Assembly (NCBI GenBank): GCA_023078555.1
Contig: CM041197.1
Coordinates: 7,658,842 to 7,722,841, forward strand
DNA length: 64,000 bases
Direction of reading: 5' to 3'
DNA from: Ulva prolifera
Taxonomy: Eukaryota > Chlorophyta > Ulvophyceae > Ulvales > Ulvaceae
The position numbers and the translations under genes are program-made. Shown here in pieces: positions 1-64,000 of this stretch (position 1 is the stretch's first letter; each line of letters begins with the position of its first letter). The notes beneath the pieces are model-generated. The model made no database searches. It was not told the DNA's origin and saw only the letters and a list, made by a program, of their open reading frames with translations.

Positions 1-117
1 GGTTCCACTGACCGCTCGCCCAGCATCCCTGCCACCGCGCCCCTTCCCTGCTTGAACAGCGCCATGCTGTCCCTGCCACCGTGCGCCGACTTGCGTGACG
101 CCTGCTCCGGCCTGCAG

Positions 118-1942
118 AAGGGCGAGTGGGTGACGCTGGACCTGCCCTTCGAGGACTTCCAGCCGGTCTTCCGCGCCAAGGTGCAACGCTCCGCGCCACC
201 ACTCGACCCGACACGCATCTCATCAGCACAGTTCATGCTCTCCAAGTTCGAGTACGACGGCGCCCTCAACCCCAGCTTCTCGCCGGGGCTCTTTGAGCTG
301 CCGATCGCGGAGCTCTCGGCGTACCTCCCGCATGCATGCCCGCCGCGCTTCGTGCACATTTCGTCTGCGGGCGCAACCCGTCCGAACCGACCAGGTGTGA
401 TGCCTCACAAGAAACCCCCCATGCATGCGGGACGTGTACATGTTGCGAGAGCACAGGGTGTGACTGTGCCGCATGCATGTTGACCTGAGATGTCCACAGA
501 TTGCGAGTGCATAGGGTGTGCCACACGCATGATGCACGAACCACGCAGCCGGGCACGTCTGCACAGACTGTGCGCATCGGGCAGCGTGCTCTCCGCCACG
601 TGAACGCCGCTGCGCTGGGTCACTCTGGCGGTGCGTGCAAGTGGGCCATGCGGCGCTGTCGGAGGTGGCTGCAGTCTTGCTGCCATGGCGTTTCTGTGGC
701 CGAGATGCATGGCGGCGGCCTCCGCGGTGGTCGCATCTCCCGGCGTCCTCCTGTTCACAGACGCACACCGCTCATGCATGTCACACATGTGTGCAAACAT
801 GCGCGTTGTCCAGAACGGGCTGCAGTGCTCGCACGCACCACACGGCCACTCTATCACCAGGACGAGCATGTTTGAGCGGTGTGCTGGCAGTTGTTATGTC
901 AGCACCGGCTGCCGCGGCGCTCACGGCCGTGCGGTGCAGGCATAAACATCGAGGAGGAACCGCCGGCGGTCCGCATGAACGACATGCTCGGCGGCATCCT
1001 CACCTACAAGCTCGCCGGCGAGGACCTTGTGCGGGACTGCGGCGTGCCGTTCGCGGTCGTGCGGCCGACGGCGCTCACGGAAGAGCCCGAGGGCATGCCG
1101 GTCAAGCTCGAGCAGGGCGACACCATCCGGGTGCGCCTCTTGACCGCGACCGCCCTCCTCCCCCTCCCCCGGCCTGCACTTGACTTGTGTGCATGCGTTA
1201 CACACAATCTAAGTGTACTATACTTTCAACGCATCTCTAGTCGACGAACGAGTGCTCCACGGCTGGTGGCAGAGATGTGGCTACGATCTCACAGCTGAAG
1301 GTGGACAGCTGGAGGTGAAAGTGGTAGATTTCTGTTGACTATGCCACGTGCCCGCCCGCTAGGTGGCCGGCCCTGTCCATTTCAGGGCCTTCACTGTCTG
1401 TTCTGTGACAGTGCTGGAATGGATGGCCAGCGCTACATCAATTGAATTAGTGAACAATGGCGGACCTCTCCTGTGAGCGCTTTGGACTGTTATCAGGCGC
1501 ATCTTTTCTCCTGGCTGCAGCACCGGTGAGGTCTGCCCGCCACCCTATCTGCGCAGCCCACCGACTGATTGCTTGGCCACATGGAGAGACGTGTCATGCA
1601 TGCGTACATATCTGCATAACATGCGGAGTTCTGCAGGGCAAGATAAGCCGGGAGGACGTTTCGGACCTGTGCATCAGTCTGCTCAACTCAAAGGCCGCCG
1701 CCAACACCACCTTCGAGGTCACTTCGACCATCGCATTCTCCGACCCGTGGACCGGCTGCGAGAGCAGCGGCGGCGAGTGGCCACGGGGGGCCGGCGCGGC
1801 GGGCCGCGACTGGGAGCGGGAGCTGCGGCAAGCGAAGCTTGTGCCGGGCGTCACCGGCAAAACGATTGACGGGGTGTATACCGGCACGGAGCCGGAGGCG
1901 GAGGCCGCGGCAAAGGCAGACCGCGAGGTCGCGGCTGCATGA
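118..1942 (+). CDS. CIA30 domain / NAD(P)-binding SDR protein, 3' part (5' end outside window)
   Basis: Three exons: 118-394, 940-1130 and 1637-1942. Phases match (1, then 0) and the stop is TGA at 1940-1942. Exon 1 starts after a CTGCAG acceptor and encodes the end of a CIA30-type domain (KGEWVTLDLPFEDFQPVFRA, then a gap, then GLFELPIAELSAYL). It runs into the SDR/NmrA-like strand FVHISSAGATRPNRPG. Exons 2 and 3 continue the Rossmann-like part (EEEPPAVRMNDMLGGILTYK, VPFAVVRPTALTEEPEG, QGDTIR-GKISREDVSDLC). Family knowledge: this CIA30-plus-SDR arrangement occurs in plastid proteins of plants and algae and in cyanobacteria. The exact reaction is not established, although CIA30 was named after complex I assembly factor 30. 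The nucleotide-binding glycine motif and any transit peptide must lie upstream. The last 60 or so residues are Ala/Glu-rich and look lineage-specific. Confidence 0.85.
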
Positions 1943-1943
1943 G

Positions 1944-2018
1944 CTGCAGTGGCTTAAGGGTCCCTGGGCTGCAGTGGCTTGAGGGTCCCTGGGCTGCAGT
2001 GGCTTGAGGGTCCCTGGG
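1944..2018. repeat. 25-bp minisatellite, three copies
   Basis: Three consecutive copies of a 25-bp unit beginning CTGCAGTGGCTT, starting at 1944, 1969 and 1994. They differ at one position (TTAAGG versus TTGAGG). The array starts two bases after the stop codon of the CIA30-SDR gene, so it would lie in its 3' UTR. Confidence 0.9.
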
Positions 2019-4680
2019 TCCCCGGCGTCCAACGGCAAAGTTTCCCGAGTGCGGAACTCCGTGCTGGCAGTCGTCACAGGGCCTTGCCGGTGTTGTGGCC
2101 AGAGGTGGTGTAGCGGCATCATGCGTGTGTGTTGGGCTGCTCAGCAGCGCAAGGCCATGCTGTACGTCAGGGGCATATATACGGGTGTGGGCGAGGCGCA
2201 TGTACGGTAGCTGCTGGCCGTGGTCACGGGTATGCGCGTGTGCGCATCAATACTTTGGGTGCAGAAAGCTCGGCCGGTGGGATTGCTCGACCGTGCTGCG
2301 TGCTGCGTGCTGTTGCGCATGGCGGTCAGGGTTGTTTCGTTCGCCGCAGCATGACACGGTATGTTTGTTGGACACGTGCATTGTTCGGGCGCCGCGGCAC
2401 AGCGTGGGGGAGGCATGGGGAATGAGGAGGGCAGTTGGGCCGAGGACTGCATTGCTGGGTGTCAAGTTCGCGGTTGCGGGCCCAGAATTTTTTCATGAGG
2501 GGATGTGTGTGCGTGTGTGAGGCAGGCAGGCCAGGCATGGCAGACGCGTGCATGCATGCCAGAGACCGTCTGCATACGACGTGGTTCCAGACGATTAGAC
2601 AGTGAAGTACCGAGTAAGAGTGTGCCAAGCTTTGGCGCGCCATAGACTGTGGCTGAGTGGCGTAAGGGTGATATGTGGCCTCAGTTGCGGCGCAGGTGCT
2701 GTGATGTTTGTTATGGTGGGCGCAATAGATCTAGGCGTGTGTAGATGTCGTGTTATGCCATCAACTGACGTGGGTGTATCTGCTGATGTGACCGCCGGGC
2801 CAGCACCGTGTTGGTCGCGGATGCCTGGGTACAGATCCAGCTTGATGCTGTATTGCTGAAGACATTTTTTGTAATACGAGTATGATATAGACGACAATAA
2901 GATGTTATTTACCACTGCTCAAATCCGACGACAGTACCGCTGTGCCCTAGCTAAATGCTGGACAGAGCTCCAGAGTATCACTCACTGCTACAACCGACTA
3001 TGGCTGGAAGCCCCACCTAACACGGGTCTACAAAGTGCAGAGTGAATCGCATCATTTGCACCCCATATGTAAGTCTGTTGGCTGCAACTGGCATCAACAA
3101 CCAGAATACAACTGAAATCGCGCTAGCTGCAGCAGTGTTGTTCTTCGGTCTCCAGCTTGTATGCTGAAAAACGAGTACAAACATGAATGTCTGCACTCAT
3201 GGCAGCTTCGTTGGTGGGTTGAACCACTTGTTCTGCACAGGTCCCATTGATGCGAGCTTGTGTACAATAACAAGAGTGCGAGGCTTGTGAACACAGAATG
3301 GCCCCTGGGGACAGCACAGCCACAATGCAGGTTCATGTCCAGGTTTTTGTACCTGGCTGACCATTTGGCCGGACATGATATTCTGCAAGGGTGCCTTTGA
3401 ATACAGAACCAGGTGGTCTACGTGCCTCCGCCATGGCTCGTGTTCCCTTCTGTTCCCAGCCTCATGCTTGTACACAATTTTGTCAATGATCGCTCAAATC
3501 GAAAGCTTGAGCGCATACATTCTGCTCGTCAACTGCAAGTCTAGAATGTTCGCTTGGTTGCTGAAGTTGTTGTACGTGTCAGTTCTGTTGCTGGGCAAAC
3601 ATCCAGCGACTCGCACCCAAGATGTACTCACAGGGTGAATTTGATCGTGCATCCAATTCTGTACTGGCCGAGGTAGGCTGACTGAGTTCATTGCTGCTTC
3701 TCCTTGCAAAACAAAACCAAATAATGCTCAACGTGTTTCTATATTGTGCAACTGATTCTCGGTGTGTCCCCCGCATCAGTTTCGACTGCTAGCAAAGATG
3801 AGAGTCATTCCGGGAAGCGCGATGATCATGTACCAGCGTGTTGCAGGTCGCAGGGACGTTGCTCAGTGATACGATGAACCATCTCTCTTGACGCACCAGC
3901 TGAGACGAACGCCATAGCAGTTTCTGTTGTCATTGACCGCGATGGCGCCGTGACAGTAAATATATTGCAATCTCCGCCCAGCTGCCGATCGTGCGCAAGC
4001 GATCTGTCAGGACAGGCCGACTAACGTCACAGCAGATGGTTGCTCGCTCGTCGATGCGATGTAAGCTTCCACCAGGCGCCTGACCTCAGCGCCCAAGAAG
4101 GGGGTACGTGCAGTGGTATCACAAGCGGGACTTGGGCATGCCCTTGTACACAGAAGCGTTGGATATGTACGGGAAGCTGTCGGCGCATCCCAGCTGATTC
4201 AATCACCGTGTTGACTTTTGGTAGGTGTGGCTTTTGGGTCTGGCTTTCAATGATCGGTTCAGTGATCGGTTCAGTGATCGGACGTCCTATCGAACGGTGT
4301 GAGCCACGGTGGCTAGGTGCGCAGCACGTGGAACCGCGGCGTAGTAAGGTCTCACACAAAAATCGACGACCAGTACCAAACAATGGTGCGCTTGATGCCA
4401 TCTCGACGGCATCAGCTGTCTCAAAGAAAGGACCTCACAGAGTTCCGCAGGCGATGCGGTGAATCAACCCGTGGCAAAGGGTATTGCGTGTGCACTGATT
4501 TGGAGTACAACCTTGAAAACGTGCCCAGACGTACCATTGAAGGATCAGGAAGGCAGAATTATCCAGTGGCCCTTTGGTCTGCTATCGTCGCACGCAAGTC
4601 CAGTTCCGGTCTTACGTGACATAGACAATTGACTCTGGGCCGTTGAAACGTGCCTGCAGGCATAGCCAACAGCAGTGAAG
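2019..4680. other. Intergenic region, nothing recognised
   Basis: No open frame here resembles a known family or has coding-like structure with splice support. There is GT-rich simple sequence around 2095-2540, then ordinary mid-GC DNA. A short 12-13-bp unit (TGATCGGTTCAG) repeats near 4248-4282. The VPS10 promoter presumably lies in the last few hundred bases, but I see no clear TATA element. Confidence 0.5.
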
Positions 4681-7600
4681 ATGATCTGGCTTGCGATTGT
4701 CACTGCTTTGGTGGCGCTTCAAATAGATGGAACGCTGTCAAAGTGCATCGGAGCCACTTGTAGTGAAAATGAAGCAAGCGCAAAGGCCAGTGGCTTGCTG
4801 GGCGCAGAAGCGAACACATGCCAAGGACGCGACCGGAGTTTCGCATACAATCCGGAATGGAAGGTGCGGTCACAATTGATGCGTGATACTGCATTGCGTT
4901 GTTGGTGAAGCAATCATCGGTCATGCCCTCGACCTTGCCGATCACCTGCAACAGGGCTTGAATTCTTTTGAAATATGCAGACGGAGCTGCATTCCGAGCT
5001 GCTGACCATGTCATGGTCTGGGGGGGACGACCAATGGGTTTGGGCGATCACCACTGGCGCAGCAGACGAGTACTCACAGAACCAGTTTCACCACGTGTAC
5101 TGGTCTGACAACTACGGCAAGAAGTTTGTAGATAAGTTTTCAGAGCTCAAAAAGCTCGTGAAGAGCAAGCCCGACGGTGGTCAGGATGATACCATGGACA
5201 ATCTCAATGCCAGCATCAAGGCTGTCATCGTCCATGCCACAAACCCGCAGAAGGTGATTCTATGGGGAGAAGGGCAGTATCTGTTTATTAGCGAAACTGC
5301 TGGCGCGTCTTTCGAGATTGTGGATGTGCCCCCAGACACGTTTGGCATGTCTCATCAGACACGCCCGCATCCCACACAGCCTGACTGGCTTCTTTCCATG
5401 GCATACCGCAACTCTTGCTACAAGGGCGACATCCTCGGCGACTGTGCGATGGACCTCTGGCTGTCGAAGGACTTCGGGCGGAGCTGGGAGAACCTGACAG
5501 CTAAGACGAAGGGCAAGCTGTCAGGCTTCATCGACTTTGACTGGGGCTACCACACAGCAGACCCGAAGTACAAGAGCCTCTTCAAAGAGACCACGATCAT
5601 CGCGACCGGCCACACCCAGAAGTACAGGTCCAGGCTCGACATCGTGGCGGAGGACATCAGCCTGTTCCGCTCAGACGATGACTTCAACACGTTTGAGAAG
5701 CTCGCGAGCTGTGGTGCTGCCTTCGAGCTCATTGCAGGCCAGGTGTGTGCCCTTCTGCGCTGTGTCTTTCGCTGGAACCCCACCGTCACTCTGCTGGCAT
5801 CTGTAGCTCTGTGTGAACACTTGCCTCGGTGAGCGTGTGCGCTCACCTGTCTCACCTGTTGATATGCATGTCTCTCATGAACTTACATCGATTTGCCGGG
5901 AGCAACTGATGCGCATCATAGCGATAAATGCTCGTGGTAGTGCACGATGTGGCACATCCCAGACGCTGCGGCCAGCAATCCCTTCCCTGCCCTGCCATGC
6001 ATGCCCTGACCGGTGCACCAGGCTGACCCGTAGCCCCCTCTTGGACCCCCAGTAGCACCCACATGCCCCTGCATCAACAACGGCAGCAGCCCTGTGCATC
6101 AGGCCACTCCACATACCTACCTGTCCCTAGCCTCTGCTGCCTCCGTAGCCCTCCCCCCCTCCCCAACACCTGTCCCCGGCACGGCCTCGCATCGTCAGCA
6201 ACACAAAGTTTGACAGGCCATCTGCTGTGCCTGGATGGCGGCACCCATGCTGTCTGTACATGCACCCATGCTGTCTGTACATGCACCCATGCTGTCTGTA
6301 CATTCAATGGCAGACCAAAGGTCCGCCTAGCTCAGCGGCCCCAGCATGCCTCGCCAACTCCCCTTCCCCACACCAGCTGACTGGAACCCCCCGCGCCTGC
6401 AGCTGTTCTTCGTGCACCCGGACATCTGCAAGGTCGACGTGTGGGGCCGCTCGGTGAGCCCCCCGGACTCGCGCCGCAACGCACTCTCCCTCTATGTCAG
6501 CAGCGACGGCCACCACTTCAGCAAGGTGTGCCTGCCGACGGACCTCACGGACTCGGCGTACACGATGATCAGCACGCAGGACGGCCGCGGCGCCTTCATG
6601 ATCGCTGACCACTCGGACGACAACGCCGCCGTCAGCAACCTGTGCGTCCCCCTCACGCACAACCGATAACCGTGTCATCTGCAAAGCGGGAACTAGACAC
6701 ACATCGTCCCAGGCACGCTGGTGTATTTGTGTGTATGCATCATTAAGTAGTCGCGTCCTCAGGGACATTCACACCTTTCAATTCCGACACCGAACCTGTA
6801 TGTACGCGCGGCTGCGATGCATGCGTCCCGTGTGAATGCCACCGGCGCCCATGCTCACCTGAAGCTTGGTGTTCAATGTGTTCATCACCCTCCTTGTCCA
6901 ACGCGGCTCAGTAGCGGCTTGCCAGCGCTCTTGTCGCTTTGTGGCGACAGGGGTCCTCCAGGCGCCACGCCTGTCCCCCCAGTTCTGTCCCTGCTGCAAG
7001 AGGCTTTCAACACACGAGGGCTGCCCTCGAGGCGCCGCGCAGCACTGACGGCGGCGCTCGCACACGCATGCATGCATGCAGGTATGCGAACGGCAACATC
7101 GCGGAGCTCTACACGCTCTCCCTGCGCAACGTGCACTTCGGGTACGACCGCAGCTCGAAGCCGGACATCATGGCGCTGCGGCCGATCCCCGGCCGGTACA
7201 TCGCCAACGCGCTCGAGAGCACGTCGACCGTGCTGCCCGGCCGCATCAACGACCTCGACATGTCGGCCGTGCAGGTCACCAAGGTCACCCACAACGGCGG
7301 CGCCTCCTGGGTGCGCCCGCCCCCGCCCCCACTCCCTCACTCGCAGCCATTCCGCGGCACTGCTGTGTCTATCTTGGCAGCTCGTAGATACGACTGCCTG
7401 TTCGCATGGGAACCGTTCCACAGCGCCACTTGCAGCAGTGCATCTGAGCGTGTTTGCACAGTGGTCTGCCTCTCCCGCAGGCACCTGCTCGCCTTTTCGT
7501 AGTCCATCTGCTGCATTGCGATTTGTGCCTCTGGCTCTGTTGAGGTGACCGCTGGGTTTAAAATGATGCCTTGTTTCTGCGCTGCTCTTGTGCCATGCCG

Positions 7601-10600
7601 ATGCGCTTGCACGTGTCACCTGAGTGCTCTGAGTGCTGCTCTAGGCAGCTGCTCTGCGGTTGTTGCGTTTCTATAGCACGTCGCGCCATTGGCCTCTGAT
7701 CAGCCTCCTGCCGCGGTCGAACCCTGTGGTACTGCTGCTGCTCACCTGCTGAGTGAGCCGACGCCCGAGAGCCAGCAACGACGGCGCATGCATGCAGCAA
7801 CTCATCGCCGTGGACCCCTCAACTGTGCGCAACACCGTCTGCAAGGCCGCCTGCCAGGCGGGGCAGCCGTGCTACCTGCACCTGCACGGCGCGAGCTCGT
7901 GGGTGCGTGGCACCTCAGAGCGCCCCTCCGTGTGGGCCTCCCCCTCCGCCCCCGGCCTCGTCATGGCCAGCGGTACGCGCGGACCTTTCCCACTCGCCTG
8001 GCCTGTTCACTTGTGTGCAATCTTTGTTGCAGAGTGCATTTGCTGATTGTCGCCGAGTGGCACTGACACCGGCGGATGAGGCTGGTGACGGCTCGCTTGC
8101 GCCATCGCGGCAGCTGCTTTGCGATGTTCCTGCGGTACTCAACGCATGAGGCTCATGCACTGCGCATGTGACGCTGGTGACCCTCTGCACAACGCTCTGC
8201 ACCCACAGGATGCACTGCCCGAACGCAGAGCAGCACCGCAGCTGTGGAGGCTGGGAGAGTGCTGGCTGAGGGCACATCGGGCGCTGCATCACAGCTGCGC
8301 ATGCATGCGTCTGCGCAGGTTTCCTGCCGGTCGCGGCTGCATCTGGTCTGGTGGGGTGTCAACGCGCCCGCGTGCAGGCAACCTCGGGCCCGAGAAGATC
8401 GGGCTCAAGACGGACAAGAACGACCTGTGCACGTGGCTATCGCGCGACGGCGGCCTCACCTGGATCGATGTCATCGACGACGTCTACATCTACGAGTACC
8501 TCAACCACGGCAACATCATCGCCATGGCCAAGTTCCGGTGCGCCGCCCCGGCCGCGCCCGCCCTGTTTAGAGACCCGCGGCTGCTGCTGCTCTTTGCGTC
8601 TCATCCCGCTGACCCCGCTCTCTGCTCTGAGGCTCCAGGGCTCTGGCTCTGGGGCTGCGGCTCAAGCTCCAGCTGCTAGCGAGCAACCGCACGAGTAGAC
8701 TCGTCCGTGTCACGTTCCATGTGGCGGTGCTCGACGGTTGTTTGTTGTTGTGCCTGACGGCCCCGCAGTGTGCGTTCCCTGCACCCGGGCTCGGCCGTGT
8801 CCGCCAGGTCCCAACAGCTACGTCCACACCCGCCTCAGCCAGTCTGGTGCACCGGTCTTACTCCACACATTACATCCTCTTGCAACTGATGGGGAGCGTG
8901 TGCACGCAGGGAGGAGGGCGCGGCGGAGTTCCTGCATGTGTCGCTCGACCAAGGCCAGTGCTTCTACTCCATCCGCATCAAGGACGGGGCCGCCACAAAT
9001 AGCGAGCTGTACGTCAACAACCTCCTCGTCGAGCCCGACGGCGCCGCCACCATCATCCACGTCACCGGCGCCGAGCACGACCTGCTCACCGTGCGCTCCT
9101 CTGCATGCATGTCCGCCATGCATGAAGACTCTCTTGTGCGCTCTGACAGCGCATCGTCTTGTTGCGGTACGGGGCTGCGCCCCGGCCGGCGTGTGCCGGC
9201 CTGGCTGTGTTTCCCCATACGGCGTTTGTGTGCTGGCGGTGTGTGGGGGGATGCGGTGCCGCGGCCGGTTCCGCTTGGCGGCGGAGAAGCCACCTCAGAA
9301 ACTGTGGCACGTGCACGGTCGCCATTGGTGCGTAACGCGCAGTGGTCCTCGCCCTGACACACGCCCACCGTGCAGGGCGAGCGCCACGACGTGATCTTCA
9401 CGATCGACCTCAAGGATGTTCTCAGCGGGAAGGACGTGAACGGCACGGTCCTGCCCCCGCGCGCCTCCTGCGAGCCCTCCGACTTTGAGCAGTGGACCGT
9501 CACCAAGGAGCGCTCCACGGCGCCGATGTGCGTCCTCGGGAAGCACCACACCTTCCACCGCGTCCAGGCCACCCGCCGCGAGTCGGCGTGCCTGCTGCCG
9601 AAGACCTACTCCCTCGCGGAAAGTGAGACCAAGGTGTGGCCGACTCCGCTACTGCTGCGCTCTACGACTGAGGCACCTGCCTCATGATGGTATGCGTTCC
9701 GTTGGCCAGTGATGCTGGAGACAGCACGTCTGCTGGTATTTGTCAGAGGCAGAGGGAATTGTGATGGTTCCGGGTGGCAGTGTGGGCCAAAGGAACGCAG
9801 ACGCAGATAGGTCCCTCCTGCAGCTGCAAAGGCAGGCAGGGTGCACCAGGTGAATGGGTGTGTGGGTGTGCCAGCCGGACCTCAAGCACCCATCTGAACG
9901 TCTCTGCGTCCCTCATCGCCCCGTCGTCTCGAGCTGATTGATGTGTCCACGAGTGGCTCCGCATGCCGAGTGCACTGCTGTGCGCATGGGAGTTGTACGA
10001 GGTTGTCAGCAGACCGCGAGGTGCAGGACTGCAACTGCGAGAAGCAGGACTTCTTCTGCGAGTACGGCTACGAGAAGAAGACGACGAGCACATGCACGGA
10101 GATGGTCGTCGGGCACGTGCCGGAGTGCGCCGCGATCAAGGCCGACCACTACAAGCCCTCCACGTCGCACCTGCGCCTCGGGCACGGCGCGGAGTGCCCC
10201 AACCTCAAGAAATTCATCCCGGACACCAACGGCAACGTGCGTCCCGCGTGTCCTGCCCTCGTGCGAGCACCCCTTGGCCGCCCCGGCCGCCCAGGGACGA
10301 TGTCATGTGTCCGCCGTCGTGCGGAGCTCAGTGCCCGTCCCCACACCTGCTTCAGCTCCGCGGACTGAGCGCATGTGTGTGTCAGTATGCATGGCACAGT
10401 CAGCTCCCAATAGACGCTGTGAATGCATGCATGCTCTCTTGGCCTTTGGTGAATCGATGGCCGGCCCCCGCTGGTCTACTGCTGCAATGACCTTCGCCTG
10501 CAAGGAAACTGGAGTGCTTTGTGACCAGGCTGGCGTCCTCGGCTTGTGTCCAGAAACTGATAAGAGAAATAAGTGATCCCTCAACTTGGGAATCGTGGCG

Positions 10601-10960
10601 CTGCAGGGCAACATGGAGAAGACAGAGTGGGGCACTTACCTCTACCAGGCGCACGTCGAGGCGCCCCCGGCTGCCCGAAGGTCCTCTAGCAGCAGCCGCG
10701 GCGGCGGCAGCAGCGTGCTGTGGGCGTGCATCGTCATCGCCGCTGCCATCGCCGCCGTCGCCGGCCTCGCGCGGTGGGGCCCGGACAACGTCAAGGAGGC
10801 CCTCGCGACGGCCGCGGAGGCCGCGATCGGCGGTGCGCTGTACATGTACGACAGCGCGCGGGGGCTGCTGTCGCGCGCGCAGGGCGGGGACAACCCTGAG
10901 GCCCTCGGCTTTGAGCGCCTCGGGGACTCAAACCAGCCGGACCTGTACGCTGTGCCGTAA
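4681..10960 (+). CDS. VPS10-domain (sortilin-type) sorting receptor, complete, 10 exons
   Basis: Exons: 4681-4863, 4981-5742, 6403-6641, 7082-7310, 7798-7972, 8378-8537, 8910-9090, 9376-9622, 10010-10236, 10607-10960. All boundaries are GT-AG and phase-consistent, giving 918 residues. Residues 1-20 form a signal peptide (MIWLAIVTALVALQIDG). The beta-propeller follows, with VPS10 hallmarks LLTMSWSGGDDQWVWAIT, YWSDNYGKKF, LYVSSDGHHFSKV, CYLHLHG and LSRDGGLTW. The Cys-rich 10CC-like module includes DCNCEKQDFFCEYGYE and nine cysteines that I can count. One membrane helix lies at about 837-856 (VLWACIVIAAAIAAVAGLA), followed by a tail of about 62 residues with GLL and FERLGD, plausible sorting signals. 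Family role: type I receptors that carry soluble cargo from the Golgi to lysosome/vacuole-type compartments. The start is the first ATG before the hydrophobic core. Introns are 100-700 bp and rich in TGCATGC. Confidence 0.93.
6241..6303. repeat. 21-bp minisatellite, three copies, intronic
   Basis: Three near-perfect tandem copies of a unit beginning GCACCCATGCTGTCTGTAC, starting at 6241, 6262 and 6283. They lie within the 660-bp second intron of the VPS10 gene. The unit length is a multiple of three and stays open, but it is not predicted to be translated. Confidence 0.9.
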
Positions 10961-13051
10961 GCCACACCGCGACGCGGCACCAGCTGTCGGCTGGTGCCTG
11001 TGGTGGGTGTGGAGCACAGTGTGACGCTGCATGCTGGCGCTGAGGTGTCGGGGGGGTGTTTGGAACGGGGGAAGGGGGGGGGGGGGTCCCTCATCCTTCC
11101 AGGGATACATGGGCTGGGTCTCTGCTATCCGTAGGGCGGTGGCTGCTGCCGCATGGTGCTCCTTGCCTCTTCTGGCACAGGCATGTGCACGCAGTGGCAT
11201 GCATGGGCCGGCAGCCACACAGCGGAGCTTCTTGTATGATGCAGATATAGAACGCTTAGAGTCGGGGGGGTGCTTTATCGTAGAAGCAGGCCTGTATCCC
11301 CACACGTGCCGTCCTCTGCGCAGTCATGCGCCATCTGTGCCGCTAGTCTGGCAGCGAGCCAGCCACGCAGCATGTTGAGCAAACGCGTTGCTGCCGGCGC
11401 TGCTGCGGCAGTGCTGGCCTGCCCGCAGCGTGCATGCGTGCGTCTGCTGCCTGCCCTGTGTTCGGCTTCTGATTCTCTTGGGGCAGCAGATGGTTATTGC
11501 CTACAAACTGCGGGCACTACTGCGATCTGATGTAGTGCGCACAGGGCCGAAGCTGGCCGCGGGGCCTGCCACTGCAGAGCCTCGGGATGAGTGCGTGCAA
11601 GGCACATCTGGAGGCCATAACCGGTTCCACGAGCTGCCGTGAACTTATCAGACAGCATGCTCTGTCAGATGGATCTGTGCTGGCCTGTGTGGTGGCCTAA
11701 TGCTTCCATGCAATATATGGTTTCGCACTTGAGCTGGTTGCCCTGGAGCAGGTGTCAGGGCGAGCCTGCCTGGATTTGTCCCAGCCTATTGTGTGCACTA
11801 CAGTTGACCATGTAGGGCTTTGCACCCAAATCATGGGCCCACAGAAGGTCCTTCTGACTTTGGGGTTCGGGATGATGCAACAGGCATGTCAGCGGGGTCT
11901 GATCGGGCATGACACGCAGTGGCTTGTAAAATACTCAGGTCTGCGGATGTGTTTCAAAGTATCCGGAGGTTGTCATTCAATGGATCAGTCGATGGCAAGT
12001 ACCTGTGAACAAATAAAAAACCAGGGCTCTGGCAGCAGTACCTACCCACGGGGACATATTGTGTCCTCTTCATACTTGGTCCTGCTGCACTCGTGTGCTA
12101 CTGGAGAGCCTGTTGATACCCACGGAGATCAGACCTCAGTGCAGACCTCAGTGCAGCATGTCCTAGCACATTCACACGACTCAGGTGCAGTACTTACATT
12201 CTTTACAGCTTGCCACTCCAAACAACAGCTCTACGTGCAGTCCAGCAGCTTCATACTAGCGCACTGCCAGCCACACATACACACACTCACACAAGTGACC
12301 ACAAGAGCAGCGCTGCGACTACAGCAGCATCTCTGCACCAGAAGAAGGCCATGCAACATGTCTGCCGCCCAACATCAAATCATCGTATCATGTTGTCCTC
12401 TTTCCCCCCCATGCTGGATTTCCGCATTTGCTTATGAATGCCCTTTCTCGATTGCCTCTCGTACCCCTCTCTACCTCGGCCCTCCACGGGGCGCACTGCC
12501 CTTACCCAGCCTCGTGCACACTCCCCTCACCGCAGCACGCGCAGCACACGCAGCGTGGCGGCCGCGTATACATCGGCCCTGTCAGTTCAAGCCGCTCCCC
12601 GCTGCGTGCCTTCTCCTCACCGTAAATGCATGCTCAGCCCCATTCGCTACACCCCAGCCCGCACGACCGCAGCAGCACGCGGCTGGCAGCTGCGGCCTCC
12701 CCCACACGGCAGGCCCCCCTTGGCACCCCGCACAGCAAAGCACGGCGCAGCTCCTCACGACCCAAGCGCACGCCACAGCGCGACGTTCCCCTGCACAGCA
12801 CAGCCACATGTCAGCACAGCACCCAGCACAGCACCCAGCACAGCAGCTGAGCCGCCAGGCACCCCCTTCACCCCCGCCGCCATGTTGTCACCAAGACAAG
12901 CTGTTCAATCGCTCTCGCAAAGACTGCACATGCGCTGTACGCTGCTCCCGCCAATTGGAATTGTTTACAGATCGAGTCCACCGTCAGCGTGGCCGGCAGG
13001 GCCGTCCGCACCTTTCGCCAACATGGGCGGCGGCGAGTGCCCGCCGCACGC
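10961..13051. other. Intergenic region between convergent genes
   Basis: Holds the 3' flanks of the VPS10 gene (+) and the CBM20 gene (-). I see a G-run near 11077-11088, a duplicated 13-bp ACCTCAGTGCAG unit near 12134-12160, and a CAGCACCCAGCA microrepeat near 12814-12846. A long + frame at 11752-13068 exists but has simple composition and no family signature. Confidence 0.5.
12965..12969 (-). terminator. Candidate TGTAA poly(A) signal of CBM20 gene
   Basis: TGTAA on the minus strand, 83-87 bases past the TAG stop at 13052. TGTAA is the usual chlorophyte polyadenylation signal, and the distance is plausible. A pentamer is weak evidence by itself. Confidence 0.4.
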
Positions 13052-16000
13052 CTAGTCCACGACGATGAACTCGATGTCTTCAAAGCCCATGCGCGCCTTG
13101 ACCACGGTGTACACCTCCACCTCAGGCACCTCGATGTACCGCCTCATGCCTTTCCCTGGGATCTCGATTTCCGTCTCTTTGCCACGCAGCGCGGGGGGTA
13201 CCTTCTGCGATGGCCCCGCCGCCGTGTCCTTCGGTGCCGCAGCCGCCGCCTTGGGCGCTGCCGCAGCCTCCTGCGGCGCGGCGGCGGCCGGCGGAGGTGC
13301 GCTCAGGTTGCCAGCGGCCGCGCCAACGGCCGCCCCAGCGAGGGCCGCCCCCGCAGGGGCCTTGTCCTTCGCGGGCATGCCTGCACTGCCAGAGGGCGCT
13401 GAGGGTGGAAGGGTGGTGGTGGGGGGAGGGGGGCTGGTTGGGGGCTTCGTGGATGGCGCCGAAGATGAGCTAGACGCTGAGGAGCCAGAGCTACCGCTGG
13501 ATGCTGAGCTGGCGCTGGACGCTGAGCTGGCGCCGCTGTTGCTGGACTGCTGGGAGGAGGCGCTGGATATGCTACTGGCTGCGCTTTCGTTGCGAGGAAT
13601 GGACTGAGACTGAGCATTGTTGCTGGGGGGGTTCGCGGGGGGATTATTGGAGGGGGTACTAGTGCCGGGGGCGCTGGCTTTCGAAGGCTCCGGCGCAGAT
13701 GCCTTGGCTGGCTCCGCTGGAGTCGCCTTGACGGGCTCCGATGTAGACGCCTTGGCAGGCTGTGCCGAATTCGACTTAGCAGGCTCTGCTGTAGACGCCT
13801 TGGCAGGCTCCGCTTTGGGAGGCTCCACTGTGGAGGCCTTTGTGGCTACGGGTGGCGCACTGCTAGAGGCTGGCTTGGAGGCATCGGTGCTGGATTGGGC
13901 GGGCGCACCAGGGGGAGCCGCGCTGGGCTTTGCTGGGGGAGGCTGGGAGTCTGCACTAGGGGTGGGGGTAGGGGGGGGAGTAGCCGGCGCAGTGGCCGCG
14001 CTGCTGGAAGAGATCGCACCCTGAGCCTGCGGCGGGCTGCTCTGCGCCGGCGCGCCCTTGCCGGGCCCCTCCTTGGCCAGCTCAGCCTTGGGGCCCGTGA
14101 CCTTGGGCACCTGTGGGGGGAGGGTGGCTGTGGGGTCGGGCTTTTTGATCGGCGGCGCGTCGCGCTCTGCCGCCTGTGCGAGGTCAAACGCCTTGGCGTA
14201 TTTCTCATGCAAGTCGGCGCTGCCACCGCGTGCTCCCGTGCCGGCCTTCCCGGCGTCACTGGCGGCTGTGGCGGCCGATGCTGCAGGTACCTGTGCGGAC
14301 GCTTCGGCCGCTGGCGCGGCGGTGGCCGCCGGCGCCCGTGCTGACACACCCCCACCCCCTGACCCCGGGGGCCCCCCACTGATACCACCACCGCCTCCAC
14401 CACCACTTCCGCCGCCACTGCCACCGCTGCCTGGAGGGGATGAACCCCCAGCTGCAGCTGGAACCTTCTGGCTGCTTTCATCGCTGTCTTTCTTGTTCTC
14501 CTCCTTTGGCTTCTCGGCCTTGACGACATTCTTGCTGTCGCTCTTAGGCTCCTCCTTCTTGCCCTCTGCGTTCTTCTTCTCATCTTTCGCATCTACCCGG
14601 GCCTCCTCCTTCCTGGCCTCCTTCTTCTCCTCCTTGCTGCTGGAAACAGCCTTGTCCTCCTTCTTCTCTTCCTTTTTCGGCTCGTCCTTTTTCCCTTCCT
14701 CCTTCTTAACCCCCTCCTTGCTGCCAGTCACAGCTTTGTCCTCCTTCTTCGGCTCATCTTTCTTTGCCTCCTCCTTCTCGTCTTTGCTGCCGGTCGCAGC
14801 CTTGTCCTCCTTCTTCTCTTCCTTTTTCGTCTCGTCCTTCTTTCCCTCCTCCTTCTTCACCCCCTCCTTGCTACCAGTCACAGCTTTGTCCCCCTTCTTC
14901 TCCTCCTTCTTCTCCTCCTTCTTCGTTTCATCCTTCTTTCCCTCATCCTTTTTTAACCCCTCTTTGCTGCCAGTCACAGTCTTGTCCTCCTTTTTCTCCT
15001 CCTTCTTGTCCTCCTTCTTCTTCTCCTCCAGGACACCAGTCACCTTCTTCTCCTCCTTCGTTTCACTCTTCACATCATCCTTCTTCTTTTCATCTACTAC
15101 ACCACTCACACCCTTTTCCTCCCTTTTCTCCTCCTTCTTTTCACCCTTCACATCGTCCTTTTTGTTCTCTTCCTTGGCACCAGCCACACCCTTGTCCTCC
15201 TTCTTCTCCTCCTTTTTCTCAGCCTTCTCCTTCTCCTTTACCTCCTCCTTCACCACACCCTTCACCCCGTCCTTCCCGCCCTCCTCCTTGCCACCGGGCG
15301 CCGCCCTCTTCTCCAGCGGCAGCACCATCTCTTGCCCAGGGGCCTGCTGCAGTGACGGCGGCGCCACCAACGGCGCTGCCGCCCCAGGTGGCGGGGCCAC
15401 CAACGCGGCCGTCGCCGCGGCCGCCGCGGCCACCGCAGCCGCCGACGCAACCCCGCCGTCCTTGCTCTTCCCTTCCGCCGTGCCCATCGCCGCAGCTGCC
15501 CCTCCGCCGTCGTCACGCTTCGCCTCCCCCTTCACCTCCAGCTTCTCCTCGGCCTTCGGAGCCGCGGCCTTGTCCCCTCCAGACTTGGCCTGCCCACCCA
15601 CCTTGCCGGCGGCGGCCTTCTCCTCCTGCAGCGCCTGCTCGAGAGCCTTGCCAGACAACAGGCGGCCGAGCTTGTCAGATGCTTCGGACACGGACCGCGA
15701 GATCTTGCCGCTCGTCTCGCGCGTCCAAGACGCCGACCGCTGCGCCGCCTCCACGGCCGCGCCCGCGACCTGTTCGCCCTCGCTGCCCCCGGCCGCCACG
15801 GCCGCCGCGAGCTCGCCAGGCGCGTCAAACGCGCTCTGCCCGAGCGACGCAAACGTGTTGGCCGTGCCCGCGCCGAGCTGCTTGCCGGCGTCGGCGAACT
15901 GCGACGGCAGCGAGCGCTCGCCGGCTCGCGCCGCGGCGCGCTTCGCGGCCGCCTCGACAGCGATCGGCGGCGCGTTGGCGGTCTTGGCAAACTCGCGCAG

Positions 16001-19000
16001 CCCGAAGAAGGAGACCTCGGAGTAGATGATGCCGAGCGACACGACGAGCGCGCCCATGATCGCGACCCTGCATGGCGCAGGCAGATCAATACTGCAGTGC
16101 ACTGGCGGCCGGCCGGCCGGGCCCCCGCACATGATGCCACTGGGCAGCCGGGCATTGAATGCAGATTCACCACGACTCGACTGCAACCAGAACCAGTGCC
16201 TCGTTCCAACAAAGCCACGCTGAGTCCGCTGTGGTCGTTGGGGATGACGGCTGGACTCGCCCGAGCTCCAGAACAACACATAACAGATGCGCACAGAAGC
16301 CTCACGGAGAGCTACGTCTGCATATGGCATGAGGCAGTTCAACAGTCCATGGAGATCTGCACGCATGGGGGCAAGCAGCAGCTACAGGAAAGAAAGCCGC
16401 GGCCGGGGCGCACATCACGTTGCCCTCAAACTCTTTGCCACTGTCCCACTTGCTGCTGTCCACCTCCGCCACCACCTTCTCCTTCCCACCCTTCTCGGCC
16501 TTGGCCGCCGCCGGCCTCAGGCCCGGCAGCGCGCCCAGCCCCGCAAGCAGCTTCGGAGGGCCGCCCCCGGACGCCTTCGGAGAGGCCGCTTTCGGAGACC
16601 CAAAGCCCTTCTTATCGCCGGCGTCTTTCGCCACGGCTGAAGCCGCCACCGCTGGCTTGCCGCGAGAGCCCTTCTTCGCGGCCTTGGCCTTCTTGCGCTT
16701 GCGCTCCTTCTCCGCCGCGAGGGCCTCCGCACGCCGCAGCCGATCCTCCTCCGCCTTGCGCGCAGCCTCCGCCCGCGCCGCCTTGGCCGCCGCGGCCTTC
16801 TCACGTGCCTCTGCAAGCGCCGCCTCGCGGCGCGCCGCCTGCGCCTTGGCCGCCGCAGCCTCCGCCTCCGCGCGCGCCGAGGCCGCCATTTTCTCCTCCT
16901 CCGCACGCGCCGCTGCGGCCTTCCGCGTCGCCTCCTCCTCCCTCTCCCGTGCCTGAGCGGCCGCGCGCGCCTTGTCCGCCGCCACGCGCGCCGCCTCCTC
17001 CTCGCGCTGCCGCTTCTCGGCCTCCTCCGTCGCGGCCGCCGCGCGCTCCGCCATCGCCCGCTTCTCTGCCGCAATGCGCTCCTTCGCCACCCGCTCCTCC
17101 TCCTCGCGAGCGCGGATCTTGGCCTCCGCAGCCTCCACCTCGCGCCGCTTCGCGGCCACCTTCTCCGCAAGAGCCACCACCTCCGCGGCGTCGCTGCGCC
17201 GCCGCTCGTCGCTGCGTGGCACCCCCGTTGCATCGCTGCGCCGGCGGTCCTGCTGCCGCCGCATCTTGGCGTTCTGCGATGCGCGCCGCGCGGCCGCCTG
17301 CTGCGCGACGAGCCGCCGCCGTGCCTCCTCCGGGTCCTCACGCCCCCTGTCGTCAACACGCTCGTCGGCCCGCTCGAAGCGCTCCTCCTCCTCCTCGGAC
17401 GAGGGGTCCTTTGTCGGCATGCCGCCCTCCTTGACCTCCGCGGCAGCGCGGCGCCCGCGCGACGCCTCGGCGAGCCGCCGCCGGTCGGCGCCGGAGGCGC
17501 CCTTCACAGCCGCGGCCGCGGCTGCGGCTGCCGCCGCGGCCGTCGACGTGACGGCCTCGCGGCTGCGCGTGAGGCTCGCCTGCGCGCTCGCGATCGCCGC
17601 GCGCAGCCCCGCGCCGTCGCCCCGGCGCTCCTCCTCCTCGTCATCGCTGTCGCCCTCGAGCGACGTGCGCAGGACGTCGACGCTCTCGCGCATCGCGGCT
17701 CCGACGGCCGCGCCGCGCGCGCCCGAGGCGCGCCCGAGGCGGGACGAGCCGCTCTGCGCAAGCGCGGAGTCGGGGGGCACGTCGGCGACGTCGGAGAGCA
17801 CGCGGCGCATCTCGTCGAGCGCGTCCTCCTGGATCGAGGCCTCGTCGTCGCTGTCGGTGAAGGCAACGGGCGGTACGTCGGCGGGGGTGGAGAGGCAAAG
17901 GCGCAGCCGCGGGTTCGCGATGCCGACGCGCACGTCGACGACGTTGTTCGGGCCGTCCTGCACACGCGCACGCCGACCGTCAACACTCTGTCATCACCGC
18001 CGCACGCGATCGCCGCACGGCAGCGTGTCGACAATTCCACGTCCATGAAGCAGCGTTTGGGTGCAGATGGTTCGCGCAACGGCCGGAATGAGGCTCTACC
18101 CGCGTCCTCGGTTGATGGTGCCGGACACAACCGTGGGCAGTGGTCTTGTTGCGGTGCGGGTCGTGCGCACGGACCCTGCGGCACTGCCTGCCTCTTCACC
18201 TCGATCCTTGTATAACGAAATCAAAGCACCGCCGGCGCGATTGCGCTGCGGTGAGCAACCAGCACGCAGCGCGGCGCAACACACCTGCCACACGGGGTTG
18301 CTCCCGTCCTTGTCGACCTCGACGAGCTTCATCTCGACCGTGTCGGCCGCCGGCAGGCGCACGGTGACGCTGCTGCCGACGTCGTCCTGGCCGCGGCGGC
18401 CGAGCACGCCGCCGACGAGCGGCCGCATCACCGGCGCCGCGTCGAGCTCCCAGCCGCCGAGCGCCGCGCAGCTGCCGACGACGCGCACCTGCCGGCCCGG
18501 CGGCGGCGCGGCGGCGCAGAGCTCGACCTCGTACACGCCGGCGTCGATGGCGTTGGCGGTGGCGGCAGCGATGTGCGCTGCGTCGAGCACCGCCGCGGCG
18601 TCCGCCTGCAAGGCCTGTGTCCGATCAAAACATCTACTGTGGAGTGATAGCGGTGTCGCAGGTTGCTGCAGGTACGCGCAGCTGCCCAACAACGTGCGAA
18701 TCCTGGCGCCAGATCAGATTTGGCGCATGCGCGTCAATCGTGCGTTGGCCCATGCACGTATCACATCGCGGCTCGAGAACAAGCGGTTTTGGCAAACGAC
18801 AGCTGCAGCGCTCGCCCAAGCGACACCACACCACAAGTGCAGCACTTGGCAAGCAGAATGTGCGGTGGTGCCGACACACATCCGCCGGTGGCCATGGGAG
18901 ACTCGCGCAGCGGCAGCGCCAGAACAACCCAGCCCGCCCAGGGATGAGCTGCCCGCTGAGGCATCAGCTCCGCCCCAGCACACCCAGTCAGCACCGCCCC

Positions 19001-20032
19001 ACCCGAGCACCGTGCCATACCAACGCCCAAGCCCAGAGCACAGGCTGAACACACACGCATGCATGCGCCGCGGGCGGCCGGCGGCGCGCACCTGCAGCTC
19101 CTCAGGGGTCGACTGCTCGACGGCCTCGCCCTCGCCAAACGCGAGGCTCACGCGCATCGCGCCGCCCGCGGCGCCGGTCGTGATGACGCGGTTCGGGCCG
19201 TCCTCCCAGAGGAAGTCCTCCGGGCCGGCGAGCTGGCCGTCGCCGCGCACGCGCACGACCTTGAACGTCGCGGTCGTGTCGGGGGGCAGGCAGCGCAGGC
19301 GGCGGAAGGCGCGGTCGCGGGCGTACAGCAGCGTCGGCGCCGCCGCGACGTTCCACGCGCCGAGCTCCGGGAGGTCGCCGACGATCTTGAGGTCGTCAAA
19401 CGGCGGCACCTGCAGCCACGGGGAGGGGCTTGCCGCACGCACACCTCGAGTGTGATGCAGGGGGGGGGCTCTCAAAGACAACGCAAGCAATGGGCAATAA
19501 GTGGGAAGGGATCACAGCCGCTGACAATGCTGTACTGGACAGGCGGATGGGTCGCAGGCGCGACCGCATGTGCGGTGGCAGTGCTGAGCTGCTGCAGTGT
19601 GGGACCGGGCCACCCCCCTCGAGCAACGGCATGCGTGTGGTGGGTGGACGCGGGTAGCGCTGGACGCCTCCAGCCGTGGGCAGTGGATGTGCGAAGGGGT
19701 GATCAGCAGATCGGAATCTCTCGCCTGAGGAACTGTGTGTACATTCATGCATGCGCCGTAGGAGGTAAGGTGGCAGGTACGAGGGGGGGCACAGAGAAAT
19801 CGCCGGTGGTGGGGGCAGCCTGTGCGCTCTCAGCCGGGCTGGCGTGGGCGGCAGGAGGCACCCACGGGGCTGGCACGCTCTGCAGGCTGCCTGGAGCTCC
19901 AAGACTGGCCCCCCCAACATCAAATTGGGGCCGAGGGCCCAGGGACGAGTTCAAGCAAAGAGTGGGGATCAGTAGATTCAGCAGGCTGCCCACACACGCA
20001 GCATTCGCGGATTCATGAATCATCTGCGTCAT
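13052..20032 (-). CDS. Tandem CBM20 starch-binding, coiled-coil, single-TM, Lys/Glu-repeat protein
   Basis: Minus-strand exons: 20032-19781 (start exon, tentative), 19409-19092, 18614-18285, 17957-16414, 16067-13052 (TAG). Phases match throughout, giving about 1819 residues. Exon 2 encodes CBM20 number 1 (DLKIVGDLPELGAWN and WEDGPNRV). Exons 3-4 encode CBM20 number 2 (VVGSCAALGGWELD and VWQ-DGPNNVV). Both keep the starch-contacting Trp positions. Exon 4 continues with an acidic Ser/Asp stretch and a long Ala/Glu/Arg/Lys coiled coil (about 17400-16690). A membrane helix spans the last junction (VMVAIMGALVVSLGIIY). Exon 5 adds an Ala-rich amphipathic stretch, Lys/Glu repeats (about 15260-14480), Gly, Pro and Ser-rich spacers, and a compact C-terminus ending MGFEDIEFIVVD. 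Inference: one end binds starch or another glucan and the protein is anchored in a membrane. The exon 3 acceptor could also be used at 18605. The first exon and plastid targeting are unproven. Confidence 0.78.
14480..15260 (-). repeat. Protein-coding tandem Lys/Glu repeats
   Basis: Inside the last exon of the CBM20 gene, units of roughly 30-45 codons recur. They alternate a VTGSKEG- or VSG-like seed with KKEEGKKDE and KKEEKKED blocks. At least six seeds are visible. Aromatic residues are essentially absent, so this looks like an extended charged spacer. Copies differ in length and sequence, which suggests slippage or unequal exchange. Confidence 0.85.
18177..18214 (-). repeat. Dispersed 40-bp repeat (R2), copy 1
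   Basis: Minus strand reads TATACAAGGATCGAGG, then AGGCAGGCAGTGCCGCAG. It matches the R2 consensus of a TACAAGGAC block followed by a GGCAGGTAGCACCGCG-like block. It lies in the intron between CBM20-gene exons 3 and 4 and is one of the more diverged copies. Confidence 0.5.
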
Positions 20033-22674
20033 ATCGATCGTCTATGCTGTAGCAGTGACGCTAGGCTGTCCATCCCACTCCATCCGCCTTGCTGTCGTGG
20101 ATTGAGTTTGGCTGTGCCAAAGAAAAGGATCTGTGTTGAGACAGGTCATTTACAATTTGTTCAGATTTAGAGTTGGGCCTGCCGAATTCTTCAGCATGCT
20201 TTCAAATGTCTCGCTACTCCATAGTTTCCGCTTAAGAGATAGGTGCAGTGTGGGCAAGTTGCAGATCAAGTACGAAGCAGTCATGACGAGGCATCATGCC
20301 AGCACGCTCTACAATCTGATTATGCATAACTGCTTTCTGGACCCGTGCCAGTTGCAAGAGATGTGAAGATGCGATAAAAATCGCGAAGCAGAGGAGCCAC
20401 GACTCGGATAAGGGACAGGAACACGACGAATGCCAACGTACGCCGTGGTGCTCCGACACGATCGTCAGAACATAGTGCAAGATACTTTCCGCGTCTCCAA
20501 TGAATTTACAGTCGATTCGATTCTCATCAAGGACAAAAAATTTGCTGCGATTGCAGGTTCGGTGTGCACACCAGTTGCCTTCCATCATTCAGCCCACAGT
20601 TGGAGCGATACCAACGGCCGATACAAATATTCGTATAAGCACGAGTCAAGTACGCTCTACGTTGTTGTTGCTTCTCATGGAACTGGAACAATACGCAGCG
20701 CTGCGCAAAAAGCACTGCCGAGCGCATTGACACGCAGACAACGAGTCGTGCATGTTGTGCACTTTTCTACATCGTCAGTCCTCCAATAATTTGTAAATTG
20801 AACATGCCGTCTACAAATTCGTCAGCGTGCGAAGCAGGAGGCATCTCAGCACAGCAAAGCTACTTCGTCCGTGTCATAGTCGCAGAGGTCAGCCGCTGAG
20901 GCAGCGCTATTGATGCATTTTAGCCTAGAACATACGAGTGGCAGAACGCACGTCACCAGTCACTGAGAAAGAAATTGTGCATCCCGTGCGAGAGTCCAGT
21001 CCAGTCCTGTCGCCCACCTCTCGTGTGGGCGCACTGACAGCAGCCAGCTTACCGCACTCCTTACGAGATTTACCAGGGCCCACATTGATATTCTTCTTCG
21101 CGGGATGTGTAGTTCGTGTACGCCTTTGCTGACGTGCGGGCCCTGTCACGCCAGACGGTCTGCCCGTGCTGTTGGAGCTCGCATGCGCGTGCATTTGCAG
21201 AAGCGCCTGTCAGCCACGCACAATGATTCAATTATATGCAATCACTAATGCTGTTTGGAGGTATTCAATGAGGGCGCGCTCTATGTAGGTCCCAACATGT
21301 GTATGTAGCTGGCGTACAACGCGTGCGCAATACAAGCAGTCCTCGCAACAGCAAGCCAGCGTATGTACCGGCAGCGTGACTGGCCACTTATGTTGTACTC
21401 TCTCTGTGTGGATGTTGCCTTTCAACGACGTACACGTGATGTGTCGTGGGCAAACCGCGCACGGGATCGTGTTGGCCCAGCGAATCCTGTACAGCAGTCA
21501 TGCATGCATCCCATCGGCAGCGCCGACCTCGATGCAGCGTTATCTCGACCCTCGCAAGGCAGCCCGCACGGCCCAGGTCCACGTCGCAAACACCTGCACG
21601 ACTGCGTACATCTTTCCACCTTTGTCACTGAAGCAGTCGGCGTGATCACCAATGCTGCAACGTCACTTCCTCGATCGGCAGCGTCGTTTCATGCCTGCTG
21701 AGGGCTTTCAACACCCGGCGAATATCACAGCCTTCTCGTCCCCGCAGCTAGTGTGAGCGGACATTCGCAAATCGTGTAGCTGAAACATCATATATCTATA
21801 CTTATCCCTACTTTTGTTGCCCGCCAGTTTGACGGATCGGCCATCAATTCCAAGTCTGTGCTGGCAGCAGAAGCGGACGCAACTGCCAGTTCTATACCAA
21901 CGGCCATCGCTGGTCTTCGCTCCAGGTGCGGACAAAGCCGCCTGCCACTTGAAACTGCGTATCCACATACCAATTCTGGCTTCAACTCGCTGCATTTGGC
22001 TCCTGCGTCAACCGCTCCAAGCCGAACTGAGTACTTGCGGGGCTCTCCCGGCGAGCACTGCACGCCCAACCGCCATGTCAACCTTTCCAAGCTGTAAACA
22101 AAGCAAACCCTCCTCCATAGCTGTTGCCTTATGGTCTGAGAAGCGTAGCTCCGAAGTCCGGGCCTGTGCACGCCCGGCAGGTGTCACTCGGCCCGACGTC
22201 ACAGAACAGTGACTGCGGATGAGTAAGTTGCTCGTCCGAACTTGCAGAGAGGGAACTTAGGTAGTATGTGCGCTGGGTAGGCGGCTGTCTGTGATTCACT
22301 GTGCAAACGCGCCCTCGATCCAGTCATCCCGGCCCACGCTGTCGGCAGTTGGCAGAGACCATAACAGCCTGCACAATGCCGCAGAACAGCCATCTTAACT
22401 CCTGCACACCTGCATTTAGCAACATTGTGGTCATATTGTATCGATTTATCTCGACCTTGACGCGAAAGCTGCGTGCACCACGCCTAGTCTGGCACACGCA
22501 GTGGCACGGCCATCGAGCGAACGCGAAGCTTGGCCACAACACCACAACATCTTACGTTTGCATAAGCTCACGGCCTTCGTGTCTATAAGCCTCGTTCTGT
22601 GATCCTCGTCGTCACCTCATGCAGACATACCCGATGCCCTCATGCAGGACCTGCCTTCGAGGCACCTCAACACC
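20033..22674. other. Intergenic region between divergent genes
   Basis: Mid-GC DNA with normal CpG content between the starts of the CBM20 gene (-) and the Gly/His/Tyr-rich gene (+). A 119-codon + frame at 20430-20789 is open, but an equally long frame overlaps it on the other strand and neither resembles a known family. I could not support a gene here. Confidence 0.5.
22584..22589 (+). promoter_or_regulatory. Candidate TATA box
   Basis: TATAAG in the context GTCTATAAGCC, about 90 bases upstream of the ATG at 22675. The spacing suits a short 5' UTR. There is no independent evidence for the transcription start. Confidence 0.35.
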
Positions 22675-23511
22675 ATGGCTTCCCCAGCACTGGCCCCTCA
22701 GCCCGCGGTGACGGCATCTGCCTACCCTCCGATCGACTTCGCCACCGGTCAGCCAGCCGCGCCACTGTCCAGTGCCGCCGTGCCCCCGACTCCAGACCCG
22801 CCCTCCGACCCCACACCCGCAGTCCCAGTCGAGAGCACTCCTCTGGCAGAGCCCCCCGCCTCGCTGGCAGGCCGCGCCGACAACGACCCCGCAAACCTGC
22901 ACACCCTGCCGTCCATCCTCGCGTCGCCCACGGCCGATTCGTTCCTTGACGCCGACGGCACCGCGACCGCCGCAAAATCGCCAGGCGGCACAGCCGGCAA
23001 AGCGATGAAGCCTCCACCGGGGTACCCCGGGGCTGCCGAGAACGGCGCGGGGGCAGAGAAGGGCGAGGAGGGGTGGGAGTCAGGCAGCGACGCCGAGGCG
23101 GGGGACGGCACGCGGGGGGACCTGTCGCGCGGCGGCGGAGGATTCTTCTCGCGTCTGAAGCGCTTCTTCAAGAAGGAGCTCGTACGCTGCGTGTGCGGCA
23201 ACATGGGCCGGCCGCACCACGGCGGCTACGGCCGCCCTGGCCGCTACAGACCCCGCCCCCACGGCCACCACGGCGGCTACGGCCATCATGGCCACCACGG
23301 CCGCCCCGGCCGCCACGGCCGACATGGCCGCCCCCGCCCGCACGGCCACCACAACGGCGGCTACGGCCACAACGGTGGCTACGGCGGCGGCTATGGCGGC
23401 CACGGCGGCGGCTACGGCCCCCAGGGCGGCTACGGCCCCCCAGGCCAGGGCCCGACAGCGTACAGCCTGCCAGGGTACCGAAGCACGCCGCCGCCCGGAT
23501 ATCCCGCGTAA
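22675..23511 (+). CDS. Pro/Ala-rich N-terminus with Gly/His/Tyr-rich tail, single exon
   Basis: 278 residues. ATG at 22675 is chosen for its strong initiation context (CACCATGG); an in-frame upstream frame reaches 22642. Residues 1-120 are Pro/Ala/Thr-rich and probably disordered. An acidic stretch (about 125-150) is followed at 157-169 by FFSRLKRFFKKEL, a basic amphipathic segment that could bind a membrane or nucleic acid. Residues 177-278 are almost only Gly, His, Tyr, Arg and Pro in GGYG, GHHG and GRHG repeats, ending PPPGYPA. There is no signal peptide or obvious folded domain. PPGYPG-type motifs recall the plant XYPPX glycine-rich proteins, a composition-level similarity only. The His content could bind metal ions and the Tyr/Arg/Gly content could favour condensate formation; both are inference. 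The codons are extremely GC-rich. Confidence 0.7.
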   Translation: MASPALAPQPAVTASAYPPIDFATGQPAAPLSSAAVPPTPDPPSDPTPAVPVESTPLAEPPASLAGRADNDPANLHTLPSILASPTADSFLDADGTATAAKSPGGTAGKAMKPPPGYPGAAENGAGAEKGEEGWESGSDAEAGDGTRGDLSRGGGGFFSRLKRFFKKELVRCVCGNMGRPHHGGYGRPGRYRPRPHGHHGGYGHHGHHGRPGRHGRHGRPRPHGHHNGGYGHNGGYGGGYGGHGGGYGPQGGYGPPGQGPTAYSLPGYRSTPPPGYPA

Positions 23512-23805
23512 GAGGACCATCATGGCGCGCCTACGCCACGTCACTCCCACTGTGCCCTGAGGACGGCAGGGCGCCGCTCGCGTCCCAAGGCATGCATGTG
23601 CCTCGCGCACGCGGTCCCGTTCAGAATGCTTCGGCCGGTGCCGTAGGGGGCGGGGCGATGAGCTCCTGGGCTGTGCCGGTTGGGCCGTGGCTCGCTGTGC
23701 GTCTGCACATGCATGGCCTGCCGCGCTGCGCAGAAGAGCTTGCATGCATGGCGGCAGGCGCGTGAGCGCTGTCCCATGTCTCAGCCTCGCGGCGCCGCGG
23801 ATGGT

Positions 23806-23829
23806 GGGGGGGGGGGGGGGGGGGGGGGG
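23806..23829 (+). repeat. Poly-G run (24 G)
   Basis: Uninterrupted homopolymer about 295 bases past the stop of the Gly/His/Tyr-rich gene. It could form G-quadruplex structures. The exact length may be unreliable in assembled sequence. Confidence 0.85.
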
Positions 23830-26225
23830 CACCAGCGAGCTGCCATGTACCCGTGGCCGCGCTGGTTTGGGCGCAATGTGCGGCTAAGCGTGTGTGGGCA
23901 TGGCGCGCCGCGTCGGGCCGTGCCGCAGCTCGTCCGGCAGCGCCGCCCGCCGAGCCGCCGTGAGAGCAACGCCTGACGTGGAAGGCATGCCTATGCGGCC
24001 GTCCAGAGCGGCCGCGAGAGTCCCTGCGAATATCATTCTTGAGCGGTTCCAGGGATCGTTCTCCGCAGTCTTGCATCGGACATCGCCGCTGGAGGCCGTC
24101 TCGCGATGCCAGCACGCCGGTCGGCTGTATCCACATTGGTGGCAGCGGCCGCGCTGATGGGTGCATGTACGTGTGCATTTACGGGTGTGTGTTTGGGCCC
24201 GGCTGGGGTCAGGGCCAAGAGGCGCCCAGACCGAAGTGAGCGTCCTGGTGCGTTTGCTGGGCGGATCTAGATTGCGAAGTTCTCTGTGCTGTGATATGTG
24301 TATAGTTGGCCGCCCGCAGTGCCGGCGGCGCCTGCCTGTGTGCGGCACGCGTCTGTGCTTTCCCATTTCTTTCTTATTCTATTTCTAGAGAAGCTTCCCC
24401 CTTGACTGTGCGGCTGGCACGGCCTTCTGCAGCGTGCTGTGGTCACAGCAGTGGCAGCCACTGGCGGGTGGCAACAGGGTACGCGGGCCGATGTTCCCTC
24501 GTCTTGCTGCAGCTGCGATCACATTGACAAACAACCTTTCACACTGGTGCCCTGTGCGGTGCCGCAGTATGTTTCAGTCTGTAACTGTCGACACCCCGCG
24601 CCGTCAGAACTGATGCATTGTCGGATTGCTGCCTCCGTGCCTTGCATCGGACGTGGTGCGGAGGAACCACACTCTGCTGTGCGCCTATAGCTATACTTCG
24701 TGCATTTCAAAACCGTCAACCTATGCAAAGCCGCAGCCAAGGATTGACCTCGCTTGGATGCCGAGGATCGACCACGGTGTGAGAGCCGCTGACTGAAGAG
24801 TCAGCCGATGGCTTCCAGGTCATCCATGCCGCAGGCTGCACTTTGCAGTGCATCACAGTTCGGACATCGCCACGGACCCGCCGGCTTGCCAGGCCTCAAT
24901 GCAGCTCGGCTGCAACCAGAGCTGCCAAGCAGTTTCAGAGGCACATCAGGGGCTGGCAGCCAGGCCGGACCCATTGTCCTCTGAACCGGTGAAACACAGC
25001 CACTCAGCCAAACACCAGGTTGTCTCACTGCGCCATTTGCCCTGCTCCTCCTCACCTCACAAGTTATTGCAGTGCGTGTAGCTGGGTGGTCAGTGCTGGG
25101 TATGCGGCAATGCGTGACGTACCTGCCTTCAAATTTGCATGTTCTCTTGAGGCGGTTCATTTGTCTGTGCCCGCTGCTAGCTGCTTGGACTTTGATCCTA
25201 CCGGCAGCCTCTTCTCGGCACGGCCCATCATACTTCATGCGCACTTCTCCATTGCGTGGTCAGCATGTACGGGCAGCACGAGTGGCGGCTCGAGTCTGCT
25301 AGGGGCACCTGCTTTGCATGTTGATTTTGCACGTATTGGTAACCTCGTCAACCCAATTGTGTTGCACTGCATGAAGTGCGCAGCCATTGTGAGTTAAGAC
25401 TGGAGAGACACGCCGTGTAATGATCATCGAAGCATGGCCTGCACGGGTCCCCTCTCACGGCGGGCTGGCGCATCTGGACTCGCGCGAGTCGATCTGCCGG
25501 CGCTGGTCCGACCCTGAATCTGCAGAAAAACGGACTGACGTGGGTGGCATGAGCAGGCCGCGTCTGCGTTCCGCCGAACGCCGAATATTTGCTAGTAGAC
25601 CTGAGAGGACACACCAAACAACAGACCAGACACCCTGAACATCACAGAAGAGTAAAGGGAGTGCACTGCAGCCTCTTCCGAATCGGCGTTCACAGCCACA
25701 GCCACGCTGAAGCAGGCCAGCCAATAACAACCCAGACACATCAACACACGAATGGTAGCCCGTGTACTTACCTCGCCGAGAGGGGCATCGGCCTCAGCGG
25801 GCGGAGGGCCGAGCACTCCACACGACACACACCCATACACGGACGTACACAGAAGGGGCATCCAGGCTAGGGGCTTCATGAGGCGCCAAGGGCAGGGGCT
25901 TCACCGTCACGACGAGCCAAGGGCCCTGTCCGGACCGACATATGCATGTACCTGTGACAGGAGTCTCTGCAGCTTCACCACGATCTCACGCATGCATGGC
26001 GGGCACGAAGGGCCAAACACGGGTGCAAAGGCACAGGGGGGTACCCGGCCCCCGGGTGCCCGGGTGCCGGCACTGTGCAATGCATGCGCGAGGTGTCAAG
26101 CAAAACACGGCATCAAGTTGATGTGGCTGGCAAGTCGGCACTGGAATGGTGTGCTGAACAGCCGGGGCACTTGAAGCCGAAGGGGCATCATGCACAGGGT
26201 ATCCACGGGATGGCATCAGCACAGA

Positions 26226-26412
26226 CCGTTTGTGACCACCTCGCTTAGCACAGGTGGAGGCCCTGTGAGTTGCGTACGGTCGTCTGAGGGGGGTTTCCGG
26301 GTGGTTTACCCCTTTGGCCTTTGTGGTCCCGTTCACTCGGAGTGTTCAATTTCACAATTTCACTCGGAGTTTTCAATAGGATACGGCTCAGTAAATTCAG
26401 GTCTACTTTACA
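26226..26412 (+). mobile_element. tRNA-derived SINE, 5'-truncated copy (A)
   Basis: Shares with the copies at 34070 and 47117 a long body: TGACCACCTCGCTTAGCACA, AGGCCCTGTGAGTTGCGTAC, GGTCGTCTGAGGGGGGTTTC, GGTCCCGTT, a CAATAGGATA block and a TTTAC-rich tail. The tRNA-like head is missing or decayed. A short internal duplication of the TCACTCGGAGTGTTCAAT block is visible at about 26334-26382. Confidence 0.8.
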
Positions 26413-28309
26413 CAGGAGGTGGGCACAGGACCGTGGGTCCTCAGGCTGCAGCCACTGGCATATGGCATATGGCAGATGGCCAGGTCAAAAGCCGGGAAGC
26501 TGGCAATGGCATGACGGCTGCAATATTGCATTGCAGCAGCAGGTGCTCAGGTTGAAGCCTAGGGCCATGTACAGCAAGATCGTGCACCGCGACCGGCATG
26601 GATTTTGACCGTCTGATCATCCGCAGCTGGAGGCCTAGGCCTGGGACGCACGTATGCATGATGCCCTCAAACTGAAATTGGCGAACCCCCGTCGTGGACC
26701 GCCCCCGTTGTGATTATTTTTGCTATTATTATTGTTTGATCCTGGTGCGTTGCAAAATGCTCATGTGGCGATACGCTGCCATGGCCCATGCAATGTGCCA
26801 TTCGTGTGCCGAGTGTCGGGCACGGCGCCTCGCGACAGTGTTTGACGCTGTTTGTGATATCATGACGCTGGACAGGTAGCTTGGATCGGTGCAAATTCAT
26901 CAAGACCACCGAGAGCCTCGACAGTTGCTCGAGGCGGTCTTCTGAGCGAGATGAGTGTGGGCTGAGGCGAGCCTGTTGTTCGGTGGCCGACATTGCCAGC
27001 GTCATGAGATCTCTCGATGTACTTCCATGCTGCAAGCATCATCTGAAGAGAGGTCTGCGTAGGTATCGTGTTCAAGTTTTCTCATGATCCTCGGCGCAAG
27101 ATACAGGCGCCTTCCAGAGCGCGAGCCATCAAGAACACACGTTCTCGCTGTGCGGGCACTAGCCTCATGTCCCAATTTGTGCAAGCTTTCATGAATGCAT
27201 GATTGGTTATCAGCGACGCCCTCATGGCGAAAGCCGTACACTGGACATCGCTGGCTGGGATAGATGACGCCTCGCAGATGCTATTTACGCTGTTCAGCAG
27301 GTTCTCAGCGCATACGACGTCGAAGCATGACGCATGCTGATTTGAGTCCGCCTTCAGTCACACACTTTCCGTCCTTGCAGGCACAAGCCACATCGATGTG
27401 GAGGCTACCGCGTGCTCGACCTCACGGCTTCGTTCAGGCATTGAGAAATTATATCAGCTGTTCCTTGAGTCCACGCTCGCATCAACTTCTGTTTGTGTGC
27501 GATTGTTTCGCACTGCCTTTTCGCAGGTCTCTGGTTTGACTTGTGCGATTATCACACTTTACTCCGAAATGGAACATACCAGCAGTGCCGGCGGGAAGAC
27601 ACATGCTTTCACACAACAGAAACTCGTCATTATGGTGATTACATCCCCTTTACGCCTGCGACGTGGCCTGTGTGCTAACATGGGTATTGCTGACGTTGCT
27701 TCCTGATACATACATACATACTTGCATCGCAGAGTCCTCCATGCTGCATAAAGTTGAAGGGATCCTGGTTTTACTTGGCTATTCCTGTCCTGTGTGACGA
27801 CACCTCGGGCATCACACCCAGAAACAGCCCCTGCTGTGCCTCAGGTCTATGTCATTTTAAATTTGGGCACTGTGACAGTGCCTGGGACCACCACGTAACT
27901 TGAACAATCAGCAGAGGTGCATTCCACGAACGCCCAGGAACTACTTGCCTGCGCTACTGCGTGGCTGAGACACCATCCGCGGGCCAGGGCGGCATATCAC
28001 AGCCACTGAAAATGAAATCTTGTCAGCAGCTACACATGTGAGAACATGTACTAGGAGTCCCCGCCTCCGCGTCCCAGCTACATTCTGTCTACCCCCACCC
28101 CTTTCAGACCAAGTATTTTCAGCCCCCCCCCCCCCTTCCCTCGAGCTTCTTCCAGCGCCTCTGCCAAGCGGCCTGCAGCTTGGGACGCAATGTTCTCACA
28201 TCTCCCAAGCAGCGCGAACACCATTAATCTTTCCGCCGATTCCGCACAGGCGCCCGCGCACCTGAACTCTTCCTCAGGCAAGACACACACAAGCCACCTC
28301 ACGATTGCG

Positions 28310-28314
28310 TTACA
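28310..28314 (-). terminator. Candidate TGTAA poly(A) signal of beta-helix gene
   Basis: TGTAA on the minus strand, 66-70 bases beyond the stop codon at 28380. It fits the chlorophyte poly(A) signal and spacing. It is weak by itself. Confidence 0.4.
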
Positions 28315-28379
28315 TGGTGCCATGGCGCCTGTGTAGCATGGATACGCCGGCCTATTACCCCGCCAGCCAGATCATGCAC

Positions 28380-31300
28380 TCACACATACTCCCCGTCATC
28401 ACTCACGCTCCCCGCGACGCTCCCCGCGGCCTGCTCAGACCGCGGCGGCAGCTCATCCGCGGACCGCAGCAGCGACTGCGCCTGGAACAGCTTGAACTGC
28501 TCCTCCGGCGGCAGCGGGATGTTGACGTCTATCGTGCTGAAGGCCGAGCCGGAGCGCGCAAGCGAGGAGGCCATCGTTTCATGGAGTGCAATGAGCGCCG
28601 CGTCCGGCAGCGTGGACAACGCGGTGCGCATCGGCGAGTCATGCATGGGGGAGCCGGGCACCGGGGAGGTGCGGAACGGGGACGATGGGATGGAGGCCAC
28701 AGGCGAGGAGAGCATCGGCGGCCGGCCCGCGGCGGCGCCATGCATGGGGGAGCCATCAAGCGGCGCGCTGTGCATGCGCGGCATGGTGGTTGAGAAGTGG
28801 GGGGCGGTGGGGGTGAGGCAGAAAGGGGGCAGCGAGAGGTTGACAGAGACGGTGTCGTCGGGGGAGCTGCTGCGCCCGGAGACGGGCCAGGGGTTGTGCT
28901 TGGGGGAGATGCTGGGGCGGCGCGGGGGGGTGCCCATGGGCGAGTGGTCCGGGGAGCGGACGGCGCCGGCGGGGCGCACGGCTGGGAAGGTCACGGACAC
29001 GGTGTCCGAGGCGTCGGGGGAGAGCGGCGAGCCAGTGCGCGGCGACGCGCCGCGCGCGGCGGCGGCCGCGAGCGCCACGGCCGCGGCCTCGGCCGCAGCG
29101 GCGCCGCGCGCCGGCGTGCGGCCCTGCCGCGCGATCGCGGCCGACGCCGACGCCGACGGCGGTAGGCTGCTGCGCGCCGAGAGCGGCCCCGGGAACACAA
29201 CGGAGATCGAGCCGCCGTCATCGCCGTCGTCACCGTCTGTGATCGCCGCCTGGTGCGAGCGTCCGGAGCGCGGCCCGCCGGCGATCGACGCTGACGCCGC
29301 GCCGCCGCCCGCAGCCAGCACACGCGAGCCGTCGCTGTCACTGATCGCGCCCCGCGACCGCGCCGAGCTCATCGTCTCCATCCGCCGCAGCGACCGCGGC
29401 GCCGGTGGGGCGATCCCCGATCGCGAAAAGTCCAGCGACGGCAGCTGAAACGACCCCTCGCCCCCCGCGCTGTCCTGCCGAGGCAACGCCGGCCGGTGTC
29501 CACCGGGGCCGCCGGTGCGCCACTGCGAGAACGTCGGTGGCGGCTGCGGCCGCCGAACCCCCCCGCTCGCCTCAAAATTGCTGTCGCGGCTCTGAATCAG
29601 GCTCCCCCGCGACGAAGACACAGTCGACGAGTAGCTCTGTACCTTGAGCGCCGCGTGGCTATCCGCCGTGCCGCCGCTGCGCGGCCCGTCCGCGCGCGCC
29701 GCCGGGATGCTCGCCGCCGCCGCCGGAGCAAATTCCGAGTCCTCAGCCGCCAGCAGCTCGAGGAACCCTGGCGGCGCCGACGGCAGGCGGCGGATGCGCG
29801 CCGTGCTCCCCAGGTCAGCACTCGCAGACTCTGCGCCCGCGAGCATCCACCCCTCCTGCCCCGCCGACATCGGCGGCAGCGATATGAAAAGCTTGTCTGG
29901 CAGCATGCGTCCGGAGGACGGACGCCCGCGCTCCAGCCCCTTCCGCGTGTCATCCCCCACCTCCTTCGGCAGCAGATCCGACAGCGAACCAGAGTCCATC
30001 ACAGTCGTTTCATGGATGGTCATCGGGCCGGTCCATGCGCGCCGGAACGGCCGGATGGTTTCGGGTGGCAATATGTCAGCGTGGCGGAACTCGCCGGGGG
30101 CGCCGGAAGCTGCGCGGGGGGCCAGGGTCTTGGAGGGACCGTCATCCTTGGTCGCGAGGGCGCCGAGGCCGGCACAGGAGCCGCGACGGCGGTAGTGGCG
30201 CACGGCGAGCGCGGCGGCGGCAAGGGCCGCGGTGAGGATGAGCGTGAGCACCACCGGCAGCACCCAGGCCTTGGAGGCGCTCTTCGCCGCCGTGCCGGGT
30301 GAAGCTGCCTGTGCCTGACGCAGTACCTGCACCAGACCATGCATGGTGAGAGGTTGTGTGCAACGATGGAGCTGCTCGGCCAGTGCCTCCACATTCATGC
30401 GGGATGGGGCGTGCAATACGGTGTCAATGGCCACCCTTATGCAGAACCCGTTCGGCGAGTCACGACATTGACGTGGTACGTTCACGTCCGTTGGAAACCG
30501 GCAAATTTTCATGCTGTGCGCTGGGCGTGCTGTGTGCTGGGGCACAGCGCAGCGCACCTGCAGCGCGCCGACGATCCAGGCCTCATCGGGGGAGAGCAGC
30601 TGCCGGCCGCCGGCGAGCGCGCCAGGTGGCGCGGCGGCAGCCGCCTCCACCGGCGCGATCGACCGCATCATAGGCCCCCCGCCGGGCCCCCAGGCCTTTA
30701 CATCGCTGAGGGCGGCGCCGTCTGCGGCATCGACGACAAGGACAGTGTTCGCAGCCCCCCCTCGCGCGTAGATGTCGGTGCGGCGGTGGCCGCCGAAGGC
30801 TGTGCCGTTGAGGACGAGGGTGTTGCGGGCGGCGTTGGTGGCGGAGAGGAACACGCCGTCGCCGGCGCCGACCGCACGGTTGTTCGTGAGGCTACAGGCG
30901 GTCAGAGTCGCGTGCGATGGACCCTGCAGGTACACCGCCCCGCCATCCCTGCACGCACCCACCAACGCGTGTCAGAGAATTGATACCTCATAATTCCCCC
31001 CAGGTATTGTATGGGTCGGATCGGACCGGCCAGGTTGTGGAAGTGAAGCCCCACACCGAGGAGTGCAGGGAGCGTGGGATGCGTGGAAGGCCGCAGAGGG
31101 TAGCTGGGCAGCAGGTGAGGAGCAAGGACAACAGCTGCGGGGGAGAGGCAAGGCAGGGGGGCACCCACCTTGGAGCAGACACACAAGCCCTCCTCCAGGG
31201 TTAGGGGCGTGTGGGGTGATGGTGTGTTACAAGGACAGCAAGCAAGGCAGGTAGCACCGCGAGCAGCAACCAGGGGAACCTAACACCACGCAACAAGCCA

Positions 31301-34300
31301 CACGCAGCACACACCAACACGCCCACGCAACGTCAGCACCCGCGTCGGCCACAGCCACACAGCCACACACACGACCACACCCACCCAGCAACACACACAA
31401 GCCTCCCGGCCAGGCCGCCGCATGAGGCTGCCGCTGCCGCGCGGGAGGCGGGGCGGGGTCATGTAGCGTGTTTGCATGCGGGTGTGTGTTGGGGGGTGGG
31501 GTATGGGCCGCGTGCGGGTGCCACACACCATGTTTGCATGCATGCGGGTGTATGGGTGTGTGGGGTGATGGTGTGTAGAGCCCATTACAGCCCAGCCAAG
31601 ATGCATGCAGACACATTACAGGGGCAAGTGCAGATAGCAGCAGGTGTGGAAGCAGCTACACTCTGCTGGTGGACCTTATTCATGACCTCCTTTTCAAGTA
31701 CACATGCACACAGCAGCCATGGGTATAGGATGACAGATGCAGCAGGTGTGATGCTGACACGAGCCCAGTGTTGATCTGCAGTCATGTCTCATGCAGTCTG
31801 TGAACAACTCCCTGGAGTGATGCAGGCAGGCAGTGTCCTCAGGGGCATCCTTGCATGCAGCTGATCACACAAGCATGACAGGGCTGTCAGCCATCATGGA
31901 GAGACAATGATCCTGATGTTCACCCAGCTGTAACCCACCCGATCCGCATCATATCAACACCACAGACACATCGCCAGTGGGGCATGGGCCCTAACCCCTA
32001 ACCCACAGATCTCTGGCTGGGGAAGTAATCTCAGATGGTTCCAGGTGTGGGGGCAGTGCTGCAGTGACTGAACTGCTGACAGCTTGTTAAACGCAGGCAC
32101 ATCCCACCCAGCCATGACCACATGACACCCAGCAGACATCCAGCAGAATTCTGGTATGTGTGTGATCCAGGATCTGGTGCAGTGGTTGCTCCAGGCCAAA
32201 ACAATGACATCACCTGCGTGCAGCATATGCATGCACAAGCAACCAACAGGACCACAACCAACACCAGATGATACTGCAGAGGCATCAAAGATTACTTGTG
32301 ACACAGGAGCCAAGGCTAAGTCATGCTGCGCTGGAAGCTGCAGCAGCAGCAGCAGTAGCAGTGTGATGCCTGGCATGGCTGCTGACAACAGATCTAGATG
32401 CTGCTGCCAGATCCCCAGGCTGATAGCAAGATCTGATGCAGATGCAGGGTGATCCACAGCCCACCACACCACAACAACAACGTGGCTGCATCATCCTTCT
32501 GCACAAGACAAGCATGATCTGTTTTGTCAAGTCACTTTGGTACATCTCCTCACCAGAAGGCCTGTGGGTGGACCTCAGCTGAGCATCGTGCAGTCAAGAG
32601 GCCATACATGCATGATGGCCAGCCGGCTTCCCCCTGTGTTCTGTACACAGCAAGGGTGTGTCCATGCCGTGCTGCTGGGGCCTGGAGCTGGTGGCTGTGT
32701 GGGTGTGCATGGGTGTGTGCTACAAGGACAAAGCCCCCGAGGCCGGTAGCACCGCGGGCCACACACAGGGGCCCCACACACCCACGCAACCCTGGACACT
32801 GTCACTGGCTGTGTGGGTGTGTATGGGTGTGTACGGCCTGCGAGGTGCGCTTGCCAGCGCGCCGAAAGGGTACAGGATAATGGCCAGGGTGCTTCCGCGA
32901 TGTTGAACGTGAGGGGAGCAATGTTTGTGTGACTGGGGTGCAGGGCGATGCCCGCAGCGCTGCGGCCGCTCTGACGGTGTCCTTGCAACACCGCGCTGAT
33001 TGCAGACAGAAGGCCGCGACTCACCGACGGCCTACCCAACAGCCAACACTGTGCCACACCGTGGGGCCGCTCCGTTCGTGCCAGATCGCCGCACCGCACA
33101 TGGCCTCGTGAACTCAGGTCGCCGCTGTGGACTCGGATTGCAGCAGCGGCAGAGGCCTCCGGCAGTGGTGACACTCCCCGACGTGGCATGCCGATAGCAC
33201 AGCGGCACAGCGCAGGGCAGCAAATACAAAGGGGGGGGGGAGGGGGGGAGTCGGGTTCGCACGTGGACGCGTAGTTGCGGCTGAGGCTGCAGCCCTCGAG
33301 GCTCAGCAGGGAGCCTTTTGCCCACACGGCGCCGCCCTGGCGCGCCGTGCCGGCTGGCCCGTCAGCCTGGTTCTCCACAAACTCGACATTGCGGGCGCGC
33401 AGCGTGGAGCCGCGCAGCGCGAGCGCACCCCCCGCCGAGCCCTCGTTCTTCAGAAACGCCACATCTGCATGTATGCGCCCCCCGTCACGGCATGCACATC
33501 CACAGGTCCCTCCAGGCCACGCGTGAGATGCTGCGCGTGAGGACCGACCGGCGGCTCGCGGCGGCGCTGAGGACCAGCGCAAGCAGTGAATGCCCTGCAC
33601 CGCGCGTCGGCACACGCTGCCTGTACTGCGCATGCTGTGCGCGCTGTGCTAGGCTATGTGTCCTGGGGTGTGCTGTGGCGTAGCGGCCGCGTGTGTGCGT
33701 CAACGGCGGCGGCCGGCCGGATTGTTTAAGTACGGATCATGTTGTGCGTGTGTGGGGGTGCCAGGGCTCTACAAGCCTGCGCCTGACCAGGCCGCCACTC
33801 GCGGCCCCATCCCACTCCCCCCCTCCCGGCTGCACGTTTCGCCAGGCGCGAGCGGCCGTTCAAACTTCGGCGAGTCGACCAGCCGCACGCAGATGCAGAT
33901 ACGGCAGTGTACGATACCTTCCTGGGCAACTGGTGGTGACCAGCCAGGGCTTGCGCCAGCACAGCAGTGGTGCATTCCGGTGCCTCCGCAGTGCCTCAGA
34001 AGTGCCGCTGAATTGTCTCTGCAGAGGCCCTGGCATGCACCTCTACTGCACGGTCCACAATCGGTCTGATGGGTCCGGTCCAATGGGTTGAGGACGGTTT
34101 AAAAGCTACCCCCTCTGTCTCAGGAGGTCGTGGGTTAGATTGTGCGTGCGCTTTGGGGAATCGAGACAGCCGTACGTGACCACCGCGCTTAGCACAGGAG
34201 GAGGCCCTGTGAGTTGTGTACGGTCGTCTGAGGGGGGTTTCCAGGTGATTTCACCCTTCAGCATGTGTGGTCCCGCTGACTTGGAGTTGTCAATGTCCAC

Positions 34301-36198
34301 TTCAAGATACAGCTCCATAAATTCAGATTTACATGACTTTACTTTACCACTGCAGCACTTTCAACAGTTTCACTGTCAACAGATGCACTGCCACTGGGGC
34401 ACAGCTGCTGAGACGCAACTGATGCAAAGTTCATGCTTTCAATGGAGGGCATGCATACAGCACGGCAGTGTAAAGTAAATTCAAGTAAATCTGAATTTAA
34501 TGAGCCATATCCTATTGGTCATTGACAACTCCGAGTCAACGGGACTCTGAGAAGGGACTGAAGTGTGAGAAGGGACTGTCAGTTAACGTTGGCTGTCAGT
34601 ATGCAGAAGCAGAACTTGGTTCTGCAGGCGATGCTGAGCTGAATGAGTTATGCAATTCGCCATGTGATATTACTTCATCTTCGGGCTGCACTATTTCAGA
34701 ACTGCAGTGGTGACGCAGCTGCTGTGGGGTGCACTTGGCCATTTGCTAATTCAGGCAGTTCCATAGGCTCCATAGGCGGATCTATGCATAGATAGCTATG
34801 CCCCTAGCTGTATACAAATACAAACAGCTTGCAGATATGGTGAAGCATTTGTGTAAGTTGTGCAGGATCATGCCCGTCACTCTGCCCTTCTGCCAGCCCG
34901 GTTTGTCACTGTGACATCAAAGTTACATCAACAGCTGTACACACATGCCGCTTCCACATGTGAACTCTGAATGTGCCAAAGCAGGATTTGACACAGGTGC
35001 TGATTTCGTGTCGGGTGGTGACGACTTTGCACCCATGGAACCTAGTCCTGCCCACTATCGACACAACCAGGGAAGGCCAGGTGCAGCTACCTCTGCCCAG
35101 GCAAGCCCGTCACCTCCCACATTGATGCAAACATCATGAACAGGGAAATTGTGGAACAGTTCTATTCTAGTGAATGTTCTACCAGCGGGCCCAGGGCAGA
35201 GTAGTGTTGGCGTGGTGAAGAGCGGGGAACGTGACGAGAGCAGCTTGCTCAGGCGCACACGCCTTACGCATGCCTTGCGCACTCGATTGTAGAGTTCTAC
35301 AGAGGTGATCTAAAACAATATATTCGCATTCATATGTGCCGCACTTTCACATCAGACGGGCGCGGTCATGCATATACTCGCAGGCTGAAGGGAAGGCCGC
35401 ACCTTCGATGAGCGCTTTGGCATTCTCCAGGTTCACTGCTGAAGCAGAATACTCATTGGACTCGACAGTCGATTTGAAAATCGCGATTTGGCCCCCGATG
35501 ATGGATATCGCGGGCACCGGGTCACCCTCCGTGTGCCTCCGGTGGATCAGCAGGTTGTGAAGCACGGTCGTCTGCTGTATGCTTGCGGATGCTGACGACA
35601 GGAACGTTCTTGAGACCGTGCCGAGGTCGATCGCGCACTGGCCTTGTGACAATTCACCCTCAGTCTCAAACGGTGGGGGGTCACGCCCGTCACAATTGCC
35701 CTGCGCGCACGGACGAGCCGCTGACAGCAGCACGCAGCGGTGAACTTGCATTCGAAATATGAGCTTTCGAATCGCACGGCAGACACTCCACGTGTACACA
35801 TGTATGCTTGAACCGATACCACTGCGCAGGCATTTCAAAAACAGGCCTGCAGAGGCGCATAATTTTGCCCATGCTCGCGGGCGCACCATGATCGAGACAT
35901 TGCCTGGGGGCGAGACGAACGTGTCCTCCGAGTGCCTTGCTGCTTGTGCGGAGGCTGACATGTCAATATGTTCCCTTAAAATGATGTACTGTCGGCCGGA
36001 CTGCACGAGGTCCAGCAGTTCGTCGGAAGTGAAGGCTTCGACCGGCACGTCTTGCCCTGACTCCACCGCGGCAGGCAAATCCACCGCTGCTCCAGCAGAA
36101 ATCAAATTCCCCGTCTCACTCTGAGCAAGTGACTGCGAGGCCCATGCAAGAGCACCCAGCGCTGTGCGCAGGGCAATGCTATACGGCGTTGCTTGCAT
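28380..36198 (-). CDS. Single-pass membrane protein with beta-helix-type ectodomain and long Ser/Pro-rich tail
   Basis: Minus-strand exons: 36198-35887, 35700-35403, 33464-33263, 30948-30558, 30326-28380 (TGA). Phases match (0,1,2,0), giving 1049 residues. Residues 1-25 are a signal peptide (ALRTALGALAWASQSLAQ). Residues 105-400 carry pectin-lyase/polymorphic-membrane-protein-like rungs such as FLKNEGSAGGALALRGS, FVENQADGPAG, GGAVWAKGS, LSRNYAST-DGGAVYLQG and LTNNRAVG. A membrane helix spans about 422-443 (WVLPVVLTLILTAALAAAAL), followed by HYRRR as a positive-inside flank. The cytosolic tail of about 600 residues is rich in Ser, Pro and Ala, with many SP and TP sites and repeated DTVSV(T/N) motifs. 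No kinase or other enzyme domain is seen. Likely a cell-surface or secretory-compartment protein of unknown ligand. Introns 2 and 3 (1.9 and 2.3 kb) are repeat-laden, so a missed small exon is possible. Exon 5 might start at one of the nearby downstream AGs. Confidence 0.72.
31222..31261 (+). repeat. Dispersed 40-bp repeat (R2), copy 2
   Basis: GTGTGTTACAAGGACAGC, then AAGGCAGGTAGCACCGCG. Intronic in the beta-helix gene and followed by CACAC-rich sequence, as in copies 3 and 7. Confidence 0.75.
32713..32756 (+). repeat. Dispersed 40-bp repeat (R2), copy 3
   Basis: GTGTGTGCTACAAGGACAAA, then GAGGCCGGTAGCACCGCG. It lies about 1.5 kb from copy 2, same orientation, in the same intron. Confidence 0.75.
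32952..32991 (-). repeat. Dispersed 40-bp repeat (R2), copy 4
   Basis: Minus strand: GTGTTGCAAGGACACCGTC, then GCGGCCGCAGCGCTGCG. It is inverted relative to copy 3 about 200 bases away. Confidence 0.55.
34070..34347 (+). mobile_element. tRNA-derived SINE, longest copy (B)
   Basis: The head looks tRNA-like. An A-box-like TGGGTTGAGGACGG (34084-34097) is followed about 35 bases later by a B-box-like GTGGGTTAGATTG (34130-34142). It continues with GCGTGCGCTTTGGGGAATCG, then the shared body, ending in AAATTCAGATTTAC and a CTTTACTTTAC tail. Pol III boxes plus a simple 3' tail and no coding capacity define a SINE. The head resembles long-variable-arm tRNAs (Leu/Ser) only loosely. Confidence 0.8.
34469..34546 (-). 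mobile_element. SINE 3' fragment, inverted
   Basis: The minus strand shows the 3' end of the same SINE: GTCCCGTTGACTCGGAGTTG, TCAATGACCAATAGGATATG, then the TTTAC-type tail. It sits 120 bases downstream of copy B in opposite orientation, so the two tails can pair. Confidence 0.8.
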
Positions 36199-37818
36199 AC
36201 CGGCAACGTGTACCGAGCGCGCAACCACGCCAGCAACAACTTGGTCTCAGCTAATTTATCTACAGCGAAGCGTCATCTCCCGCAGGTGAGCACAACAGTG
36301 TCGAGCTACTCGAGCTCGCGGCCATCTGCAAGTGATTCGCCAGCGCCGTGGGAGAGAACAAACAGAGACAGCGCCACCCAAATACAGCAGGCCGGATCAG
36401 GCTAAAAAAGAACTGAATGAAGGTTGAGCTGTTTAACGTGCCATTCGCTGCGTTCGTCCCGGTGACGAGCACAGAGCAGTTCGCGGATCAATAGGAGAGA
36501 GTCAACAGCGAGCCACTGACGATGAAAACAAAAGCTCTTCAACTACAGAGATAGATCAAATGCTAGCCGCACAAGGTCGCGCCAGCATTTTCTCTGCTGC
36601 AGTCCCGATCTGCAAGCAGGAGCACCTTGCCTTTGTCGGTCGTGTCGACCGATGACGCGTTGCGACCATGCATGGACGCTGGCCTCCTGCGACGACTGCA
36701 CCGTCGGCGCGCCTGGTTATTCTACGAGCCTAGAGCAAGTCGACAACCCTAGGTAGGCGTCACATGGCCGCGGACGGGAGGTCGGGGGGGGGGGGGGCGG
36801 CAGATTGCACTTGCAGCGGGCAGCCCTTGCGATGTGAACATGTACGTTATCATATGCGTTTCAAGTGCCACCCTGCGCTGGTGCGCATTACCTTAGGGGC
36901 CATCAGCGCCCCCTGTCAGGGCAACAGCGTGTGTACCGCATGTACCTCTGCGCCCGTGGCCCCACGTCTAATACCGCGTTTCGCGCGGCCATCAGAAATC
37001 AGGATCTCCGGCATGTGGCATCTTGGCAGCCATGTGTGTATATTGCGCGTGCTATGCTCGTTCGCAGACGGGTGGCGTGCTATGCGCGATGCCGTGGCAC
37101 TGCCAAGTCCACATGATAGATAGCACGGCCCCAAGACATCCTTGCACTAAGCGGTTCTACCATTGCACGGAGGGGTGACAAGGATGCTCAAGTATTACAC
37201 GAAAGATCTGCGCCATTCGGACGCGGCGACCGTACGCGCCTGACGGGGTTTCGCACAGCGAAGGCCGCGGAATCATTATGCTGATCGTCATCGTTGGCTA
37301 ATCTTTGCGACACCCCGTGTCGACCAGTCCTCAGCGCCCCTGGATCGGCACGAGCACTGCAATTACCCAAGGTGATACCCTCAGGTAATCGATTATAACA
37401 TCCGCGCGCCTTAATCAGCGCAGCAGCGCTAGCCGTCTTTCCTCCCTGCCTTGACCACTGGAGCAAATACTTTGACTCATCAGCGGTGCGAAACAGGAAC
37501 CCATCGGCACTGGCAGCGAGGGTCGCCTCATGGCGTCATTGCCTCTGGGCTGTGAATCTCGCAGGTGCAATGCATCAATCTGTGATCACGGGCACACAGA
37601 AGCATTCCAGGCAGCTTCTCACTTTTCACGAAGTGCTGGCCGTCCAGCACGAACCTGTCGCGGAGCCCTGCCTGCGCCCGTGGCACGCAGACTGCCCTCA
37701 TCAATCCACTCTTGGGTTCCACTTGCAAGCTTCGCGCCATGAGCGAATGTGAACAAGCTTCGACTCCGCCGCACAAACTTGGTGTCAATTGCGAGGCCTG
37801 GCTAGACATATCTGATGC
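36199..37818. other. Intergenic region, nothing recognised
   Basis: Separates the 5' end of the beta-helix gene from the 3' end of DPH6. It holds a 14-G run (36784-36797). A + strand patch at about 36840-37120 is open in two frames, without family resemblance. Confidence 0.45.
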
Positions 37819-39939
37819 CTAAATACACACGACCAGCGCTCTGATCGCCCACACCACGCTCACATCTACATCATGCAGCCCACTCACTTCCGTGACAGTC
37901 GCGCCTCCGCACCAGCTCTGACCAGCTGACACACTCCCTGCTGGAGCCCCAGAGGCAGCCGTCCCATCGTCCAGGCCACTCTCATCAGCACAGCCCCCAA
38001 CACCACCCAGATCTGCCTCCTGCCCGCCCCTTCCCACCTCTCCCCCAGCATCCCCTGCGATCCCCTGCAGGGCGGCACGCACGTGCGCGGCGATCTCACT
38101 CACTGCAAACACCCGCACGTTCCACAGCACGCCGCCGCCAACGCCGCCCTCTTCGCACTCTTTCCGCAGCACCCTAGCCACCTCCTGCAACAGCTCGACG
38201 GCGCGCTGCCCGCACGCCGCCTGCCCACCCCCGCTGCCAGCAGGCATTGCACGCGCACCGCCGGCGCCGTTGACGCGGCAGCTGCATTCGGCACACGTCC
38301 CTGGGACCCCCCTCACTGCTGGGCTCGTGCCGTTGGTGGTCGCCGTGTGGCCACAGGTGATCTGGATCAGCGCGAGTGCCCCCGCCGATGCAATCCGCTG
38401 CACGCGCAGCCCCATCTCCGTTGCAGCGCCGAAGCCCCGCGGCCCCGCACCCCGCGAGGCAGGCTGCGCCTGCTGTGCGCCTGCGTCAGGGCCAGGCGAG
38501 GCTGCCCCAGGCTTGTGCGGCGAGGCCTCGGATCGCAAGCTGTGGGCCCACGTGCCACCTGTACAGGATACATATGGTGAGTTCTCAGCCTACTGATATC
38601 AGTCTACTGATATTACGTGGAAAGAAGGAAGGAGCCGTGCAGTGTTGAGGTGGTGAAGGCAATCATCTGAGATCTGGAGGGTGCATCGGGGGCTGAGGTG
38701 TTCCAGGTGGCAGTTGGGCTGGGGCGGTGCCCAGCTGCATGCATGAGCGTGCAGTGTATCCAGAAGCTGTAGGCGGGAATAGGGGTGACCTCTCCTGTGC
38801 AGTGATGATGACAGAGCTATCAGACCAAAGCAATTCACTCTGCAGAGCTCCATTGTACAGTTACATAAGGTTGGCATGTATTGTACAGCAGGCTCAGGAT
38901 TCAAAGGATGCCAACCGGCCAGCCGCCGCCGCATGAGGCCAAGGCATGCAGCAGGGAGAAGTCACCCTTGGACAGAACATATATGGCATTGAACTCGTAC
39001 ATCGGTAGTGCACCAAGCAATTCACTCTGCAGAGCCCTTTTACTCACTTCTCAGGAGCCCAGCAGAAGATGACCACGTAGGCACCATGCATCATGCTGAG
39101 GCCAGAACCACACCAGACATCCCACACCACATGCACAAAGACACTCCACAACCACACACTCCACAACCAGAACCTCGACTGCACGGAATGGTAGACGGAT
39201 CTGTGCATGGGAAAGCGGAAGGGAGTGAGCATGCAGTGGCAGAGGGGACTGAGTGGGCGCAGGGAAGCATGGAACAGTGCATGGAAGCGAGCACCTGCAA
39301 GATGGCTGGTCATTTCAACGGGGGAAGCACTGCTGTTGCTGCTGTCTGAAGCAGCCCGCAGTGGCGGCGGGGCCGCCGCCGCGGGCACAGCAGCGATGAC
39401 CTGCACCTCCACATCGCAGCCCCTCGGCAGCGCCGGCACCATCACCAGGAGCTGCAGGGGCTCCGCCTCGCAGCGCGCACGCCGCACGACGCGGTACGCG
39501 TCCCCACGCTCCTCCCCGGCCTCCACCCCAAACACGGCCCCTGACCGCGGCTCCTCGTCGGCATCACCGTAGTCACATGCCGTACGCGCGGCGTCCGCCG
39601 CGGGGCTGGACTCGGCGAGTGGCGCTGCCGGGGGTCTGTGCGCGCGAATGTCGCCGCGCAGGGCCGCATGGGTGAGTGCCGCGGTGGCGGTGGCGGTTGC
39701 CGGGGTGTGGAAGGTGATTGATCCGAGGAGGGCGGAGGGGAGGTGGCTGCCGAGGGCTGTGGCGATGGCGCCGCAGCTGCGTACACAGCGGTGGATGTCG
39801 CCCGGGGTCGTAACCTGCAGACAGAGCGCTACACTCCTTGCCAAATTGAGACCGTTATGATTGGTGCGATGTGGACGCAGGCTGGCACTGCCCTGGTCTG
39901 GGCTGCGTTGCCAGCCTGTTGGATGCTGGTGCTGGTGAC

Positions 39940-39973
<34 letters not shown>

Positions 39974-42900
39974 GTGTTGGAAAAGCCTCAGGAATGATGT
40001 CATTCCAGGTACTGCTGGTCGTTTCCATAATGTGTGTGCCCTATGTGTGGGACCATGTGGGGCTGTGTGGAATCAGGTGAATCTCATGACCACCTAGGAA
40101 CTGGAAGGCATACACAACACAGTCCTCCAGGCCAGGCTGTTGCTGGGCAGGGATTCCTGGTTGGCTGGCTCTGCCCCACGGACAAAACAAACATTGGACA
40201 CTGTGCAAAGGATTCCTGGTGGGCTGGCCAGCATGCTGACAGGCCCGCATTAATATTGCCCCTGCTGTGATGCACTCTGTCACTGCAGGTGTACTCCATT
40301 ACTTAAAAATCCTGTCAAAACTCTCCACAACTTGAATCCACCTGGGGGCAGCCACCGGAATTGTCACAGAAGCAGTAGCATGGACAGGTGGACAGGCAAT
40401 CACGGCCGGGGCCAACACATACCAAAGTTAGGGCAGCATATATACACCTGCAGCAGGTTGAGAGATGAGCAGCAGATGAGCAGCATACGCCACGGCGCAG
40501 GTCTACAGTCTGCTATGCAAGATGACAGAAAGCTGTCCGGGTCAAAGCTTGCGGTGCGGTGAGCATCTTCCCCGAAAGCGGCTGCGCTCATGCATCGCAG
40601 CTGCGATGACCAGCGCTAGCTGTACACAGGTCAGCACGTTGACAGCACGCGCGATCGCGGTAAGCACTGCGCGGTCGGTCTGGCACATGCCACCTACACA
40701 CATTTCGGCGGGAACGAGTGCCCGATCTAAGCTTCCCCGACCAGCACGACTCCGGGTAGGCGGAATGCGGCGGGAGCAGGCTCGATCGCTTGGCGCAGGC
40801 AGACAGCTTCACGAAAGTCTGCGAAACTTTGCACCAGTCTGCGCACGCCGTGTGTCAATAATGAAACATAGGCAAGAATTTCAGTATTCTTTGATCGCTC
40901 GTAGGTTCTGCCCCCCGACACGGTGCACCGCGGTGCCGTGCGCGTCGTTGGCGCAAGTTCGCGGCCACTGGGCCAGCCATTAGATGCGAAGCTTCGTGAA
41001 TCTATGAACACTCGAGCTCGTGCAAGTATACGATCGAGCAAGTACACGTGTGCGCCATGCATGTTTCCGTCCGCAGGGAACAGGTCGACCGGCGCGCTCA
41101 ATGCATGCACCAGCGCCACGCATACGTATGCATGCACCTCGTACAGCGCAGCTACCGGGGCCGACCTGGAGGCGCGTCTCAGCGTTCGAGGGGTGTGCCA
41201 AGGACGCACACCTATGTGCATGCCAGCGCCTCTGGCACACACGGCCGTCCCATGTGCGTACAGGTACCTGTGCCATGTTGCAAGGACAAAGCGAAAGGCA
41301 AACAACAGTGCGAAGGAGGACACTGTTGAAGGCATGTTGAAGGCGTGACGCACGGTTGGCAGGCATGCATGGCACAATCACATCATCGCTGTGCACAGTG
41401 CCTGCCACGATTGTAAGACTATCTTACTGCACCCATGCATGGCCATGGCCATGGTGTCAACAAAGTTCGAGCAGACAAAGTTGGAGAGGCAGATAGGACA
41501 GATGGCACCACAGCCATGATGTGGGTGTAGCTACATGCCTGCACTTCTTGGCTGATGATTCTTTAGATTGTTGAGGATGCTGCACAACCTATCTTGATGT
41601 GTAGTTTGTTCACTGTCTGAGCTACATGCCTGACTTCATGATGGCAGATCTATTTCACAGGTGTTGTGCCTGTGAGGTGAGACCCACCCCCGTGTAGAAC
41701 AGTCCTCCACAGGGCTGCTTGCCAAGGAGAGTAGGAAGCAGATCTGACTCAGCTGAGACCACTGCAGCATCAATGTGAATTGTTCAAATGATTGACCAAA
41801 CATTTCCGGGGATGCAGCATGTCCCAGGCAGGGAACAGGGCAGCCAACACTTGGCTACCAGGCAGGCATGGAGGCTCCCCCCCGGAGACAAAAGATCCCC
41901 CCCCCCCCCACCCGACGTTCACAAGCTGCCACAAAAAACAAAAAACAGCGCAGGTCCTGATTGTGTGCACTTGAGTCTCGTGTACACAGCAGGACGGCCA
42001 CACCACACCCACACCACACCCTCGCCCAAACAATGACCATACACACAATCTTCAAAAAATGGTGAACACTGTGTGTATGGTGAAGATGTTGTGTGCGACT
42101 GCGCGATTATCTTGAGGTGTGATCGTGGTGTGCTGTGCCACAAGTGAAAGGCAAAGAAAGAGGCCGAAGTGCACAGGCCTTGCACTGGGGACGCAGCGCC
42201 ATGGAGCACCTGAACTAGAACAGCTTCAAGGCAACACCGACATTTGAAACCACCCGCTTTATGTTCCAGGCGCTACAGAGCCCGCTCCCCCACCACTCCA
42301 TCCAAATGCCAGATGCCCTGACCCCACCTGTGCCCCTCCACTCCCCCCCCACCCCCCCCCACCACCCCCGCCCCACACAGAAGCAAACTCGCTAACAGAA
42401 ACCTCCCTCATATCAGCTGTCGGCTGCAACGCGGACGGGCCGGATTGGAATCTGGGAATGAGTGTGTGTGTGTTGGTGGTGGTTACGGAGTCCTTCCACA
42501 GTGTCTCTCCAGGCAGATCCTCCATTGTCCTCAGGACAAGGGACTGTCTAGGCGCAGCAAAGTCTGCAGCCAAGGTCCCTCAGCTCATGCTCGCACCCCC
42601 AGGCCCACCAGGCAGCCGCATTATGCGGTTGGCTCCAGTGCCTTCCAGATCACTCTGCCATGACAGAATGACCATGGACAGGGTGGCATACAGCAGGTGT
42701 ACAGTACTACAGAAGCAAGCACCACCAGCCCATGATGAGATGGCAGCAGATAGCACTCTGACAGAGAGTACGCTGACCCCTGCAGACAGGTGTGCTCTCT
42801 ATTGCAACTTGCATGTCTCACAGAGGACCACTGACCGCCAAGTGGCACCACCACTGGCAAGCACAGGAACCAGGACCACCCCAACCACTGGGCACACAGG

Positions 42901-45900
42901 TATGCAGCCTGACATGCAGCCTGACCGTTCCAGGCAGGGTAATCATGCATACGTACATTTTGCTTGCAATGGTCTGCAGTGGTACTGGTAGCAAAGTACC
43001 AGATACCCAGGTGTGCACTAGATACAGCCTCAATTACTCCGGAGACCGAGGGTAGGGTAATGTAGGGTGGGGTAGCAGGGGTAGCTGGTGCTGGGTACCC
43101 CATTCATGTCACTGCCCAGGGGTTTTGGAGTAAACTATTGTAATTGTGGAGTGTCAATGGCGATCAGGATATGCATGGTGGCAGGCATGCATTTGCAGAG
43201 CTCCACTGAGGGCTGGCTTGATCTGATCTTGGGCTGTACCTCACTGAAAGCACTCACCTGATGGCATCCTACTGATACATGGCTGCTAACTGGATTGGCA
43301 GACAGGCTACACGATGTAGCTATACTTAACAAGCAACAAATAAGAAAAACTCTTGGATGAGGAAGCCACACTAGCCCACACGCAGCACTCCCATGAACCA
43401 GGGTTTACTCCTCAGCCTGCCTGATCCTCAACTGTTCCATGCTTTCCACCTTCAGCTCTAATGGCCCGGGCCACGCAGAGGTTGCATCAACATCTCGGAG
43501 AGCAGACATGCAGCACTTCAGCTGCAGTGGTTGTGTTCTAGATGACTGTTCAGTCCCAGATTTGTTGACAGGTCCCTGGATATAATCATGCACCAATGCA
43601 TTATGGCTGCCGGGCTGCCGAGCTGCTCGTACCAGCAAAAAAGCAAGCAAGCAAAAAAAAAAAAACCAGCTTGCGTTTGCCTCTGTCCTACATGAACCCT
43701 GACTTTGTGCAAAGCGCATGTGCCCAGCATGGGGCATCAACGCATGTCAGGTAATGCCAGCGGGGCTGTGCTTTGCTGTGAGCTCGTTCCTCGCCCAGTG
43801 CCATGAAGGAGTGAATTCGTTTGAGAAAAGACTCCAAGAGCCAGTCGCATGCCCGGCCTCTGGCTTTTGTAAGTACACATACCCTCTACAGCATAGACGA
43901 GGGAACCATGTGAGTGTACTAATGGAAACCATTTGCAGGGCAGGACCTGGGCAGGTTGTAGGGAGAAGTCACCAGCATCAATGTTCAGGGGGTGGCCAGA
44001 GGAGCAGGCCACAGGCACACATGCAAAGCTGAGGCACACTTGAAGCATGAGGGCGATGTATCTTGTGCAGAAGATAAGATGGCTGATATGCGAGGTGTTT
44101 CTGGGTGATGCCGGCAGTGCCCATTCCTTGCCCATTCGACTTCGTCCTTGCAACACTCCAGACTTGGTTTACCGTTCACAATCAGAGGTGTGCCGGGCTG
44201 CCAGGGTGTGCTGTGGCTGGGGGTGTGGGGTGGGGTTTGGGGCTGGGGCGGCCCCCGGCCATCGGGCGGCCAGGATGGGCGGCCTCGGGCGGCTGTGTGT
44301 TGGGCGCGGCCCTGTCGTACGGCGGCGGCCATTGCGGTGTTGGCGGTTGTGTGTGGGCCGTGGGGTCTGTGCGTGCATGTGTGGGTGCGTGCTTGGCGGT
44401 CTGCGGATCTGTGTCGTTTGCTGCGCGCGTGATGGGTTTTCTGGGCGTGGTGGGTGTTGCGTGTGCGGGTGTCTGGGTGTTTGCTTCGTCTGCTTGCTCC
44501 TTTCGCGGTGCTGCCCGCCTTGCTGCCTTTGTCCGTGTAACACACTCAGAGGTCCAGACCTTTGTACAGTTGACCACGCACAGGGTGCGTGGATATATGC
44601 TTGCGAAGATGAAGTTGAATGAGAAAGTTCCCCGAGGAACGGGGGCGGGGGGTGTACATAGGCTGGCATGCAGACCACTTTCGTGAAGGCCACTGGGCGA
44701 GGGATATGTTTGGCAAACTACAACCCGGGACCATTGCGTAGCACAGCACCAAAGCAAACCACAAAATCTCCAGCCAGACACCCTTGACGTGGCTCCTACC
44801 AACAGCAAAGTGTAGTTGCAGAAATGGGGAGGTGCCAGAGTGCGTAATTAGCATGGGGCTGCCTGCTGACAGGCTTCGTCCAGGACCTTGACAATTCCGG
44901 TTCTGGCGTATCTGCAGCATGTTAAAATTTGCAATAGATAACATGCATCACGATCTCCACCCCATGGAGAATGGCCTCAGCATGAAACAAGCAGCCGGTT
45001 GAGCACATCACACCCACGAACGGATCTATTGACCAGGCAGCCCACATCCGGCTACCCTACATCAATGCAGGCCACATGATGTCACAAAGACATGATTGCC
45101 ACCAGACAGCCAGTACTGTCCTCAGCTCTTTGCAGATCAATGGCCATGGCCTGCGCCAGGCAAGGCACGATGCACCGGGAGCCTTTCGGGGCCACCGACT
45201 CTACCATGCATTGAAAAAAAAACAAACTGCTTCGGTAGGGCAGGAATGCGTGTGGAGATATGTCTATTGTGCCTCAACGCGTTGCCACCTGGCAGCACGG
45301 CGCCACCACAACACCACGGCCACCGACACGGCTACATCTCTCAAACATTCAGGGGGGAGTGCTACGATTAAAAAGATTAAGGCGAGAGACAGGCAGAACC
45401 GCGCAGCAGCGCAACACGTCAGCAGCAAAACTTCCCCACATGCAGAACACCCAAGCCACTCTGGCGCACCCTCACAACACACTCCCTTACAGCGATCAAG
45501 TGAACAAGTGAACACGTTCACGTGCGGTGCTGTTGTTGGTGTCGTTGCTGGTGTTGGTGTTGCTGTAGCGCCTGTGCGTGTAATGCATGCGGGTCCTGCA
45601 ATGTTACCTGCCTTCTCGGCTTTGGCCCCGTAACACACCGAACTCCTGAAGCTGAGGCCGGGTGTGGCCATTGGCTGGTGGCTGCTGGAGGCTCGCATCT
45701 ACACGGCACGACGCGTACACCGATGATCGACGGCGTATGTAATTGCGAAAGCTTTCGCAGCGCGCACGTGACCGTACCTGCTTGACCGAGCTTGACCACT
45801 GATAAAATTCTCAGCATGTATTATTGACTTTTTCGAAGCTCGGGGAAGCTGGGTAAGGGAGTGCCACGCGCGGGGAGACATATGAGCATGCATGACTGTC

Positions 45901-48900
45901 GCAATTGCGACGTGGGCCAAGGGGCACCCTGCGAGCCCAAGTGCTGCACGCGATACCAAACTTCGGATGAGGCACTGGTCACGACACGTCGCAGTGTTTG
46001 AGTCGCCAATGGCGTTCTGCTGCAGCATGCGCGTTGGTCCACTCTTCGTGGAGAGCGCACACACCTAACTTGCCTCGCACACACGGGGATGTTCTGCACT
46101 CGTGGCGCCCCGAGAATACACACATGGAATTCTGCCGTGCGTTTGGCGTGCACGTGAGCTCGCACCCAGGTCAGAGCGGCCTGCTTGTACGCACATACCC
46201 GCCGACTCGTCCAGCAGTTGACGAGGCGTGTATTCTCCGTCGGGGGATGGAAAGTTCGCCAGCAGAAACGTCGACAAAAGTCGAAGCAGAAAGTGCGCCA
46301 CGGCGCATTTTATGGTGGTGTGTCGTAGCATATGTATTGGTAGTGACATCGATGTATGTCGCATCGTCGCTGGGCAGAAGCTTGAGGTGTACGTCGCTCG
46401 AGGAGGCTTTCGCGGGTAGGTGCGTTACGTGGACTCAGCGCGTATGACATCGATGGTGATAGGTACCACTGTCGCACCGACAATCTGGCACCCCCATAAG
46501 ACAGCAGCACGCAGCACGCGCCGCCCCACCGTGTGCAGCGCCGCGTGACAGCTGCCGCTGCCTGTGGGCACACGGACCAGGTTGGAAAGGCAGGTCGGTC
46601 TGTGCAGCATCATCACGAGTATGATACGTGTGTGATTCGGCTGACATGCACCGAAGAGTCTGACGTTGCAGTAGAATGCATGGTTGGTCAGCAACACAGG
46701 CATCTGCACTGCGCGGGCAGCAGTGATGAACAACCGCATATACACGCGTCCTGATGGTATTAAACACATGTCCTGCTGGTGATGCCAACATGATTACGCA
46801 GACACAAGGCCTCATGTCAGCTTGCCCCTGCATGCTGCAGCAATTGCAATGGGCACTTGCAGGTCCCAGCACATATGGGGCCTGTGGCTGCTGCACTGCC
46901 CACCAACACCACAGCACACAGCACACAGCACCACCGGCACACATGCATGAAAAGGACCCAGGTGGCAGCACCGGCACGGCAGACATGAGCAGACATGGGC
47001 GTGTGAGTATGTGAGTAAGTGCAACCTGCTGCCTAGATCATGGAAGCATTTCAAATCCGATTCGGGCAGACGATGGGGCAAAGAGCCATAGCCATCGGGC
47101 AAGGGAGGTGTCACATAGTAAAGCAAAGTAAAGTAAATCTAAATTTACTGAGCCTTATCCTATTGGACATTGACAACTCCGAATTAACGGGACCACATAT
47201 GCCGAAGGGGTAAACCACCTGGAAACCCCCCTCAGACGACCGTACGCAACTCACAGGGCCTCCTCCTGTGCTAAGCGAGGTGGTCACGTGCGGCCGTTTT
47301 GATTCCCCAAAGCGCACGCAGAATCGAACCCACGACCTCCTGAAACGGATAGTGGTGGGGTTCACTCCAAACACAGGGCTCCGCACCTCCATGCTGGCAG
47401 GGTCCAGAGGTATCTGCCCGGCCATGAACAACAGGCCGTTCCACACCGCCGCCTGGCTGTACGGCCCGATGCTCGCTGGCGCCCACTCCGAGTGGCTCTG
47501 CACATGTAGAACCTTCCGCGACCTTCCAGAAGCTTCAGGGTGTCCGTCTAAAGGGTCGCCCATGCTCGCAGCACTGGGCGTGCGTGCGGGCGACGCGGCG
47601 ACGAGGGCGTCGATGGCGCATAGGACCCCGGGTGGGAGGGGGGCTGCAACGCAGGCGCGGGCCGGCGCGGATGCCTGGGGGACGATGCCGCGGTACGCCG
47701 CGTTGGCGGCGGGGAAGTGCGGCATGTGGCGGAGGAGGAGGTGCACGTACAGCACGGCCTGCCAGCCGCAGCCCCGCGCGGCCAACCCTGCGGGCACACC
47801 AACGTTTGGTCGTCCGGCCCGATCACATGGAACTGTTCTAAACCTCTGGTTCTGGTTTCTGGACGGTAGCCCTGCAGCCGCTGCAAGGCGACCCCACGCT
47901 GACACGCATGCAGCTGCGTGCTTGCGGCGCGGCAACCCTGTAGCCACCTCCGTGGGCACCCCGGGGCGGGGGTGCCTCCTGTGTGGTGTCGGCAGCGCTG
48001 GTAGGCTTGCCGGCCGCAACTGTGTGAGCTGCCGGTGGCTACGGTGCGGAGCTGGACTGGGTACGGCGCTGCAGGCAAGACTTAAAGGCAAAGCTGCGGG
48101 CTTACGTTTCTTGGCCACTCCTGTGCCCAGAGCTGCCGGAATGCGCGTGCGGTGTGACATGGCGGCGAGGCAGGAAGCGCTGCAGCTGCTTAATTTCGAG
48201 GGGCGATGTGTGGCTCGGTGGAACGCGGCCGCAACAGGCGGGTGGCTCTCAGGCCAGACAGGCAGGGACCACGCATGCGGACGCCTTCAGACCAAGCCAC
48301 CATGCCGTGTCTGTGAACCGAGGTGCGTTGCACAGACTCTCCTGTGCCTGCCTGCCAGCATGCAGCAGAATCATGCAATGGCCGGCATGCTGGCTCTACT
48401 TCGCTTCAGCAAGGAAATGCAAGGCACAGCCAATGGCGCACGAACGGTCGGCAGGAGTAAGCTGTAGCGATTCAACCAGGCAACAGACACGTCCATGAGT
48501 GCGCCTGGCATCAGCGCCGCCACCCGGTGTAGTTGAGGACAGCAACAAGTGCCACGAATGCGTGCTGGCGCGGCGTGATGGCACCACCCCGCACGCACAC
48601 CCGCAACAGCAGTGCTCGTCCGCATTGTACCCGATATGCTGGTCACCCTATGAGGGTGGCCGCCGCTAGGCCTTGCCGCAGGGAGCAAGCAAGCACTACA
48701 CAGGGATCCACCTTGCCACCTACGGCTGTGTGCGGGCCATGTAGCCGCGCGCAGGCCAGCATTGATGACCCGACATGGCCCCATGCATAACGTGACACCG
48801 CCGCAGGCAGGCAGGCAGGCACGGCAGCCTGGAGAGGCGGTCCAGGAGGCAGCCGGGGAGGTTGGCGTTGCCGGTCGCTGCGTGAACACACCCGCACGCC

Positions 48901-50543
48901 TCCAGCGACCGAGCAGGGGCCGGGAGCGCAGGCCTTTGCACGGGCGCGCACACGCCTCGAGCGACAGCCAGGCGGGAGCGGAGGGACGCACCTCGCTGCA
49001 GCTGCGCCAGAGCCGCTGCCACGGCGGTGCCTGTGTGCTCTGCACTCTCGGGGTACCCGTCGGGCGCCTGCTCCGTGTCATCCGTACCCGATGCACCGCC
49101 GCAATCCGCCGCTGAGTGCGTGCCCGTGCCTGCAGAATCTCTGTTTGGCCCACCCAGCTGCTGCGGTGCGGCTGTGTGCTGCTCAGGGGATTCCATGCTG
49201 CGCAGCGCCGGTGAGTAGCCGCCGAACGCATGCAGGGTGAAGGCACCGGCGGAGACGCTGCCGTGGGACGCCAGCTTTGAGGATGTGACTGCTGAGACGG
49301 AGTCCCGGCTGGCTGGGTCTGCGGGCAGCGGCTCCCGTGGAGCAGGTGGGGTCCAGTTGCTGGGGACGTCGACGACCACAGCAGCGGGTGAAGGTGGTCC
49401 TGCGGTCTTGGGGGTCACTGAGAACGTTTCTGGGCGTAGAAGCGCCACGGGGGCGATGTCGTTGCTGTCGATGGTGTGGATGGAATGGCCCTGCATGGCA
49501 TCGGACTGGTGGCAGCTGGAATACCAGCAGGATCTGCTAGTAGCAGCAGCGTGGCTGCAGTGGCCAGTTCTGCAAACTGTGGAGAGCTCTAAGAGAAGAG
49601 TGGTGCAGCCGTGGTCATTGGTCTGTGCACTCGGTGGCGGTGGATGGAGGCCTGGTGTCAGCATGTTGCAGCATAAGAGCAGGCTGGGAAGCACGGCTGC
49701 ACCTGGAGGGAGATCCGCCCGTGCGAAAACATTGGGCCATCTAGAGTCAAGGTCTCGAACTCACCGCCTTCTCCACAGGCGTTGCAGCCAAACTTGTCCG
49801 CGAGACCAACAAGGACATGCTGCACTTGTGCAAGTGATTGGCCCAAATGCTTCTGGCTGAGTCCTAGGGACGCTACTTTCACGAGGATCGAGTGCAGTCC
49901 TGCATCCACCATGCCCTGCAGAATGAACGCTTGACTGCCTCATCCCAGGCATCACTAGGGGCTGATCCATACCATACACGAGAACGAGCAACAGGGTGGA
50001 CCTCCAATCGCAATTTGAGTGCTTCCCTGGGACGCAGGTCAGTGACAGTGATTGCAAAAGATCGTCCGGGGTCTCCGAGCGAAGACGTCATACCTGCAGC
50101 AGCGTTACTTGCGGCTGATGCCAGAGATACGCGAGGGAGACCAGGCCCAGTCGGCCACAAACGTTCTCAACTCGAAGGCGTTGATAGTCAGATGCAATTG
50201 CACCAGACGCGACGCCCTGGACATCTTGATGCTTGCTCTTGACAAACGCGAGTAGCGCGTGCAAGTCCTCAACCTCGTCACCCTCTGCCACATCGTATTG
50301 CAGATCCCTGGCTATGGACTTGCCAGAGAAAGATTTGCGGTACAAGGGGACGTTCATACATGCTGGATACAGCGGCAACATTTGGTGTCCGACAGTCTGG
50401 AAGCAGTAACTGTCGAGGTCGTCAGGGCCGCTGGCCTCGGGATGTAGATTTGCGAGAGCGATCAGCTCATGCCCATGCTCCTGGCACTTCAAGATATTGA
50501 AACATGAGTCCTTGCCACCGGAAACAAGAGCCACGAACTTCAT
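37819..50543 (-). CDS. DPH6: Diphthine--ammonia ligase fused to two RidA-like domains
   Basis: Minus-strand exons: 50543-50094, 49915-49703, 49490-48992, 47787-47387, 39814-39295, 38558-37819 (TAG). All are phase-matched (0,0,1,0,1), giving 940 residues. Residues 1-210 are the ATP-dependent amidating domain: PP-loop SGGKDS (8-13), GAIASDYQRLRVENVCGRLG and CGEGGEFETLTLD (197-209). This enzyme makes the amide of diphthamide on eEF2. A Pro/Ser/Thr-rich stretch (exon 3) precedes the first RidA-like domain (GWQAVLYVHLLLRHMPHF, ARACVAAPLPPG). The second runs from SEWAPASIGPYSQAAVWNG and FMAGQIPLDP across a 7.57-kb intron to LLVMVPALPRGCDVEVQVIA. The domain-1 sequence keeps the RidA-type Arg before the LP motif; domain 2 lacks it there. 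The same architecture is known in yeast, plants and animals. Exon 6 is Gly/Ala-rich and poorly conserved, so its end is less certain. ATG 50543 immediately precedes the PP-loop strand. Confidence 0.88.
38823..39036. repeat. Direct repeat pair in DPH6 intron 5
   Basis: ACCAAAGCAATTCACTCTGC (38823) recurs as ACCAAGCAATTCACTCTGC (39012), each followed by AGAGC, about 190 bases apart. It may mark a duplicated segment or an insertion target duplication. No open frame or terminal inverted repeat was found between them. Confidence 0.7.
39942..39971 (+). repeat. Poly-C run (30 C)
   Basis: Uninterrupted homopolymer about 130 bases upstream (in transcript orientation) of the DPH6 exon 5 acceptor, reading as poly-G in the transcript. 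The length may be affected by sequencing. Confidence 0.85.
40542..40703 (-). CDS. Possible 53-residue hydrophobic small ORF in DPH6 intron
   Basis: A complete ATG-to-TGA frame on the same strand as DPH6, within its large intron. Residues 13-37 form a hydrophobic segment (NVLTCVQLALVIAAA) after a Cys-containing start and before a basic tail. There is no homologue I recognise and no promoter or splice support. It is probably a chance frame. Confidence 0.12.
   Translation of the reverse strand: MCVGGMCQTDRAVLTAIARAVNVLTCVQLALVIAAAMHERSRFRGRCSPHRKL
41275..41314 (+). repeat. Dispersed 40-bp repeat (R2), copy 5
   Basis: ATGTTGCAAGGACAAAGCG, then AAGGCAAACAACAGTGCG. A diverged member in the DPH6 large intron. 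Confidence 0.45.
44111..44157 (-). repeat. Dispersed 40-bp repeat (R2), copy 6
   Basis: Minus strand: GTGTTGCAAGGACGAAGTCG, then GGGCACTGCCGG after a spacer. A diverged member about 350 bases from copy 7, same orientation. Confidence 0.45.
44504..44547 (-). repeat. Dispersed 40-bp repeat (R2), copy 7
   Basis: Minus strand: GTGTGTTACACGGACAAAGG, then AAGGCGGGCAGCACCGCG. It is followed by CACCC/ACACCC-rich sequence, as after copies 2 and 3. Confidence 0.75.
46247..46447 (+). CDS. Possible 66-residue small membrane protein ORF in DPH6 intron
   Basis: ATG at 46247. Residues 1-20 are polar (Ser/Glu/Lys), followed by ILWWCVVAYVLVVTSMYVA, a convincing hydrophobic helix, then a short Arg/Cys-containing tail. 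It is antisense to DPH6, and codon third positions are less GC-biased than in the clear genes. No family is recognised and there is no promoter evidence. It could be a chance frame or a relic of an inserted element. Confidence 0.18.
   Translation: MESSPAETSTKVEAESAPRRILWWCVVAYVLVVTSMYVASSLGRSLRCTSLEEAFAGRCVTWTQRV
47117..47362 (-). mobile_element. tRNA-derived SINE, copy C
   Basis: On the minus strand it begins about 25 bases past the exon 4 donor of DPH6. It carries a B-box GTGGGTTCGATTC (an excellent match to the pol III consensus), then GCGTGCGCTTTGGGGAATC and the shared body, ending in AAATTTAGATTTAC and a TTTACTTTGCTTTAC tail at 47117. The A-box end is less clear. Confidence 0.85.
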
Positions 50544-53500
50544 CCTTAGAGCGCTGGACACACTGCAACTGCTCGGGAGAGCTCATTCAGGTGGACTCTT
50601 TTCAGCCACCGTGCTGTCACAGATGAACTACAAGGGAGCACAGTATACCATGAGTTCACACTTGCGCTCTATCTGCTGTAGTGTGCTTGGAACGCTGTGC
50701 TTCACGCCCTTCGGGCATACCGCTGTGCGTACATCAACGCCTGTAGACACCGCAAGAACAGATACAGCCTGCCGAAAGGGAGGGCCCTCGCAGCCATCTC
50801 GCGGAGACAGCTGGCGACGCTCGTTAAATCTCGCTGGCGGCACGGACATACTCGCGTGGTTATGATGTCCGGCTCAGTCGCCCGGCGCTTGTAGCTTCGG
50901 TGCCACTGCCTTCGTGCAATTTGCGACAAAGGTGTGGCAGAACTGCCGGGATGAACAGCAGATGCGGCATTGACGCATCCATATCACACATAGGCGATTG
51001 ATTTAGTCAATCAACTCTCCACAACAAATGCCAATGTGCAGCTGGAGGCGCCACGAAGCATGGCCCATGATTGGTCGATGCAACAACATCTAGCACAGCA
51101 GCCAGCGGGTCACGTAATTATGCTTGCTTAGATAGCCAAGTCGCAAGGCATCGAAGCTGTGTACCGCCGCAGGCTCTGGCCGGCCACAGACAGCAACCAC
51201 ACCTGCCCACACCAGGCATCTCTGACAGAGGGACAGGGTGAGGAGCAACATCCGGCACCCCAGCATCACCAACAAAATCTACAAGATAAGCACGATCACT
51301 ACATAATACATCAGCAGATGTCAAGTGGACCAGGCCGATGGAGCAAGTACAGCACCAAATCCGCACCGACAGTGACAAGCATAGCACGATGTGCCGCCGT
51401 GGCAGGTGGCAAGAGTATCTCAGTGGTTACATATGCTGTGAAGTCTTCAGCAGTGTCAGGCTGTATCACATGCATTTCATCACAGACATGAGATTGTGCT
51501 TATTGACCCCGGTGATACGGGATCCATGGACCCCATGAACAGAGGTCGGGACTCTATTGTGTAGCAGCAGTCTGAGCATCCACTGTTCTGTGTCATATCA
51601 ATATTATCACCAATTTTAACAGCTTTTGCAAGGCAGGTCGAGACATCACACAATGCGAGTTACAGACGGTGTTGTGTGTCACAGAGATAAAGGAGGATAA
51701 AGGAGGCGGACAGCACCACCGAAGCAGCAAGCAGGTCAAGAAGCCAGCTCTGTTTTGTATAGGCTAGCTTTTGAGGTAGGCTGTGGCTTCCAAGGCGGCA
51801 GGTTTGACCACAGATCACACGCCTGGCCTTCCAGACATGCAAATGCAGATGAGGGAGCAATGCTCCCGGAGCATGCTCATGTCCCAAGCAGCCTGAGCGA
51901 ACACAATGACTTTTCCAACATCGCTACAGATATCCTGTCGGGTCCTGTATTTGCCCACATCATAAGTCCAGGCTGAACGCATCAGTGAGACATGGCTGTA
52001 CGTGGCATGAGCGGTGGTTTCATGCAGCTATGGGCAAGGCAGGCCCAGCAAAACAAGTGCCCAGGTTGGACACGGATACAGAAGTCAGCAACCATGTTGG
52101 CATCATGCTCCAGACGCATCTACTGCGCACATCAGGTACAAGAACATGAACTCTAGGACAGGATGGAGCATGTGGCATACGGTGTTGTGACACACCGTGA
52201 ATTGATGTTCATGCTGCACCCAACAAATCCGTAGGGAGCAGCCTGCATGGCTGGTGTGTGGATGCAGTATCTTGAGATAGGCACTGAACATCGATTTGTT
52301 GTTGTAGTGAGCTCCCATGCATGCCATGCACGCTACAGCCTGTGACTCACATCAATCGCCAGCCCTGCGCCAGTGTGACAGGAGCCACATCTCCGCTTCA
52401 GATGGTGTTGAGAGGGCACTGCGCCTTGAATGCAAGTGCTGAATGCCATCCCCGACTGTACCTGCTCCACAGATGATAAAGCGTCCTGCTCAGTGCATCG
52501 ATCTCTGTCCATACATCGATATCTGAACCCGTAGGTGGAGGCTGCAGTTCTAGTGCCCTCTCAGCGGTAGTGAGACTGTTGCCATTTACAGGTGCATGAT
52601 GTGTTCTGAAACAGCTGCAGCACATCGTTAGACTCTGCGCGAGTTGCAGCCATCAACATCTGATTATGTGTGCTGCGGAAGCATGTGTCCGGGCCGACTG
52701 CAGCTGCCAAACCAAATCGGGCGATCGTTCATGTTCTGCCGCACACCTGCTCTGTGTACTTATCCTTGCCAACGTGATGCGAACAGGTTCCTCCTGACGG
52801 GCGCGTCCTAAATTACGACATGTTTGCGTAAACCATGGCTATTGCTCGCTGAAGCTATGCCATCATGCGTGTAGAGCGTATGCGTCGGTGCGAAGACCGG
52901 AAGGACTTCATTCACTGTACAACAATGGTGTACCAATAAGGGCACGGAATTACTACAAGCAGTACCCCATATGGTATGCAAAGAGAAACATCAGAAAATA
53001 GCCATCAGCATCGGATGGCACACGCTTCTTGTGCTTGACACCAGCACGTCTGCAATCGGCATGTGCAAGTGAGGACTCCAACAATCCCGCGCAACATCTT
53101 CGATACGACTTGCGTTGGCTCCTGTAGGTCCTGTGGTGAACGGTGCGTTGCCCAGTCGTGACCTGCTGAGGTTACACAGCCAGCACATATCTGTTTTGAC
53201 TGAGGGCTGCAGATGGCGTAACAAATGCTGCACAGCAAAACTATGTACTAGGATTTACATTAGATTGCGGCCATGTTGATGCCTGTGGTGCCTTCTGCTG
53301 TGACCATTCCATAATGTCGACTGGTGACTACCAAACGCACGACGGTATCTCAGCTGAGACCAGTGCAGCACTGGCAGTGCTGGACCTCACCCACGACCCA
53401 CGTACGTCAACATCATGCCTGCGTGGCGCGTGCGCTAGCGTGTGCACAGCAAGGCTGCGAAGCGCTAGACGTCGCCAAGAGCGTGCACAATATTCTGATT

Positions 53501-55171
53501 TGTACTGAAACGAGTCCTGAAATGGAGGGCTATCTCAACATGGAGACACTTGACGACAACCGCCACGTCGTGCTGCGCTGACTCTCCGCTGCTTCAAAAG
53601 TGGCGAGAAGCGTGTCTCGAAGCCCGTGCAAACTGGTCTCCGGTCGCAGTGCCAGGCGCCTGATGGACATCACTCGCCTACAGTGATCGGCATTGCCCAC
53701 GACGTTTGCAGGACCAGCATAGCACAGCCAAATCCCCAGATCCTGGATGCACATGCGACTAGCAGCTTGGGACAGGCTCCCAGGCGAGGCAGCGTGCAGC
53801 GCACGCACAACGCACGCTCTGTCTACGGCCTGCGCCGAGTGCCTGTGATGCGTGTGCTGCCTTGGCGGGCGGCCCGAGCGAAGCTCGTGCACCGGCCCGC
53901 CCGTGTCTCGCTGCACAACTACACCCTGTCATCGTCTGTTAAAGCGCTTCGACGATCACTTAGCGTACCATTCGGGCTTCATTGTGAACCGTACCGTACC
54001 TACATCGGTCTACGTACCGCCTGCGCATCTCGAGCTCGTCTCGGAGATTCGAGTTTGTGGGGTACCTTTCCCAAGGCCTAAGGCGTCAAGGACTACAGCT
54101 CGACAGCACTGCGCGTGGGTGGTGCGCTGTCATCGATGATTCCAAGAGTTGCAATATGATATGATTGGTAGGCTGGTTTATCGCTGCACCACGGCGAAAT
54201 ATCCAGGCAAGGCCTGTATATCTCGAGATAGGGGCGGACGTCGTGCGGAATTCAACTCATTCTCATGCGCGTGTCGTCATGATCACGACCTGTTGGCAGA
54301 CGCCATGTCGGCATTGACAGCATTGCCAATAGTATATACTGTGTGTACAGGTTATTTCTGACGTCTGTGCCCTGTTGGATACTAAAGCTGCCAGGTCGTA
54401 GTTGTGCACGTTCATGCCGGCATGGCGCGCTGGCCCCATCGAGAGGCCTTGGCCATGGCCAACATACCGCTCGGCAGCAGTGGCAACTGCCTCAGCTGCA
54501 AGAAATTCTGTGACAGCTGCAGGCCCCACATGGTGACCAACGCCGTGGCTGTGCGGTCAGTATGCGAGCATGACAGCTCTCTTGGAGGTCGCAACCATGT
54601 ATCCTTGTTCCATTGCCAAAGCAGGCGCTGCGTTTCGACCTTGATGCCTCAGTGGCCGTATTTTTGGGAGATATTCGGATGTTTCGTGTGCTTGGGCTCG
54701 ATCATCGTCCTTCTGCGCTGTCACAACAGCGCGCTAGCTATAGATCTCCGAATTCCTGTCGAGGTGACGTCCGACTTGCGGGCCTTATGCAACAAAAGCT
54801 TCCGCGAAAGCTCCATGAGGGACATTCGATCTGCATCAGTGCCCTGCCGCTGGCATTACGAACGCGATCTTCGTGGCAGCCCCCGTCTGACCACTCGCGA
54901 ACAACGAGCTGCACCCGGAACACGACAGCAGCGCATCCCCGTTATACGAGCTCGTCCTCACAATCAGCCATTCATGGAGGTATCTCGCAAGTTATGTCGA
55001 TTGCGGGGACGTTTGACGAAACAGGCGCAGGCCGGGCAGTGAACAAGCTGGCGATAGCAAGACACACAGCTGTCACATTCAGGTGTTTGACCATCGACGC
55101 AACAAACCAGCCACAACAACGCCAGGACAGGGCAGCTAGCGGCAGAGAGCTCGCGCGGCTATTTCCGAGCG
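50544..55171. other. Intergenic region between divergent DPH6 and multicopper oxidase genes
   Basis: 4.6 kb with no recognisable gene. Several 100-200-codon frames (for example 53626-54081 and 54404-55042, both +) have ordinary composition and no family motifs. Promoters of both neighbours must lie at its edges, but no TATA element stands out. Confidence 0.5.
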
Positions 55172-57689
55172 ATGGAAGGCGCGCCTTCTAAGCGATGCGT
55201 GTGTCGCGGCGCCTGCGCTGCGGTGGTGCTGGCGCTGGCTGTCGCTGGCCCGCAGGTGCGTACCACGCCATGCACCCCGCGGTCGGGTGCATGCATGGCA
55301 ACTTCACTCGCTGTGTACACGTTAACGAGCACCACATCTCTGTTACCTCATCGTGCACCTCATGTTTTGATGCAATGACCAACACGGGAGACCGCCACCG
55401 GAATGATCAGGCCTCGAGTTGTGGAAAGTGTGTGTTGCAAGGGCGAAGTTTGTCTTGGTTACACAAGAATAAAGTGTGCCTTTGATAGACAACTGGATAG
55501 GTGCTCCTTCGCTTGTCTGACACAGGTGCACGTATGACCTGATGCATGAACTCAGCGTTCTAATGCCACCCAGCTTTTTTAGGGATGCTGCTAGACGGGG
55601 CTCTACACCAGTGCTCTATAATCCGGCGGTTTTCCTGCTGAAATAGGCGTTTTTCCTGAAAGTGCCGCCAGGATTTTGAAGTCGTCAATGGTTTTCGCCG
55701 CTGAAAATGAAAATGAGCCGTCAAAGAAACATTCTCTACAGAGAGCGAGCACATCCCGCTGGAAGCTGTCCATCAGCGGCACCGCTAGAATTTGAAAAGT
55801 CCAGCGGGAATCCCTCTGGGAACAAAGGGCCCTGTAGAGCACTGCTCTACACCCTGGCATGATCACCATCTCCACTGCCGCTCACGCACAGTAGTCTGCA
55901 TGCATGTGGAGGCAGCTTCCTGCACTGTGTTCGAGATAGACACTCATGCCACTCATGCATCTCAACACCAGACCTGCAAACCTCGCAACTTGAATTAAGT
56001 GTGCACTGTGTTTGTGGACACGGCGGCTCTAAATGCACCACAAGCTTAAGCACGCCTGTATCCCACCCACAACACAGCACCTGCGAATGCAATCAACAGT
56101 AGGGGAACCAGCGAAGCTCCACGTGGCAGACGAGTTTTTGCAGGGCGCTGCGGCTAGGCGCGCCCGGCGGCCGCGCAGCGAGGCGATCACCACCGCCCCC
56201 CTGGACGACCACTGGGCGGCCGTTGCCGGCGCCCCCTTCAGCCACTCTGGCACCACCCGCACCCACTACATCCAAGCCGAAGAGGTCGTCTGGGACTACG
56301 CCCCCCAGGGCTCCAACGTCATCACCGGCGAGCCCTTCGGCCCCGACGAAAACGTGTTTGTCAAGGACTTCCTTGGCTCCAACTACACGAAATGCCTGTA
56401 CCACGGCTACACCGACGACACGTTCTCGGAGCGGCTTGAGCGGGCGCCGGAGGACGCGTACCTCGGCATGCTGGGCCCCGTGCTGCGTGCTGCGGTCGGG
56501 GACCGCGTCGACATCGTGTTCCGCAACCGCTGCTCCTTCCGCAACTCCGTTCACCTGCACGGGCTGTTCTACGGCAAAGGCAGCGAGGGCGCGCCGCATG
56601 ACGACGGCTCGGTGATGAGGGACATGCAGGACGACATGGTCGCGCCCGGCGGCAGCCACACCTACCGGTGCGCCCCGGCATGCACAGCACGCGCATGCAT
56701 TTGGTGCACGCGACAAGGCAGTGCGTGGGGCTCGGGGGCGGGCTACGTGTGGGCTGTCTGGCCATGGCTACGAGTGGGCTGTCTGGCCATGCTGTGTGCC
56801 GCGGCGACGCAGATCGGTGGAACATAGGTGTTCACGGCCAATGTGCCATGCGTTGTGTTACAACATACACTTGTATACAACTTGTGTCCAGTGGTCGCCT
56901 ACAGGCTCTCCTACCGCGTCGCACCTGTTCACACAGCGCCTAATGCATGGTTGCTGGCCCTGATCTCCAGCACAGCATCCCCGACCAACAGTCACTACTC
57001 ACGCAGCCGCGCCTGAGCCCCTTGTCACCACATGCAGATTAACGGTGCCGCAGCGCGCCGGCCCCGGGCCAGAGGACGACTCCTCGATCGTGTGGCTCTA
57101 CCATAGCCACACCGACGAGATCGCCGACACGTACGCCGGGCTGGTCGGGCCCCTCGTGGTCACCCGCGCCGCAGCCGCGCGCGCCGATGGAGGCCCGGCT
57201 GACGTCGACCGCGAACTCTTCACCCTTTGGGTCGTCATGAACGAGGGCCTGTCCGCTCTGTTCGACACCAACGCCGAGCGCCTCCAGAGGACGCCCCACG
57301 GCCACGAGACCCCCGCCGAGGAGGCCGCGGAAGCCGAGGAGTCGCTGGTGGCGGAGGAAGACGAGGGGGCTTTTGAGGAGAGCAACCTCATGCATGCGGT
57401 CAACGGCTACGTGTACGGCAACATGCCACGGCTGACGATGCGAGCCGGGGAGCGTGTGCGGTGGTACGTGTTTGCGCTCGGGACGGAGGTCGACATGCAT
57501 ACGCCGCACTGGCACGGCAACACGGTGCTGGAGCGCGGGCGGCGCCGGGACGAGGTCGAACTGCTACCGGCGACGCAGCTCGTGGCCGACATGGTGCCGG
57601 ACAACCCCGGGCGGTGGCTGATGCACTGCCACGTGAACGACCACCTCGCCGCCGGCATGATCGACGTGTATGAGGTGCTGCCGGCGTGA
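55172..57689 (+). CDS. Secreted two-cupredoxin multicopper oxidase (ceruloplasmin/ferroxidase-like)
   Basis: Exons: 55172-55255 (signal peptide), 56144-56667, 57038-57689 (TGA). GT-AG sites and phases (0,2) match, giving 419 residues. The N-terminus has basic residues then ACAAVVLALAVAG. The mature part resembles one ceruloplasmin/hephaestin repeat (HYIQAEEVVWDYAPQG, YTDDTFSERLER, LGMLGPVLRAAVGD). All four copper motifs are present: HLHG (165-168), HSH (225-227), HTPHWHG (357-363) and HCHVNDHLAAGM (399-410), supplying T1 Cys400, His and axial Met410 plus the T2/T3 histidines. Expected activity is O2-dependent four-electron oxidation of Fe(II) or another substrate in the secretory pathway or periplasm. 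Chlamydomonas FOX1 is a much larger six-domain relative. A Glu-rich insert (about 57300-57375) lies between the domains. The substrate is inferred; small extra exons in the 888-bp first intron cannot be excluded. Confidence 0.88.
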
Positions 57690-60600
57690 GCGGCCCTGCG
57701 TAGGCCGCACGCACCCGCGGGGCTCTGCGATGAGTGCCACCGCAGTGCATATGCGGGGGGCGATGCAGACGCCGCTGCATCACCCCGCACAGGGTACGGC
57801 GGCCGCACGGCTGTGGCGGGCGGGTGATGCAGTTCCGCGATGCAGTTCCGCGGCCGCCTCTCGTGCGTGAGCACCCCACCATCAGGTGCTGGCACTGCCG
57901 TGGCCGTTTGAGATGGTGCGTGTGGGGTGTGACCCCACCTGGTCTGGTGCTGGCAGGGCGGCTTGGCGGCCCTGGTGCATGCAGAATTCCCTGGGGTGAG
58001 GGTGGGAGCCAGGGTCAGATCGGCTGCGCGCTCCACATGAGTGTTCAGCATGCGATGGTCGCCGTCGTCCTACTGGGAGGGCTGTCCTGTTGGCCTGCTG
58101 TTTCATGCGGAGCCCTGAACCAAGACGAGCGCTCAGCCCAGATGTGAGTTGATTTTTGTTGCCCAGAGCAGGCCCGCGTGGGCCAGTGGTGAAGGGGTGG
58201 CCGTGTTGCGGCCGCACCGTCGTCAGATGCGTGCTGACAGATCCCGTGCTGTGTGACCGGCGCTGTGCAGGCCTGCGTGGCCGTGGCTGACCGTGGCTCG
58301 CCGTGCTTGGCTGCTGCTGGCAGCCCGAGTCAACACCCGGTCTTTTGAGGTGAATCTTCAAATATACGAAAGCCCACTGCCGGCAGCAGGATAGGCGCGT
58401 GGAGAGCGAGCTTCATGCTGATGCCGAAGCTACACACGAATAGAAACACGATTTTTTATGACTCTGTTCACGGCACTCGAGCTGAGGCATGGTTTCTTCT
58501 GTACACTGATAAGAACCGTTGGCTCCTTTTGAGAGAAATAGAGAGATTGGGAGATAGAGCGCAGCAGTCTGTCCTGCCTTTTCAGCACCTCGCATCCCAC
58601 ACACGTCTCGAGGTAGGCGATGCACGGGTCACCGCTGCAGGTCACAGGCACACTGCAGTTTAAACAACTGCACCCGTGTAAACAAACAACAATCTCCCTT
58701 CGTGTGAGTCTGTTCTGTCTGCAAATGAAGCAGCAGCTTTTGCATGAGCATGTCAGCCTGGCCCCAGTGATTGTATCATGGCTGTAGAGCTGTGGTTGTG
58801 TTGTTTTCCTTGCCACTGAATGCCCACTCCTGTGTATACAGGATGCCGCACCTCCCCCTGTTTGGGCTCACCCCCAACACACACTCCATGATGTCCAAGC
58901 GTCCACTTGGGACCTCCTGTGTGACGGGACGCGAGAAGGAGCTGAGGGTGGCGTAGACTAAACGATCGATCATTCACGCAAGCTCTATCAAGCTGACCTC
59001 CTTTTAATTGATTCTCCAAGTGGGTAGATATCTATACTCACACATACATGCTCCACATGCAGTCATTGTCGATGATCGTGACTACTTTGTGTCTGCCGCA
59101 TCCGTGCTTGGTAGTGTCATGCATTCCAATTTGAAGCTGTGCCATCACACTATAACCTTCATAGGTAAGGAAAGGCCCGTTTCCCGGCCTTATTTTCCAT
59201 GGCACAGGGGTGAATAACATGGCAACCCAAGTCGGGCACTCACATGACACCTCATGAGGCATCCTCCTGCGCGGCTCTGATTTCCCACAGCGCTTGGAGC
59301 CTCTGAGAGGTAGTCACAAGCGGCTCTGATTCCCCACAGCACACGCGAATTCATGACCTCCCGCAGGAGGCGGCGCCTTGCCCCACGCCATATTGGACTA
59401 GAAGGCATGAGGCATCAGTGCAGAGGCGAGGCATGGCGTGCTGTGCATGCTGTGTGCTGCCGCGCTCTGGGCTGCAGCTGTGGAGCCCCCACACCTGAAA
59501 TGCCATGCCCCTGCATGTCCTCGGTGTTCTGCCGACGGAGGCCTCACCGCTGGAGGCCCTGATTGGTGCGTGTATAGGGAAAGCTCTTTCGAGAGGGTTT
59601 CTTGTGCTGTGCTTGTGGTTGTCAGGGCCCGTTCACTCTGCAGCAACAGACTAGTGCTGCCGGAGGCGCTTGAGGGTGCACCAGCATGATGGAGAGCCTC
59701 TCAGCAGGCGAAGTGCCACCTCAGCATCCTTGACTGGAACCAGCAAGGCGCTTGCCCTGATGTTCTTTGCATGATGCCGAGTGTGCAGTCTTGTTATGGC
59801 AGCAGGCTAGCCCTGAGGTCGGTGTGCCTTTGATGACTTGCGGGGCGGTAATCCTGACTGACTGCAGTGGTAACAGAAGCAACGCCCACACTGGTGCACA
59901 GTGCTGACCAGCCATTCAGCCTGTGCCCGGTCACAGTGTTGTACAGTACTGCCCAGCCGCTGTGTGTGCCGCCTGCGCCACTGCGCCTAGCAGCCGTTCC
60001 AGTGCAACAGCCAGGCAACACACCTGCGCCGACAGGTCAGCTGGGGATGTGGCCGATGGGAGAGAGAGGGCACATCCACAACCAGAGCTGCACCTAGAGG
60101 GATTGAACACACATGCACGGTATTGGTTGGGATTGGTTTCTCGTGACTTCCTGGCCAGCTGCAGTGCAATGCCTTGTTGAGAACATTCCCTCACAACATG
60201 CCTTGTACCTTTCTTGCGTTACACGTGGGCTCAGACTGGCAACTGCACACTTCCTACTATGGACTACTCTTCGATTAAGTGAAGTGAGTGCATGTTGTAG
60301 CCCCTCTTGTGATATGATCGAGCCCGCATTCAAGTATGGCGCGGTGAATTCAGCCAAAAGGCCCCAAAGCTGCAAGGCGCTGCTGAAGGCGACAAAGCGC
60401 CCACCGATGCACAGTCTGCGAGACACGGGAGAAAGGCAGAGAGGCAGGTGGCATCGCACTCATGTACATCCTGCGCGCCTTCGACATGTTTGTCTCATAC
60501 TTGTCAGCGACGTGGTCGACATTATCCCGTCATTCATGACGGGATTGCCTCGTCTGCTGGCCAGGTGGCCAGATCCAGACAGCCGGGCTATTCATACCGG

Positions 60601-62296
60601 TTCTCTTGAGTACATTGTATAGTGTGTCGATGGCACTGCTTGACTTATGGCGCCGTCGACTGATGAGGCCGTTTCGCAAGGCCGGGACTAGTCATGTCTT
60701 CAAGAGATATTCATGTAATTTTGCCTCACCCAGTGAGCGTTATACGTCCCATACAGTAAATTGACTACCACGTCAAGTCATGTTTGCACACGAATGTCAG
60801 GATCCAGGGCTTCGGTGTGCACTCAACACACGTCCACCTAGACACTGCGCACACACAAAACACCAGCGCACCGACGCACAGTAGCGGCGCTGCCGCTGTG
60901 GCCAAACTCCCACACACCTTTGCGCGTGACCTCGTTTCACTACATCCCGTTGCTCAGGAACCAGGTGGCCGCTTCGTCGCTGACCTTCGCATTGGCTTCC
61001 AGTAGAGCAGTGTGACAGGAGCAGACGGCAGCTCGTGCTGACTAGCAGTGTTCGGTCGCTTTGCAGCATTTCCAGGGCTGCCACCCCGAACTGATCTGAA
61101 TATTCGGATTTATTCAACCTGATCGGGCCTGATGACCCAACACTGCTGACTAGGGCCTCGTGGCATCTTGCCGGCGCATTCCTGTCGAGCTTGCTAGTCG
61201 TCGAGGATAACGATGCGACGTGTTGATTGGTTGAACGGATGTGAATCCCCCGAGATATGAGCTGCACGCGGTCCTCTGCATCCGCGCACGTCGGCGACAT
61301 TGGGTTTAGTGCTTCCGTCTGCGCTGCAAGGCTGGTGGTTGTCTTAAAGAGCGTGTCACCTGCGGGTCGCCTTCTGGCTCGGGGTATGGCGTTGCCGTGA
61401 CATGTGCATGACAGTGGCGTGAGTGCACTCGGTGGACACCTGAGGTGATACTGCGCAGCGCCTCGGCAGCGCAGTGCCTCCGATAAGTCTCCAGCGCTTT
61501 CAGCTGCCACATTTGAGCTTTCTGGGATGTGCCACCACGGGGCGAGCAGTATTTGTGTGGAGCCAGTCCATTGTCGACAGACGCTTCGCGCTCAGATCAG
61601 CCTGTGATTTGCCTTCCTGTATGGCGTGCCTGCGCAATTGACACGTGCTATCAAAATTTTCTGGGAGCCAGTGGAGGTGCAGCAGGCTTGGCCACTGGAG
61701 CAGCTGTTTCCGTGCAACGCCGTGGCGCTGGCCGTAGATTCGTTGCCAGGTAAGATAATCAATTGCGCCCGTGCCGCGTGCCCCGTGCCCCCCGCCCCTC
61801 CTCGCCCCCGAGCGAGAGTGTGACAAGCATATCAGTCTTTCGAGGCTGCTGTGCTCTGGAGATGGTGGTGTGCCCTGCGACAGGCAGCACGGGCAGCGGA
61901 ATCGTCATGTGCTCGAACTCGTGCCAAACGGGATGCACACACCATATGCCACGGCAACGCACACAGCTGCACGTCAATTCTGCCATCCCACGACATGTAG
62001 ACCGCTGTGGCGTTTCCGGAGCGTGGGTTAGCCGCACGGTCTCCCGCAGGTTGAGCCAGGCCGCTGCAGCTCTGCCACACCTCCGCTATTCGCAGTCGAT
62101 GTCATTCATGAAGGTCACGCCCCACCTCCGCTCCCCGTCGACCTTACCGTCGCATGCCATAGCACCAATGACACTGCAGGTGACGTAATCGCGCCTCTAC
62201 GCCTCTGCACAGGCGAGTCTGCACTCTGTCCTCGCGGTGCAAGATCCCACCCGCTTAGCTCGGATCACCCCCGCCACACGCCGGCGCGACGCCGCC
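57690..62296. other. Intergenic region with one decayed SINE
   Basis: 4.6 kb. Apart from a degenerate SINE segment at 59305-59370 I recognise nothing. A 237-codon minus frame at 61510-60797 and short frames near 61500-62190 are open but lack motifs and splice support. Upstream exons of the next gene could hide at 61500-62290. Confidence 0.45.
59305..59370 (-). mobile_element. Degenerate SINE fragment (D)
   Basis: The + strand GTCACAAGCGGCTCTGATTC, CCCACAGCACACGCG, GACCTCCCG lines up with GTCACGTGCGGCCGTTTTGA, TTCCCCAAAGCGCACGCAG, GACCTCCTG of copy C, so the element lies on the minus strand. Only the head/body junction is preserved. A second GCGGCTCTGATTTCCCACAG nearby (59271) suggests local duplication. 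Confidence 0.55.
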
Positions 62297-63631
62297 ATGA
62301 GACGGCGAAGGGATAGCAAAAGTTGTTCTCCGCCGCCTCCGGAAGACCGGCGGGCGTCTCCGGGCCACGCAGCGCAGCACGGCGCCTCGAGTGCCTCGTC
62401 CCAGCAGGGCGCAGTCGAGGCCACCCCGGCCACGGAACAGCACGCTGCAAGCGCGCAGCTGCTGTCCCGGCTAGTCGGTGTTCAGGCCACACCTTCTGAC
62501 GTGGGGATGGGCTCGGGGCTGCCTCGTCCGAGCGACCCGCGACTGCTGCAGCAGCGCAGCGGCCAGGTCAGCGCTTTCGTAACCCACCCCGCGCAGCCCG
62601 CAAGCTTGCACATCGCGCCACCTGGCGCCACTATCGACACGCTCGAATTCTCGTCCGTCGACAGCGACCTCGCGCGCAATTTCTCCATCGCGCTCGACCC
62701 GGTCGAATCATCCTGGCCCAGCACCGCCTTGCTCGACGCCGCCCCGGCGCGCTCGCCGCCGCACCCCCAGCTCCCCGTACGCATCCGAAGCCCCCGCGCC
62801 AGAGACGTTGACTACCCCAACCAGCGGCGCCGCCTCCGCAGCGCCCGTGACCGCACACCCACCCCGGACGGTCTGCCTTCACGTGCGCACCTCGCCGACG
62901 GCCCCGCATACTGGCCGACCAACCCCACCTACAGCCCGGCCTCCCCCTCCTACAGCCCCACCTCCCCGCTGTATAGCCCCGACAGCCCGAGCCCATACAG
63001 TCCGACCTCCCCCTCCTACACCCAAGCGTACCGCCCGTTCCCGGAGCGGTACAGCCCGCAGCCGGATGTCTTCGGCCCGAGCAGCCCGACCCTCCCCGGG
63101 TGGTCGCGCCTCCCCAGCCCCCCCTACCACCCCCGCATGCATCTGCAGGAGTCCAACATCCTCGGTGACGACCCACTCATGTATGCGCCCCATGCGGGCG
63201 CCCCCGAAGTCCGTGACCCAACCGCACACGACCCCCTCTCACGGCTCGCTGCCGGCGCCGCCGACTCCGAGCCGCTCCAGCGCGTCATCATCCGGTACCT
63301 CAACTCCAGCAGCGACGACGCCGCACCCCTCTCCGCAGACTCCGTCCGCATGCGGGCGCACTTCGCGTCGGTCATGGGGTCGCCGCTGCCGCCGCCGCCG
63401 CCCCCGCCTCCGGGCGAGGCTCCCGGGTCGGCGCGCGGCTCGTTGCCGCCGCCGGTGGGCCCGCCGCCATTCCCGACGGCGATGCCGCACAACCATGCGC
63501 CGCGAGGGGACCGGCTGCCGGCGCTCTCGCGGCCTTCGCTGTACAGCCGCTTGCTCGGCCACCGCCACGCGGAGGCCGCTCATCCGCCCAGTGAGCGCCT
63601 GTACAGCCCGACTGTGACCGTCATGCGATAG
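62297..63631 (+). CDS. Pro/Ser-rich protein with RNA polymerase II CTD-like heptads
   Basis: 444 residues, single exon as modelled. ATG at 62297 sits in a strong context (GCCGCCATGA); the frame is open upstream to 62237. The N-terminus is basic (MRRRRDSK). From residue 205 tandem heptads appear: YWPTNPT, YSPASPS, YSPTSPL, YSPDSPSP, YSPTSPS, then looser YTQAYRP, YSPQPDV and FGPSSPT. Canonical CTD heptads are YSPTSPS, the C-terminal repeats of RPB1, but no RPB1 core domain precedes them. The C-terminal part has a poly-Pro run, an Ala/Asp/Leu stretch (SEPLQRVIIRYLNSSSDD) and ends LYSPTVTVMR. There is no membrane segment. It could be a CTD-mimic or a disordered scaffold phosphorylated by proline-directed kinases. 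Alternatively it is the last exon of a longer gene whose upstream exons I failed to see. Confidence 0.65.
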   Translation: MRRRRDSKSCSPPPPEDRRASPGHAAQHGASSASSQQGAVEATPATEQHAASAQLLSRLVGVQATPSDVGMGSGLPRPSDPRLLQQRSGQVSAFVTHPAQPASLHIAPPGATIDTLEFSSVDSDLARNFSIALDPVESSWPSTALLDAAPARSPPHPQLPVRIRSPRARDVDYPNQRRRLRSARDRTPTPDGLPSRAHLADGPAYWPTNPTYSPASPSYSPTSPLYSPDSPSPYSPTSPSYTQAYRPFPERYSPQPDVFGPSSPTLPGWSRLPSPPYHPRMHLQESNILGDDPLMYAPHAGAPEVRDPTAHDPLSRLAAGAADSEPLQRVIIRYLNSSSDDAAPLSADSVRMRAHFASVMGSPLPPPPPPPPGEAPGSARGSLPPPVGPPPFPTAMPHNHAPRGDRLPALSRPSLYSRLLGHRHAEAAHPPSERLYSPTVTVMR

Positions 63632-64000
63632 CCGCACACGCATGCACCACATGCACAGTTTTGACGTGACCGTGCAGCCGGCCTCATGCACCCCGTCATG
63701 CTGTGCATGCTGCCTGCTGCGCCCTCACAGCATGCAGGGGCGCGGGGTGTGGCGGGCCACAGGGTTCTGCGTGTGGCCGTAGCGTCTGCGGACGCACCTT
63801 GCGTCCATCCAGGGGAAATCGCACGTGTGGCTGTGGGTGCGGGGCTAGGTGCATGCCCCCACTGGCAGTGGGCCTGGGCACTCTGGAGGGGGGGGGGGGG
63901 GGGGGGGCCATTCGCTGCCTCAGGCGGCTGGAACGCACGCCTAGCCTGGCAAAGTCTGCATTCGAGCGCACGCGGCGCTGGCACGCGCCGGCCTGCGCTG
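63632..64000. other. 3' flank with poly-G run
   Basis: Non-coding sequence after the CTD-like gene with several TGCATGC motifs and a 20-G run at 63888-63907. Nothing else recognised up to the window edge. Confidence 0.6.

Follow-up and report, generated by a model that had tools for sequence, protein, structure and literature searches.

The minus-strand exons of a stretch of Ulva prolifera DNA (the window, 64,000 nucleotides) appear to encode one long protein, predicted to have about 1816 residues. It begins with two consecutive CBM20 domains and a charged region rich in Ala, Arg, Glu and Lys, followed by a single hydrophobic helix, repeats rich in Lys and Glu, and a tail of low complexity. 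These parts can be joined in frame. The function that we tentatively prefer, at somewhat less than even confidence, is that of a membrane-bound starch scaffold, which would enter the plastid, capture glucan with the CBM20 domains, be anchored by the helix and position starch.

Exon layout and the start of the gene

The sequence-only reading had started the gene at position 20032 and had given exon bounds at 19409, 16414, 16067 and 13052. The recomputed bounds agree, and the in-phase join of the four minus-strand exons was reproduced. The start at 20032 is not borne out and was rejected, as joining this open frame to the first CBM20 exon lowers the CBM20 score to 38.9 bits, compared to 40.9 bits for the exon alone.

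The best first exon is probably the segment 20952..21194 (81 residues), picked by a filter that was fixed beforehand. It would supply a transit-peptide-like leader and, at its end, the missing strand 1 of the first CBM20 domain (CTISFSVTGD). The assignment is based on the CBM20 score and on a shared intron position. Joining the exon in full raises the score to 43.4 bits, and joining its last 29 residues gives 44.5 bits with a match from profile position 2, while all nine random control joins remain at 40.1–41.0 bits. The intron that follows (20951-19410) interrupts CBM20 at the same codon and in the same phase as in a likely paralogue on contig C6 (see below). A strand pattern, which was written after the exon had been seen, fits one of the 112 open phase-0 GT donors. 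On the other hand, the GC3 value of this exon counts against it (0.56, compared to 0.97 for the next exon). The composition of the leader (12 Lys/Arg, 12 Ser/Thr and 2 Asp/Glu in 60 residues) fits import into the plastid.

The remaining exons are also on the minus strand. The second (19092..19409) encodes the remainder of the first CBM20 domain (Pfam match at 19164-19397), with donor GTGCGC at 19091 and acceptor CTGCAG preceding 19409. After a predicted intron at 19091-18615, the third (18285..18614) carries the inter-domain linker and most of the second CBM20 domain (Pfam match at 18285-18506); an alternative acceptor would start this exon at 18605. The fourth (16414..17957, following an intron at 18284-17958) contains the end of that domain (DGPNN), an acidic linker, the charged region and a basic linker. 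A putative intron at 16413-16068 leads to the last exon (13052..16067), which has 1005 codons including the stop at 13054-13052, in agreement with the roughly 1000 residues claimed earlier. The pentamer TGTAA is found 82 bases beyond this stop. It is weak evidence for an end signal, and it is also found 359 bases past the last exon of the C6 gene and 524 bases past the long C6 frame.

Domains of the predicted protein and its likely paralogue

The two CBM20 domains proposed earlier were confirmed by a Pfam search, which gives 69.1 bits in two stretches for the full 1816-residue model and 71.1 bits (PF00686) for a 358-residue piece. Exon by exon in the genome, the PF00686 scores are 40.3 and 25.6 bits for the second and third exons, compared to the curated cut-off of 23.3 bits. 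The first domain covers residues 72-163, and the second adjoins it after the linker. In the full model, no Pfam family besides CBM20 was found at an E value of 0.01, and this holds for the GH77 and dikinase catalytic domains, CBM48 and t-SNARE; an NCBIfam search gave no match. The Trp, Lys and Trp residues of glucan site 1 of CBM20 are retained in both domains (GAW/FKVV/LWEDG and GGW/MKLV/VWQDG), and starch (α-glucan) binding by the pair is therefore strongly implied. The second domain can be aligned to the solved CBM20 of glucoamylase chains. Animal Stbd1 is a small protein of one CBM20 and a hydrophobic anchor, associated with glycogen in the cytosol; its CBM20 (8x8k) was matched weakly, with an E value of 0.4.

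The charged region (220 residues, 507-726, at 16671..17330) had been read as a coiled coil. Its composition favors helix formation, and it is presumed to be helical. The heptad excess over shuffled sequences is z = 1.3 (local 1.0), and this comparison, in which no heptad pattern was found, does not support the coiled-coil reading. The Lys/Glu repeats are real, with tandem-repeat (TRF) rows between 14616 and 15251 that form overlapping arrays with units of 12–150 bases. The C-terminal 50 residues (KVPPALRG...FIVVD, at 13052..13204) are non-repetitive. They match no Pfam family, and a six-frame genome search with an E value of 10 as limit found them nowhere else. At the same threshold, neither the membrane region nor the C terminus has a genomic copy beyond the gene itself.

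The claim of a single transmembrane helix stands in part. A hydrophobic helix is present at residues 811-833, with a Kyte-Doolittle average of 2.03 over 19 residues, and its assignment as a membrane helix is likely, but not certain. The presumed span (residues 813-835) is encoded by 15998..16066, and the two helix residues before it are encoded at and across the exon junction. On a biological hydrophobicity scale, its best 17-mer scores −1.12, and none of 300 shuffled sequences reached −1.1 or below. It is also the only stretch below zero among the three best 17-mer stretches of the protein. However, the sum on this scale becomes positive when 19 or 21 residues are counted (1.67 and 2.70), and a stretch rich in alanine around residue 1018 reaches similar values (1.31 and 2.79). 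The topology is not settled by the flanking charges. With a helix that spans the membrane, about 980 residues downstream would be on the opposite side from the CBM20 domains, an awkward topology for a single span. Structure predictions without an alignment, for the first CBM20 exon and the membrane-helix region, were too poor for use (pLDDT 40.9 and 51.3).

The gene on contig C6 also encodes tandem CBM20 domains and an acidic linker, together with 290 residues rich in Ala, Glu and Lys. It is likely a paralogue, as an intron interrupts CBM20 at an identical codon and in an identical phase. Its model has 1371 residues, in which the exons past the CBM20 and charged part were joined on phase alone and may belong to a separate gene. 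This later part matched a chain of a viral fusion protein (E value of 0.011), a weak match taken as a chance similarity between helices. A search for relatives in viral contigs gave 16 pattern matches and no relatives. The heptad excess in the paralogue is negative (z −1.7, local −3.0), and its hydrophobic stretch (best 17-mer +2.14 on the biological scale) is not membrane-like. The canonical Rubisco-binding motif, [D/N]W[R/K]xx[L/I/V/A], has no matches in the 1816 residues or in the 1371-residue paralogue model.

Possible membrane anchoring and the integrity of the gene

In the preferred reading, the protein would enter the chloroplast, where the two N-terminal CBM20 domains would grip α-glucan chains and the long charged region would keep the glucan at a distance from the membrane. 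The hydrophobic helix would fix the protein to the membrane, and the low-complexity tail might recruit partners. Such a scaffold would determine the places at which granules, perhaps including a pyrenoid sheath, begin or remain. The role as an anchor is plausible.

A somewhat less probable possibility is a stromal starch-granule protein with no membrane anchor, which would tune granule number or turnover. The CBM20 pair would coat granules, and the helix would pack against another protein or lie flat on the membrane surface. Models for this exist among the closest known proteins, which are SAGA2, BSG1, LCI9 and Cre09.g394510 of Chlamydomonas. BSG1 (Cre02.g091750, 792 residues) is described with a transit peptide, a CBM20 at 72-150 and a coiled coil at 302-380, its loss leads to abnormal granules, and relatives are reported only in close algae (PMC6374437). 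It shares with the Ulva protein the order of transit peptide, N-terminal CBM20 and helical region. In comparison, BSG1 has one CBM20 and a predicted coiled coil, and the word "transmembrane" does not appear in the main text of the report (PMC6374437). LCI9 (Cre09.g394473), reported to have two starch-binding domains, is located at the gaps between pyrenoid starch plates (PMC10473226); it shares the two domains with the Ulva protein, and is itself a predicted glucosidase. The lack of a clear membrane span in the C6 paralogue, the positive sums over 19 and 21 residues and the awkward topology also agree with a stromal location. The Kyte-Doolittle value, the unique sub-zero 17-mer and its absence from the shuffled sequences argue against it. 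Cre09.g394510 is described as having one N-terminal CBM20 and a t-SNARE domain (PMC10473203). An N-terminal CBM20 and a membrane-related C-terminal part are thus common to it and the Ulva protein, in which no t-SNARE was matched in the full model.

The membrane-bound reading also depends on the join across 16413-16068 to the membrane-helix exon, which is favored but unproven. It is quite unlikely that two neighboring genes are present, one with the CBM20 domains and charged region that ends at 16302, and another that starts near the ATG at 16057 and encodes a hydrophobic N-terminal segment followed by a body rich in Lys and Glu. The frame of exon 16414..17957 does continue for 112 bases beyond the donor to a stop, an in-frame ATG is located at 16057 shortly after the acceptor, and GTGCGY is not uncommon (16 minus-strand sites between 13000 and 21300). 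However, the gap is merely 346 bases long, its base composition is flat by codon position, and it has stops in all three frames. Moreover, the donor GTGCGC is in the required phase and identical to the hexamer of intron 1, GC3 is nearly equal before and after the gap (0.89 and 0.88), and TGTAA is absent from the gap, where few would be expected at such a short length.

Possible relation to the pyrenoid and to known starch scaffolds

The genome contains LHC and RbcS genes, three places with LCIB-type matches and seven with matches to starch synthases, as well as DPE2-like and PWD-like genes (recognized by eye) and a CBM48-type gene at C6:4221597 that resembles PTST2 (judged by eye). This complement is fitting for starch and perhaps for a CO2-concentrating mechanism. 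A bestrophin search gave no match anywhere, which says nothing either way. The five best PDB chains for RbcS, presumably those of Chlamydomonas, score 173–176 bits, and the next chain 165 bits; an identity of about 73%, counted by eye, suggests that the host is no close relative of Chlamydomonas. DPE2 and PWD are CBM20 enzymes with a GH77 or dikinase domain, neither of which was found in the Ulva model.

SAGA2 (Cre09.g394621) is reported as a protein of about 190 kDa whose starch-binding part, at the C terminus, has two consecutive CBM20 domains; it also has predicted coiled coils and binds Rubisco through four motifs. The CBM20 pair bound starch, and binding was lower with maltoheptaose (PMC13167743, PMC10823261). 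The tandem CBM20 domains and large size (1816 residues) of the Ulva protein are similar. In contrast, its CBM20 domains are N-terminal, it has neither the canonical motif nor a heptad signal, and it has one likely membrane helix. Membership in the SAGA proteins was rejected based on the motif and the CBM20 position. A pyrenoid-specific protein of this type, with a motif particular to its lineage that would connect Rubisco and the starch sheath, is quite unlikely: the tandem CBM20 domains, the LCIB-type matches and the prediction in the 2026 SAGA paper, made as speculation, of functional counterparts elsewhere with other Rubisco-binding motifs favor it, but the canonical motif is in neither paralogue and the CBM20 domains of SAGA1 and SAGA2 are described as near the C terminus. 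A role at the pyrenoid, only one of the possible plastid locations, is possible because of the three LCIB-type loci and the tandem CBM20 domains of SAGA2; on the other side, the canonical motif is absent and no heptad pattern was found.

The tasks proposed for the Ulva scaffold are divided between two proteins in Arabidopsis, where MFP1 is described as a membrane anchor with a long helix and PTST2 as the glucan-binding component (PMC10801857). The MFP1 anchor is N-terminal and carries a Tat signal, and relocating MFP1 to the inner envelope relocated starch formation there (PMC10801857). PTST proteins use CBM48 (PMC6374437), together with a coiled coil, while the full Ulva model has only CBM20 matches. 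In MFP1 the span is N-terminal and followed by the coiled coil, whereas the Ulva helix (residues 811-835) comes after the charged region. The SAGA authors proposed that SAGA proteins unite the roles of MFP1 and PTST2 (PMC13167743, PMC10823261). By the preferred mechanism, one Ulva chain would likewise do the work that is divided in Arabidopsis between glucan binding by PTST2 and thylakoid anchoring by MFP1, and done in Chlamydomonas by SAGA.

In the broadest reading, which we consider rather unlikely, a single polypeptide would join glucan capture and membrane anchoring (PTST2 plus MFP1, or SAGA plus a membrane-bound partner) and set where starch begins in an alga not close to Chlamydomonas. 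Taken together, this protein and that of the C6 gene would then represent the counterpart of SAGA1 and SAGA2 predicted by the 2026 authors. The gene may contribute to determining the sites of starch growth within the chloroplast, and together with its likely paralogue it provides concrete, testable candidates for the placement of starch at a pyrenoid or thylakoid in organisms other than Chlamydomonas. Provided that the membrane helix exists, one protein can both bind glucan and anchor it to a membrane, and this would help attempts at building starch sheaths in crop chloroplasts.

Gene structure and the tandem CBM20 domains

Four minus-strand exons (19409-19092, 18614-18285, 17957-16414 and 16067-13052) connect in phase, starting at 19409 and ending with the stop at 13052. 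The bounds 19409, 16414, 16067 and 13052 of the sequence-only reading agree with this model, which, with a proposed first exon (21194-20952), encodes 1816 residues. A Pfam scan of the full model finds CBM20 in two stretches (69.1 bits), as that reading had claimed, and no other family at E 0.01. GC3 is uneven along 13052-21194 (minus strand): the proposed first exon has 0.56, the CBM20 part 0.98, the Pro/Ser tail 0.67 and the extreme end of the gene 0.79.

Without added upstream sequence, the first CBM20 domain begins at profile position 17, which calls for a further exon upstream. A filter fixed before inspection leaves one first-exon candidate, with its donor at 20951. There are 189 GT sites in 22600-19410, and 112 of these have an open phase-0 frame of at least 20 residues. 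A first-strand pattern, written after the candidate exon had been seen, fits one of the 112, the same donor. With the last 29 residues of the candidate joined, the CBM20 profile scores 44.5 bits and matches from position 2, while nine other randomly drawn joins score 40.1-41.0 bits and direct exon extension 40.0. The earlier start at 20032 is abandoned, as the open frame that holds it gives 38.9 bits, compared with 43.4 for the full 81-residue exon. The only in-frame ATG of the candidate is at 21194. Its first 60 residues contain 12 Lys/Arg, 12 Ser/Thr and 2 Asp/Glu, and this leader looks like a plastid transit peptide. The GC3 of the candidate (0.56, versus 0.97 in the next exon) argues against this first exon.

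A second tandem-CBM20 gene of the genome (G000:C6:4859500-4869400, positions 8013-4579, minus strand), a likely paralogue of the window gene, has two CBM20 domains, then an acidic linker and lastly an Ala/Glu/Lys region of 290 residues. Both of its CBM20 domains, with splice sites as read here, have a phase-0 intron after the first strand, in the same alignment column as the proposed intron at 20951. On this sequence comparison, the common intron position gives the new first exon its strongest independent support.

The gap between the last two exons (16413-16068, 346 bases) contains a stop in each of the three frames, and GC by codon position is flat in all three (0.57-0.64). GC3 is 0.89 before the gap and 0.88 after it. 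The donor hexamer, GTGCGC, is that of intron 1; GTGCGY occurs 16 times on the minus strand between 13000 and 21300. The green-alga end signal, TGTAA, is absent from the gap. It is found 82 bases past the final stop of the gene, 99 past that of a PWD-like gene and 233 past that of an LHC gene. However, it counts for little as evidence, because it lies 359 bases after the last exon of the paralogue. The exons on the two sides of the gap very probably belong to one gene.

A charged segment and a hydrophobic helix

Alanine makes up 35% of residues 507-726, where Arg, Glu and Lys are also frequent. The coiled coil proposed here earlier is not borne out by simple tests, in which the aliphatic heptad excess over shuffles has a z of 1.3 (-1.7 in the paralogue). 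Residues I, L, V, M, F, Y and W number only 8 per 100 (7 in the paralogue). Pairs of Glu with Lys/Arg at i+4 (z of 1.9, and -5.1 in the paralogue) give no support to a salt-bridged single helix in these tests. The region is presumed from its composition to be a charged helix.

Residues 811-833 form the only hydrophobic helix whose 17-mer score, on a biological hydrophobicity scale, is not matched by shuffled sequences (0 of 300). Of the single membrane helix claimed earlier, this much stands. At 19 and 21 residues, however, the sums are positive (1.67 and 2.70), and an alanine-rich stretch near 1018 scores level (1.31 and 2.79) and also passes on the Kyte-Doolittle scale. For these reasons a membrane span at 811-833 is likely but not certain. 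Counted over 15 residues, the flanking charge (N-side/C-side) is -1/-1, and over 30 it is -1/+2; these values do not fix the orientation of the helix. In the paralogue, further downstream exons connect by phase and encode a Gly/Ala hydrophobic stretch. The best 17-mer of that stretch on the same scale (+2.14, versus -1.12 in the window gene) does not support a membrane span.

Genomic setting

The window also contains, on the plus strand at 1-1295, a CIA30 match and, after it, an NAD-binding match that falls short of its cut-off; this is perhaps an HCF173-like protein. Further Pfam matches are a Sortilin/Vps10 domain (4972-5829, plus), a Diphthamide synthase domain (50091-50582, minus) and multicopper oxidase domains (56033-57686, plus). 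Two open frames have no Pfam match: one at 22603-23508 (plus), divergently oriented and with a His/Gly/Tyr-rich C-terminal half, and one of 863 codons at 28383-30971 (minus), with coding-like composition.

The genome (88.9 Mb, 44 contigs) has eight CBM20 stretches, assigned to five genes: the window gene, its paralogue, a single-domain protein, and DPE2-like and PWD/GWD3-like genes recognised by eye, without a family search. Starch-synthase matches fall in seven places (16 stretches). Among six CBM48-type stretches, one is in a gene resembling PTST2 by eye; the PTST2/3-like gene (G000:C6:4221597-4221851) has a coiled-coil-like stretch, also by eye, and then the CBM48-type domain. At G000:C5:1179557-1180200, two CBM48-type stretches precede sequence that by eye is HAD-type phosphatase-like, an unusual combination. 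From these matches, starch metabolism is present. The PTST2/3 factor is reported to be undetectable in Chlamydomonas.

In a genome profile search, the chlorophyll a/b-binding family of Pfam has 38 matches. Against the PDB, the best of these finds multi-domain chains of LHCI-2 and LHCI-11 (9vfj; 518 and 427 bits, two and six stretches), and next single-length Lhcb/LHCII-type chains at no more than 376 bits. RbcS has four matching stretches in two places, and its five best PDB chains score 173-176 bits, all presumably from Chlamydomonas. Together, the LHC and RbcS matches identify the source as a green alga. LCIB/C-type carbonic anhydrase matches (six stretches) are in three places (G000:C9:4706539, C1:8448413 and C1:3155147). 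A CO2-concentrating mechanism is perhaps present as well.

Comparison with known starch proteins

SAGA2, like the window protein, has two consecutive CBM20 domains, and the pair bound starch (PMC13167743, PMC10823261), as did a doubled SAGA1 domain. Binding was lower with maltoheptaose or beta-cyclodextrin. The SAGA2 authors suggest that SAGA proteins unite the roles of MFP1 and PTST2, and that other algae have functional counterparts with different Rubisco-binding motifs. MFP1 is a thylakoid anchor, and its shift to the inner envelope shifts starch there (PMC10801857). MITH1, which is homologous to SAGA1, is found in the membrane pellet. In BSG1 a transit peptide is followed by CBM20 and then by a coiled coil (PMC6374437), and Cre09.g394510 has CBM20 and a t-SNARE (PMC10473203). 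In the open-licence literature, covered in part as passages or listings, no earlier description was found of two CBM20 domains together with a membrane span in a plastid.

The sequence analysis itself shows the CBM20 domains and their residues, the exon phases, the hydrophobic helix and the paralogue. From these we infer plastid import, membrane insertion, the side of the membrane and the function of the window protein, which would both capture glucan and attach to a membrane. It would be a variant of the already known algal CBM20-helix starch proteins.
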